Both the position numbers and the translations under genes were made by a program. From Aphanomyces cochlioides (taxonomy: Eukaryota; Oomycota; Saprolegniomycetes; Saprolegniales; Verrucalvaceae): a stretch of 64,000 bases of DNA. Each line of letters starts with the position of its first letter. The first letter of the stretch is position 1. Shown one piece after another: positions 1-64,000 of this stretch. The stretch is from the NCBI GenBank assembly GCA_019828595.1, contig JAHQRK010000010.1, positions 1,364,001 through 1,428,000 of the forward strand. Reading direction: 5' to 3'. The notes under the pieces are model-generated. The model saw nothing but the letters and a program-made list of their open reading frames with translations, was not told the DNA's origin and did no database searches.

Positions 1-1032
1 CAGAGGAAACAAATGTACAAGGCAAGAATTGAGGGCGGTAAAAGCCCTTCACCAACCCAATTAGTGACTACAAGGGTAATTTAGTCCGATGAGCGAGCTC
101 CTGGGCAGAAATACTGCTAAACACTGCGGTGATGATGATTGCACCCAATGTGATGGAAGGAAACACGTAGCCCAGCGTGCATTTGGCAAAGTAATGGTAC
201 TGAAGATCGTTAGAGGAATACAAGACATGAATAACGTACGAGGAACCCAATACCGACGAGAGATCCTCCCAGAGTCAGAAGCACGAGTGCAAAAAATGCG
301 CTCTTCCTGAAGATGAGTGTTCAAATATGATCAAATCATTTGAAGGAATACCAAAACCATCCGTACGAAGAGGTCTGGGAATAGGAGAGAAGAGAGACGC
401 GCTCATCTGCATTGGACGCTTCCATCTTGGTAATCAAATAGTCTCGAACATAATCTGTATCCAGGGTCTGACAATGCGCACAATCGGGAAGCACGTACAA
501 ACTGTATCGATAATAATAACAAGCTGGAGCAAGATGAATAAGACCGACGCAACTCGGGCGACCCACGCATACCCGTAAAAGAAACCTTTCATCAGCACCG
601 TAAATCTCCACGAAGCACGCTTGTTTTCGTACCGTTGGGGATGGTATACGAGCCGGTAAAGATAATCGCATACATGGGCAATTGAAAGCACCAAAGGCAG
701 CAACAATTGTTGAATCCTCGATCCGAGAGTGCGCTTACACAAGCCATGATGGCAAAGAAGATTGACATGGCAAAACTAGCTCTATGAAGAGAAGAATGAG
801 TTCATCGAGCGCCAGAATTTCGACAGCATGTACCGATAGATAGCTTGATTCCCAACGCAGTGAGGGTTCCCCACGGCCACGTTACACGTCTCAAACGACC
901 ACAAATGCTTCAAAATGCCTATAAGAGTTAACGAAATGCTCATCATGCAGCATTACCATCTCCAAATGCACGCAGCGCCGTCGCTAGGATAGCATTCACG
1001 AAAAATAGCGCAGTGTATGCGATCCTCGTCAT
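1..1032 (-). CDS. SERINC/TMS1-family multipass membrane protein (3' end beyond window)
   Basis: SERINC proteins are multipass membrane proteins linked to serine-derived lipids. Reading the minus strand from the ATG at 1030-1032 gives MTRIAYTALFFVNAILA. Two introns of ordinary size then join it to a segment with Cys, CVGNQAIYR and SFAMSIFFAIMAC, the conserved first half of the family. Further exons read YAWVARVASVLFILLQLVII (about 500-560), KSAFFALVLLTLGGSLVGIG (about 260-320) and a Cys-x-x-G-Y-V-F-P stretch ending in FSSIS (about 70-190). At 1-60 the frame GLLPPSILALYICFL matches the family's next transmembrane helix. The middle exons (350-740) are harder to place and a stop near 70 implies a further intron or a frameshift. 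Its start lies only 39-69 bp from the divergent zinc-finger gene, so they share a promoter. The family call is good; the exon borders are partly inferred. Confidence 0.72.
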
Positions 1033-1071
1033 TTTGAAAAATGACGGTGGAAGAGTGAATGAACTCTCAGA

Positions 1072-1887
1072 ATGTTAGTCCAAGAGCTGGAATTCCATTC
1101 AATGGGTGAAAAAAAGCGCCAACGAAGCGCGGAGGTCGTGCCGATCGCCAAGCGGCTACAACAATCTGCAGAGCTAGAGCTAGTGCCAAAAAAAGCCAAG
1201 AGTAACGACTTGGAAGACCAGATCAAACGGCTGGAAGCACAGCTTGAATCCAGTGACAGTTCGAGTGAAGACGACTCCGACAGTGACGAAGACGATGACA
1301 ACGAGGATGAAGCGCCAGGTATTGTAAAACTTTCGGCGTATCAAGACGAATCAGTGCCTGCACTACCACCAGAGATGCTCCCGAAACCATCGTGCCAGTC
1401 GGGCAAAGTATCGACGCATCAGAACAAACCCACGGAGGCGCCAGCACCTCCAAAGATTGTTGGCAAAGTTCCGTTTGCATGCAAACCGTGTGGTTTCGTC
1501 GGCAAGGACTTGGAAGATTTCAAAAACCACAAAGCGTCGAGTGAACATGAAGATGTGGTCCGCGTCACAACGTTTTCGTGCAAGCTCTGCTCCAAGGACT
1601 TTACCAGTGCCGACCAATTGACCGAACACAAAGCAGGCAAGTGGCACCAAATGCGCAAACGAACAAAGAAATCGCATTTCCAAGCCACAGCTGCTCCACG
1701 AGTATGCTATGACTTCCTCCGCGGGAATTGCTTTCGCGGTGACGCTTGTACCTTTGATCATGCAGCTAGCGACAAACCATCATCGAAACAGGCATCAATC
1801 CTACGACCAACTCGCGTTTGTAACCAGTTCCAAGCGGGCACGTGCAAGTTTGGCGACCGTTGTATTTTTCGGCATGATAAATCATAA
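1072..1887 (+). CDS. Zinc-finger protein with two U1/C2H2-type and two CCCH fingers
   Basis: Likely an RNA-binding nuclear protein of 271 residues without introns. An acidic Ser/Asp/Glu run lies at about residues 60-85. Two matrin/U1-like fingers follow, each C-x2-C-x12-H-x5-H (about 137-158 and 169-192), then two CCCH fingers, each C-x7-C-x5-C-x3-H (about 210-230 and 249-268), the second ending at the C-terminus. CCCH fingers usually bind single-stranded RNA, and U1-type fingers are common in splicing factors. The second Met, at 1102, is followed by basic KKRQR and may be the real start, leaving about 70 bp to the divergent SERINC ATG. The exact orthologue is not recognised. Confidence 0.85.
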   Translation: MLVQELEFHSMGEKKRQRSAEVVPIAKRLQQSAELELVPKKAKSNDLEDQIKRLEAQLESSDSSSEDDSDSDEDDDNEDEAPGIVKLSAYQDESVPALPPEMLPKPSCQSGKVSTHQNKPTEAPAPPKIVGKVPFACKPCGFVGKDLEDFKNHKASSEHEDVVRVTTFSCKLCSKDFTSADQLTEHKAGKWHQMRKRTKKSHFQATAAPRVCYDFLRGNCFRGDACTFDHAASDKPSSKQASILRPTRVCNQFQAGTCKFGDRCIFRHDKS

Positions 1888-1929
1888 GAAACATCGTTCC
1901 ACATAGATCTACGTCGTTTTGGCATTGGT

Positions 1930-3017
1930 TTAGATGACAGTTTGGCATTGCAAGAGCGCTTCTGCTTGGTCTCGGGCATGGAGGAGACTTGCAACTTGGA
2001 TGTCGAGGACGGCGAGCATGTCGTCAAGTCCAGGGAGCGCTAATGTGACACTTGTTTGCTTGACAATCTCAATGGTCTGGCCTCGAAATACGCTACTCGA
2101 CAGAAATGACGGACCCAAACCAAAAAAACTTACGTGACTTGGCCAGCAAATTCCTTCTTGTTGGCAGCAGACAAGACCTCGTCGATGGGTTTCGTCGACG
2201 CAGAGACTACAAAGGCTTCGATGACCTACACACAGTTAAAGATGAGAGGGAAAGCAGGGAGGCAGCATACAAGACGAGCTTGGTGCACTGAAAAGTCAAT
2301 GAGCATGTCGCTCGGCAATGGTGGTTGGAATTGCTACACTCAGCAATTGAGCAATGAATTTGAACTTGGACAAACTTACGTGGTCAAGTTGTGTGCAGTA
2401 GGGGAAGCGGCGATTGCTGGGTAGTCGTACAGCATTACCACCTTTCCGAAGAGCTTGACAAGATCGATTGAGTTCCTTCCAAAAAGTTAAGAGGGTTTGA
2501 GCAATCCGTCGGAGTACCTCGACGACAAATTCGACCAAAGCAACCCACACTGATAAGTTAGCATCTTCAACAAGAGCGACTTGTTTATCCAAGGCTTGTA
2601 CAACGTGCTCGATGTGACGATATTGGGCTTGCAGCATGCGATGGAATTCTATGAGTTGATCCATCACACACGGCTTCTCTAGTCTACGTCAAGCGCCACG
2701 TCAAATCAGCAGTCCTTGATCTTCTCCTTACTTGGCGTTTACAAGATGACCCCTCCTTAGGTTAACTTCGATCTCAGCATCTGCCACAATATGTCCCTAC
2801 CAAGCATCAGACACGATGCGTTTGCAGAAGGTACATCAATTTTGACTTTGGCTTTCATGGCTTTGCCCATTTCTTCTTCTTGAGCTTCCATTCGAACCCA
2901 TCGACGTTCAGCATTCTCAAGTTGATGCTGTACTCGAACGAGTAGTTCTGGGACGTCTTCCTTGACGAATTGACGCATTTCGCGCGCGAGTTCGGCTTCC
3001 TCCTCGGCGATGCCCAT
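1930..3017 (-). CDS. Rogdi/Rav2-like protein (RAVE-type V-ATPase assembly factor), several exons
   Basis: Rogdi/Rav2 proteins belong to the complex that reassembles the vacuolar proton ATPase. The first exon (from 3017) reads EMRQFVKEDVPELL, fitting the family's N-terminal helix. Small introns then join a 13-nt exon (GAGGGGTCATCTT) to the exon at about 2390-2690. The next exon carries QFQPPLPSDMLIDFSV (about 2310-2345), very close to the hallmark of the Rogdi C-terminal half. After an intron comes VIEAFVVSASTKPIDEVLS (about 2140-2240), and the last exon has LALPGLDDMLAVLDIQ before the TAA at 1930-1932. The gene is convergent with the zinc-finger gene, with a gap of only 42 bp. The identification rests on these motifs and on a total length near 290 residues. 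Some internal splice sites are uncertain. Confidence 0.55.
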
Positions 3018-4080
3018 GTTGGATCTTCCTTTAGCAATGAAAATTGAATTAATTGGTCAAAATAAATTATTTTATCCAATCAAAAGAAATATTTGAATTA
3101 CTTTAATTGGCTATAAATAAATAATTTAGACCAATTCAATAAAATAAAGTTTTTCAATAAAGTAAAGGGGCGTTTCAGACTGACTGACGGTTTCAAGGTG
3201 AAGACTCGGCATAATGTCGCAATCCTTTGGGTCTCCAAGTTCTATCCGCCAAGAGATTCCCAGATGTGAACGAGCTGGCGATGGTGTGTCCATTCCTTGA
3301 AGCGAAACGTTCACCTCGGAGCAGTCCGTCAAATATCCTCGCACCGAAATCCAACGCCTTCTCATCGTAGCCAGATGACGCTTTGAATCGATCCAGAAGG
3401 AGATGCATTTTGCATGGCAAATTCCATCTCCATCGTCGAGGGCTTCCAAGACGAGAGCTGTGCAAACAACACGACAGCTTTGATGAGTCGTATCAATGCT
3501 TTCCAGATCTCGGCAAATGGTCTAACAGCTGTAAATGTATTTTCCCGTCCCTGTCAATCAAATGCGACTCGGATACCAATTTGTATCCGAGTCGCATTTG
3601 ATTGACAGTACATTCCATTTGCAAAGTGAATGTTAATGCATGGCGGAGCTGTGGGTCGTAATTTCACGGTGTCGTGCCCCTCTTGCACGTGTGACTGTGG
3701 TTCTTTATCCCCATGATGATGCAGGAGATGCAGTCAAGTAACTCCAGTGAACGTGGCTTTGGACGGTGGTCTAGGTGCAGCCCAAACTCGAAACGATCCT
3801 CCGACCAGCAAACATATGCAAGCTTCATCCTGCGTGTTTATGTCGGCGAACCCGTGACTTCATGGGATTTCGTCAGCGCAATCCCTGTCGAGTCAACTTT
3901 TGAAGTTTGCTCCGCTCTCACCTCTGAGGCATCCTTCACTGTGGATGACGCCAGCACGACATACTGTACTGGACATTATGTCCCTTTCAACCTGATCTAC
4001 TTAGTCGAATGTCGGGGATAACAAAGTGGATCAATATAATTCTACGTTCCTTATTCTCTGCTACGCCGTACGAGAACAAT
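3018..4080. other. Unresolved region, possible fragmented minus-strand gene
   Basis: Positions 3050-3180 are AT-rich. On the minus strand there are open stretches at 3193-3465 and 3126-3449 in different frames, and others around 3700-3990 (for example MKLAYVCWSEDRFEFG). No start, splice chain or family could be fixed. The plus-strand ORF at 3713-4021 is probably a shadow. This may be a decayed or many-exon gene, and I recognise no product. Confidence 0.3.
3551..3608. repeat. Perfect 26-bp inverted repeat with 6-nt loop
   Basis: 3551-3576 is exactly the reverse complement of 3583-3608, with CAATTT as the loop. The arms begin CTGTCAATCAAATGCGACTC. As RNA it would form a perfect 26-bp hairpin. 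It could be a tiny foldback element or a small-RNA source. Confidence 0.9.
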
Positions 4081-5043
4081 TTATTCCGAGGAAGGACCGC
4101 CTTGGAAGCCCAACAAAGCCTTGAATTCATCGTACAAGACCAAGACGAAGGCACCACCAGTACCACGGATGACGTTGGAGGCAGCACCCTTGAAGAAGGC
4201 CTTTGGACCTTCATCGGCAAGGATCTTTTGCCAGCAGTGGAGGGTGGACTTGTACAAGATGTCCTTGCGGCCAGCTTGCATCATCATGCGACGACGGACG
4301 GTATCGAAGGGGTAAGACAAGATACCAGCGAAGGTGGTGACGACTTGAGCCACGATCCACTTTTGCCACAAAGGAGCGTTCTTGGGGTCAGTGATGATGA
4401 TATCACGAGCGGTATCGTAACCACCGAAGAAAGCGGCACGGTACACGATGATACCACCGACAGACACACCGAAACCACGGTACAAGCCGGCAACACCATC
4501 GGTCTTGGCGATGGTGGTGATGCAGTGCACCAAACCGTTGTATTGGCGTTCCTTGCCAACACCAACATCAGCACCCAAACGGGTACGGGCGAAATCCAAA
4601 GGATAGACGAACAACAACGAGGTGGCACCAGCAGCTCCGCCCGAAGCCAAGTTACCGATGAAGAAGCGCCAGAATTGGTCCTTCTTGACACCATCCAAGA
4701 AGAGCTTCTTGTACTTGTCCTTGAAGGCAAAGTTCAAGGCTTGGGTAGGGAAGTAACGGATGACGTTGGCCAAGTTACCACGCCAGAAGGACAATGGGCC
4801 TTGTTCCTTGGCGACACGGGTGAAGCAGTTGACAATACCAGTGTAAGGGTCCTTGATTTGGGTCGAGGCGGCTTGGACTTGCAACAACAACTTGACACGT
4901 TCAATGGGGGCGACGACGGTCTTGGAGATACCACCGGCAACACCACCAGCAGCCAAATCCGTCAAGAAAGACATGACAGGGTCTTGCCCGTCCTTCTTGG
5001 GGGCAGTAGCAATAGGTTGCATTTGGGCGTAGCGAGCGAACAT
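4081..5043 (-). CDS. Mitochondrial ADP/ATP carrier
   Basis: Exchanges cytosolic ADP for matrix ATP across the inner mitochondrial membrane. The intron-free 320-residue frame shows the three mitochondrial-carrier repeats: [12 protein letters not shown] (first), [15 protein letters not shown] (second) and [15 protein letters not shown] (third). RRRMMM is the diagnostic signature of adenine nucleotide carriers, and [20 protein letters not shown] closes the last repeat. The frame stays open 40 codons upstream to 5163, but the Met at 5041-5043 ([12 protein letters not shown]) gives the usual length and I chose it. GC-rich third positions, unlike the neighbouring unresolved DNA, suggest high expression. 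Confidence 0.96.
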
Positions 5044-6301
5044 CCTCGGCAAGATCAAGCAAATTGCAAAGTGATCCCGCGAAAGCCGCCAGTCAGTTGC
5101 ACCTATACAAACTCCAAGTCGTTCGATTCTCCACCACTGATTTTCGACCGTTTCGTCAAGCACATCCTGTCATCCCACGAATAAAACTCTCTTTTTATTC
5201 GATACAATTTCCAACTATAAATAGAATTTAGAGATAAAAATACATCTGTGAGTCGACGAGTTTACAAATTTCAAGTCATTTCCAAGTCGGTTTTCGCCTC
5301 TGTGTTGGTGCGTTTCGAACCGTTGATTGGCTGTTGGCGGAGATTCGTCGTTTTATCCGGATCCGGATAAACAGTTTGAAACAATTGTCGCAATCGACAC
5401 CACGTGGACGGCCGAGGATGATCGATGGAAGAAGGGGGCGACCGATCGTCAGAAAAGACGTCAGAGAGAGAGAGAGAAAAAGAAGCGTGGGCGGAACGGA
5501 TATTGTATAAAAGCGGTATGTAGAAGACGGAGGGCGATTTGAGATTGGCAACTCGCACGAACGTGGTATCACCTCGGCGTGTATTGATTGTTAAAGAGAA
5601 CCCAAGTCCACATCCATGGAGCTTTTCGTTGAATCTGGTCCGTACAAATGATGATCGTTTGTTTGAACGGACTGTAGATCCACACGAGACGAGGGGAAGT
5701 CCGAGAGATTGATGGCGAGCACACACTGGCATAATATTGTCGCCTCGCTTGGATTGCTTCGGCGTGCTGATCACCCCACGTTGTGCAATTTGACACTTGT
5801 CTGACTTTCGACGCCCGATCACAGGAATTCTATGATGCCCACGCCAAGATGGGACCGATGATTTCTTGTTTGAATTGCATATGGTTGTTCGCGTTGACTT
5901 GACCATCCCTTGGAATATTGCCACACTCCCCGCCATTCCCATGAAAAATAAGACTGAAGACCGTCAATTGGATTGAAGGCCCCCGCTTGAGGCCTGGAAC
6001 TCGACATGGAAGGCGCCCAGCCTCTCGTTGCATCTTCTATTATGCTTCTTTACGGGACTCTCCTGAAAAATTCCAACAAAGCCTCAACTCGGGGCAAGTT
6101 CGGGTCGCATTGCTGGCAGTCTTGAAGAACTTTGCCGCCTTTTTGGCTCAATTGCTGGCGCGATGTACTTGATACTTGGGTGGAAGATTGTGGATTTCAA
6201 ACCAATCCCGACGTGATTTATACTGCGTGGGTTGTGAAGTATAAAAGCTGCTCCTGCTTCAGCGCTTCCTTTCTTCTACATTGCCTTCCTTGGTGCTCTG
6301 T
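5044..6301. other. Carrier promoter region and unresolved stretch
   Basis: 5044-5400 is the upstream region of the ADP/ATP carrier and contains the 20-bp palindrome at 5352-5371. From about 5560 to 6300 several overlapping minus-strand frames exist (5271-5942, 5569-5796, 5819-6007), but no conserved motif or convincing splice chain. I recognise no gene here. Confidence 0.35.
5352..5371. promoter_or_regulatory. Palindromic TATCCGGAT motif upstream of ADP/ATP carrier
   Basis: TTTATCCGGATCCGGATAAA is a perfect 20-bp palindrome made of two overlapping TATCCGGAT units, about 310 bp upstream of the carrier ATG. Related TATCCGGATA sites recur near 13.8, 15.85, 58.95 and 61.3 kb, always upstream of gene starts, so it is probably a transcription-factor site. 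Confidence 0.5.
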
Positions 6302-9061
6302 TCATTTGAGTTCCTTGCCACTGTTGGGTATGATACGGAATGCCATGAGATTGCTCTGGGCAGAGTAAAACAAATCGATCGAATAAACCAGCCGCGTTGC
6401 AATATCACGATGGGCCATGGTTTCTCCTTGAGAAAGAATGCCATGGCGTGCGAGCATTTCCTTGGTCGCGATTTGCTCGGTGGCTACATTTGTTCGTGGA
6501 TGGATGCCAGCTACTTTGATATGCCAGATGTCTTTGCCGTCATCGTCAGTGGTTTTCTGGAAGAAGACATGCAACAAAAGCCACGAGTGACGAATCCGTC
6601 GAGCAAATTTAAACGAAATGCCATGCTTGTCGCGCTCGTGTCGCCGCAACTGCCGCCGGAGCGCACGTCGAAATTCATACTGCAGTTTGACAACGCTACG
6701 GTAGACAAGGTGCCAAAATCGCTGACGAAGCCACCGACGAATGTACGATTGGATGCGTTGAGCGGCCACATTGCTTCGAATAAGCTCGTTGGCGTGCACC
6801 AGCACGATCCTCTGCATGTCGAACCAATTGAGAATCCAGTGGTCGCAAGCAACCGTTATGACGGGATGCTGAGGATTAAATCCGTACGCGACCAATGTGT
6901 GTGGGTCTTGAAACCACCCAAGGCGATTATCGCGACCTCTTCTTGTGCCTGGCATTGCTCCAAGCTCGTTGAGTCGCCAAGCGTGTTCGTATACCGCTTG
7001 ATGGTACGCCATGCGACCCATGTGACCACGGAAAACACGTTGAATTGTCGTGGCAGTCTACGAAATTGCTCGAAATCACTTGTCCAGGATCAGCGGCTGA
7101 CCTGAATGACCTGTCGGTTGAATTTCTTGCGCAGAGCTACGGATGCAGTGAGACGAATGCAATTGCCGTATGTTGCCGCGAGTTTTTCATGCTCATCACG
7201 GAGAAAAACAGCCCACTCGGAAGTTGCCAATTTGATTGCAGGGTGTTCGATCGGTCGGCCCCGAGGCGTTTGACCAGCGACGATCAATTCAAATCCCCGA
7301 GTTGTGTATTCTAGCCACAATTGGCGTTGGATCGTTCCAAAAAGATCTGGCCACCTATAGCGCTCCTAAACATTGTCGTCAAGACAGGACGACAAGTTAC
7401 AAGTCTACCACAACATGGGCGAGATAGTTCGGAAGCAGGAGCTCGAGATGCGCTACGGAGATGCGAGTTTCCAATATTCCCAACGAAGACACATCAACAA
7501 ACTTGACTTGAACGCTGAAATCCATCCAAGCCTACGTTAACAAAACAAGCCCGACGGTGAGAAATACGATGACGATTGCGTACATGCATGCTAAGAAGTC
7601 CACGAAAAAATTGCACTCCTTTGAATTGCATGAGATGGCAAGCCCGATACACGCTCGGATATCGCAATGCCAAGACTTCTTCCTACTCAAAGCTTGAGTC
7701 AACACAGAATTATGGAGACTTACTTGGGTCCAAGCAAGACAAGGCACAAGGGGTGTAAACCATGAAGTCCAATGCGTCAATGCGTGCTTGAACGACGATG
7801 GAAGCTGAGAAAAAGTCAGTGGAATGCTTTCTCAAGAATTAATCTCACGTACCTCGCTTGGAAGATAAATTCGTGACCGAATCTGCGGCATCATGGCGAC
7901 AAGATGGTCAATGTTTAAGTCAAAGTTGCTGGTTTTCGAATTTCTGGGGCAATACGCTTGAATCAAAAGTGACGGCGACGTCGATTGTACATTTGAAGAT
8001 TGTGAAACTGATAGAATGACGCGAAACCCACGTCCAAGCGAATACGCACGAGTGAAGAGATGACTTTCATGGACAAAATGACGCATGATCGGGTGATTCG
8101 CCACAGACAGCTCTTGTTCTTCGACTGAAACGACTGAAGGCGCGACTGGAGCGACACAAGCTGTCTGTGTGGATGCTGTGGATATAGACATCGAGGTGTC
8201 GACTGCTCTATGCCTGCCTTTGAAATGCACGACCGCGCCTTCAATCCGCACAGAAACCTCAGCATCTTGCACCAATGTGACGTCGTCAAAGACTGGAAGA
8301 GCAGTGAAGAGGTCAAAAGACTTCGTCCAGATAGCCTGGCAGCGAGCTTGTAGAGACCTAAAGAAGATTGTGAGACGCTTGGATTCAGCTATGGTGTTCG
8401 AACGAGTCCAAAGACATGGCAGTCAATTCTGCTTGTAGAACCATGAAGGAGTATTGCAATGATGCCTTCTTCTTGACGGAAACACTCTTCTTCTACGAAA
8501 TGTATCAGACATCGCCGGTGAGGATGTGCCAACTGGAATTGAGCCATGCAAGCTTTGCAACCGAGAGAGCCAACTCTGAAGCATGGTGTTTGTTGAGTCT
8601 GGTAGTTGACCTACTGATGGCTTGACTGCTGGGATTGGCTTTTCTGCTTTCGCTCTATTGTTTGCATTCTTCTCATCGCTTGGAGTCGCTGGGTGTGGCT
8701 TGGACAATGGGGCTCTCTTTCCACCGTTGCTTTTCGGATTGAGAGCTCGTTGGTTGGGCTGTTCTAAAGATCTCCTCCTTGAATCTCTTCTCTCCAACGA
8801 AGGGATTGATGCCTTTCTCGTCGGTGTCTTTTCGTGCAGAGCTTTTCTTGGTGGAGATCGACATGCTTGTATCTGGGTGAATTTCGGAAGTGATGGCAAC
8901 TTTCTCTTGGACGCAAGAAGAGCGCTCGATACTTTGGCACCGCAATGTGGACAAAATTTTGCAATCACGCGGCATGGTTGGCGGCAAGCGCCGCACGCAT
9001 TCGTCTCAAAGGAGGAAGCGTCGACTCGTTCCTGCCCAGACGTCGTCGGATCATCGAGCAT
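6302..9061 (-). CDS. Zinc-ribbon and IQ-motif protein, multi-exon
   Basis: The first exon (from 9061) encodes a zinc ribbon, C-x2-C-x11-C-x2-C (CGACRQPC ... FCPHCG), followed by a basic, Ser/Pro-rich low-complexity stretch to about 8500. Next come an exon at about 7850-8385 (ends YLPSEV at a GT donor), an exon near 7745-7805 (IVVQARIDALDFMVYTP), a Phe/Arg-rich IQ-like exon near 7545-7710 (VQFFRGLL), one at about 7135-7365 (GTIQRQLWLEYTTRGF) and the last from about 7045, which opens IQRVFRGHMGRMAY and contains a further IQ motif, AAQRIQSYIRRWLRQRFW. The stop is at 6302-6304. IQ motifs usually bind calmodulin, so a calmodulin-regulated cytoskeletal or flagellar role is possible but unproven. 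The introns near 8390-8500 and 7380-7545 could not be fixed uniquely. Confidence 0.6.
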
Positions 9062-10118
9062 GAAACTGTCAATTTACTTAATTGACAAGTCCTGCATATT
9101 TATTGGCTAAAATGTATTATTCAAACTACTGTACGTAAAAAAACACTTTACGTAAAGTAGTCGTCGAATTTTTTCAATTTTTTCAGCCAATCAAATCAAT
9201 TCAGTGCATTGTTTGTGTACGAAACCTTGTTAAATTTTATCTCCTATATTAACGTATATTTAATTGTCATCGTATCCAAGTTTATACTGGTGTATACCCT
9301 TTAAAGTAACATTTCCTATGAAAAATAATAGTTCACGATCTGCATGCATCTCCACAATTCGGACAAGAAATTCTGCTGTCGATCTATTCGTTTATTGAAA
9401 AGTCCCTCATCTGCACCCATAAAGTGTGTTGTGTGTATTCCATGGACAGTCCACTCATTCCCATCATGGTGGTGGCATTGGAATCCCATACCACCCAAGT
9501 TCAAGTGTCAGGTGCCGTGGTTCACGTCTGGACGTGAACTACAGATGGCCTCTTGACTCCCAAGAGTCTCTCTCTGCTGTGGAATGGACACCAAAAATTT
9601 TGCACCATTGTTCCAATGGAAACTTTTATACACACCAACTGTAATAATATTAAAATAAATATCGAATATGACAGATTAAATTTGATGAAAATTCGTCAAA
9701 TTTATTCATTTTCTTTTTTAAGGGCCCGTCTGGCAACCGAAAATATTACAATAAATAGGTCCAAAATGCCATTTTGAGGCCAAATTCAATATTTTGGTCA
9801 AAATATGAACTTGTTTATCTCAAAGAGTTTTGCACCAAATCCAATATTGTTGGGATATACTCACTGGAGGCTCTCAAAATGCCATTTTACGAAATGGAGG
9901 TTTTACCTCTGTTTTGAATATGTCATAAATCGTTGATCCCAATTTAGCTGAAAATGGCATACTAGTATTGATTTTGAAATTTTGCAAGACGCACCCTAAG
10001 TAAATATGGTGAGTAATTCGGTCAAATTATGTACAGTATGATTGGAAGATTTTTCAGCATCAGACGGGACAGTTCTTTTTCCATAACGTTACCTGATTTA
10101 TCCACAGTGTCGACCACG
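9062..10118. other. AT-rich intergenic region
   Basis: Strongly AT-rich DNA between the divergent IQ-motif gene and the first mannosidase. Apart from the MITE at 9722-9996 I see no gene. Confidence 0.5.
9722..9996. mobile_element. 275-bp MITE, Harbinger-like ends, TAA target duplication
   Basis: The left end reads GGGCCCGTCTGGCAA after TAA (9719-9721). The right end, reverse-complemented, reads GGGTGCGTCTTGCAA, followed by TAA (9997-9999). TAA/TTA duplications and the GGGCCCGTCTGG end match the larger elements at 29.5-32.9 kb. There is no coding capacity. Confidence 0.7.
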
Positions 10119-11900
10119 ATGGCGCAAATGCCCACGGCGCTCAAGCTCGTGCTCTTCCTCGTCATGCTGTCGATGATTGCGCTCTTGGAGCTGGCGATCA
10201 TCCCCCGCGTGTACGGCCCCTTTCGCTACGTCAGCGAAGTGCGCGCCAAAGCCACACACTTTCGCCCGACGGTGTCAATAGACAAGTTTATTCCATCTCC
10301 AGAGGAAGACTTAGACGACGTGCAGAAGAGCCGACTCAGCGCTGTCCGACAAGCCATGGTGCATGCCTGGTCGTCCTATGAAAAGTATGCCTTTGGCGCC
10401 GATGAAGTCGGACCAGTCTCAGGCACACGACGGCAAGATGTCTGGGGAGGCATTGGTGTCACGCTTGTGGATTCCCTCGACACGCTCTATATTATGGGCA
10501 TGCACGTGAGTTTGACCCCAGACTTGCTTTGGTCCAATGCCAGTTTTTTTAGGATGAGTTCCAGAGGGCACGAGACTGGGTTGCCAATGAAATGGACTTT
10601 AGCCATCTTGGAAAGGACGGCGGAACGATCAGCGTCTTTGAAGTCATTATCCGCCAGCTCGGTGGCCTCCTAAGTGCATACGATCTATCTCAAGACGAAG
10701 TATTCAAGAAACGCGCTGTTGAATTCGCCAACATGCTCCTCCCAGCCTTTGAAGACAATGTGTTCTACACACATTACAATGTCTATGCCCAAACCAGCAA
10801 ACTAAGCAACTATTACTGGTGGCAGCGGTATGACTTCTTTCCATCGACTTTTTTCTTAAGGCACTTTCAGAGGTCTGCTGGCTGATTTCGGCTCGCTTCA
10901 GCTCGAGATGCGATACTTGAGTGATATCACTGGCAATCCAGAATATGCAGCGAAGGTATTGAATGCGCTGGAAGCCTTTATAATGCTTAAAACTGCCGTA
11001 GGGCGACGCTTTCTATGAAGTTGTTCGGCGTGAAGGCTCATATCAAAACACGGGTCTGTTTCCAATCCACTTTGAACCAGCATATGGAACTTTTGCCCAG
11101 ACAGATTCACTCATTACGTTTGGTGCCCGTGGCGATTCCTTCTACGAATATCTTTTGAAAGTTTGGATTTACAGCGGAAAGCGCGATTCTTTCCTTCGAG
11201 GAACGTACGATGCTGCAGTGGATGGCATGGAGCGATACTTGCTTGTGCATTCCAAGCCAGATGACGCATACTACCTACAAGAGTTGCTCATTCCTTCCAT
11301 GGAGGTATGCCTCTGGTAGTCTACGTCATGATTCATTTGCTCGCTAACTAGGGAAGCCCAAAGCAAGATCATTTACTCTGCTTTGTACCAGGCATGCTAG
11401 CTCTTGGCACATTGGGTGAGACCAACGCGACAAAAGTGGCACGCCATTTAGACCTCGCCAAGAAACTCATGCAAACTTGCTACACGATGTACAGCCGGCA
11501 ACCCACAGGACTAGCTCCTGATATGGTGGAGTTTCCTGGCTATCAAGTGCTCGAATCTTCGTACCATTTACGACCGGAAACCATTGAAAGTCTCATGTAC
11601 TTATATCGGATCACAAACGACACAACTTACCGAGAGTGGGGATGGCATCTATTTGAATCGCTCGAAAAGTATGCCAAGACAACTCATGGCTACGGCACAG
11701 TACATCATGTGGATCATCTCAAGACGTATTACATCGAAGACAAAATGGAGAGTTTTTTCTTAGCCGAGACTCTCAAGTACCACTACATGCTTCAAACCTC
11801 GTCGTCGTTTTTGCCACTTGACAAGTATGTGTTCAACACTGAAGCCCATCCTTTGACAATCAATCATGCGGCCAACAAGTCCAAGAATGAGCCGTCCTAG
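10119..11900 (+). CDS. GH47 class I alpha-1,2-mannosidase, paralogue 1
   Basis: Trims alpha-1,2-linked mannose from N-glycans in the ER or Golgi. The exons are 10119-10505, 10553-10827, 10871-10955, 11002-11304 and 11352-11900; joined they give 533 codons in frame. A short cytoplasmic tail and a signal anchor (LVLFLVMLSMIALLELAI) indicate a type II membrane protein. Family marks in order are YAFGADEVGPVSG, LVDSLDTLYIMG, FVPGMLALG, RPETIESLMYLYR and the calcium-binding C-terminal FNTEAHP. I chose the Met at 10119 because it directly precedes the anchor; the frame is open back to 10029. It lies tail to tail with paralogue 2, about 150 bp away. Confidence 0.93.
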
Positions 11901-12053
11901 TTGTTCTCCAGACGCATGTTGTATCATACCCCCCCTGCCTGTCCACAGTTGATCATAGACGCAATGATGACTGAAGTTGATTGGCTAATTTTTGTAACGG
12001 AAAATGTACTTTCTACCATCTAAGCAATTTGATTGGCTAATTTCTACCATACC

Positions 12054-13785
12054 TCATTGTGATTCGCGGATACTGAATGGATGGGCTTCCGTATTGAACA
12101 CATACTTGTCCAGGGGCAGAAACGACGATGGACTCTGGAGCATGTAGTGGTACTTGAGCGTCTCGGCCAAGAAGAAACTCTCCATCTTGTCTTCGATGTA
12201 ATATGTCTTGAGATCGTCCACATGGTGCACCGTGCCATAGCCATATGTGATCTTGGCATACTTTTCAAGAGCTTCAAAAATCGTCCAGCCCCATTCGCGG
12301 AAAATTGGATCCTTCGTCACGCGATACATGTACATGAGACTTTCTACTGTTTCGGGGCGTAATTTGTACACTGCATTTTCAACTTGAAAGCCTGGGAATT
12401 GAATCAAGTCTGGTGACAAACCAGTCGGCTGACGTAAATAGAAGTTCACACATGTCTGCATAAGCTTCTTGGCAAGATTCAAATGTTGAATAACTTTGGA
12501 TGCATTTGCTTCACCAATCGTGCCAAGCGCAAGCATACCAGGCACAAAGCAGAGCAAATGGTCTTGTTGAGGTTTGCCCTAGACAACGTCTAAGCTTTCG
12601 ATTCGTTACTGGAAACTGAGTACCTTCATTTCGGGAATGTGCAACTCCTGAAGATAGTAGGCGTCATCAGACGGTGAATAAATTAGGAGATATTTTTCAA
12701 TGCCATCGACAGCGGCATCATAAGCGTCCCGAAGGAATTGATCCTCCTGACGCTTGCCGCTGTAAATCCAAACCTTGAGCAAGTACTCGTAGAACGAATC
12801 ACCCAATGCACCAATCGTGACAAAGGAATCCTGTTGGGAGAATCTGCCCCATTTCTGTGAATAATGCACGGGAAAGAGGCCAGTGCCATTGTATGATCCT
12901 TCTCGTCGAACAGCCTCATAAAACGCGTCGCCCTGTTGCACGAGTCAATAACCTTCAGGACTCATGGCATACCTTTTGTGCATACTCAGGATTGCCAGTG
13001 ATGTCGCTCAAGTAGCGCATTTCCAATTGTAAAGTCCCCACATCGGCTAGAAACGCCCTACATGGAGTTGATTTATCAAAGTGACTCATTAGGACGCACC
13101 GATTTCCCGTCCAGTGGTTCATAGCCTTGAACTTGGTGTACACGTTAAATTTGGTATAAAAGACTTCGTTGCCGTAGGCAGGAAGAAGTAGATCAGCTAG
13201 TTCAGTAGCCCTTGCTTTGAAAATGTTGTCTTGGGAGAGATCATATGCGCTGAGAAGACCACCAAGTTGGCGAATGATGATTTCAAACACGCTGATCACA
13301 TCGCCATTCTTGCCCAAGTGCGAAAAGTCCATTTCATGAGCAACCCAACTTCGTGCACGAAAAAATTCATCCTAATGTGTAAATGTTAAGCGCTTGAAGC
13401 AGTAAGTTCGTTGTCATACCTGCATGTTCATGATAAAGAGTGTGTCCAACGAATCGACAAGAGTAACAGCGAGACCTCCCCATACGTCGTGCTTTGGTTT
13501 TCCCGACAGAGGGCCAATTTCATCCGCTCCAAATGCGTATTTTTCATAGTTTGACCATGCGTGGTGCATCGCTTTACGAATCAAGTCACGTCGCTTGGCC
13601 AGGGTCGTATTGCCATCGTCTTGCATTGGGAACTTTGGTGGTTTTAGATTCTTGTGGAGGAAGGAGTGGTTAGTAAAGCTCTCAGACGATTCAAAGCGCG
13701 AAATCATATAGATTTGAATGCAGATCAAGATCGCCACGACTCCAAGCATGGGCGGGATCTTGCTGGTTGTCCTCCATGCCCTCAT
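12054..13785 (-). CDS. GH47 class I alpha-1,2-mannosidase, paralogue 2
   Basis: N-glycan mannose trimming in the secretory pathway. The exons on the minus strand are 13785-13420, 13371-13100, 13057-12973, 12932-12624 and 12578-12054, in total 519 codons in frame, with intron positions identical to those of paralogues 1 and 3. Domains: signal anchor PPMLGVVAILICIQIYM, then YAFGADEIGPLSG, LVDSLDTLFIMN, FVPGMLALG, RPETVESLMYMYR and FNTEAHP. The frame is open to an upstream Met at 13884, but that stretch holds the TATCCGGAT promoter motifs, so I prefer the Met at 13783-13785 next to the membrane anchor. Confidence 0.92.
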
Positions 13786-13814
13786 CTGCTTTCTGTGTGT
13801 GTGTGCTGGAAGGT

Positions 13815-13922
13815 ACATATCCGGATAATATTGCTTATCTGGAAGATCGGACAGTCCAACAATGTCCGGATAAGTACGGTTCATCCGGATGTGAAGGGTT
13901 GAACAATTGTTATCCGGATGAA
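13815..13922. promoter_or_regulatory. Cluster of ATCCGGAT motifs between mannosidase genes 2 and 3
   Basis: Four copies: ATCCGGATAA at 13819, a GTCCGGATAA variant at 13864, CATCCGGATG at 13882 and TATCCGGATG at 13911. They lie immediately upstream of the chosen start of GH47 paralogue 2 and just beyond the stop of paralogue 3. Confidence 0.5.
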
Positions 13923-13959
13923 AAACCTGTCTAATTGAATACCTTCATCATATAATAAG

Positions 13960-15785
13960 CTATGATACAATGCTGAAAGGATGCGCTTCGGTGTTGAAGA
14001 CATACTTGTCGAGCGGGAGAAACGAAGGCGATGCTTGGAGGAGGTAATGGTACTTGAGGGTTTCTGCCAAGAAGAAGCTCTCCATCTTGTCTTCGACAAA
14101 CTTTCGTTCCAAGCTGTCGACGTTGTGTACAGCGCCGTAGCCATATTGGGCTTTGGCATGTTGTTCCAGCGACTGAAAGATTTGCCAGCCCCATTCGCGG
14201 TACGTCGCGTCTTTCGTGACGCGAAACAAGTACATGAGACTCTCGACCGTTTCGGGACGCAATCGGTAGCGCGCATCCTTGACGTTGTAGCCTGGAAAAC
14301 GGACGATATCGGGAGCGAGACCAGTCGGTTGGCGGCGATAAAATTCGTAGCAAGTTCGCATGAGTTTCTTCGCAAGGTCCAAATGTTTGACGACACGAGC
14401 AGGATCTGTGTCACTGAGCGTTCCAAGAGCCAACATCCCAGGCACAAAGCAGAGCAAATGATCTTGCTGTGGATATCCCTGAAGAATCCACTATGAGTCT
14501 GAGAGCAGAAAGAGTAAGTCCAGACCTCCATTTCGGGAACCCTGAGCTCTTGGAGGTAGTACGCATCGTCAGGAGCAGAATATGTGAGCAAATGCTTTTC
14601 AATGCCATCGACAGCGGCATTGTACATGTCTCGCAGGAACGCATCTTGCTTCGTTTGGCCGCTGTAGAGCCATACTTTGAGAAGATATTCGTAGAAGGAA
14701 TCACCCAGTGCTCCGATCGTAATGATCGTATTGAATGTTGAGAAATGACCCGCCTGGGGTTCATAATGGACAGGAAAGAGTCCTGTGTTTTGGTACGAGC
14801 CTTCTCTCTTAAGAATCTCGTAGAATGCATCGCCCTGTGTCCTCTGAATTAGGTTCCATCAGATGGGATATCGTTACCTTTTCGGCGTAGGTGGAGTTTC
14901 CTGAAATATCCGACAAGTAGCGCAGTTCAAGCTGAAGTGTACCAATGTCTGCCAAGAGGCCGCTGTAATCAAACATCAGCTCAGTGGAGGGACGAGTAGG
15001 ACGTACCGAAATCCCGTCCAACCATTCATCGACTTCACCTTCGTTTGTACGTTGTACATTGTATAAAAGACACCGTCACCAAATGCAGGAAGCATGAGAT
15101 CGGCTAGTTCGATTGCGCGTTGCTTGAAAGCATCGTCTTGGGAGAGATCGAACGCGCTGAGGAGGCCACCGAGTTCGCGTATCGTGATTTCAAATATGCT
15201 GATATTGTCTCCATCTTTTGAAATGTGATCAAAATCAAGCCCGGATGCAATCCAATCCCGCGCGCGTTTGAATTCGTCCTACAACGGATGAGAACCAAAA
15301 TCTTGCCACTGTTCGTGTACCGCCAAATCCATAATGTACAACGTATCGATCGCATCGACAAGAGTGACGCCCAAATCTCCCCATACATCTTGCTTGCGCT
15401 GTCCTGAGACTGGACCGACTTCATCCGCACCAAATGCATGAGCTTCATATCCCGACCACGCGTGCTTCATCGCGTCTCGAATCGCTTGCATGCGGCTTTT
15501 CTGTGTCTCGTCGACGCCAATGTCAGGTTTCGGTTGGAAAGCGCCTTCCTTTCGATCCCTTGGCGCCGTTTGCCTGTCCATCTTGACTGGACTTTCTCGA
15601 GGTACCGGATCAACTGCGGCCCCACGCAGTTGTTGCTTGGACGTCGCGACTCCCGCAGCTTCGACCGGCCAATCATCCTTGGCAGCCATCGTAATATCAA
15701 GTTTGGTCACGATGTAGATCTGCGCGAGGACGAAGAGCGCGAAGCAAACGATGAAGAGCGGCATGCGGAGTCGGCTGGGCTGCAT
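13960..15785 (-). CDS. GH47 class I alpha-1,2-mannosidase, paralogue 3
   Basis: N-glycan mannose trimming. The exons on the minus strand are 15785-15321, 15278-15007, 14962-14878, 14834-14526 and 14478-13960, in total 550 codons in frame. It has a signal anchor (LFIVCFALFVLAQIYIV), a longer Ser/Pro/Lys stem than its paralogues, then HAFGADEVGPVSG, LVDAIDTLYIMD, FVPGMLALG, RPETVESLMYLFR and FNTEAHP. At exon 2 another frame is also open, but only the frame with MNGWTGFR splices correctly to GLLADIG, as in the paralogues. Codon usage is richer in GC than in paralogues 1 and 2. It stands in tandem with paralogue 2, 75-175 bp apart. Confidence 0.93.
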
Positions 15786-16516
15786 GGGTTCCGCGTGGTC
15801 TTTCTACGGTCACACTGTTGTCAATCAACGCACTGAACGGTCATCCGGATAAAGAACAAGAGAGACTTATCCGGACAGTTCAAGCAACTTCAACTTTGAT
15901 ACAGAGGATAACAAAACTAAGTCCTTTGGTCATGCCTAGAGACAACAAGAAGAACGCCACGACTGTCCGTGCTTTATGGCCTTGCTGTCTAGATTGAGTA
16001 GATAGCGGCGATCCTGAAGCGACGCATCGATTGGCTTGCTTTTTCGAGAAACAGCCGATAGCCAAGACGACAGATGACCCAAAATGCCAACATTTCGTAC
16101 AGTGTACTTACTTGCCCAACTTGACATGCCGAGAGGGAGAAGCGCGGCGCAAATGACTTGTGAGGAGCAAGATCTATGCATTTGATCGCTAAATGGAATA
16201 TTTTGGAGATTTAAAGCCCCAAGCATCAACACTGAGTGCTTCTGGGCTTCTTTGGTTGTATCGGAGCAACTAGCGACGAAAGGCAGCCAAGACGAATCCT
16301 AGATATCTAAGGGGAAGCTTTCCCAGCGACATTTGTCGACGAAGGCCAACTCCGCAGCTATTGTAGCATCGCAGCGGGATCTATTGTTCATTGCAGATTT
16401 TGCTGAAGATATCATGCCCCTCAGGATGGGTGTGTTTCAGTACAGCGAGTGGTTCAAGCACTTCTTCAGTCACAGCAACAACATTAACAAGTTAGAAACA
16501 CTTTGACAGCGTCATC
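15786..16516. other. Intergenic region with possible small minus-strand ORFs
   Basis: ATCCGGATAA (15843) and TTATCCGGAC (15868) lie 57-90 bp upstream of GH47 paralogue 3. Two overlapping minus-strand ORFs (15936-16232 and 15880-16065) could be exons of a small membrane protein, since one ends in VVAFFLLSLGMTKGLSFVIL, but I cannot confirm a gene. Nothing is recognised at 16240-16516. Confidence 0.3.
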
Positions 16517-17874
16517 TTACAACGTGGCGTCGCAGAAGCAGTCCGATCCGCCGCTGCAAGCTCCACTTCCAATGGGATTCACAGACAGCACGCAGACGCC
16601 ATTTTGGATCGAGCCTGCGATGGAATATCGCTTGCGGCCATCAGGAGCGGGAGATGGATTGCCTGCTGGCCATGGACAGTCGTTCCACTTGACTCCGCAT
16701 GTCTTGTCCAAGCTAAAGTTGTAGCAGTAATTGTCGGCAGACTTGTTGTCCCATGCACACGTTCCAGCGTATGCGCATTTGGCGAAGACGTTCTCCTGGA
16801 CGCCAAGCGTGTAGCTGCCGCCGAAAGGACCCAAAGTCATGGCCTGACTAGTCGTGAGATCGCCGCGGCCTCCGTCCGCCGTGAAGTACGTCGCTGTCTT
16901 GTTAGTGTAAATGCACGACTTGGGCAAGTTGTTGACGATCTTGATGGAGCCGCCCCATAAACCAAAGCCATTGTCGTTGTCTGCTTTCGACGCCGTGGTT
17001 GTTGGCGCTTGGGTGGCTGGTGGTTGAGTCGTTGGCGCGGCTGTGACTGGCGCTTGAGTCGTCATGGGCGCTGTCGTTGTCGGAGGAGGCGATGGCGTTT
17101 GTGTGACTGGTGGCGGTTGTGTAGTTGGTGCTTTAGTAGTTGGAGCTTGAGTGGGTGGCGCTGTCGTCGTTGGCACTGGCGTCGTCGGTGCTTCAGTTGT
17201 TGGTGGGCGAGTGGTCGGGGCAATTGTCGTGGGAGTTTCAGTCGGTTCAGACGTCGTTGGCTGTGGCGTCTCGGTGGGAGCTGCTGTCGTGGTTGCTTCT
17301 ATCGCAACAGTTGTAGTCGGAGCGACCGTCACTTCCTCGATCGTCACTCCAAGGACGTCGTTGCCCGTAGTGGAGTTGGTCGCGTTGCCAGCTAGCGAGA
17401 AATTACCAGGGGCAGCAGTCGTTGCGTTCGCATCAAGACCAACAACTAGAGAGCCAAGTGAGCTCCTCCTGGCCAGAAAAGTCCATCACGTACTGCTTTC
17501 AGTGCTTGCGCCGCCTGTCGACGTCACGGATGTCTCGCTGCCGGCAGTCGAAGGCGATGGCGATGGAGTCAGCGAGAGAGAACTCGATGGGTCCTACGTC
17601 ATCTTTCAGCACATTTTATACTCAACTCAGAGCTTACCTGGCTAGAGTTCGTGCTCGAGTGGCTCACGCCCGTCTTCGTGCCGAGCACAACGCCAACACA
17701 AGCGACGATAGCGAGACCGACGCCGACCACAAGGACTAATCGGCGGTGGCGCTGGACACTGCGTTGGAGAAAAGGGAGTTCATCGTCTTTTTCTTCCAGC
17801 ACTGGCGTCTCGAAGGCAAACGTGCCAGCTTCATGATGGTGTGCTTCGTCGTCGGTGCGTTGAAAGAATCCCAT
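16517..17874 (-). CDS. Thr/Pro-rich type II membrane protein with Cys-rich C-terminal domain
   Basis: The exons on the minus strand are 17874-17638, 17593-17494 and 17445-16517, in total 422 codons in frame. Order of parts: cytoplasmic tail with His and acidic residues, transmembrane anchor LVLVVGVGLAIVACVGVVLG (about residues 46-66), a Ser/Thr-rich stem with possible N-glycosylation sites (NATNST), a mucin-like run of Thr/Pro repeats (about 140-260), then a globular domain of about 140 residues with about ten Cys that ends GGSDCFCDATL. This suggests a heavily O-glycosylated surface or cell-wall protein displaying a disulphide-bonded domain. I do not recognise the C-terminal family. A broken relative lies at 19080-19743. 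The frame is open to an upstream Met at 18006. Confidence 0.75.
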
Positions 17875-19079
17875 GAGAGAGAAGGATAGACGCACGTTGG
17901 GCGAATTCAAGAATGAATCAAAGACATGCGATGGAGAGTTAGTCGCGGGAAGCACAAGCTGCAGCGCGTTCACGGAGCCAATCGATCGACCGAGATCTCT
18001 CGTCAAGATCTCGTCACCAATCGTGCCGACCGCCTGATTCTAGCGTGACATTACCGACGACTGTATGTCCAACATGCAGTGTGACACTGATCGATCGTCA
18101 CCATTGAGGCTTTCCAGCACTGACCGGTCGTCTCCATTGGGTTAAATGCAGTCCATGGCGGCTAGGAAAGACATCTCTCTATAGCTAGCTGGTGCTCCAG
18201 TGAGCCAAGCGTGGCTTGGGATGCTCCAAGGGCGACGGGAAGCGACTGGGTCTACCTCGTGGCATGTAACGTTACACATGTCGCCTTCACGAACGCAAAT
18301 CATCACATCAGTCGCATCTTGGGGTCTTTTCATCATGTGGCTCGTTGTGGCTCGTTGAGACTCGCCAGGAATCCACTACCAGCGTCGACTAGAACGTTCA
18401 AAGTTGTGCAATGGAGAGCGCTTAGACTGACCATGGCCAATGCGAGAGAAAGCTCACGGGGGGCTTGGAAACAAGTCGACGGACACTGACAGCAACCTGT
18501 GAGATAGTCATCGACCAGATGCATCAAAGCTTGATGTGTGTAGTTTGTCAGAGTAAACAACGTGTCGCAAAACTGGATGCGCGCTTCCCCCTCGACCATC
18601 CTCTCCAACTTCAGCACTCGTGTCGTGTCCTCTATCAGTGCAAACCAACTCTGCGTTCAGCTGCAGGCGCTTCCGATCACGTTGAAAGAGTGAAAGCAGC
18701 ATGAATAGTACACTCTTGAAGGCACGTTAGGCTTGGCGGAGCGGCACCTTGCGTTCGTTCGCGGAACCCATCGAGAGCGGGAGCACTTTAGCCATATCAC
18801 CCCCTGTGAGACGAAGACAGTCACTGGTATTAATACCGAGAGGATAAACCAGGCTCTCAAGTAGTGGAGGAACTATTAAGCTGAACAAGCTTTCAAGGTC
18901 GCTGGGATTCCGACTGTCAGTACTGTAGTCGTTGAGGATCCGCAGTGAAGTGCTCAGAGTGTACAGTAGTCATGAAAAGTCTCAGTTTGCGAACACTGTC
19001 TGTCTCAATGTCAGCTTGCAACTCTGTGATCAATTGCGTGAATGAATCGTGGAGAGGTTTAGCACTGGTGTTGCTGCAG
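17875..19079. other. Unresolved region, possible secreted-protein gene on minus strand
   Basis: On the minus strand, 18657-18860 opens with a hydrophobic leader (MRAWFILSVLIPVTVFVSQG) and 18333-18617 has a Cys-containing open stretch (FCDTLFTLTNYTHQALMHLV). They could be exons of one small secreted protein, but I found no unique splice and no family match. Nothing is recognised at 18870-19079. Confidence 0.25.
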
Positions 19080-19743
19080 CCCATGGGACGTAAGCAGCGG
19101 GGGAGCTGGGGACGGAGGCTTCGTCGTTGGTGGCTCAGTGTGTGGTGGACTCGTCGGGGCTGACGTTGCAGGCGGCAGAGTTGGAGGAGGTTGAGTTGGA
19201 GGTGGTTGGGTTTGAGTGGTTACGTCGTTGGCGGCAGAGTAGTTACGGGGATGGTTGTAGGTGCCAGTGTAAGCTCTTCCTTGACTATACGTGTCGTAGG
19301 TGGTGGGGTTTCAGTGACAGGTTGGACTGCTGTTGTTTCTGGAGTTTCTAGAGCTGTCGTCGTAGTGGGGGGAACGGTGGTTACGTTGGCTGTGATGTCC
19401 CTGAGGGCATCGCTTGTCGAGTTGGTCGAGTTTGATTGTGGCAACGCATCTACAGCTGATAGAACTGAGCGTAGCCCACGAGATGGTTGACGGCGTCCTG
19501 CTTTCACTGTCTTGAAATCCTCCCAAGCTCGACGAGGACACGGAAGTTTCGCTTGGCGTCTACAACAATCAGTGAGCACGAAATTCTCCCCCGTAGGGAA
19601 TGAGTACCTCGTCCGATTGGAGTTTTCTTGAGGGATGCGACGCCGAGGTAGTTCCAAGGACAACGCCAATACATCCTACAAAGGCGTTGCTGGTGTCTTG
19701 AGCTCCTTTAGAAGGCACGATGCGGTCTCGCCAATCGGCCATG
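19080..19743 (-). pseudogene. Degenerate copy of the Thr/Pro-rich membrane protein
   Basis: Starting at 19743 the minus strand reads a shortened first exon containing FVGCIGVVLGT, matching the anchor end VACVGVVLGT of the intact gene, with a GT donor in the same place. The third-exon equivalent has SNSTNST and PTTTTALETPETT repeats, but the frame shifts near 19220 and continues as PPPTQPPPTLPPATSAPTSP to about 19080. Most of the transmembrane helix and the whole Cys-rich C-terminal domain are missing. It is in tandem with the intact gene and is probably a dead duplicate. Confidence 0.6.
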
Positions 19744-20419
19744 GTAGGGCTTGCGGGGAAAAGAGATTTATGAAAAATGTATCGTGGCTAGCTCAAGCTC
19801 CTCCTGAGACATGCAATCCCCATGACGCACAATCACACCACCAAGCATTGCCATATGCCAGCCAATGATACAGTCATGAAGTTCGTACGTGTGGCCCACA
19901 GCACGCAGTCTCTGTCCTCCCTTTGATCCGTCCTTCCACTGGAATTGAGTTTTTTTCCATGGTAAACGCAGTCCGAAGACAACGGGTGGTTCTCGTGCGA
20001 GCCATGGCACTGGCTTTGCTTGCTTGGTTCGATCCGCATGAGCGAAAGCATCAGCGCGATCGATTTGTGTTTCCAAACTTTGTCACTTGGGTAACTTCAT
20101 CTCGCTCAGGTTGCCATGCGGCTTACAAAGCAAAGATCGAGATTGAAAATGTTCCCAGAGGAGAACGTTCAACTGCGTCCTTGACACCGCTAGCCGATCA
20201 GCCCGTTGGCTAAGACGAGTGATTCATGACGAGGTGATTCAAAGACAGTTCTGGACGATTGTAGGAAAACGCAGCCTCTATCTCGTTGCGGCGAATGAAC
20301 GCCACTAAAAGTATTTGGACGAGCATACTGGACCGCCGCCAGCGCGAAAAAATGCCATGCCAGTTCGACGGACTCGCTTGTCTTGATGTCTCTATCGACC
20401 GCGTCAACTAAGGTCTTCC
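19744..20419. other. Unresolved region
   Basis: Overlapping frames on both strands (19768-20076 and 19833-20051 minus; 19923-20213 plus) show no recognisable motif. One minus frame reads ELHDCIIGWHMAMLGGVIV and may be a remnant exon. No gene is called. Confidence 0.25.
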
Positions 20420-20775
20420 ACAGGTCAATTTCGGGTCAGGTCACATATTAGGTCACATGACAATATTGAAGATATCTCCACCACCAGGAAGAGTTAGAGC
20501 GCCATAATTTGTCATTCCCTAGCAGGCCTCATCAGGGTGGCGGCACGGCCTTGCGGCCTACCTGCCGCCTTGCCCGATGAGAGAAAATGTAAAGAAACCT
20601 CTTTTTGGTGCACGTTGGGGGCGGATGTCTGACGTCGTCCGCGCAGTTTAAGGCTTTGCCATTGCAGTTTGAATGAGAAAAACCTAAAATCTGATCAGAA
20701 AGTCGAATAAAACCAGTAAAAACCTAGAAAGAACCTGTGACCTGCACCCGTGACCCTGACCCAAAATTGACCTGT
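20420..20775. mobile_element. TIR element of about 356 bp with GGTCA-rich ends
   Basis: The left end ACAGGTCAATTTCGGGTCAG (20420) is mirrored by the right end, which reverse-complemented reads ACAGGTCAATTTTGGGTCAG (from 20775). Inverted similarity, with further GGTCAC blocks, runs on for about 45 bp. Neither a transposase nor a clear target duplication is visible. It contains the dispersed hairpin repeat listed separately. Confidence 0.5.
20527..20660 (+). repeat. Dispersed hairpin-containing repeat, copy a
   Basis: The stretch beginning CCTCATCAGGGTGGCGGCAC and running through CCCGATGAG to GGTGCACGTT is similar to the reverse complement of about 29295-29405. An imperfect stem pairs CATCAGGGTGGCGGCA with TGCCGCCTTGCCCGATG around an inner GGCC/GGCC pair. 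Confidence 0.55.
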
Positions 20776-22084
20776 AAAGGATTCTTCCCAAGGATTCATG
20801 ACCACAGAGGTGTCGCTTCCTCCAGATGGCATGAAGAAATTTTTGTTGAGACTTCGCCATCCACTCCTTCTGCGTGGCTTTGAATTGCATTGGGCTTCGA
20901 CCGTCTCAACCTTGCATGTCCCGCGAGCTTGCAAGCGAAACCCGCGTCTTCATATTGTGTCTCGACTTGCAACCCTCGCAAATTTAGTTGAGCATGCAAA
21001 CTTGTCACTATCAATGGCCAACGAGCTGTAGTCATCAATGAGAATGCGAGTGGAGAGCTCTTGCGTTCATCCATGCGGTTGCTTGAACAATATCGTGTCG
21101 ATGCTCGCATTGGAACCCTTCGAGAGCCACAGATTGAAGAGCACGGATGGGAACACCGACATATTGAATACTCGATCGAAGAAGACAGTTTGGGAACCAA
21201 TGTTTCACCGCAGAGGTTGGAGATCGACGGCTACCCCTGGGCAAGAGCATCAGGTTAGAGGTGGCCAGGAGGCGTCGAGTATTCACACGCTAAAATGGCA
21301 TTGCGATCAGTTAAACGCGCTCTGCACTCCTCCAACAAGCTGACTGCGATCAAGCTTATGAGGCTTATCGCTGCTGCCTCGACGAGATACACGTCCATAC
21401 GGAAGAGCGAAGTCGTGACCTCCATCGCTCATGCAGGTATTCCCGATGACTAGGAGGATGAACCCCAACGTCAAGGAATGCAAACTGTAGCGCCAGGAAC
21501 AGACTAGATGTAGACGTGTTCACTGGCTGTGTGGAATACAGGTGGGATTCTCGAAGGCCAGTAACTCCATCGATTGATGGTTCGATGTCAATTTTGAGGT
21601 CGGAAGAGCACAAAACCAGATTTGTGGTCATAAAGCATCGATTAGCTGAATGTAGTGACTATTGTGGATCACACAATACATTAGAGCTGTCAATATGGTT
21701 GTTATCCCCTCGACAACACTTGACGGAAAGGGTATCTGGCAGTGATCCTTCTCACACCCGCAGTTAGCCCCTAGCGTCAAGGCCACATCCTCATTTAGAG
21801 CAGTCAGAGAAGGCCCATGGCAGTCAGTTCACATGTTGTCAAGGTGAAGCCCCCCCTGTCGGCAAGCTCCACAATATTTTTTGAGGTTGGTGTCATGAAG
21901 TCACCCGTATGAAGTTAACTTTGCTGTTTGTGAGCAACCTTCTTGTCATCAGTTTGAGCAGTAGTTATATGCTAGCTAGTGAATATCCTTCAGTTTGAGG
22001 CCAAAAGATTCCAATCCTCATATGTAATTGCGAAGATAGAGATTAAACTTCAACAAAACTACAGGCAGAATCGCGATAGATCGA
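20776..22084. other. Decayed duplicated flank of the GTPase/vWA family
   Basis: Positions 20800-21000 and 21700-21890 resemble 28310-28480 and 28485-28625, so the same flanking DNA occurs at both ends of copy 1. A plus-strand open stretch at 20990-21258 (for example VDARIGTLREPQIEEHGWEH) and one at 20798-21031 may be old exons. No family is recognised. Confidence 0.4.
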
Positions 22085-25000
22085 CTAGGCCGCTGCTGTG
22101 TTGGCAACAAGTCCCGTTTTTACGTGCACCGATGCTGAAATGGACTTGAACGTGTTGAACAAGTCAATACTTGACACCGCATTATAGTAACTTCCATTGA
22201 GATGTTTTGCCAAGTACTTCAAACAAACTTTACTCGCTTTTCCAAAGCCCACGACATTACTTTCAAAGTTGTGATTCGCAACGATAAGGTCGGCAATCGA
22301 CTCTCCGTTGAATTTTCCATTTGGATAACCATCCGAGAAGAAAAGCAAGACTGGAGAGTGCGTACTGTTGGAGTTGCGGGAGAGTACTTCATTCGCACAA
22401 CGTAAGCCCGCGTCAAAGTTTGTACCACCGTCGCGGAAATGAATTGGAGTATTCAGCTTCGATGCCAGTGGCTTTCCTTCAAACGCAATCTCTGCACCAG
22501 AGCTGAAAGTTACCACAGACACAAGATCGCCACAATCGATGCCTTTCATCTTCACGTGGTCTAGCAAATAGCCATTTACAGCATCGGTGAGGGCAATCCA
22601 AGGATCTCCTTCCATCGATCTTGAGGCATCCAAGACAAAAATATGATGAACCTTTCCGCGGGCGGCATAATGCTTGCAACCAAACAAATGACCTTCGACG
22701 ACAGAGTGGCCGGCTTTTTGTCCTCGGGAGTCAAATTTGTCGACAGGTTCATGCCAAGCATCCAAAATGCAATACGATGGAGAATCGTCTGCATGATCGG
22801 GCAGGTCACACTTGTACAGACATTTCTCGAACGATGCCTTCTCAACCGCGCTGGTCACTGGGTCTTCCCAGCCCAGCGTATTCCAATATGTTGCATGGAG
22901 CACTTCATCCATCGGCATGGTCGGATTTGGTTCAAGTTTTAGCTTGCAATGCTTGCGACCATCCGATGCTGTGTAGATACAAGTGTCGGCTTTGTGCTGA
23001 CATGGCATAAAGTGAACATGTCCACGGCCCATCTTGGAGCAGAAAAATGGACACATCTCTGCTACCCCACGCTCTCCTGCAGTGTACTTTCGGTCACCAA
23101 CATCAACTTCTTGTGAGTCCGACACAAAGTACGTGTTCTTCATGTTGCCGTGAGATGTTCGATGCAAGTCGGTATGGCCATAAGCCTTGTCACAAAAGTA
23201 TTGGCAACAGGGGCATCGTTCTTCGCAATAATGAATCACACTGTTACATCGGTGGCGGTCGGGATGCGACGCCTCACTGGCCGCTACGACTTCACTGCAC
23301 TTGCGCTTCGAGCTATTCATTTCTTGTCTGGTAAATTCAAAGGTGCTTCGCTTTCCGATGAATGTATTGGTGACTCTTTCCAAATGAACTTTAATCTCAC
23401 AAATGCCATCCTCCGTGCATTCAGCCGTGCAACGATGAGGTTGTCCACACAAGTGGTTGGCTCCACCTGGATGGAAATGGTCTGGATCGCAGCAAGTATT
23501 GCCACAGTCTGGCATGACGCAAGTCTGTTGACAACGGTTGGCACCGCACGTATGGAGGTCATGTAGATTCTCAAACGGCAACATGCACAAACCACGGCAT
23601 TCTACCGCTTGGCATGGTTCACCGCAACAATGGAATTTGACACAACACGAATGAGGCTCTGCGTGACCGACTTTCAAGCTACAAGCCTTTTCACAATTGG
23701 AAGCACTGATCATGCTGCATGGCTCCATGCATGTATGCTCTTTTTCACCACAGTTGCAAGGTCCAGAGTGACCAGCCACCGACGCACATGTCTTCTCTTC
23801 TCCTGTGGCAGCACAATACGCACATAAATTGATACACTTGTGGTTTGTACCGCAGTCATGAGGAATACTAGCATCGTGTAGAAAACTCTCAAAGCAACCC
23901 AACTTGCAATTCGCACACGTGTGCTGGCATCGACGGAGATATTGTTTCAATTTCAACACGCATGCATTCAAGTCATCCATCTCTTCTCGACCGATAGAAG
24001 GCAGATTCAACATCCACAAACGAACTCTGTGCTCCCGTCGCCACAACAAAAATGACCAAACACTGTCAAACCGAGCTTCAATGGATCGACTTCTCTGTTC
24101 ACTCCACATCTGCAGAAAGTTCTTGAAGAAATGCATAAAAATTCTCTTGGACTCTTGCAACAATTCCGCTGACTTCAGATCCAAGTCGAGTTGAAAGTCC
24201 AACATTGCATCTTCTGGCATATCCGCCATCATGTCCATATCATCAAATAATGTCTTCCACTTCTCAAGGTACTCTTCTGGCTCTCCGTCCACAAGTTCGC
24301 AGTCTGCCAACTTACCATATCGAAGGCCCATTCGTATTTGAATTCGTAATTCAATGGCTAGTGCCTGTTTCACATTGACTTCCATAGACGTCCAATCGAG
24401 CAAACTAATTTTGGACAATACCATTGACAAGCAGTCGTAGAAGTCGTTGCCGTTCGAATACGAAACCGTGTCACGAGACATTTTCAACAATTCCAAACCT
24501 TCTTCCAGAGCTTCGTAATAATCGACATTGCCGAGAGGGGGGCAGCATGTAATATCCACGTCGCCACCGTACATTGCAGTAACAAAGTTTTTGGCACAAT
24601 TCTCTCTCAAGATGACTTCAAGTTTGCTCTGAAATTCAAAAACAACTGAATCTTGGTCGTTGGGATTCACATCTTTGGCATTCAAGTACAACTTGCCTTG
24701 AAATAAACGAGGATCGCCTTTCAACAACGACACACCTTGTTAGAATTTTGAAAACATGGCGTCAATATCCTTATCAAAACGCATCTCAATACGAAACACA
24801 GTCAGTCGCGAGACGGCTGCATTGAGAACGGACAGAAATGTATCCTCTTGCGCTGAACGTTCAATCGAGCCCAAGCCTTCAAAGTCCAACACGACCAGCA
24901 AACAATTTCCCATCAGACGGACAGTAAGCCACACACCGTCGGTACATCGTGCACCAGAGATTGCAAACGAACTACCCGTCAAGTGATTCAGGTAGTAGCT

Positions 25001-28000
25001 CTTTCCCGTTGACTGCTTTCCCATCGACGTTACAACAACCACGGATCTACCCCAGAATTTCAATACGCTCGAAATAGGTCCAAAACAAATCGACTTGGCC
25101 ACTTCATGCACGTTACTTCCCAAGGGATATTCTTCCAGACCTTTGTTGAGCAACACAAGTCGATTGTCTCTGGCACAGCAAATTTGCACAGGAACAAATC
25201 CAACAAGTTCAAGCATCCATGGAGCCACAGATACCGTCGAACCAAATCAAGGAACACAGCCAGAACTATAGGTTTGCAGGTCATCTTCCAAGTTGAGTGA
25301 CGACAAGTCTTTGTTGAGGCTTTGAAGTTTGTGCATAATTAATGTCAAAAGATTCGTCACGGCAGCTCCAAGTACGACACCAGGTACGTGCAATTGCAAT
25401 TGACTGGAAACAAGTGTTCTCTCGTTTGACTTGGCCACTAGACTTTCAACGGGAAATTTTTCAAACAAGTGAAAGAAAGACCACATGGGATGGGTTTCTA
25501 AAGGATTCGATTCACCTCTCGTCGTTTTGGATCCTTTCAGCTTCCATGCAATCTTTCCAGTCGCGATGTGAAGACTCCACATACGCACTTGAGCTGTCTT
25601 TGGGTCAAAGCAAACTAAAGTCTCACCAGCGCATGAAACAGAGCATCGACGCCATTCCATTGACAAAGGTAATTCGAGTGTTGTTTCAGGCAATTCTGAA
25701 TTGTCTGCCGAAAGGATGGTTCGAACTTTCACGGCGTAGACCTCTGCATTGATTTCGTCCATCGGAAGTAGTGAGAGTACAGCACCACCTTGTACATTGA
25801 CCAACTTTGTATTGCCAACGACAATGAAATTTTTTGCTAATTCGGAATTTTGCTTGGAACGAATAAAATAGGATTGAAGACTTCCTTCGTTGTCAACGAC
25901 AGTGAGACCGTGATTATCGCCGCCAAAAAGCATCAATCGATTGTATGGCGACTGAAGGCTAAAATTCAACAAATTCAGTGTATGAAGCCATTCTAGTTTT
26001 GTGTAGGACTCATTGAAAGCGTAAATTTCCACCACCGTATCTGAATGGAGCAAGGCCAAGAGTCGATGGCTGGGATCAAAGTCACACAAACTGGTTTCAC
26101 GTTGAAACTTTTTCAACTCCATGGGTTTAATTGACGATTTGTTCTTGAAGGCTTCGACGTGTGTCTTCACTGTGCTGTCGGTTTTGACAACATAAACAAG
26201 TACACAAATGTCATCAATGATTGAAATCAGGACAATATGTGCGTGAAGCGGCAACGAGACAAGTCCATATAATTGGGGGTCACTTTTGGCGGCACGGTAA
26301 ATGTAAACCATTTTTGCTACGTCTGCGAGCTGTTGCTGTGTGAAATTGAGATAGTTACTGTTAGACCTTGGCCACACCTTTGTGGTCACAGATTTCAATA
26401 CTGTAACGAGCCGAGGTTTACTTGCACTTCCATTATGCTCGTCAATCATTTTTTGAAATGCTGCATGAACAGTCGCTTCTTTTCTGTTATTTACCATCTC
26501 CGCGACCTTTATCTTCCCCTGGTTCATATTCTGTTGATTTTTGACAATTTCAGTAATCTTTGGATTCCCCAAACATTCTCGTAGTGATTGACACCAGGCG
26601 TCGCACATGGTCTTCAATTCACCTTTGGAGTTATTCACAGCCTTTTTCATTCGCCCATTCTTTTTTGAAGAGAAAAAATATTCCTTTGGTTTGGTTTTGG
26701 CACAAAGACTTCCATGTTCTTCGTTTACACATCGTTCAATATCGCCTCGATAACTCCATTTACGAGTGAAAGGATCAATGCCAATGCTGCCAAGCCAACC
26801 ATCAATAATTTGCAAGTCTTCCTCCAATGACGCATTTGCTGATTTTTTTTCTTTTCGATTCTTTGTTTTCACATCATATGCGATTTTTGCATTTTCTTCG
26901 CATCGCTTTTGAATCGCTTTTAATGTCAAGTTGGCTTGATTCTGAGCTTCTTTCTCAACAATGTCATCTTCCAAACGTTTCATCTCGTCGTGAGGAAATT
27001 TTGCGAGTAGTTCTAGAACAGTGCTCTTCCATTCATGTGGGATTTGACATTGCACGTCGATGTTATATGTTTTCATGACATCAATGAACCACTGGGCAAG
27101 TTGGTCGGGAGCATCAACCGGTAATTCTCCTTGTTGATTCGTCATGCCTTCTTCAACTTTCTCGACAACCAGGGAAATCATGTTGCTTGAGATAAGCTTG
27201 CCACCTTTGACTTCATCGTCCCATTGACCTGTATATTTCAAATCACAGCGAACTTGTTCCTCTTGCACTTTGGACGTCTGAATTGAAAGCGACACTGAAT
27301 ACTTCTTTGATGACTTTGCCTTTACAGAGCCTTGCATTAATTGCTCTGTAAGAGTAATATCCAAGGGGGTTAAACAACAAACCACATTCGATGTCAATGT
27401 TGTCAAGAAACGCAGCACATAAGTTGCATGCTCACGAAGTAAAGAGCCTTCAAATGAATTCTCCACGAGCCATCCAAATAGGACCAAGCGAATGCCTCCA
27501 TCGACGTCATTCAAAGTTTCTTGAAGAAGAATGTATACACCTTCTTCTTCTGCTATAATATGGTTTGAGAGATCCCGTGGCCACCATCCATCCAATTCCA
27601 ATTGTTTCTTGACGGCAGACTGCTTTCCAAAATATCCCATCACCTCCATCGATCCACCATAGGTCGAGAGCACTTGATCGTTAAGATATTTTGCCAACAT
27701 GTCAGCTTCGGAATCTTTCGCCGCACTCGATGATCTAGTGTGAGCTTGTGGAAGAAAATTTATAGCACGGATAAAGCGAAAAAGCTCATCCTCGACCACC
27801 GTTGGCTGAAACACCGTTCCTCTTTCCCCCTTCTTGACTAGGATGCGCAACACATGATAACACTTTAGTGACTCGTAGCTGCAGGAAACTCCGCGAAAGC
27901 CAGTGGATACAGCTTTACCTTCAAGGTAAGTAGTGGGAGCTACGCTGGGAATACGGGCTACAGTGTCTGGCAAAAGATAGGGAGACGACTGACAAGGCGA

Positions 28001-28126
28001 CGGTAGACCGGATAGGTCGTGAGCGGTGTGAGATGGAGAACAGTTTCGGTCGATATTGTCCACACAAATGTCAGAATCACGCATGTTGTTGGTTGGAGAA
28101 GGAGGTGTGTTGGGTAGCACAGGCAT
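22085..28126 (-). pseudogene. VLIG-like GTPase / NF-X1-like / vWA protein, copy 1 (two stop codons)
   Basis: One reading frame of 2,014 codons is interrupted only by TGA at 25247-25249 and an ochre codon at 24740-24742; the other copies have a sense codon at each site. The order is: N-terminal region, GTPase domain (P-loop GKQSTGKS, then ARCTDG and DFEGLGS), Cys/His-rich region with repeated H-x-C-x3-C units (about 23060-23950) and a C-terminal vWA domain with MIDAS residues DASRSM and FSDG. The ATG used in copies 2 and 3 has become GTA here (about 27908), so the frame only appears to start upstream at 28126. It is the most diverged long copy. Only three point changes separate it from a readable gene, so decay is recent, or one of the calls reflects sequencing error. 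Confidence 0.85.
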
Positions 28127-28779
28127 AATAGAGCAGAGTAGAAGGGCTCAGATGAGCGGCCGATTCACAAGTGAGAACAACAAAGCTCAACACAGTTAGA
28201 GCCCGTAACATATTACCTGTAGAATATACACAACTGTCAGACGCCTCAACCAACGGTTAGTCCTTGCACAGTCCTCTGGTTCTGTCAGTTAGATTGAACA
28301 TTTCCACTGCGATGTTGCTCCGTGCAGTTGGCTGAAGAAACTTTGTTGGGGCCACTTTCGTGTACATTGGGCTTCGTCCGTCTCAGTTGTATGTCCTGTG
28401 GGCTTGCAAGGGGAGACGCGTCTTGACACTGGGGCTCGGCTTGCATCCTTTGTAAATTTGGTTGAAATGCCAAGTGGATCCCACAACATAGTGTTGTTAT
28501 CCCCTAACACTCGCAGTTAGCCCCCATCTCCTCATTTACAGTAGTAGTGCCGGTCAGAGAAATCTATCACATGTGACAAGGTAAATTCGCCCGTCTGTAA
28601 GTTTCACAATATTGTAGTGTTGCGACGTCCTCGCTGTGCCTGTGGGCGGACTTCTGGTCTACATCAACTAAAGGTTAAAAATGGAGTTTCTCGACTTCGT
28701 CATCGACAATAGCTGGTCCATGACTAGCCGACAATACCTCTGCACTAGACTACAATAATCTGCTCGTGGAAAGGCGCTT
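28127..28779. other. Flank of copy 1 with duplicated non-coding DNA
   Basis: Positions 28310-28625 resemble the DNA at 20800-21000 and 21700-21890 on the other side of copy 1. No intact gene is present. Confidence 0.4.
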
Positions 28780-29265
28780 CATATTTTGTTTTGAGATACT
28801 TCATGGTCAATGGGAGGTAATCCTTCGACTTCTCTTATCGTTGCTGTACACGGCTATTTCAGAAGGGGGTAAAATATGATGACCTTGTGTCTATCGTAGC
28901 TTAAAGCCATCGAGGAACGATTGAGTTTGAAGCGAAGCGACTTACATTGATGTTGAATACTCTGATTACCGTCCGAGGCGGTGGTACAAATTGACATGGG
29001 CTTGTGCTGTGCAATTGAAGTGCTGGCGCGAAATCGTCACAATACGGACTCTCCAATCTTGCTCTTCTTCTCAGGCCCCAATTCATATGGAATGGTGAGC
29101 TCCATGCAAACCAAATCGTTGCCTCACATGAGCGTCACAACTTGCCAAGTTACTTTGTTGGCTTTGGCGATGTGAGCAAAGTGCATGTGGGGAGAGCTTG
29201 GTGACGCGTCTCGATGGAAGTTTTCACAATTCAGTGTCAGAGATGGACCTCTTCAATGTCTTTTG
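28780..29265 (+). pseudogene. Relic of a vWA domain of the same family
   Basis: Translated pieces in shifting frames match the vWA domain of the long copies: GLCCAIEVLARNRHNTDSPI followed by LLFFSG (from 28981), RLDGSFHNSVSEMDLFNVF (about 29205-29265) and, upstream, an IEFEAK ... LNTLITVRGGGTN equivalent. Frameshifts and stops are numerous. It is on the opposite strand to copy 1. Confidence 0.65.
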
Positions 29266-29294
29266 ACCTAACCACACATGACGCTCCAAACTTT

Positions 29295-29405
29295 TCTGCT
29301 GGAAGATGGCTCGGAGGAATGAGCTCCAAACGTGCACCGATAAGGGATGTCTTTATTTTAACCCTCATCGGGAAAGGCGACAGGCTGGCCGAAAGCCGTG
29401 CCACC
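29295..29405 (-). repeat. Dispersed hairpin-containing repeat, copy b
   Basis: The reverse complement is similar to 20527-20660, sharing GGCACGGC, CCCGATGAG and GGTGCACGTT in the same order and spacing. Confidence 0.5.
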
Positions 29406-29520
29406 ACCAAGATGAGGTCTGTTCGACAGTATCCAAGTCAAAAATAGGATTTGATCCGGTCCAAACGGGGCAGAGTGACCAGGCGGCCGAAAGGGTTAAT
29501 TTTTTTACACACTCATTTTA

Positions 29521-29668
29521 GGACCCGTCTGGATGTCACCTATTGAGATAATTCGCAATACTTTGATCAATTATTGCATAATTTTGACTATCGCATAATG
29601 CACTGTCTGGATGCCAAATATTGCATAAATTTTATTGCAATAATTTATTTCAAAACAGGCCAAATATG
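29521..29668 (+). mobile_element. MITE arm B1 (direct repeat of B2)
   Basis: Starts GGACCCGTCTGGATGTCACC after TTA and ends CAGGCCAAATATG. It is nearly identical to the next unit (B2), with an internal CTGTCTGGATGCC half-site about 85 nt in. Confidence 0.75.
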
Positions 29669-29671
29669 TAA

Positions 29672-29822
29672 GGGCCCATCTGGATGTCACCTATTATTGA
29701 GATAATTCGCAATATTTTGATCAATTATTGCATAATTTTGATTATCGCATAATGCACTGTCTGGATGCCAAATATTGCATAAATTTTATTGCAATAATTT
29801 ATTTCAAAACAGGCCAAATATG
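29672..29822 (+). mobile_element. MITE arm B2, partner of the inverted arm at 32737-32887
   Basis: Including the TAA at 29823-29825, these 154 bp pair with 32734-32887 in reverse complement with about two mismatches. The ends are GGGCCC(A/G)TCTGG. Confidence 0.8.
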
Positions 29823-29986
29823 TAAGGGCCCGTCTGGATGCCAGTCAAAATATTTTCCAAAAAATAACATCGAATTTTTGATCCCAGAAATATGGGAGCC
29901 TATTTTCTTGCAATATTTTGCACGGTCAAAAATATTACAGTTTGTTTGGATACAGTTCTTGGAGACTTTAAAAAAATCCTTTCACC

Positions 29987-31177
29987 ATGGTTGACCGTCG
30001 ACTCTGTGTGCTGTTCATCCGACGCTGGGTCAAAGTACGCCGCCGTGATTTCATACTCAAGTACTGCCGATACCACAACCTTGCGTTTATGGTGAAGACT
30101 CCTAAACGAATATCAATTCTGTCTGGAAAGCTTTGGATGGAAGAGATGCTTCAAAGGAATGAAGCAGCGTTTGTGGAGAATTTCCGAATGCCACGATCGG
30201 TTTTCCGCTCTCTTGTTCAAGAACTCGTCGAATACGGTGGTTTAAAACCTACACGCAACGTTGGGCTCAATGAGCAACTGGGGATTTTTCTGTATTTTTC
30301 TGGTCAACACGCGTCAAGTGCTCAGCTCCAAGATCGCTTCCAGCTCTCTGGAGAGACCATTACGAGGCATTTACGTTCAGTTATGGCAGCATTGAGCGCA
30401 ATTGCTTCGATCTACAATCAAATACCTTCAAACGAGAGCCAAGTTCCCAAAGCAATCTATGGGAACAGCAAGTTTTACCCGTTTTTCGAGAAGTGTCGAA
30501 TGGCCGTCGATGGCACCAACATCCCAGTTTCCGTTCCACAAGCCGAAGTGGCGCCATTTCAAGGAAGAAAAGGAGTCTATATGAATGTCTTGGGGGCATG
30601 TGATTTTGATCTTATGTTTACTTATATCCTTGCTGGATGGGAAGGGTCAGCAGGAGATGAAAAAGTATACTCCGACGCGCTATCCCACGGATTTATGCTG
30701 CCAATCGATTTGTTTGATATAATGGACGCTGGTTTTGACTCCCTATCGATCAGTTCGCTACCATCTCAAAGAATTTGGACGAGGAAAGCAAGCTCCCGCC
30801 AACAAGGAAGAACTGTTCAACCTCTGGCATGCCATGCTGAGGAATGTCATCGAACGCATTTTTTGTATCCTCAAAGCACGGTTTCGAGTCTTGGCTCACC
30901 CAGTTCACTATGACTATCCATTTCAAGTGCAATAGGTATTGGGTTTGTGCGTCATCCACAATTTCATTCGCATGCATGGATGCCGCAACGACGTGTACGT
31001 ACGCGAAACCATTCAAGCCATGCGATTGAGAAATCGAGAGCCAATGACAGATGCGATCGACCCCAGCATCATCCTGAAATGGAAAGCGCCGAAGCAAAGA
31101 AGTGTAGGGACGGTATTGCAGAAGCCATGCGGGCCCAATATCAAACAGTTTTAAGCAGTCGCACAGGCAGAAAGTAA
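29987..31177 (+). pseudogene. Harbinger-type DDE transposase, frameshifted
   Basis: From the ATG at 29987 the frame has an N-terminal helical part, the first catalytic Asp in RMAVDGTNIPV (about 30500) and GWEGSAGDEKVY with the second Asp. Near 30740 it shifts to another frame, which reads TPYRSVRYHLKEFGRGKQAP and NVIERIFCILKARFRVLAHP with the third catalytic residue (Glu), then meets TAG at about 30933. After that stop come GLCVIHNFIRMHG and, in the first frame again, AEAKKCRDGIAEAMRAQYQ to the stop at 31177. Two frameshifts and a stop make it non-functional as written. Confidence 0.85.
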
Positions 31178-31179
31178 AA

Positions 31180-31736
31180 TCAAATTAATGAGACTGACGT
31201 TATGGCTAATGTTCTCTTGATAGTGAAACTTGTGCGAATCCATGCTTCACGACGTTCGCCTTTTAGCTGCAAAAAAATAAGAGCTTTCGTTTCATCCATC
31301 AAGACATCGCAAGCAAGAAGAAAATCTTCTTCGTCTAAAACATCGTTGAACGTGTTTTGTAGCTGGTCTATTGCTGTTTCAAGCGCTGTTCGCTTGTCCC
31401 GCGCATCACTTCCAAGTAAAGCTTTCGAAAACAGTGCCAGTTCGTTTGCGATACTGTCTGATTGATTTTTCAGCTCTTGTGCTAGCACAGACGCTGCTGA
31501 TTGTCGACTTCTTTGAGGAGCTGGTGATTCACCACTTGGTACTCGTCGACGCTTCTTCTGTGATGGCTCACCTTCGGCATCAGGCTGAACCAATTGAGTT
31601 CCATCAAAAATATTGTGACTAGTAGTGTCATCATCTTGGTTCTCGTAATCACTCCCATCGTCAACGAAGTCGAGTATCTCCCTTGTAGTCGCTTGGACTG
31701 CGTTTGCAAATGAAATGACATGGGCTCCTTGTGCAA
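31180..31736 (-). pseudogene. C-terminal half of the Harbinger Myb/SANT-like protein
   Basis: The minus frame reads NAVQATTREILDFVDDGSDY, acidic linkers, KKRRRVPSGE and a helical tail (DVLDEEDFLLACDVLMDE) typical of the partner protein's C-terminal half. It has no DNA-binding domain and abuts its missing N-terminal half, which lies on the other strand. Confidence 0.55.
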
Positions 31737-32066
31737 GGTTTCAAGAAGGAAGCGTGGCGCGAAGCGCTTAAAAAGCTGAATGCAGTACCTGGATGCTCAT
31801 TCAAGATGGAGCAGTTGAAGTCTCTCCACATGAACCTCAAATCGGCTTTCTCGGTGGTTTACAAAATGGCCAACGCTTCCGGTATGGGCTTTGAGCGAAC
31901 AACGTGCCGTGTTCAGTGCCTATCAACATCATGGGACTGAAGAGCTTGACAAGATCTGGTTGAACGAGATGATTCATCAAGCTCATGTTCTTGGAAAAAC
32001 ATCGAACACAGTCCACAGTGTCATGCTGAGCAAGAAGTTGGCGCGTGTTCTCAATTTCGAAAAATG
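31731..32066 (+). pseudogene. N-terminal Myb/SANT-like DNA-binding half, inverted
   Basis: The plus frame reads FKKEAWREALKKLNAVPGCS then QLKSLHMNLKSAFSVVYKM, a Myb/SANT-like DNA-binding domain of the type paired with Harbinger transposases. The frame shifts near 31885 and continues as GTEELDKIWLNEMIHQAHVL to the stop. Its orientation is opposite to the C-terminal half at 31180-31736. Confidence 0.55.
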
Positions 32067-32275
32067 ACTTCGTTTTATTGCGCGCACATAAAAATATTCT
32101 GGTCAAAGGAGGAATATAAAAAATTGTATAAAATGGTAAAAAATTGTAGAAAAATTATCAAGAAAATGGCGTACGCACAGCAATAATTTTTAAATCAGAT
32201 AATTTAATTACTTCAAAAAAATATACCAAAAACGGTATATTATTTTGTTTTTCGTGGAATCCAGACGGGCCCTAA

Positions 32276-32733
32276 TAAATAATATTCTACTCAAAGTAGA
32301 ATATTTTCCCCAATATCGTATAATCCACACAAATTCCCAATGAGTATTTTATTTTCGTGGGAATCCAGACAGTCCGAAGTTTTAATTATCGTGATATTAT
32401 AATACGTGGTTTGTATTATTTTGAACCAAAATACAAAATATCACATAACGAATTTTCACAATATTTTTTATTTGGCATCCAGACGGGCCCTTAGCATTTT
32501 TCACGTGTGTTTTGTGAAACACCCGTCTGGATGCCATATAAAAAATATTGTGAAAATTCGTTATGTGATATTTTGTATTTTGGTTCAAAATAATACAAAC
32601 CACGTATTATAATATCACGATAATTAAAATTTCGGACTGTCTGGATTCCCACGAAAATAAAATACTCATTGGGAATTTGTGTGGATTATACGATATTGGG
32701 GAAAATATTCTACTTTAAGTAGAATATTATTTA
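32276..32733. repeat. Long palindrome (arms about 212 bp)
   Basis: Symmetric about 32504.5: 32276-32487 pairs with 32522-32733 with few mismatches, around a spacer of about 34 nt. GGGCCCGTCTGGATGCC-type ends face the centre and a CTGTCTGGATTCC half-site lies inside each arm. It looks like two inverted copies of a Harbinger-type MITE head to head. It would form a large cruciform or hairpin. Confidence 0.85.
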
Positions 32734-32736
32734 TTA

Positions 32737-32887
32737 CATATTTGGCCTGTTTTGGAATAAATTATTGCAATAAAATTTATGCAATATTTGGCATCCAGAC
32801 AGTGCATTATGCGATAATCAAAATTATGCAATAATTGATCAAAATATTGCGAATTATCTCAATAATAGGTGACATCCAGACGGGCCC
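32737..32887 (-). mobile_element. MITE arm B', inverted partner of B2
   Basis: Reverse complement of 29672-29822. Ends CCAGACGGGCCC and is followed by TAA at 32888-32890. Confidence 0.8.
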
Positions 32888-32890
32888 TAA

Positions 32891-33353
32891 AAGAAGACAA
32901 GCGAGGTTGAAGTTACTCCCGCTCGATTCTCGCCAGTAGCGTGGAAGATGACAATAGCTGGCATGGGCTCATGAGGGCAAACATGCAGGATTCTATCCCC
33001 AACTCTTATGATCCGAGCACGGTGGCAAGGATATTTCAGACTGCAGAAAATGTGTCGCTCCATGGAGATTGCTCGGTTTGCACTTTCCTCGGTGATGGAT
33101 CAGTGGTTCAGAGTATCTACTTGCGATAGTGAAAGCCAGCGCACGAAGAACATGTTCGAAATTGTTGTCTTGAAGAGGACAAAGTCATTCTTCTTTTCAC
33201 CGAGAACGGCCCAGACCACGTGGTTTGATCAAGGCGTCGTGCCAGTGAGTCAACTCAATATCCAAGAGTTCGACGCATTGCTGATCTACGAAAGCGAGCG
33301 CTGAACAAATCGGTCGTCTCATTTGACATCCTTAGATTTGAAAAAGTGAAGCC
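32891..33353. other. Upstream region of copy 2 with an open fragment
   Basis: A plus frame at 33008-33304 (ending FDALLIYESER) is open for 98 codons but has no recognisable domain. The leader just before copy 2, TTGAAAAAGTGAAGCCATG, is also present before copy 3 with one difference (GTAAAG). Confidence 0.35.
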
Positions 33354-36300
33354 ATGTCGGCGAGACTTCGCGGAGTTGCTTGCAGCTACGAGACGTTCAC
33401 GTGTTTTCATTTGTTACGACTCCTCATCGACAATGACGAAGACACTATGGTGTTCCAACCCACAGTCGTCGACAGTGAACTCTTTCGCTTTCTCCGTGCT
33501 TTGTCAGTACTCCCCAAAACCGACTTGGAATCCTCAACCACAACGGAGAACTCGCAATCTGATCTATTGGGACAATTCTTGAATGGCCAAGCGTTTCCTT
33601 CGTCGGGACGATCAATGGACGTGATGGGTTATTTTGGAAGGCAATCTGCTGTGGAGCAGCAACTAACAACCGATGGGTGGTGGCTGCAGAACCTCTCCGA
33701 CTATATCAAGAATGAGGAAGAAGGAGTCTATGGTCTTATTCAAGGCAGCGTTGACGAAGACGGTGGCGACTTACGCGTCGTGTTGTTTGGATGGTTGACG
33801 AACGAGTCGTTTGAAGGCGTGTTCCTCCGTGAACGAGCCACGTATGTGCTTCGTTTCTTGACGACTTTGACATCAAACGTGGTCTGTTGCTTGGCACCTC
33901 AAGATATTATTCGCCCAAGTCCGGCTCCGAACTCTGAAGCATCGACGTTGCCGAAAAAGTACTCGGTCTCATTTTCAATCAAAACGGCCAAAGTCGAAGA
34001 GGAACAAGTGCGTTGTGAATTCAAGTATGAAGCTGGTTGGGGCGATGAATTTGATGATGGTGAGCTGGTTCCTGGGTCAGTGGTAGCATTGGCGGTGGTC
34101 AAGTCTGACCGACATGTTATCACGGAGCGTTCGAGTCAATATTTGACCTCTGTGGATGGCTTTGGAAAGTGGTTGATTGAAATAATGAAGACGCATGCTG
34201 TTGACGTACAATGTCAAATTCCAAGACCCATGATGGCTAGTGCTCTCAAGCTCAAGAACGAATTTCCAAAGGACGTGCTAGACAGCATTACTGAAGATGT
34301 CATTCGAAACCAAATACGTGTTGATGCCGACTTGAAAGTGAAGAATGACCTGGCCTTGATGCAAAAGCGCTGTGAAGAGAATGGAGCAATCGCATTTTTT
34401 GTCAGAATTGATGGTCCACAGCAAGAAAACTTGGCGAATGATGCATTGCAGAAAGACTTGAAAATGCTGAAAGGATGGCATATGTCTGTTGGGTCAGCTC
34501 TGCAACCAGCACTTGCCGATTTTCGCTCGACGATTGACATCACTGTCAACAAAGGGTATGAACCCATCGCGACAAAAAACGACTTTGAAACGAAGGGCGT
34601 ATGGGGCGGTGTGTGGCAATGGTTGACAACTGCAAAACAAATTTCATTTCCTTATTTGGCAAAGGGTGAGCTGGTGAAACAAGCATTGGACATCTCTGCA
34701 AACGAGTTGAAAAATCATTATCAAAGTTGGTGTCGTCTACTCAATACTGCCATGAAAAACGACAAAATTATTGCATGGCGAGTGAATCATGAATGCAATG
34801 CTATGATGAAACCAGTGAACCTGAAATCTATGTTGAGCAGCCGCAAAGAAGAAGTCGTGCGCAATTCCTTTGCCGTCATGATGGATAATCACACCAAGGC
34901 TCAACCTGATGGTCATCTCGTCACTGAAGTGGTCAATTGCTATAGCCATAATATTGTCTTCAGGAAGCAAGAAATTAAATAGGACGCGGAGATTGTCAGT
35001 GTGTATTGCGTATCAAAGACGTTTCCAGAGTTACGAGGCAGCTTCACGCTACCAAAGAAGGCCAAATTGGTGCACATATCGCTTGTTGAAGATGTTTGTG
35101 TAATTGTATATCTCCAAGAACGGGTTGCAAACATGGAAACTCATGTGCGAGCGTACAAGAAGTCGAATTGGACAAAATCCATCGCAACAAAACACTTCCC
35201 GAAGGAAACAAACCTTTGCGACTTTGATCCAAGCCATCGCCTTTTGGCTATGCTCCACTCGGATAATCTCGTCGACTTGTATGCTTTCAACGAATCATAC
35301 AAGGTTCTCGAACGTGTGCAAACAATCAATCTTCAGTTCCTGCGTGTGCAAAGTCCTTTTTATCGCATGGTGATCTTCGGCGGCGACAACCATGGTCTTG
35401 CTCTTATCGACCAAGAAGGAAGACTTCAGTCGTCCTTTCTTCGCTCCAAGCAAGTCTCTAAATTGGTTGAGCATCTGGTCATCATTGGCAATACAAAGCT
35501 GGTGAAAGCACAAGGCGGTACCATGCTGATGCTGCTGACTATGGACAAAATGGAACAAAGTTCTTACACTGTCAAGGTTCAGACTGTTCTCACAGCAGAC
35601 AATACCATGCTGCCCGAAGCGACTTTGAAAATGCCAGTGGTGATGGAATGGTCTCGCTGCTCTGTTTCATGCGTGGGCGAGAATTTAATCTGCTTTGACT
35701 CAGTGTCTACAAGAGTGCGTATGTGGAATCTGCACATTGCAACTGGAAAGATGGCGTGGCAGCTTCAAGGATCGCAAACCACAAAAGGTGAATCGGTTCC
35801 ATTGGAAGACCACCCCATGTGGTCGCTCTTTCACTTATATGAAAAGTTTCCAGTGCAAAGTTTGGTGGCCACATCGACTGGCAGTAATCTTGTGTCTGGC
35901 CGATTGCAAATACATGTATCCGGTATTGCGAACAAAGCCGCCGTGACAAATCTTCTGACGCTCGTCATGCATAAACTCCAAGGCTTGAACAAGAACTTGT
36001 CGCCGCTGAACTTGGAAGACGACTTGCAAGTCCATACCTCTGGCTCGGTATCCTGGTGTGGCTCGACGGTTGCGATGGCTCCATGGGTGTTGGAACTCGT
36101 CGGCTTTGTTCCAGTGCAAATTTGTCGTGCCAGAGATAACCAACTGGTCTTGCTAAACAACGGCCACGAGGAAAATTCAATGGGAACAGAAGCGCATGAA
36201 GTTGCCAAGTCGATTTGGTTTGGTCCGATCTCGGGTGTTTTACAGCACTGGAGTGGACCTGTGGTTGTCTTGACGTCGATGGGAAAGCAGTCGACGGGGA

Positions 36301-39226
36301 AGAGCTACTACTTGAATCACTTGACGGGTAGTTCGTTTGCTATTTCTGGCGCTCGATGCACGGATGGTGTGTGGCTCACTGTCCGCCTCATGGGAAATTG
36401 TCTGCTGGTTGTGTTGGACTTTGAAGGCTTGGGATCATTTGAGCGTTCGGCTCAAGAAGATACATTTTTGTCTGTGCTGAATGCCGCTGTCTCACGACTG
36501 ACGGTGTTTCGCATCGAGATGCGTTTCGACAAGGACATTGATACCATGTTTTCCAAGTTTCAGCAAGGCGTGTCGTTGTTGAAAGGCGATCCCCGATTAT
36601 TCCAAGGCAAGTTGTATTTGAATGCCAAAGATGTTAATCCCAATGATCAAAACACCGTCATCCATGAGTTCCAAACCAAGCTTGAAGCCATCTTGAACGA
36701 GAATCGAGGCGACAACTTTGTGACGGCGATGTATGGCGGGAATATGGAAATCACTTGCTGTCCTCCACTTGGCAATGTTGGCTATTATGAAGCTCTGGGC
36801 GAAGTATTGGAATTGCTGGAAAAGTCGAGAGACATGGTGTCATATGCGAACGGCTTAGATTTTTACGACTGCTTGACGATGGTGTTGTCCAAAATCAGCC
36901 TTTTGGATTGGACTTGCATGGAGGACAATTTGAAAGAGCGTTTGGCTATTGAACAGCGAAGTCAAATCCGTACAGCTCTTCACTACGGCAAGTTGGCCCA
37001 CTGCAGACTTGTGGACGGTGAGCCCGAAGAGTATGTTGAGAAGTGGACGACGTTGTTTACTGATACGGATATGATGGCGAATTTACCAGACGATGCGTCG
37101 ATGGATTTTGAGCTTGATTTGAATTTGAAGACGGAAGAGCTGCTACAAGAGTCGAAGATTATCTTGACGAAATTCTTCAAAGTATTCCTCGGGTTCGGCG
37201 AAGAACCACGAAGCCCATCAATAGAGGCTCAGTTCGACAATTTGTGGACATTTTTGTTGTGGCGCCGTGAGCATCGAGTGCGTCTGTGGGTCGCAAGTTT
37301 GCCTTCCGTCGATCGTGAAGAAATGGACGACTTGGACGCTTGCGTCTTAAAGCAGAAGCAATATCTGCGCCGATGTCAACTTACCTGCGCAAATTGCAAG
37401 TTAGGTTGCTTTGAGTGTTTTCTTCATGACTCTAGTGTTCCTCATGACTGCGGTACAAACCACAAATGCGTTAATCCATGTGCATATTGTGCTGCTTTGG
37501 GAGACAAGGAGATGTGCGCATCGGCGGCTGGTCACTCTGGACCTTGCAATTGCGGCTTGAAAGATCATACATGCAATGAACCTTGCGATATGATGGAAGC
37601 CTCGAATTGCGAGAAGACTTGCAGCTTGGAAGTTGGACACGAAGAGCCTCATTCGTGTGGTGTGAAGCTCCATTGCTGTGGTCAACCCTGTCAGGCCGTC
37701 GAATGCCGTGGCTCGTGCACGTTACCGTTTGAAAATCCCCACGACCGCCACATGTGTGGTGCCAACCGTTGCCAGCAGACTTGCGTGATGCCCGACTGTG
37801 GTAACACTTGTGCCGCACCCGATCATTTTCATCCTGTGGGCGCCAACCATTTATGCGGTCAACCCCACCGTTGCACGGCTGAGTGCAAAGAAGACGGCAT
37901 TTGCAAGATCAAAGTGCACTTGGAAAAAATTACCGAGACATTGCAGGAAAGCGTGACACGTTTGCCTTTACTCGGCAAGAAATGAATGGATCGAAGCGCA
38001 AATGCAGTGAAGTCTTGTCAGCCAAAACGACGTCACATTTTGATAACCACCGATGCAACAGCACAATTCACTACTGTGACGCTCGTTGCCCCTGCTGCCA
38101 ATACTTTTGTGACAAGGAATATGGCCACGATGGCTTGCATCGAACATCCCATGGCAATATGAAGGACACTTACTTTGTGTCGGACTCATAGGCCGTTGAC
38201 ATTGGCGACCGAAAGTATACTGCTGGAGAGCAAGGCGTTGCGGAGATGTGTCCATTTTTCTGTTCCAAGATGGGCCGAGGACATGTTCACTTTATGCCAT
38301 GCCAGCACAAAGCCAACACTTGTGTCTATACAACGTCGGATGGACGCAAGCATTGCAATCTCAAATTGGAGCCAAATCCGACAATGCCGATGGACGAAGT
38401 TCTCCACGAAACGTATTGGAAGACATTGGGTTGGGAGGATCCAGTCACCAGCGCGGTGGAGAAGGCATCGTTCAAGTTGTGCCCATTCAAGTGTGATGCG
38501 TCGGATCACTCTGAAGACTCTCCATCGTATTGCATTTTGGACGCTTGGCATGATATTGTGGACAAGTCTGACCCACGAGGACAAAAAGCCGGCCAGTCTG
38601 TCGTCCAAGGCCATTTGCTTGCTTGCCAACATTATGCCGCTCTTGGGAAGGCTCATCATATATTTGTCTTGGATGCGTCAGGATCGATGAAGGGAGATCC
38701 TTGGACTACACTTCTGGATGCTGTAAACGGCTATCTCCAAGAACAAGTGGCCAAAAAAGGTGCCGACTGTGGTGATCTTGTATCGGTTGTGACTTTCAGT
38801 TCGAGTGGCTTGATTGTGTTTGAAGTGCAACCTATTGAGTCGAAACTTACCACTGAGATTCCATTTGAAGGCACTGGAACTAACTTTGTCATCGGATTGC
38901 ATTGTGCGATTGAAGTGCTGTCGCGCAATCGTCACGATAAGTACACTCCAGTGTTGCTTTTCTTCTCGGATGGTTATACCAACACAAATAACAGCGGCGA
39001 ATTCCTCGCCGACTACATTGTTGCCAGCTTTGAGCGATTCAATCTTTCGACCTACTTGGTTGGCTTTGGCGACATGAATTATGTTCGTTTGGAGAAATTG
39101 GCCGCACGGCTTCATGGAAGTTTCCATAATGCTGTGTCAGATATTGATCTATTGGACACGTTCAAATCGATCTCCGTGTCTGTGCACTTACGCTCGGGTC
39201 TTGTAGCCAAGACAGCAGCCGCGTAG
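33354..39226 (+). pseudogene. VLIG-like GTPase / NF-X1-like / vWA protein, copy 2 (three lesions)
   Basis: Starts with the family's MSARLRGVACSYETF. Interrupted by TAG at 34980-34982, by loss of one base near 37942 (the frame of ITET continues as AGKRDTFAFTRQEM) and by TAG at 38189-38191. Otherwise every domain is present: P-loop GKQSTGKS (about 36285-36310), DFEGLGS (about 36418), Cys/His-rich region (about 37370-38520), and vWA with DASGSM (about 38668) and FSDGYTN. The G-domain segment 36204-36622 is base-for-base identical to 51830-52248 of copy 4, while the flanks differ. This copy may still be transcribed but cannot give the full protein by normal translation. Confidence 0.85.
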
Positions 39227-39984
39227 AACTTTGGGAGTGTAAAGCTTGGACTTCTCATTAGTTGTTTGAAGCGCCTCTGTGCCTGTTCGTATAAAAATGG
39301 TTTGTATACATTTTGCTCCGTCATCATTGAGACAACATCTTACTTCCAGTCGACGACACTAGAGCAAGGCTATTGGCACACTGGTCAATAATACGCTATT
39401 CTCTGAAGCTCCAGGATTGACTGTGAGTTGTAAGTTTTATACCTGGATACAATATCTAGTCCTCAAGATCAACACACCAATATCCACAAAATCTGTCTGC
39501 ATCTCACTGTCAAGCATCAATTCGTGCACCCCAGGCAAAAAAACACGATTAGGTCCCTGTGTATGTGCCTCGGTCCTTGACAACATTTCGAACTACTGCT
39601 TGCTCTAAGCAAGGTGAACTAGTCCATGAAACCGAGGACGAAGTTGGAAATGTTCCTGAACATTTCTCGTCTTTGTATGGTGCCATCTAGAAATGCATCT
39701 GATGGTTCTTCGTTATGCTCTTGGGCTCATCCATACATTTGCTTGCACGAAGTCGAGTCGACTAGTTTATGCCTCATTTGGATTTGTAATGGTGAATACA
39801 GCTCAAGCAAGCTGATTGTGGTTACGTTTATGGCGTTATCGCAGATGATCGACTTCAGTTCTTTATTAGTATACTGTAACGGTGCTGATGAGTCAGTGGA
39901 CCAGTTGGAGCATTGCGGCTGTCATTGTCGATGGAATCATTCAGGTTGATCACTGTAAGGTCATGCCATATTTAATATGCACGA
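39227..39984. other. Region downstream of copy 2, no gene recognised
   Basis: The plus ORF at 39626-39949 has no recognisable domain and may be the 5' part of the relic that follows. Nothing else is supported. Confidence 0.3.
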
Positions 39985-41300
39985 ATGTTTTTCTCCTTGT
40001 GGCTGATGTGCTCTATTGCATGGGACAAGATGTATATGAATGAGAAAGGTGGCAATCCGAATGACCAAGAGTCAGTAGGTTTTGAATTTCAAACAAACTT
40101 GAAAGAACGAATGCAATGCCGAAAATTTGTGATAACCATGGAGGTAATGTCGAAATCACTTGCTATCCTACGCTTCGTAGTGTCGATTATTATGAAGATC
40201 TGAACGAGGGATTAGAAATTTTGAACGAGTCTCGAGATGATGCGTCGTGATTTTTTTACGATAGTTGTGTCCGTTGATTGGACTTTTAGAAAGACAACAT
40301 TAGGAGAGACTAGCCATTGAATTGCGACATCGAATACGAATGGGCCTGTGATATCCGTTAGCGACAAGTCAAAAGACTAGCGGATGATATCTTCGCGTCC
40401 ACATGGAATCTATAGTCATAGATGACATTACTACAAAGAAGAAAGAAAACGTAGTTCACTTAGGCTCATGACATTCCACAACGAAGCTACATGATTGAAT
40501 ACTTCACAGTTCAAAATTTCAAATTTTAAGGAAAACTGGATGCGACATATTGTGAGTCATACAACCACAGTGCTGCGATCTGAAGCGCGATTTGCATCAA
40601 CCAAGGATACCAAGCAATTGGCAGTCATATTTTGAGCTGATTGTGTTGTGGAACGCGACTTCAAAGCTTGTTACGAGTGTCTTTCGAGGATCTAATTATC
40701 CATTTCTCCAAAAAAATATCATTCCAAAGGTTTATCTTGAGTTTTGTATGTGAATGCTGCCTTGCTCAACTTTGGCGCATTTGGGAATAAGAATGATCTA
40801 AAAATACCTCAGAATTCGTTCAAGGATTATATTTTACAAGTTTCAAGCCAATCAGACAAACTTGAAGTATCTCATTTTTAACCACTCGCATCTTTTCCAA
40901 TCAAAGTTTTTGTCAACAGTTTGACCCACAATGTGTCACTGACCCAAAATGTGTCGCTAACTGATATGGAAAGTAGGTTGACTGTGATTGTGGACGGAGA
41001 GCCAGAAGAGTTGTTGAGAAGAGGAACATTTGTTCGATAATACTGAAATGCTGGACGATTTACCAGAAGAGGCTTCTTTGGCCTTTCATCTCGACGTGGA
41101 TCTCATGCCAAGCGGTAGAGGGCCAGGGTTGGTGCGCGTTGCCGTTCGAGAATGGACATGACCTCCACATGTGTGGTTTCACCCGTTGCCTGCAGACTTG
41201 TGTGAATCTCTACCTTCGCAATAGCATGCGCATCTTGCCAATGAGCTAAGCGATGCTGCTTCTAAAACCACGTCACACAATCTATTATGAAGGCCAGGTG
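39985..41300 (+). pseudogene. Highly decayed relic of a GTPase/vWA family copy
   Basis: Scattered matches in family order: KMYMNEKGGNPNDQESVGFEF (about 40030-40095, equivalent to LYLNAKDVNPNDQ), SRDDAS, FYDSC and the IELRIQIRMGL equivalent up to 40350, VDGEPEE (about 40995), then WCALPFENGHDLHMCG (about 41130-41180). Stops and frameshifts are everywhere. The relic is split by the insertion at 40355-40961. Confidence 0.6.
40355..40961. mobile_element. TIR insertion of about 607 bp inside the relic
   Basis: The left side has GTTAGCGACA two bases in; the right side ends TGTCGCTAAC, its exact reverse complement. TGATAT flanks both sides (40349-40354 and 40962-40967), a likely 6-bp target duplication. 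The relic's homology to the family stops on one side and resumes on the other. No coding capacity seen. Confidence 0.5.
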
Positions 41301-41349
41301 GCTCGGTCACTTGAAACAACTCGGCAATCCTCAGTGACACCTGTCATTG

Positions 41350-41870
41350 AGTTCCTATGTCGATAAAATTCTTCAAAAGTGCTGAAGATAAGCTGCCTGC
41401 AAGGGTTGCGGTCTTGTCCTTCTGTCACAGTGTATGGCTCGACTTTTTAGGGCAAGAGGAGTTGACCCCGAAACTATTCTTGCCGGAAATTAAATCCCAA
41501 AGGCATCGCTTCCATTGCGAGCATGTTATTTACCCTCAAATACAAGAGTTTAATCATGTTGGTGGTGTCATGGTCCGTCTCCTCGATATCGAGCGAAGAA
41601 CCAAGAAAACATTTCAATGGGTCGAGAGTACAGTGTTGACATCGATGTCGTCGAGGAAGAAAGAATTGCGAGCAATTGATTCGGATGTGGATTTGTGGAT
41701 TCGGCGTATATCGGATAATTTTAAAGCACGTAGGAATTGAAAGACTTTGTCCTCATACAATGTCGCTGGGGACAGCTTGTCTTGTTCGCTAGGATCAATG
41801 CGCAATGAATGATACAACTTGAGCGACTAGCTGCCACAAATACTCCACGGCAGTTCGATGACATGGATTC
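41350..41870 (-). pseudogene. Relic of the family's N-terminal region
   Basis: The minus strand reads LYHSLRIDPSEQ ... YEDKVFQFLRALKL (from 41817), equivalent to CYHLLRLL ... DSELFRFLRAL at the start of the long copies. It degenerates downstream. The overlapping plus ORF at 41357-41740 is probably a shadow. Confidence 0.5.
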
Positions 41871-42075
41871 ACTTTTCAGAACGAAAAAACATAAATTGAA
41901 CTGCCAGTAGAGCGAGAAATCCGTCGCAATCCTCTTCGATCGGTTGATTAAGTTGTTTCTAGTCCGCTCGTTGCAAGCTCCAGAGCTGAACTACTACTGA
42001 TATTTATCTATCGAAGCATCAAACAAATTGTAATAGCTTCGAGCTTGTCATTTCATATATCGTTATTCTTACTAG

Positions 42076-42686
42076 TTAGTGGTTTACTGCGACGAGCCCA
42101 GATTGCAAATGAACCGACACTGAAATTGACTTGAATTTTTCTAAAAGGTCAATGCCTGACACTGCATTGTGAAAGCTACCGCGTAGTCGAACAGCTAACT
42201 TCTCCAAGCAGACAAAGTCCATCTCGCCAAAGCCAACCAAGTAGCTCGCCAAGTTGTGTCGCTCAAAATTCGTCACAATGTGATCAGCCAAGTAGACTCC
42301 ACTGTCTTCCGTATTTGGAAATCCGTCCGAGAAGAAGAGCAGCACTGGAGAATAGACGTCGTGAGGGTTGCGAGACAGCACTTCAATCGCACAACGCAAG
42401 CCTGTGTCGTAGTCCGTGCTTGGTCCTTCTTGAAATGGAATCTCCTTGTTGACTTTGCTCACGAGAGGCGCTGCTTCATACTCAATGACTCCATACGAAC
42501 TGAAAGTAATCACAGACACAATATCATCGCACTCGTTCCCTTTCTTGTTGACTTGTTCTTGCAAATATCCATGAAAGGCATCAGTTAGCTCGTCCCAAGG
42601 AGAGCCCCACATTGACGCCGATGCATCCAAAACAAAGATATGGTGCGTCTTCCCACGGGTAGCGTAATGGCGGCATGCGAATAAAT
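42076..42686 (-). pseudogene. Truncated vWA-domain fragment of the family
   Basis: From 42686 the minus strand reads HLFACRHYATRGKTHHIF then VLDASASM (MIDAS), FSDGFPN and a normal C-terminal tail ending at 42076. The reading frame is intact, but everything upstream of the vWA domain is missing. The breakpoint coincides with the outer end of the large inverted repeat, so the duplication cut through an older copy. Confidence 0.75.
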
Positions 42687-45600
42687 GAGCTTTAAAGCCT
42701 AGCGTACATTTCGACGAAGACGTATAAAGCCTTTACCGATGACGACGGACAAGTACGAGGTTGTGCCTTCCTGCTTGATGAAAGAAATTAGCAGTGAATT
42801 CCATATATTGTCACAAAAAGTAAAAATTCAAACTAAGGCAAAGCGCCCCAAGACAAAAACTACGTCGCTGCTGTCTTGGCAACAAGTCCCGAGCGTAAGT
42901 GCACAGACACGGAGATTGACTTGAACGTTTCCAGCAGGTCAATACCCGACACAGCATTGTGGAAACTTCCATGGAGACGCGTGGCCAATTTCTCCAAACA
43001 CACATAATTCATATTGCCAAAGCCGACCAAGTAGCTCGAAAGATTGAATCGCTCGAAGTTGGCAACAATGTGGTCGGCGAGAAATTCGCCGCTGCCCGTC
43101 GTGTTGGAATACCCATCCGAGAAGAAAAGCAACACTGGGGAAAACATGTCGTGGCGATTACGCGACAGCACTTCAATTGCACAACGCAATCCCGTGTCAA
43201 AGTCAGTTCCAGCGCCTTGGAAGGGAATTTGAGTGTTGATCTTCGACGCAATAGGTTGCGCTTCAAACACAATCAAGCCACTCGAACTGAAAGTCACAAC
43301 TGACACAAGATCGCCACAGTCGACACCCTTCTTGTTGACTTGCTCTTGCAAATATCCATGCACGGCATCAGTGAGGGCAGCCCACGGGGGGCCAGACATC
43401 GATCCAGAAGCATCCAAAACAAAAATATGATGCGTCTTCCCGCGAGCGGCGTAATGCTTGCAGGCAAACAAATGGCCTTGGACGACAGAATGGTTGGCTT
43501 GTTGTCCTCGTGGGTCAGTCTTGTCCACAATATCATGCCAAGCGTCCAAAATGCAATACGATGGAGAGTCTTCAGAGTGATCCGACGCATCACACTTGAA
43601 TGGACACAGCTTGAACGATGCCTTCTCCACCGCGCTGGTGACTGGATCCTCCCAACCCAATGTCTTCCAATACGTTTCGTGAAGCACTTCGTCCATCGGC
43701 ATTGTCGGATTTGGCTCCAATTTGAGATTGCAATGCTTGCGTCCATCCGACGTTGTATAGACACAAGTGTTGGCTTTGTGCTTGCATGGCATGAAGTGAA
43801 CATGTCCACGACCCATCTTGGAGCAGAAAAATGGACACATCTCCGCAACGCCTTGCTCTCCAGCGGTATACTTACGGTCGCCAATATCCACCGCTTGCGA
43901 GTCCGACACAAAGTACGTGTCCTTCATGTTGCCATGGGATGTTCGATGCAGGTCAGCGTGGCCATAAGCCTTGTCACAGAAGTATTGGCAACAAGGACAG
44001 CGAACGTCGCAGTAGTGAATCGCGCTGTTGCATCGATGGTCGTCTGGATGCGACGTTGTATCGGCCGCGACAGCTTCACTGCACTTGCGCTTCGTGCCGT
44101 TCATTTCTTGTCGGGTGAAGTCAAAAGTGCCTCGCTTGCCAGCAAAAGTTTCTGTGATTTTTTCCAAGTGCACTTTGATCTCGCAAATGCCGTCTTCCTT
44201 GCATTCAGCCGTGCAACGGTGGGGTTGACCGCACAAGTGGTTGGCGCCCACAGGATGAAAATGATCGGGTGCGGCACAAGTGTTACCACAGTCGGGCATC
44301 ACGCAAGTCTGCTGGCAACGGTTGGCACCACACATGTGGCGGTCGTGGGGATTTTCAAACGGTAACGTGCACGAGCCACGGCATTCGACGGCCTGACAGG
44401 GTTGACCACAGCAATGGAGCTTCACACCACACGAATGAGGCTCTTCGTGTCCAACTTCCAAGCTGCAAGTCTTCTCGCAATTCGAGGCTTCCATCATATC
44501 GCAAGGTTCATTGCAAGTATGATCTTTCAAACCGCAATTGCAAGGCCCAGAGTGACCAGCCACCGATGCGCACATCTCCTTATCTCCAAGGGATGCACAA
44601 TGCACACATGGATTGACGCACTTGTGGTTGGTCCCGCAGTCATGAGGAACAGTTGCATCGTGTAGGAAACACTCAAAGCAACCCAACTTACAGTGTGCGC
44701 AGGTATGTTGGCATCGGCGGAGGTGTTGCTTCAGTTTCAAAACGCAAGCATCCAAGTCATCCATTTCTTCTCGACCGACGGAAGGCAAACTTGAGACCCA
44801 CAGACGCACTCTGTGCTCACGACGCCACAACAAAAATGTCCACAAATTGTCGAATTGGGCCTCAATCGAAGGACTTCGCGGTTCGTCCACATACTCAAGA
44901 TACGTCTTGAAGAATTTCATCAAAATAATTTTCGACTCTTGTAGCAGCTTTTCCGTCTTCAAATTCAAATCCAGCTCAAAATCCATCGACGCATCTTCTG
45001 GTAAACTCTGCACGATATCAGTATCGGCAAACAACGTCTTCCACTTCTCAACGTACTCTTCGGGCTCACCATCCACAAGTCCGCAGTGAGCCAACTTGCC
45101 GTAGCGAAGAGCTGTACGGATTTGACTTCGCAGTTCAATGGCCAAGCGCTCCTTCAAATGTCCTCCATGCAAGTCCAATCCAAAAGACTGATCTTGGACA
45201 ACACCATCGTCAAGCAGTCGTAGAAGTCCAAACCGTTCGCATACGGCACCATGTCTCTCGACTTTTCCAGCAATTCCAATCCTTCGCCTAGCGCTTCGTA
45301 ATAGCCAACATTGCCAAGTGGAGGACAGCAAGTGATCTCGACATTGCCACCATACATCGCTGTCACAAAGTTGTCGGCTCGATTCTCGTTCAAGATGGCT
45401 TCAAGCTTGGTTTGGAACTCATGGATGACGGTGTTTTGATCATTGGGATTGACATCTTTGGCGTTCAAATACAACTTGCCTTGGAATAATCGGGGATCGC
45501 CTTTCAACAACGACACGCCTTGCTGAAACTTGGAAAACATGGTATCAATGTCCTTGTCGAAACGCATCTCGATGCGAAACACCGTCAGTCGTGAGACAGC

Positions 45601-46728
45601 GGCATTCAGCACAGACAAAAATGTATCTTCTTGAGCCGAACGCTCAAATGATCCCAAGCCTTCAAAGTCCAACACAACCAGCAGACAATTTCCCATGAGG
45701 CGGACAGTGAGCCACACACCATCCGTGCATCGAGCGCCAGAAATAGCAAACGAACTACCCGTCAAGTGATTCAAGTAGTAGCTCTTCCCCGTCGACTGCT
45801 TTCCCATCGACGTCAAGACAACCACAGGTCCACTCCAGTGCTGTAAAACACCCGAGATCGGACCAAACCAAATCGACTTGGCCACTTCATGCGCTTCCGT
45901 TCCAAATGAACTCTCCTCTTGGCCGTTCTTCAGCAAGACCAGTTGGTTATCTCTGGCACGGCAAATTTGCACTGGAACAAAGCCGACGAGTTCCAACACC
46001 CATGGAGCCATCGACACCGTCGAGCCACACCAGGATACCGAGCCAGAGGTATGGACTTGCAAGTCGTCTTCCAAATTGAGCGGCGACAAGTTCTTGTTCA
46101 AGCCTTGGAGTTTGTGCATGACGAACGTCAAGAGATCTGTCATGACGGCTTTGTTCGCCATGCCAGATACGTGCAATTGCAGTCGACCAGACACCAGAGC
46201 ATTGTCTATCGACTTGGCCACCAGACTTTGCACTGGAAACTTTTCAAACAAGTGAAAGAGAGACCACATCGGATGGGCTTCCAAAACATTCGATTCGCCT
46301 TTCGTGGTTTGCGATCCTTGGAGTTGCCACGCCATCTTTCCAGTTGCAATATGAAGCGTCCACATGCGAACTCGGGTCGACTCTGGATCAAAGCAGACTA
46401 AAGTCTCCCCAACGCATGAAACAGAGCATCGAGACCATTCCATCACCACTGGTATTTTCAATGCCGCTTCAGGCAGCATGGTATTGTCAGCTGTGAGAAT
46501 GGTCTGAACTTTGACAGTGTAAGAACTTTCGTGCATATCGTCCATCGTCAGCAGCATGAGCATGGCACCACCTTGCACTTTCACCACCTTTGTATTGCCA
46601 ATGATGACCAAGTGTTCAACCAGCTTGGAAACTTGCTTGGATCGAATAAAAGACGACTGGAGCCGTCCCTCGTGGTCAATCACAGCAAGGCCATGGTTGT
46701 CACCACCGAAGATCACCATACGACTGAA
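42687..46728 (-). repeat. Left arm of a large inverted repeat (about 4.04 kb)
   Basis: Reverse complement of 50984-55026. Even the accidental ORFs in all frames are the same in both arms. The only difference I could place is a 1-bp deletion near 45158. The arm includes about 170 bp of 3' flank beyond the coding end. Confidence 0.9.
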
Positions 46729-48738
46729 AGGACTCTGCACACGCAGGATCTGTAAATTGACAGATTGGACGCGTTCGAGAACTTTGTACGATTCGTTGAA
46801 TGCGTACAAGTCGACAACATTGACAGAGTGGAGCATAGCCAAGAGACGATGACTCGGATCAAAGTCGCAAAGGCTTGTTTCCTTTGGGAAGTTCTTCGTC
46901 ACGACAGGCTTCGTCCAGCTTGACTTCTTGTAGGCTCGTACTTGAGTTTCCATGGTAGCGACTCGTTCTTGAAGATAAACAAGCAGACAAACGTCTTCGA
47001 CCAGAGAAATGTGCAGCACTTTAGCCTTCTTTGGCAACGTAACGCGGCCTCGTAACTCTGGGTTTGACGCCTTGGTTGTGGAATAAATACTGACAATCTC
47101 CGCATTGTCCTTGACCTCTTGCTTTGTAAAGTTGACACTGTGGCCGTAGACGCTGATCACTTCAGTCACAAGTTGATCAACTGGCAGCCCCTTGTTGTGA
47201 TTGTCCATCATAGCTGCAAAACAATTTCGCACAACTTCTTCCTTGCGGCTAGCCAACACATTCTTCAAGTTGGCTCCTTTCATCATGGCCGCGTGCTCGT
47301 AATTCACTCGCCATGCAATCATATTCTCATTTTTCATTGCAGTATTGAGCAGACGACACCAATTTTGATAATATGTTCTCAACAGGTTGGTCGAGTTGTC
47401 CAACGCTTGTTTCACCAGCTCGTCCTTGGCCAAATACGGAAATAAGACCCGCGTGGTGGACTTCGACAATCTCATAAGATATCCTAGAAGGCCCGTCATC
47501 TGAGATGCATGGCTTCTTTCAATTGGGGCATACGCATTGTTGATAGTGTTGTCAATCGTCGAGCGAAAATCTGAAAGTTTTGGTTGCAGAGCTGACCCAA
47601 CAGACATATGCCATCCTTTCAGCATTTTCAAGTCTTTCTGCAATGCATCATTCGCCATCATTTCTTGTTCTGGACCCTCATTTCTCACATAGAACACGTT
47701 CGCTCCATTCTCTTCGCAGCGCTTTTGCATATTGGCCAGGTCAAGCTTAACTTTCTTCTTGGCTTCTGTAAGCATTTGCTCGCTAATGGCATCTTCAGTA
47801 ATACTGTCCAGCACTTCCTTTGGAAACTCGTCTTTGAGTTTGAGTGCACTAGCCATCATGGGTCTTGGAATTTGACATTGCACGTCAACAGCATGCGTCT
47901 TCATTACTTCAATCAACCACTTGCCGAAGGATTCTGCAGAATTCAAATAATGATTCGAGCGGTTCATAACAACATGGCGGTCAGACTTGACCACCGCCAA
48001 GGCAACCACTGGTCCAGGAACCAGCACACCACCATCGAATGCGTCGCCCCACCCAGCTTCATATTTATATTCACAACGTACTTGCTCCTCTTGGACTTTT
48101 GCGGTTTGAATTGAAAACGACACAGAGTACTTCTTCGACGACGTCATCGCTTCAGAGTCTGGAGCTGGTCGCTTCGTGCGGATAACGTCAGGAGGTGCCA
48201 AGCAACAGACAACGTTCGATGTCAAAGTCGTCAAGAAACGCAGCACATACGTGGCACGTTCACGGAGCAGCGCGCCTTCAAACGACTCGTACGTCAACCA
48301 TCCAAACAAGACAACTCGTACATCACCACCATCTTCATCCATGTTGCCTTGAATGAGACCATAAACTCCTTCTTCCTCGTTTCTAATGTGGTCCGAGAGG
48401 TTTCGTGGCCACCATCCATCCGCCGTCAATTGCTGCTTGACAGCTGACTGCTTTCCAAAGTATGCCATCACTTCCATCGCACGCCCCGACGACAAAAGCA
48501 CTTGGCCATTCAAGTATTGCCCCAATAAATCAGCTTCCGCGTTCTCCATTGTGGCTGAGGATTGCACGCGAGCTTTGGGAAGAACTGTCAACGCCCGAAG
48601 GAAGCGAAATAGCTCATTCTCGACCACAGTTGGCTGGAAGACCATAGCGCCTTCGTCGTTGGCGACAAAAAGCTGCAACAAATGATAGCACTTGAACGTC
48701 TCGTAGCTGCACGTAACTCCGCGAAGTCTTGTCGACAT
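42860..48738 (-). pseudogene. VLIG-like GTPase / NF-X1-like / vWA protein, copy 3 (one frameshift)
   Basis: Canonical start MSTRLRGVTCSYETFKCYHL at 48738. The frame is open for 1,194 codons to 45154, where loss of one A near 45158 (GGACATTTG here, GGACAATTTG in copy 4) shifts it to a stop. The rest continues in the next frame to 42860, with the Cys/His-rich region and a vWA domain (DASGSM). Without that base the protein would have about 1,960 residues. The C-terminal two thirds is almost identical to copy 4 and the N-terminal third is clearly diverged. A truncated product with the G domain but no zinc-binding or vWA parts remains possible. Confidence 0.88.
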
Positions 48739-48974
48739 GGCTTTACTTTTTCAAGTCTGAGGAGCTCAAGTGAAGGAGCAAACCCCCCTCCAACGGTGTC
48801 TTGTCAACACTGGACCGTTTATTCCAACTGTGAGAGCAATGCAAGCACTCGTCCCATCAAGGTCCTGTCAAGCTGGTCGGTCAATAAACCTCACATCCAA
48901 CGCAACTGTCGTGACAAATTTAGCAACCGTGGCATGGCAGTCGTCGTGGCAACTCGTCGCAGTCGGGAAATGTC
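48739..48974. promoter_or_regulatory. Divergent promoter between copies 3 and 4
   Basis: About 236 bp separate the ancestral start codons of the head-to-head copies (48736-48738 minus and 48975-48977 plus). The copy 3 side carries the conserved leader TTGAAAAAGTAAAGCCATG. No TATCCGGAT site is seen. Confidence 0.45.
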
Positions 48975-51900
48975 ATGACGGCAAATCTTTGCGGAGTTTC
49001 CTGCAGCTACGAGAGGCTATACAATGTTATCATTTACTGCGTCTATTGATCCACAATGAGGACTTCGTCACGGTATTCCAGCCCACAGTGGTCGACAGTG
49101 AGCTCTTTCGTTTCCTCCGCGCGTTGTCGGTTCTTCCGAACGACCATGTGCAAGCATCCACCACTACCGAGAACTTGCAAGCTGATCGGTTGGAGCAGTA
49201 TTTGAATGATGAAACTCTCATTGCGTCAGGAGGACGAGCGATGGACGTCATGGCTTACTTTGGAAAGCAACTTGCAGTCGAGCAGCAGTTGACGACCGAC
49301 GGATGGTGGCCACATAATCTCTCTTCCCATATCAAAATGGAGGAAGAAGGCGTGTACGCATTGACTCTGAACAACATGGAGGAAAGCAATGGCGTCTTGC
49401 GGGTTGTCTTGTTTGGATGGCTCACAACCGAATCGTTTGAAGGCGTGTTGCTCCGTGAACGTGCCACGTATGTGCTTCGATTCTTGACGACTTTGACGTC
49501 CAACGTGGTCTGTTGCTTGGCACCTTGTGATGTTATTCGCACGAAGCGACCAGCCCCAGACTCTGAAGCAATGACGTCGTCGAAGAAATATTCGGTGTCG
49601 TTTTCAATCCAGACGACCAAAGTCGAGGAGGAGCAAGTCTGCTGTGTATTGAGCTATGATGCTGGATGGGGCGAAGCAGTCGAAGGCGGCGAGCTGGTTC
49701 CAAGTCCAATGGTATCGCTGGCAGTAGTGAAATCGGACCGACACATTGTCATGGAGCGCTCTAGTCGATATGTCAAGACTGCCAACGAGTTTGCCAAATG
49801 GTTGATCAAGACAATGCAGACGTATGCAATTGATGTGCAGTGTCAACTTCCAAAATCATGGATGGCTCGAGCTCTCGAAGTCCACGGCCAGTTTCCCCGC
49901 GAGCTCATGGATTCAATGACAGAAGACGCTGTTGTGCGCTGGGTTCAGCTCGACGCAGCAGCGAAAGCTCAACAGGAGATTGACGCAATGTTGACTCGCT
50001 GTGAAGAAAATGCTGCCAAAGTGTTCTACGTTGATGTGGATGGTGTCGAGGAAGAATTGACGGCCAGCAATGCACTCATGTACGACATGCAAGTTCTCCG
50101 TGGGTGGTATTTCAATTTCAGCCAAGTGCCAAACGCTCGCTTGGTCGATTTCGAAGCGCGGATTTATAACCTTGTCAATGACGAGTATGCTCGATTGCAA
50201 AAGACATCTCAAGGATCGGAGAAGAGTGGATGGTTTGGTTGGCTTGGTGGCTGGAAAGAAACGAAAAGAATGAGCTTTCCGTACTTGCTACATGGAGATA
50301 TTGGGCGTGAAGTCTTGGCAAATGTCAGCGTGCAATTAGCAACCGCCTACGAAAAGTGGTGTCAGTTGCTTCGTCAAGCTCTTCACAATGATGTCCTACT
50401 AGAAAGTCGAATGTCGACCATTCAAGCTGCTCTTTTGAAGAATGTCAACATGAAGGAAGCAGTGAAAGGCCAGAAGGACCAAGTTGTTCGAGAATCATTT
50501 ATCTCCATGTTGGCCACTTCGAATGAAGCCGAAACCAGCAGCCTCCAAATGACTTTAACACAAGTCCGAAACAACAACGTGGCATTTTCAATGCAGCACA
50601 TCAAAGAGATGGCGGAGATTGTGACTGTCTACGACTTTGACCAGCGTGCATTGAAGTGCAAAGGACGCATGGTTCTGCCTCCTCAGACTAGAATTATCCT
50701 CTTGGCATTTGTCCAAGACATTGCGATAGTCGTATCGACTCAAGTCCAAGCTCGTGCTATTCAGACTCACATGAACGTGTTCAAAAAGTCCAATTTGACG
50801 AAATCCATCACGCATCGCGTCTTCCCGAGAGAAGTAGTTTTGTGTGACTATGGCCCGACGCATCGTCACTTGGCCATGCTTCACTCGGACACATTTGTTG
50901 ACGTTTACGCATTTAATGAAGCGTATAAAGTCTTGGAGCCTGTTTACAGCGTCAATCTGACTATTCTACGTCTACAGAGTCCCTTCAGTCGTATGGTGAT
51001 CTTCGGTGGTGACAACCATGGCCTTGCTGTGATTGACCACGAGGGACGGCTCCAGTCGTCTTTTATTCGATCCAAGCAAGTTTCCAAGCTGGTTGAACAC
51101 TTGGTCATCATTGGCAATACAAAGGTGGTGAAAGTGCAAGGTGGTGCCATGCTCATGCTGCTGACGATGGACGATATGCACGAAAGTTCTTACACTGTCA
51201 AAGTTCAGACCATTCTCACAGCTGACAATACCATGCTGCCTGAAGCGGCATTGAAAATACCAGTGGTGATGGAATGGTCTCGATGCTCTGTTTCATGCGT
51301 TGGGGAGACTTTAGTCTGCTTTGATCCAGAGTCGACCCGAGTTCGCATGTGGACGCTTCATATTGCAACTGGAAAGATGGCGTGGCAACTCCAAGGATCG
51401 CAAACCACGAAAGGCGAATCGAATGTTTTGGAAGCCCATCCGATGTGGTCTCTCTTTCACTTGTTTGAAAAGTTTCCAGTGCAAAGTCTGGTGGCCAAGT
51501 CGATAGACAATGCTCTGGTGTCTGGTCGACTGCAATTGCACGTATCTGGCATGGCGAACAAAGCCGTCATGACAGATCTCTTGACGTTCGTCATGCACAA
51601 ACTCCAAGGCTTGAACAAGAACTTGTCGCCGCTCAATTTGGAAGACGACTTGCAAGTCCATACCTCTGGCTCGGTATCCTGGTGTGGCTCGACGGTGTCG
51701 ATGGCTCCATGGGTGTTGGAACTCGTCGGCTTTGTTCCAGTGCAAATTTGCCGTGCCAGAGATAACCAACTGGTCTTGCTGAAGAACGGCCAAGAGGAGA
51801 GTTCATTTGGAACGGAAGCGCATGAAGTGGCCAAGTCGATTTGGTTTGGTCCGATCTCGGGTGTTTTACAGCACTGGAGTGGACCTGTGGTTGTCTTGAC

Positions 51901-54853
51901 GTCGATGGGAAAGCAGTCGACGGGGAAGAGCTACTACTTGAATCACTTGACGGGTAGTTCGTTTGCTATTTCTGGCGCTCGATGCACGGATGGTGTGTGG
52001 CTCACTGTCCGCCTCATGGGAAATTGTCTGCTGGTTGTGTTGGACTTTGAAGGCTTGGGATCATTTGAGCGTTCGGCTCAAGAAGATACATTTTTGTCTG
52101 TGCTGAATGCCGCTGTCTCACGACTGACGGTGTTTCGCATCGAGATGCGTTTCGACAAGGACATTGATACCATGTTTTCCAAGTTTCAGCAAGGCGTGTC
52201 GTTGTTGAAAGGCGATCCCCGATTATTCCAAGGCAAGTTGTATTTGAACGCCAAAGATGTCAATCCCAATGATCAAAACACCGTCATCCATGAGTTCCAA
52301 ACCAAGCTTGAAGCCATCTTGAACGAGAATCGAGCCGACAACTTTGTGACAGCGATGTATGGTGGCAATGTCGAGATCACTTGCTGTCCTCCACTTGGCA
52401 ATGTTGGCTATTACGAAGCGCTAGGCGAAGGATTGGAATTGCTGGAAAAGTCGAGAGACATGGTGCCGTATGCGAACGGTTTGGACTTCTACGACTGCTT
52501 GACGATGGTGTTGTCCAAGATCAGTCTTTTGGATTGGACTTGCATGGAGGACAATTTGAAGGAGCGCTTGGCCATTGAACTGCGAAGTCAAATCCGTACA
52601 GCTCTTCGCTACGGCAAGTTGGCTCACTGCGGACTTGTGGATGGTGAGCCCGAAGAGTACGTTGAGAAGTGGAAGACGTTGTTTGCCGATACTGATATCG
52701 TGCAGAGTTTACCAGAAGATGCGTCGATGGATTTTGAGCTGGATTTGAATTTGAAGACGGAAAAGCTGCTACAAGAGTCGAAAATTATTTTGATGAAATT
52801 CTTCAAGACGTATCTTGAGTATGTGGACGAACCGCGAAGTCCTTCGATTGAGGCCCAATTCGACAATTTGTGGACATTTTTGTTGTGGCGTCGTGAGCAC
52901 AGAGTGCGTCTGTGGGTCTCAAGTTTGCCTTCCGTCGGTCGAGAAGAAATGGATGACTTGGATGCTTGCGTTTTGAAACTGAAGCAACACCTCCGCCGAT
53001 GCCAACATACCTGCGCACACTGTAAGTTGGGTTGCTTTGAGTGTTTCCTACACGATGCAACTGTTCCTCATGACTGCGGGACCAACCACAAGTGCGTCAA
53101 TCCATGTGTGCATTGTGCATCCCTTGGAGATAAGGAGATGTGCGCATCGGTGGCTGGTCACTCTGGGCCTTGCAATTGCGGTTTGAAAGATCATACTTGC
53201 AATGAACCTTGCGATATGATGGAAGCCTCGAATTGCGAGAAGACTTGCAGCTTGGAAGTTGGACACGAAGAGCCTCATTCGTGTGGTGTGAAGCTCCATT
53301 GCTGTGGTCAACCCTGTCAGGCCGTCGAATGCCGTGGCTCGTGCACGTTACCGTTTGAAAATCCCCACGACCGCCACATGTGTGGTGCCAACCGTTGCCA
53401 GCAGACTTGCGTGATGCCCGACTGTGGTAACACTTGTGCCGCACCCGATCATTTTCATCCTGTGGGCGCCAACCACTTGTGCGGTCAACCCCACCGTTGC
53501 ACGGCTGAATGCAAGGAAGACGGCATTTGCGAGATCAAAGTGCACTTGGAAAAAATCACAGAAACTTTTGCTGGCAAGCGAGGCACTTTTGACTTCACCC
53601 GACAAGAAATGAACGGCACGAAGCGCAAGTGCAGTGAAGCTGTCGCGGCCGATACAACGTCGCATCCAGACGACCATCGATGCAACAGCGCGATTCACTA
53701 CTGCGACGTTCGCTGTCCTTGTTGCCAATACTTCTGTGACAAGGCTTATGGCCACGCTGACCTGCATCGAACATCCCATGGCAACATGAAGGACACGTAC
53801 TTTGTGTCGGACTCGCAAGCGGTGGATATTGGCGACCGTAAGTATACCGCTGGAGAGCAAGGCGTTGCGGAGATGTGTCCATTTTTCTGCTCCAAGATGG
53901 GTCGTGGACATGTTCACTTCATGCCATGCAAGCACAAAGCCAACACTTGTGTCTATACAACGTCGGATGGACGCAAGCATTGCAATCTCAAATTGGAGCC
54001 AAATCCGACAATGCCGATGGACGAAGTGCTTCACGAAACGTATTGGAAGACATTGGGTTGGGAGGATCCAGTCACCAGCGCGGTGGAGAAGGCATCGTTC
54101 AAGCTGTGTCCATTCAAGTGTGATGCGTCGGATCACTCTGAAGACTCTCCATCGTATTGCATTTTGGACGCTTGGCATGATATTGTGGACAAGACTGACC
54201 CACGAGGACAACAAGCCAACCATTCTGTCGTCCAAGGCCATTTGTTTGCCTGCAAGCATTACGCCGCTCGCGGGAAGACGCATCATATTTTTGTTTTGGA
54301 TGCTTCTGGATCGATGTCTGGCCCCCCGTGGGCTGCCCTCACTGATGCCGTGCATGGATATTTGCAAGAGCAAGTCAACAAGAAGGGTGTCGACTGTGGC
54401 GATCTTGTGTCAGTTGTGACTTTCAGTTCGAGTGGCTTGATTGTGTTTGAAGCGCAACCTATTGCGTCGAAGATCAACACTCAAATTCCCTTCCAAGGCG
54501 CTGGAACTGACTTTGACACGGGATTGCGTTGTGCAATTGAAGTGCTGTCGCGTAATCGCCACGACATGTTTTCCCCAGTGTTGCTTTTCTTCTCGGATGG
54601 GTATTCCAACACGACGGGCAGCGGCGAATTTCTCGCCGACCACATTGTTGCCAACTTCGAGCGATTCAATCTTTCGAGCTACTTGGTCGGCTTTGGCAAT
54701 ATGAATTATGTGTGTTTGGAGAAATTGGCCACGCGTCTCCATGGAAGTTTCCACAATGCTGTGTCGGGTATTGACCTGCTGGAAACGTTCAAGTCAATCT
54801 CCGTGTCTGTGCACTTACGCTCGGGACTTGTTGCCAAGACAGCAGCGACGTAG
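48770..54853 (+). CDS. VLIG-like GTPase / NF-X1-like / vWA protein, copy 4 (longest open frame)
   Basis: 2,027 codons without a stop or intron. Parts: N-terminal region (about 85-1000) with a late segment of possible beta-propeller character (RMWTLHIATGKMAWQLQG); G domain (about 1000-1180) with P-loop GKQSTGKS, ARCTDG, DFEGLGS and possibly NAKD; helical linker; Cys/His-rich region (about 1405-1800) with NF-X1-like units such as CGTNHKC and HLCGQPHRCTAEC; vWA domain (about 1835-2010) with MIDAS residues DASGSM, Thr in GTDFDTG and FSDGYSN. The ARCTDG and DFEGL spacing fits VLIG/GBP-type immune GTPases, but the function here is unknown. The family start MTANLCGVSCSYER (48975) is in another frame: two extra bases near 49015 separate it from the main frame, so the first 84 residues are non-homologous. 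The protein may start further in, or this copy too may be damaged. Confidence 0.85.
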   Translation: MKEQTPLQRCLVNTGPFIPTVRAMQALVPSRSCQAGRSINLTSNATVVTNLATVAWQSSWQLVAVGKCHDGKSLRSFLQLREAIQCYHLLRLLIHNEDFVTVFQPTVVDSELFRFLRALSVLPNDHVQASTTTENLQADRLEQYLNDETLIASGGRAMDVMAYFGKQLAVEQQLTTDGWWPHNLSSHIKMEEEGVYALTLNNMEESNGVLRVVLFGWLTTESFEGVLLRERATYVLRFLTTLTSNVVCCLAPCDVIRTKRPAPDSEAMTSSKKYSVSFSIQTTKVEEEQVCCVLSYDAGWGEAVEGGELVPSPMVSLAVVKSDRHIVMERSSRYVKTANEFAKWLIKTMQTYAIDVQCQLPKSWMARALEVHGQFPRELMDSMTEDAVVRWVQLDAAAKAQQEIDAMLTRCEENAAKVFYVDVDGVEEELTASNALMYDMQVLRGWYFNFSQVPNARLVDFEARIYNLVNDEYARLQKTSQGSEKSGWFGWLGGWKETKRMSFPYLLHGDIGREVLANVSVQLATAYEKWCQLLRQALHNDVLLESRMSTIQAALLKNVNMKEAVKGQKDQVVRESFISMLATSNEAETSSLQMTLTQVRNNNVAFSMQHIKEMAEIVTVYDFDQRALKCKGRMVLPPQTRIILLAFVQDIAIVVSTQVQARAIQTHMNVFKKSNLTKSITHRVFPREVVLCDYGPTHRHLAMLHSDTFVDVYAFNEAYKVLEPVYSVNLTILRLQSPFSRMVIFGGDNHGLAVIDHEGRLQSSFIRSKQVSKLVEHLVIIGNTKVVKVQGGAMLMLLTMDDMHESSYTVKVQTILTADNTMLPEAALKIPVVMEWSRCSVSCVGETLVCFDPESTRVRMWTLHIATGKMAWQLQGSQTTKGESNVLEAHPMWSLFHLFEKFPVQSLVAKSIDNALVSGRLQLHVSGMANKAVMTDLLTFVMHKLQGLNKNLSPLNLEDDLQVHTSGSVSWCGSTVSMAPWVLELVGFVPVQICRARDNQLVLLKNGQEESSFGTEAHEVAKSIWFGPISGVLQHWSGPVVVLTSMGKQSTGKSYYLNHLTGSSFAISGARCTDGVWLTVRLMGNCLLVVLDFEGLGSFERSAQEDTFLSVLNAAVSRLTVFRIEMRFDKDIDTMFSKFQQGVSLLKGDPRLFQGKLYLNAKDVNPNDQNTVIHEFQTKLEAILNENRADNFVTAMYGGNVEITCCPPLGNVGYYEALGEGLELLEKSRDMVPYANGLDFYDCLTMVLSKISLLDWTCMEDNLKERLAIELRSQIRTALRYGKLAHCGLVDGEPEEYVEKWKTLFADTDIVQSLPEDASMDFELDLNLKTEKLLQESKIILMKFFKTYLEYVDEPRSPSIEAQFDNLWTFLLWRREHRVRLWVSSLPSVGREEMDDLDACVLKLKQHLRRCQHTCAHCKLGCFECFLHDATVPHDCGTNHKCVNPCVHCASLGDKEMCASVAGHSGPCNCGLKDHTCNEPCDMMEASNCEKTCSLEVGHEEPHSCGVKLHCCGQPCQAVECRGSCTLPFENPHDRHMCGANRCQQTCVMPDCGNTCAAPDHFHPVGANHLCGQPHRCTAECKEDGICEIKVHLEKITETFAGKRGTFDFTRQEMNGTKRKCSEAVAADTTSHPDDHRCNSAIHYCDVRCPCCQYFCDKAYGHADLHRTSHGNMKDTYFVSDSQAVDIGDRKYTAGEQGVAEMCPFFCSKMGRGHVHFMPCKHKANTCVYTTSDGRKHCNLKLEPNPTMPMDEVLHETYWKTLGWEDPVTSAVEKASFKLCPFKCDASDHSEDSPSYCILDAWHDIVDKTDPRGQQANHSVVQGHLFACKHYAARGKTHHIFVLDASGSMSGPPWAALTDAVHGYLQEQVNKKGVDCGDLVSVVTFSSSGLIVFEAQPIASKINTQIPFQGAGTDFDTGLRCAIEVLSRNRHDMFSPVLLFFSDGYSNTTGSGEFLADHIVANFERFNLSSYLVGFGNMNYVCLEKLATRLHGSFHNAVSGIDLLETFKSISVSVHLRSGLVAKTAAT

Positions 54854-55026
54854 TTTTTGTCTTGGGGCGCTTTGCCTTAGTTTGAATTTTTACTTTTTGT
54901 GACAATATATGGAATTCACTGCTAATTTCTTTCATCAAGCAGGAAGGCACAACCTCGTACTTGTCCGTCGTCATCGGTAAAGGCTTTATACGTCTTCGTC
55001 GAAATGTACGCTAGGCTTTAAAGCTC
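50984..55026 (+). repeat. Right arm of the large inverted repeat (about 4.04 kb)
   Basis: Pairs with 42687-46728. The inner junction is at TTCAGTCGTATGG (50984) and the outer one at AGGCTTTAAAGCTC (55026). The spacer of about 4.25 kb holds the diverged N-terminal halves of copies 3 and 4. Confidence 0.9.
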
Positions 55027-55379
55027 CGAGTGGACATTTCAAGTTGACCATGAGTGCACTAGTCCAGAGAGAGAAAAAAAACTTCCTTGAGATCACAAGA
55101 ACGAAGTCGTCAGGTTCTCCGTGTGAATATCTAGACGTACGCTGTACACGACTGGTTGTTGTTATCAATAGAGGATCGTGCTTTCAAGGCGGTATCATGA
55201 GCAACAAGAGAGCTCATTTGTGTGCAATCTTTGTGACTGACGTCGATGCCAAGGAGTGCCAAAGACATTATCATCTCTCTCTTGTTAAAACATCCATGTT
55301 CCCGTACGTTGTACTTCTTTATCTATGTGGTGCTAGCTGTCTGGGCCGAAGCTACATCTACCAGGATGTCAGTGAGTTA
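55027..55379. other. Gap between repeat arm and MO25 gene
   Basis: A plus ORF at 55044-55391 and a minus ORF at 54986-55168 show no known domain. No gene is called. Confidence 0.35.
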
Positions 55380-56765
55380 TCAGCAGAGTAACTCAATCTC
55401 GTTACCGTCTTCATTTCGCAATTCCAAAGTTCGAAGCGTTCGAATCAGCAATGCTTTCTCTTCAACGAATTGCTCTTCCTCTAAGGACACATGAGTTCCA
55501 ACACAATTCGTGAACGACGCAACTACCTTTTTCATTTTGGAATTTCTCCAAGTAGGCGATCAATTTGTCCTTGTTGTTGAGCAAAATTTGCGTAATGTCG
55601 TTGGGCTTCTTTGGGTTCGCGACGAACACTTTAAACACATGAAAGGCTTCGAATTGGATATTGGCACTCGTGTCACGAAGCAAATTCATCATCATCTTGA
55701 GGTTTTCTCGCTTGCTATTTGTGTCAATTGAGCCACTGTAGCAGACCAGCAGATGACATACCAAATATAGCGCATCATGACGTCAAAATTCGATCGATCG
55801 AGCAATATTTCTCCTAAAAGCTTCAAGAAAATGTCAAGCAGTCAATGTGACAACTGGAGACCTTGAGGGATTGACGGCGTGTGACGTAGTTTTCAGACGA
55901 GAGCAAGTTGTTGTACTTGTCGAAAACCTACAATGCCTAAGATGTCACGGAAACAATTTCATTGACAGTACCACATCGAAATGGGAGTCAAAGAAAGCAG
56001 ACACGAGGGTTTTGTGTCGTGTGAGGAGATCTTTAAACGTTGCAAACGCATCGGAGCTGACGTCGAAATTGGGCAGATGGACATAATTGTCGAAGAACTA
56101 AAGCCAAGTCAATCATTTCAATTGTAAAGACAGCCCAACCTTCCACAGATCATCGGAATAGAGCACCTGACGCGCAAGGGATTCATGACGAATGGACTGC
56201 TCCAACGTGAGCATATTCGAGGCTTTGTATGGTGCATACCTCGCGCAACATTGTACCGCAGTTGAGGGCAATGTCGGAGTTTTCATAGCCTCGCACAAGC
56301 GCCGAGATAATTTGAGGTTGTCGCTCGATGTAGGCAACAAAGCCACCAAGATCACGGCGCATAAAGTTGTTATAGATTTGAGCGACATGCTTTCGTGCTT
56401 CAAATGGCATCGTGGCGAGGTTCAAGACCATGCGTGGCATGACATTGTCGGCAATCAAAAGCGTTGACAATTGGGCGCATTTCTGGGGACTCGACTCTTC
56501 TTCGCCCTAGATCCTCAGTGTAAGGACAATCCCTCGACTTCTTTATCGAATTGCATTACCACTTCTCCATAAAGCATGACTTTGATCTGATGAAGTCGTT
56601 TGGTCACAATGTCGACAACCTGTTTCGCCCGTCAATCAATCGACACAAAAGCGATTCTACCTTGCCGCCCTTGTCGGGTTTGACCGGGGCATTTGGGTTT
56701 TCCAGAGCTTCTTTCAGCTGCTTGGCGAGCTTTTCCGGGTTCTTCTTGGCTTTAAACAAGTCCAT
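55380..56765 (-). CDS. MO25/CAB39 scaffold protein
   Basis: MO25 is an armadillo-like helical scaffold that activates GCK/STE20 kinases, with STRAD and LKB1 in animals and in cell morphogenesis in fungi. Nine exons on the minus strand: 56765-56661, 56619-56560, 56506-56240, 56196-56140, 56097-55972, 55927-55862, 55820-55762, 55714-55527 and 55480-55380. Joined they give 342 residues, the usual family length. Hallmarks: NCGTMLRE then [51 protein letters not shown] and [19 protein letters not shown]. All introns are 40-48 nt, GT-AG and frame-restoring. Confidence 0.95.
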
Positions 56766-57301
56766 CGTCGTGCCGCACTTGGTCGTCTTGCAGAGGAGCA
56801 ACAATCCCCAAGAAGGTGGATCGGACTTAAATCGAGTCATTAAATCAAAGCATACATATTTCAAGATATTTTTGGTGTATGTGACGTTTCTATATAAATT
56901 CTGACTAAGTACGCTTAGTCGTCTCATTTTGAAATTTCGACATCACCAGACAAGCTGGGCAAGGCGATGAGATCAGATTAAAAGATCGCTCGATGATTTC
57001 TCTGAAGAAACGCTGGGAGGAAGGAGAGCCGGGACGATTTTCAGTTTCCAATGTAGATCTCCCTGGCATGTGCTGACTTTGTTGATGAAAGTCTCGTCGT
57101 TTCGACAATTGAAGGGAAAGGCGCACATGTTGATTTGATCGACCCTCTGACGCCACATGATGCCCTTTTTGGAGAGTATTGAGTCTGGAAATGATTTTGA
57201 AGTGCTACGGGATATATATTGATGTCTTGTATTGGTTGGTACACGAATAACGGCGAAAAACGCTCCGTAACGACTGATGTATCAGTGTGGTTGCTCCTGG
57301 A
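56766..57301. other. Shared upstream region of MO25 and CDKL-like kinase genes
   Basis: 536 bp between divergent starts. Small minus ORFs (56905-57244) show no domain. I see no gene. Confidence 0.4.
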
Positions 57302-58833
57302 ATGGAGAAATATGTCGTGGAGAAGATCATTGGGGAAGGGACATATGGGATTGTGTACAAAGCAGTCGAAAAGGTGTGTGGATCGATGTCTATCTGCGAG
57401 ACGAACTTGACATCTTTGTAGTCGTCCAAGGATCTTGTCGCGATCAAAAAGTTCAAGTTCCAGTCAGGTTGGAGAACTTGGTCCAATCTTGACCAACGAC
57501 ATGTATCAGATGAAAGTATGTCCAAACGCGAACTCCAGGCGTGCTCTATGCTGAACCATCCGAACATTATTGCATTTCGATACAGTTTTCGTGGCGACGG
57601 CTTTCTCCATTTGGTCTTTGATTATGCGCCATCAACTCTGTCAAAGGTATGGATGCCTTGATGTTCTGTCTGAAAACTTCGATTAGGTCATAGCAAAATA
57701 CAAGCAAGGGCTACGTCCAGCCCAAGTTCGATCAGTGGCATTCCAGCTATGCAAGGCAATTCATTGTTGCCACCAAAACAAAATTATCCACAGAGGTAAC
57801 ATCCATTAGGGGCTATTCGCTGTGACGAGACTCTCTGCAGACATCAAGCCAGAAAATATCTTACTGGATGACAAAGGCAACGTCAAACTATGTGATTTTG
57901 GTACACGGAGTCTACGGTAATAGTAATTTAGTTTGCGAAGGTGTCGCCCGGTCGATTCAATTTGAAGGTGAAGCTCTGTCAGATTATGTGGCGACGCGAT
58001 GGTATCGCCCACCAGAACAAGAATTGCGGTTGCTTCTTCTCTATTCTTCTGGACTGGACATGCTTCTTCTAGATGCACAAATTACTCGTACAGTGCTGAC
58101 ATTTGGAGCATTGGATGCGTTGTGGCGGAGATGTTCCTTGGCCACCCTCTCTTTCGAGGCGAAAATCAAATGGACCAAATGTGGGCAACGATGATCAAGT
58201 TTGTCACTGACACCATCTCGTAGAAAACTGATTCAAGAGATGTTGGGGCCGCTCCCACAAGCACTGGCAACGAAGTTGCCCAAAGGCATTGCATTTGCCA
58301 AGTCCTCATGCCAGACGCAGTCTTTAAAAGATCGATTTGTATCGACAATTCCCACCGATGGATTGGACTTCATTGCTCGAACAGTTGCTTTGGATACAAA
58401 GAGACGTATGACGTCTACTGAGTGCCTAAATCACCCATTCTTTGCCAAATTACGAGAGGCAGAGCTTGTCGAACAACGCAGTCGTCGGCGTCGGCCAACA
58501 TTGGAGCGGGATGACATTGAAGAAGACATCGATTGCAAGGACAATTCTGGCGACGAGCTTGATGAATCTGGGCCATCTCTGGATGACATGCGAATTGATG
58601 AGAGCATGTCTCTCGCCGCAGGCATGGCAAAAGATGGTCGAAAAGGTCCCAAGGCAATTCGGGGCTCCAAATCAATGAAGGATGGTGACGATATTCAAGA
58701 AATCATCGAAGACGACGACAATAACGTTGCAAGGCGGCGGGTTTCCATCCACGGAAGCAACGTGAGCATGCACAGCGACCATACCATGTACGACGACGAC
58801 TTTGAAGACTATGAAAGCGACTGTAAGAGATAA
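57302..58833 (+). CDS. CDKL-like CMGC serine/threonine kinase
   Basis: Cyclin-dependent-kinase-like kinases often act in cilia and flagella. Eight exons: 57302-57373, 57422-57467, 57510-57646, 57687-57795, 57841-57900, 57941-58028, 58073-58180 and 58224-58833, together 409 residues. Motifs: glycine loop GEGTYGIVYKA, VAIKKF with the ATP-binding Lys, catalytic loop HRDIKPENILL, DFG as CDFGVARS, activation segment ALSDYVATRWYRPPE, DIWSIGCVVAEM, and MDQIKLIQEMLGPLP. The C-terminal tail (about 310-409) is acidic and basic low complexity and not conserved. The last two introns (58029-58072, 58181-58223) were placed by restoring the kinase motifs. Confidence 0.93.
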
Positions 58834-58862
58834 TCCATCAACATGGTTTGTTGTCGTGGTGA

Positions 58863-58958
58863 ATTATTCGGATGTTGTGTTATCCGTATAAAATATCCGG
58901 CAATTTGGAATTATCCGAAATTCTGGACCTGAATCATATCCAGATTATCCGGATAATT
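58863..58958. promoter_or_regulatory. TATCCGGATA motif cluster upstream of the phosphatase gene
   Basis: ATTATCCGGATAATT (58944-58958) is preceded by partial sites ATTCGGATG, TTATCCGTATAA, ATATCCGG and TTATCCGAA. It lies 29 bp upstream of the phosphatase ATG. Confidence 0.5.
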
Positions 58959-58986
58959 GAAAGTTGATGTGTCAAAGCTAATTGAC

Positions 58987-60019
58987 ATGGAAACGACAAC
59001 GATGGCTGACGAGTATGAAGAGTACAACGAGGAGGAAGAAGTGGAAGAAGTGGAAGAATTGGTCGACGATATTCCCATGTTCATCGCAAATCGTATCTAT
59101 CTGGGCTCCATTGATGCAGCGAGAAATGCATCGGGTATGGCTTCCAAAGACATTCGAATGGTTCTCTCTGTCCTGAGTCCTTACGACAAGCTAAATCTTC
59201 CCGATGAAGTTGCTCGCCGTCACGTTCGAGTCGACTTAGAGGACGATTATGAAGAACACCTCTTTAGCAAACTCCCTTACCTACTTCACTGCATCGAACG
59301 GTTTCTCCAGGAGGAACCGGAAGGCAATATCCTTGTTCATTGGTAATATCTCTGCGTTATGAACAATGTCTTATTTGCCGCACAGTATAGCTGGAGTCTC
59401 TAGATCTGCGTCAATAGTTGCAGCCTATCTCATGGTCAAGGAGAATCTCGACCCGCAAGCTGCACTGAAGCAAATTCGGTACAATCTTAGGTTTCGCTTT
59501 TTATGAGCTCGTTTTGCTAGCCTCAGTCGTCCATGGGTCGATCCGAACTCCCATTTTCTCGACCACTTGACTCTGTTTCACCAGATTCATTCTCATGCTG
59601 AAGTTGACAGCCCAATCCTTGCAGCAGCCTTAAATGTCGAGTTGCCGTCGTTGCCAAAGCTTCATTTCCACTCCCAGTTTGTCCATCCCATCAGTCTCAA
59701 CCAGACCAAGACTTTGACAATTCGTCTCGAGTCTGACAAAGAAGATGATCCCCAGTCGAACCTGTCGTCAATCTATCGCTTTTCCACTGTCGTTGCCGTC
59801 ACTGAAGCCACTGAGCATTTTTCGTTCCTTCACGTCACCGCTGTTGAGCACTGCACTATCGACCAACTCACTCTGGAGCATGCGCAAGGCGAAGGTCTCT
59901 CATCTGTCGCGGATCTCATGGGCGTTTTGGACTTCTTTTATCCCAATCTGCCTGGAGATGCCAAAGTCATCGTCATCCACTTCCGTCTCGTGGCCAATAT
60001 CATCAAAGAAGATTTATAA
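58987..60019 (+). CDS. Dual-specificity protein phosphatase
   Basis: Three exons: 58987-59342, 59386-59478 and 59521-60019, in total 315 residues. An acidic N-terminus precedes a DSP core: IFIANRIYLGS-like start (FIANRIYLGS), DLEDDYEEHL, and the active-site loop HCIAGVSRSAS, which is formed exactly across the first intron (catalytic Cys at the junction, Arg after it). AAYLMVKENL and LSRPWVDPNSHFLDHL complete the core. The C-terminal 150 residues are not recognised. The Met at 58987 is the first ATG in frame. The stop is one base away from a possible stop of the opposing kinase gene. Confidence 0.92.
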
Positions 60020-61251
60020 TTACATAGAAAGAACGCTGCTGAGTATTGTCCGTCCTTGGTGGACCAGGAAGTCGCGATCGTGTGGAGTTTCGTTTGTGCG
60101 TGTTGGCGATTGGACTTGGTCTGCTTTTGGAAACCCTCGACATCGTCCTGGAATCGGATCATCGTCATAGTCAGTCGCCCGGTCTTGTAACAGCTACAAA
60201 CTAGCGTTGAAATGTAAAGAAGCAAGGAATTACAAACCTGCTGCACACTTTTAATGACGTCGTCGAGCGCTGGTCGGTCATTCAGATTTACTCGAAGCAT
60301 GCTTTGAATTAGCGCGACAAACGCGACGGAAAAACCAGCGTTGGCCGGAAAAGTCACATTACCATTCAGGATTGCCAGTTTCTTCACTCCTTCTTTCGAC
60401 GATTCAAACGGACCAAACGGTCCATACGCCATGGCATAAAGTGTACATCCAAGGGACCACACGTCGGTTTTTCCTGACAGAATGCCGCGGAATGATTCAT
60501 CCCATAGCTCTATCGAGAGAATTTTAATGGATGCAATCCAACAAGACGTCTAGAGTTACCTGGTGCTCGATACGCGGCACTGGAGTATCGCGCGGCGTCT
60601 TCGACCATGACGCTTGCCTCACGCGCCGTGTCTATCGGAATGTACAGCGGAGCTATCGATCCAAGATCCATGACGGCTGGACTAAACCCATCATTGAGTA
60701 GAACATTGGCTGGCTTGATATCCCGGTGGATAAATCCAAGTCGGTGGATTTCCTGAACGCCTCGTGCAATGCCAAGAAAGATATGCAGACATGCCGATTC
60801 TTCAAATACTGGCATATCTATACAGTACATCCATCGTGACTGCGTAAAATGAAGTACAGCGCAACTTACGCTTCGCCGAGTTCAGTATCTGCTGCAATGA
60901 GCCTGACGGGTAGACTGGAAAGACGAGCAAGACTTCTTTCGTCGTTTTTGCGTGGTCTTGTCCAATCGACTTGACACGAATCTCCGATTCCAGCAATGGT
61001 ACAATGTTCGCATGCTGCAGGCGCCGATGGAGCTGGACTTCCATCCACGCACGTTGTAGTTGTTCGTCGTCGTGGCATTCGATCACTTTGACGGCATATG
61101 CCGCAGATCGGTCCAAGACAGTCTTTTCGGACGGTAGATGCACGTGGCGAGAGAGCTTTCCATGGACAAGATAGACTTCTGAAAAGCCACCGCTTCCCAG
61201 TTTTCCACGGACTTGGTACGTCTGTCCATTCACCTGAATCGCATTGCCCAT
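59938..61251 (-). CDS. STK16/NAK-family serine/threonine kinase
   Basis: STK16-like kinases are membrane-associated and act in Golgi traffic and TGF-beta signalling in animals. Exons on the minus strand: 61251-60870, 60817-60560, then from 60509 onward. MGNAIQVNG at the start suggests N-myristoylation at Gly2, as in STK16. Motifs: GSGGFSEVYLV, YAVKVI with the Lys, FIHRDIKPANVLLNDG, MDLGS in place of DFG (the family has DFGSA), YRAPELWDESF, and DVWSLGCTLYAMAYGPFGPF. The tail is uncertain: one frame runs to 59938 and overlaps the phosphatase gene by 82 bp; another splice choice would end at 60020, exactly abutting it. Confidence 0.85.
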
Positions 61252-61958
61252 GCCGTTCAACTTTTGAAAATGATGCCGTTTCACACAGATGATCCGGATA
61301 AAATGGATCCTTTTATCCGGTAAAAGGGCAAGCAACAAAATAAAAACGCTGACAAGGATGTCGATACATACTAACGACAAATTGGCTTGCCCATGAGCTA
61401 AGAGCGAAGGTATTCCAGCCTGAAGAGAGCTACAAAGCTAAGCTCTAGCCTATCGGACTCTAGAGGAAGCTCTTTCGCCAATGTATGTATCGTGTGGTGT
61501 CGGGAACTCTCATCCAAAGTTGCTTGCATCATGCAAGCAACTGCAAGTTGCATCTGATTGCTAGAACGCTTCTCGACTTGCCCATCGCTGAAACATAGAC
61601 TTGAGCTGCTAAAGGAAGAGAAGACACTGAAAATACTTTGGTTCTGTGAGTTGCTTGGATCAAATCGACGGGGACATTCGTGGAAGCGTATCCACAAGTG
61701 AGATATCCCTGACGATGATGACGCCTGCCAATGCACCTATGTTGACGTGATTAATTTTGCACGCGTGGAGACAACTAGAGATCTTGGAGAGTTTGTACAA
61801 GATGAGCTGTAGCTTGAAGCCTGACTTGAATTAAAGCACGATTGAGCTTGATTGTTGTAGAGAGAAGAATAATCCTGTTCGATTTTGGCTCGACATGACG
61901 ACCACAATGCTGTATGCCTCCCGCTTGGCTGCTTACAACCGCGACGCCGTGTTTTCTT
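61252..61958. other. STK16 promoter and region without a recognised gene
   Basis: ATCCGGATAA and TTATCCGG sites lie at 61293-61323, 40-70 bp upstream of the kinase start. Minus ORFs 61398-61736 and 61775-62008 have no recognised domain. Confidence 0.4.
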
Positions 61959-62013
61959 TTAGCAAGTGTATGCTGCTGAGGAATGTGTAAGGCTTTCGGG
62001 ATGATCAACTATA

Positions 62014-62373
62014 CTACCTGGAACATACATCAAGGGAGGAAACCACAGGAGAGAAGGTTTGGAATTGTACCCTCGTTGTATCAAATATCAAATCCTTCGG
62101 CATGATCTGGGTTAACCATTGCGCAAACTCTGAGAACTCTTCATCATTCGCATCGCTCGGACAACAAACCTTCTTTAGGTTTTGATCTTCTATCTCTTCT
62201 TTTCGTCCTCCTTGAGAACCCAAAGATCTTGAGGCTAGAAATAACTCTGAAGCGACAGCATCAGAGGTTGCAAACTCTATCTCCAGTGGTCGATGGCAAT
62301 GTTTCGGTTTAGGGGTGCAGGGGTTTCCAGTTGGGGGTAGGGATTTCGGTGCCTCAAATGAAAAACCGCACAT
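62014..62373 (-). CDS. Small hypothetical protein, Cys-containing
   Basis: From the Met at 62373 the frame reads MCGFSFEAPKSLPPTGNPC, then an acidic stretch and FSEFAQWLTQIMPKDLIFD. About 119 residues. A possible intron from about 62070 (GT...AG) would change only the last residues. I do not recognise a family. It is divergent from SHMT, with the start codons about 97 bp apart, so the two may share a promoter. Confidence 0.4.
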   Translation of the reverse strand: MCGFSFEAPKSLPPTGNPCTPKPKHCHRPLEIEFATSDAVASELFLASRSLGSQGGRKEEIEDQNLKKVCCPSDANDEEFSEFAQWLTQIMPKDLIFDTTRVQFQTFSPVVSSLDVCSR

Positions 62374-62469
62374 TGATTTGACAGGCTCAAGATCGCAAGT
62401 ATACAAATTCCAAGTGATTTGTTATGATGTGTGGGTTGAATGATCACTTTGGAATTTTTCGATCGCTCC

Positions 62470-64000
62470 ATGCTCGCCCGTGTCTCGACGCTCGTGACCA
62501 AGCGCCAAGTCCGCGCTGCCACTACTGCTAGCTTGCAGGTTTGTACTCCTCATTCCTCAGGATCTTGACGGTATTGCATTTAGTGGGCCAAGGATTTGAA
62601 CAAGCCGTTGAAGGAGACCGATCCGGAACTCTTTGACATCATTGAACGCGAAAAGCAACGCCAACGCAACTGCATGAGCTTGATTGCGTCGGAAAACTTT
62701 ACCTCCCGCTCTGTCTATGATGCTCTCGGCTCGGTCATGTCCAACAAGTACTCGGAAGGTTACCCTGGCCAACGTTATTATGGTGGCAACAAAAACATCG
62801 ATCAAGCTGAATTGCTCTGCCAAAAGCGTGCTCTTGAAGCTTTCAACTTGGACCCTAAAGTGTGGGGCGTGAACGTTCAATCGCTCTCGGGTTCTCCTGC
62901 CAACTTCCAAGTGTACACGGCCCTCTTGCAACCCCACGATCGCATTATGGCGCTCGACTTGCCCCACGGTGGCCATTTGTCCCATGGTTTCCAAACCGGG
63001 GCCAAGAAGATTTCCGCCACGTCCATCTTCTTTGAATCGATGCCTTACCGCTTGGACCCTGAAACTGATTTGATCGACTACGACTCATTGGCAAAGAACG
63101 CCGAGTTGTTCCGCCCTAAACTCATCGTGGCCGGCACGAGCGCCTACTCGCGACACATTGACTATGCTCGCATGAAGGAAATCGCTGTCGCGGTAATGAT
63201 CTTTCAATGCATTCTGGTCTTATGGATGTTGTCTAGAACAATGCGATCCTCTTGGCCGATATGGCCCACATCAGTGGTTTGGTTGCTGCTGGTGTCGTGC
63301 CTTCGCCATTCGAGTATGCCGATGTCGTGACCACCACGACCCATAAGTCGCTTCGTGGACCTCGTGGTGCCATGATCTTCTACCGCAAGGGCGTCCAAAG
63401 CGTCGACAAGAAGGGCAACGGTAAATAATATCCCTGGGATTCTCTGAAATGACTCTGTGCTGCAGAAAAGCAGTATGACTTGCAATCCAAGATTGATTTC
63501 ACCGTCTTCCCTGGTCTCCAAGGCGGTCCTCACAACCACACGATCTCTGCCTTGGCGACTGCCTTGAAGCAAGCCAAGAGCCCTGAATTCATTGCGTACC
63601 AAAAGCAAGTTTTGGCCAACTCCAAGGCGTTGGCGCAACGATTGCTCGACATTGGCTACAAGTTGGTCTCGAACGGCACGGACAACCACTTGAGCTTGGT
63701 CAACTTGAAGAGCTCCAAGGGCATTGATGGCGCTCGCGTGGAATTCCTCTTGGAAGAAGTCAACATTGTGATCAACAAGAACACCGTGCCAGGTGACAAG
63801 AGTGCTTTGGTCCCTGGTGGCATGCGCTTGGGCGCTCCTGCCTTGACGTCGCGTGGTTTGACCGAAGACGATTTCGTCACCGTGGCCAACTTGATCAACG
63901 AAGGCGTCGATTTGACCGTCGCGATCAGCAAAGAAGTCAACGGCAAGAAGCTCCAAGATTTCAAGAACCATGTCCAAAACGGTGGTCACAAAGCTGAAAT
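62470..64000 (+). CDS. Serine hydroxymethyltransferase, probably mitochondrial (3' end beyond window)
   Basis: PLP enzyme that converts serine and tetrahydrofolate to glycine and methylene-tetrahydrofolate. Exons: 62470-62538, 62584-63192, 63237-63420 and 63466 onward; all joins are in frame. The N-terminal [19 protein letters not shown] is basic and lacks acidic residues, like a mitochondrial presequence; another in-frame ATG lies at 62440. Core motifs: [67 protein letters not shown], the PLP-lysine motif [15 protein letters not shown], and [15 protein letters not shown]-rich third positions suggest high expression. The last residues of the protein lie outside the window. Confidence 0.96.

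What the first reader, a model, noticed from the sequence alone, without database searches (positions are those of the whole stretch)
48770..54853. VLIG-like GTPase fused to NF-X1-like Cys/His repeats and a vWA domain in an oomycete-like genome
Seen: P-loop GKQSTGKS, ARCTDG and DFEGLGS in one domain, then repeated H-x-C-x3-C units, then a vWA domain with a complete MIDAS, all in one 2,027-codon frame. Known: ARCT-type and D-x-E-G motifs with this spacing are typical of the very large inducible GTPases and related GBPs, which in animals act in cell-autonomous immunity; NF-X1-type repeats bind nucleic acid or mediate ubiquitin transfer; vWA MIDAS domains bind ligands. Inference: this is a self-contained sensor/effector protein family, multiplied and diversified in this locus, possibly in intracellular defence. 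I am not aware of a described role for this architecture.
Basis: partly seen in the sequence, partly recalled or inferred. Interest (0 to 1): 0.88.

Follow-up and report, generated by a model that had tools for sequence, protein, structure and literature searches.

The report
Ancient GTPase with giant zinc domain
This water-mould gene encodes a giant protein, with relatives in many branches of the eukaryote tree, that joins a GTP-driven switch related to animal immune GTPases to an extraordinarily conserved domain that looks able to hold about seventeen zinc ions, and it may be an old intracellular surveillance machine.

Summary
The 2,027-codon frame at 48770-54853 is the only full-length uninterrupted copy (gene D) of a family with four copies in this window and at least two elsewhere in the Aphanomyces cochlioides AC1031 genome. 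Models and profiles show an N-terminal domain, a beta-propeller with a fast-diverging helical insert, a GBP/atlastin-type G domain, a 430-residue Cys/His module and a vWA domain with complete MIDAS. The Cys-rich part does not test as NF-X1. It has 69 near-invariant Cys/His, enough for about 17 zinc ions (inferred). Ten proteins outside the defining alignment keep 65-69 of them; one paralogue with wrecked GTPase and MIDAS motifs keeps 69 of 69. Hits name oomycetes, dinoflagellates, a foraminiferan, algae, land plants (no flowering plant listed), an amoebozoan, fungi, an acoel and a sponge. Eight paper searches for it listed no description (capped lists, open-licence papers). VLIG kinship is plausible but below Pfam's cut-off. 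Function is inferred: a GTP-assembled scaffold, possibly ubiquitin-linked and defensive.

The parts
48770..54853 (+). gene D: complete open frame, 2,027 codons plus stop; only full-length match without a stop inside in the genome search
49001..49579 (+). N-terminal alpha/beta domain (residues 78-270)
   Evidence: AlphaFold model of residues 60-1010, mean pLDDT 85.1; boundaries mine
49580..49780 (+). first strands of the beta-propeller (residues 271-337)
   Evidence: VIA rows span model residues 228-811
49781..50530 (+). helical insert in the propeller (residues 338-587), the fastest-diverging part
   Evidence: 30-38% identity between window copies; 26% mean identity over 10 Saprolegniales rows
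50531..51409 (+). rest of the beta-propeller (residues 588-880)
51728..52537 (+). GBP/atlastin-type G domain (residues 987-1256)
51908..51931 (+). P-loop GKQSTGKS (residues 1047-1054)
51980..51994 (+). RCTDG switch I motif (residues 1071-1075)
52043..52054 (+). DFEG switch II motif (residues 1092-1095)
52253..52258 (+). K-D pair (residues 1162-1163), the probable (R/K)D-type G4 motif
   Evidence: K 52/57, D 57/57 rows; assignment as G4 is inference
52538..52981 (+). helical middle domain (residues 1257-1404)
   Evidence: GBP1 and GBP2 alignments extend to model residues 576-588
52982..54271 (+). poly-Cys/His (zinc) module, residues 1405-1834, 69 conserved Cys/His
   Evidence: no Pfam match
54272..54808 (+). 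vWA domain with MIDAS (residues 1835-2013)
42860..48738 (-). copy C, head to head with D, broken by a frameshift; annotated publicly as AC1031_002095
33354..39226 (+). copy B, interrupted by two stops and a frameshift
22085..28126 (-). copy A, same frame throughout but with two in-frame stops
42088..42693 (-). vWA remnant (D residues 1822-2022, 76%)
28759..29263 (+). older vWA remnant (36-38% over its larger pieces), stops inside
40027..41207 (+). scattered G-domain and Cys-module fragments, probably of a lost copy

Best explanation
Gene D encodes a member of an ancient, apparently uncharacterised eukaryotic family of about 2,000-residue proteins. Supported by sequence and predicted fold: N-terminal domain, beta-propeller with a rapidly diverging helical insert, GBP/atlastin-class GTPase with helical middle domain, a module with 69 conserved Cys/His, and a vWA domain with MIDAS. 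Inferred mechanism: the propeller and its variable insert recognise a target; GTP binding makes the G domains pair, as in GBPs and atlastins, so that molecules assemble on the target; the zinc module is the rigid working surface that binds partners or substrates, and the vWA domain docks a partner through its metal site. Some relatives add RING or B-box fingers, which points to ubiquitin tagging as an output. Copies with dead G domain and broken MIDAS may work as co-assembling regulators. Inferred role: intracellular surveillance or defence.
Against: No expression, localisation, biochemistry or infection data. No excess of amino-acid-changing substitution was seen (dN/dS 0.30 in the insert for D against C; the 18 other defined values 0.07-0.50), so an arms race is not shown. 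D itself has no RING and none was apparent on reading the sequence downstream. RNF112's E3 and GTPase activities were found to be unrelated (passages of PMC12012479), so a shared RING need not couple to GTP. Zinc binding rests on sequence only. All other full-length copies found in this genome contain a stop or frameshift (introns not considered).
Confidence: 0.45

Rival explanations
1. A housekeeping scaffold or ubiquitin-ligase platform (protein quality control or trafficking), not immunity. The GTPase times assembly and the zinc module binds cellular clients.
For: Module ligands are kept from water mould to acoel and sponge; six of the seven groups with two or more rows form single clades, as with vertical inheritance; low dN/dS; RING/B-box additions.
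Against: Patchy distribution, with no flowering plant or vertebrate named among the 120 of 162 hits listed for a Ginkgo query; copy expansion and decay in this genome; fast-diverging insert. A core housekeeping gene would rarely be lost so often (inference).
Confidence: 0.3
2. An atlastin/Sey1-like membrane remodelling GTPase.
For: Fold matches to atlastin and Sey1; K-D G4-like pair.
Against: No transmembrane hairpin was noticed in the models, but no transmembrane prediction was run; the domains after the G domain are a zinc module and a vWA; a paralogue without a working G domain keeps the zinc module.
Confidence: 0.1
3. A true VLIG/URGCP orthologue group, so already a known family seen in unusual organisms.
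For: URGCP_GTPase is the best-scoring G-domain Pfam model for D and for all 13 other full-length relatives with intact G motifs that I scanned; the precomputed lists attach PF25683 to most members; source names include 'VLIG-type G domain-containing'; the chytrid P-loop is GLQSTGKS (its likeness to VLIG is recalled).
Against: All hmmscan scores are below the curated 55 bits (best 41.7); no row named VLIG or URGCP from a vertebrate appeared in the listed hits of three searches, though list, length and word limits weaken this.
Confidence: 0.25
4. D is one survivor of a decaying, possibly unexpressed cluster, and the open frame reflects recent copying with C.
For: A, B and C are interrupted; D and C are nearly identical over 4,184 nt.
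Against: Purifying selection between copies (16 of 19 defined dN/dS values are 0.07-0.24); proteins of about 1,900-2,200 residues with the same motifs in other genera.
Confidence: 0.15

Closest known systems
Guanylate-binding proteins (GBP1, GBP2, GBP5)
   Same: G-domain fold, DxEG, (R/K)D-type G4, helical domain after the G domain
   Different: No Arg in the P-loop (GKQSTGKS against GLYRTGKS of this genome's own GBPs); ends in zinc module and vWA. This genome also has five GBP-model stretches scoring 89-242 bits; D scores 20.8 and 24.1
VLIG / URGCP very large GTPases
   Same: Best-scoring Pfam model of D's G domain; similar size and RCT-G motif (recalled for VLIG)
   Different: Score below cut-off; vWA and zinc module are not known to me in VLIGs (recalled, not tested)
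RNF112 (neurolastin)
   Same: Atlastin/GBP-like GTPase fused to RING; Foldseek 2e-10 (passages of PMC12012479)
   Different: RING is N-terminal and the protein much smaller (passages); no propeller, zinc module or vWA (recalled)
NF-X1 / ZNFX1 Cys-rich repeats
   Same: Tandem H-x-C-x3-C units (likeness recalled)
   Different: No Pfam match, no NF-X1 pattern; the more regular units here read H-x-C-x3-C-x(4-8)-C-x3-C-x(4-8)-H-x(1-5)-H-x-C, matched by two units in full and one without the first H
Mx-like dynamins of early eukaryotes (PMC11789081)
   Same: Precedent for an immune dynamin-superfamily clade spread over the eukaryotic supergroups (passages read)
   Different: Other branch of the superfamily; the words guanylate and VLIG do not occur in that paper's main text

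Membership tests
GB1/RHD3-type (GBP/atlastin) GTPases | G-domain fold of the GBP/atlastin class | tested here: met
GB1/RHD3-type (GBP/atlastin) GTPases | P-loop, DxEG and (R/K)D motifs | tested here: met
   P-loop G, K and S and DFEG invariant in all rows with a letter (57-58); K 52/57, D 57/57; reading KD as G4 is inference
GBP proper | Arginine in the P-loop acting as arginine finger | tested here: not met
   Ser at that position in 58/58 rows of A1; Thr in acoel P0160 and sponge P0190; Arg in the GBPs L009 and L010 of the same genome; role from PMC12012479 passages
GBP proper | Pfam GBP score over 21.1 bits | tested here: inconclusive
   20.8 bits, 24.1 bits in the genome search; other members 16.5-28.9 bits where listed
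VLIG / URGCP | Pfam URGCP_GTPase score over 55 bits | tested here: not met
   D 31.2 bits, 34.9 in the genome search, other members at most 41.7; but the precomputed newer version lists the family for most members
VLIG / URGCP | G domain branching with animal VLIG/URGCP in a tree | not tested
   no animal VLIG, URGCP or GBP sequence was obtained
VLIG / URGCP | Interferon or infection inducibility | not testable with these tools
   no expression data
NF-X1 zinc finger proteins | NF-X1 repeat profile or pattern | tested here: not met
   0 Pfam families at E<=10 (HMMER filters drop most weak matches); 0 matches of the recalled pattern
vWA domain proteins | vWA fold and complete MIDAS (DxSxS, T, D) | tested here: met
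E3 ubiquitin ligases with RING | RING finger in the same protein | tested here: not met
   none in D; present in P0024 and P0090

The most novel reading that the evidence does not exclude
The 430-residue Cys/His module is an undescribed zinc domain of about 17 metal ions that dates to near the last common ancestor of eukaryotes. Coupled to a GBP-class GTPase, it founds an ancient, VLIG-like family of cell-autonomous defence proteins that was lost in flowering plants and vertebrates and runs with catalytically dead partner copies.
Probability: 0.33. Interest if true: 0.88.

Novelty: new variant of a known kind. Interest (0 to 1): 0.72.

Why it matters
If the reading holds, large immune-type GTPases with a complex sensor/effector architecture existed long before interferon and persist in conifers, mosses, water moulds and algae. 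The zinc module would be among the most metal-dense conserved single domains known to me (recalled, not surveyed), and its survival in a copy that lost both catalytic sites makes it the probable functional core and a direct experimental target.

Tried and rejected
NF-X1 identity of the Cys-rich repeats was rejected. Prokaryotic or viral origin: pattern scans of bacterial/archaeal genome contigs (52 pattern hits, 0 confirmed) and viral contigs (24, 0 confirmed) found no relative; only two short peptide patterns were used in each, so this is a limited test. PADLOC gave nothing of weight (three proteins: no family for D or P0154, a weak TerY match in the vWA of P0101). A third protein search with a G-domain profile, meant to reach GBP and URGCP by a length window, returned 108 rows, all at E<=4.3e-23; those with names and scores look like family members or fragments, but I did not check them one by one, and candidates were capped by shared words, so the absence of GBP and URGCP there is weak. 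A first tree (64 rows, quick method) lacked 7 of the 70 homologues I listed for it, because my P-loop pattern missed them (four fungi, Riccia, two Cryptomeria); one search uses 35 chosen rows and brings in three of those fungi, Riccia, one of those Cryptomeria and Reticulomyxa. In one search the comparison D against C2 is unreliable, because about 57 codons of C2 lie in the wrong frame.

Papers, as seen: PMC9005921 and PMC12489281 (term searches only: no mention of von Willebrand in either; PMC9005921 none of oomycete, very large or RING; PMC12489281 none of VLIG, moss or gymnosperm); PMC8565484 and PMC12012479 (passages); PMC11789081 (passages); PMC7159879 (term search, nothing). The others were seen in search listings only.
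Full report
WHAT IS THERE. The genome is Aphanomyces cochlioides AC1031: public protein AC1031_002095 (P0001) begins with the same residues as copy C of this window, and its contig length of 2,710,298 equals that of contig C2, on which the window lies at 1364001-1428000. P0005, AC1031_014074, likewise sits on a contig of 781,934 bases, the length of C25. The GTG start is doubtful, because homology to other members and copies starts near residue 67-82.

THE LOCUS. Four copies lie in the window: A 22085-28126 (-), B 33354-39226 (+), C 42860-48738 (-) and D. C and D stand head to head and share 2,473 nt at 100%, and 98.9% over 4,184 nt from about codon 692 of D into the 3' flank; upstream the longest match is at 75%. 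This sharp edge points to recent gene conversion or a segmental copy (inference). In the whole-genome search D is the only full-length match with no stop inside; A has two, B has two plus a frameshift, C has a frameshift (the search ignores introns, so some stops could lie in introns, and its counts are lower bounds). Two further paralogues lie elsewhere, L011 (C2:2345662-2351421) and L012 (C25), each with a stop or frame break. Remnants lie at 42088-42693, 28759-29263 and 40027-41207.

WHICH GTPASE. Pfam URGCP_GTPase is the best-scoring G-domain family for D (31.2 bits), but below its 55-bit cut-off; RHD3 and GBP score lower. It is also the best-scoring G-domain family for each of 13 other full-length relatives scanned by hmmscan (P0077, P0089, P0101, P0095, P0024, P0154, P0160, P0141, P0092, P0131, P0190, P0144, P0090), and none reaches that cut-off, the best being 41.7 bits; in acoel P0160 the margin over RHD3 is small (24.5 against 22.3 bits). 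The precomputed lists nevertheless attach a newer version of that family to most members, so the VLIG link is plausible and unsettled. The same genome also holds five GBP-model stretches at 89-242 bits. One of these, L009, has GLYRTGKS, RCTRG and DTEG and ends in CTIQ, which looks like a prenylation box (reading as CaaX recalled). The RCT-G motif therefore does not mark VLIGs. D-type proteins have Ser in place of the P-loop Arg (58/58 rows; Thr in two others), so catalysis probably differs from GBPs, perhaps dynamin-like with a monovalent cation (inference from RNF112 passages, PMC12012479).

THE ZINC MODULE. In the 58-row alignment (D's piece and 57 homologues chosen from the 120 listed), residues 1405-1834 give 424 usable columns. 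Of these, 99 are conserved at 90% or more, and 69 of the 99 are Cys or His (41 Cys, 28 His). I then tested ten proteins not in that alignment. Kept ligands against kept other positions: paralogue L011 69/69 against 157/341; P0005 69/69 against 262/349; A. euteiches P0006 69/69 against 251/345; amoebozoan P0141 69/69 against 104/351; acoel P0160 69/69 against 89/353; sponge P0190 68/68 against 73/333; fungi P0154 66/69 against 74/350 and P0189 65/67 against 96/344; dinoflagellate P0153 66/69 against 91/348; P0187 65/69 against 97/340. Four ligands per ion would give about 17 zinc ions (inference). L011 has lost the P-loop, RCTDG and the DxSxS of the MIDAS, and its DFEG is cut to DFE, yet it keeps a 1,940-codon open frame and all 69 ligands. 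P0005 and P0006 also have a ruined P-loop and switch motifs, with the same P-loop change in two species. The module is therefore probably the functional core, and non-catalytic members look maintained. It matches no Pfam family at E<=10, and no PDB chain shown by the A1 profile search (60 of 63 rows at E<=0.1) has its best stretch there.

DISTRIBUTION. Searches from D (129 hits, 120 listed), Ginkgo (162, 120 listed) and a G-domain profile (108 listed) name oomycetes, dinoflagellates, the foraminiferan Reticulomyxa (taxonomy), Galdieria, liverworts, a moss, Selaginella, ferns, conifers, Stereomyxa (taxonomy), Glomeromycota, a chytrid, the acoel Convolutriloba and the sponge Sycon. Ginkgo, Cyanophora and Mesostigma are read from record prefixes (recalled). 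Single records can be contaminants: the Sycon protein lies on a contig of 15,000 bases, and the Stereomyxa one is a transcriptome record. Of the listed hits none is named as a flowering plant or a vertebrate; many rows carry no name. In a careful tree of 35 chosen rows, oomycetes, plants, fungi, red algae, Mesostigma and dinoflagellates each form one clade with 100/100 support; metazoans do not (two changes, 0% of bootstrap trees with one), with Sycon on a long branch, and the deep order is unresolved. This fits old vertical descent with many losses; ancient transfer is not excluded.

VARIATION. Between D and the other window copies the helical insert is 30-38% identical, against 82-100% for the G domain and 81-95% for the zinc module where compared. 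Across 10 Saprolegniales rows, copy C included, mean identity is 26% in the insert against 73% in the G domain and 62% in the zinc module. dN/dS is 0.30 in the insert for D against C, undefined there for D against B and A (dS saturated), and 0.07-0.50 in the 18 other defined comparisons. So the insert is fast-changing but not shown to be under positive selection.

ADDED DOMAINS. Pythium P0024 has a RING after the vWA (residues 2050-2097); P0089 starts with B-boxes; P0090 has B-boxes and a RING; Mesostigma P0092 carries three AAA ATPase stretches after the vWA. Gain of RING and B-box fingers in different places suggests a ubiquitin output in those lineages (inference).

MECHANISM AND VERDICT. 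Anatomy is strongly supported (about 0.95 for the GBP-class G domain, about 0.9 for a real poly-zinc module, my estimates). The chain target recognition by propeller and insert, GTP-driven assembly, zinc module as working surface, MIDAS docking, ubiquitin output in RING-bearing kin is inferred. A defence role is the reading I favour, at about 0.4-0.45, over housekeeping at 0.3. Of ten paper searches, eight were aimed at this architecture or its kin and two at other things (the species; RNF112). None of the papers listed by the eight is, by its listing, about this architecture, but three of them were capped lists (20 of 50, 25 of 1,506 and 25 of 140 papers), and papers outside the open-licence library were not searched.

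Noticed in passing
L011 (genome contig C2:2345000-2352500): A paralogue about 44% identical to D that lost P-loop, RCTDG and MIDAS DxSxS (DFEG cut to DFE) but keeps a 1,940-codon open frame and 69 of 69 zinc-ligand positions.
   Followed up: partly
L012 (C25:156500-163500) and proteins P0005-P0012: A second pseudo-GTPase line: the P-loop is GEQSTETS in A. cochlioides P0005 and in the A. euteiches proteins checked (P0006, P0007, P0012 of P0006-P0012).
   Followed up: partly
29671-32888: Probable DNA transposon: 155-nt inverted ends at 99% around an ORF with a weak DDE_Tnp_4 match (29987-30913), plus a 215-nt hairpin at 32273-32736.
   Followed up: no
L009 (C45) and L010 (C21): Ordinary GBP-type genes in an oomycete, L009 ending in a CaaX-like CTIQ; GBP-model hits over the cut-off also on contigs C23, C8, C12 and C4.
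   Followed up: partly
1072-1887: CCCH/C2H2 zinc-finger protein ORF with two CCCH fingers.
   Followed up: no
P0092 and P0145 (Mesostigma): The same architecture with AAA ATPase domains; positions seen for P0092 only (three AAA stretches after the vWA, RuvB/CbxX-like by my reading).
   Followed up: no
   Followed up: no
P0001 against window copy C: The public gene model of copy C lacks 18 residues present in D just where C carries its frameshift, so an artificial intron is likely.
   Followed up: partly
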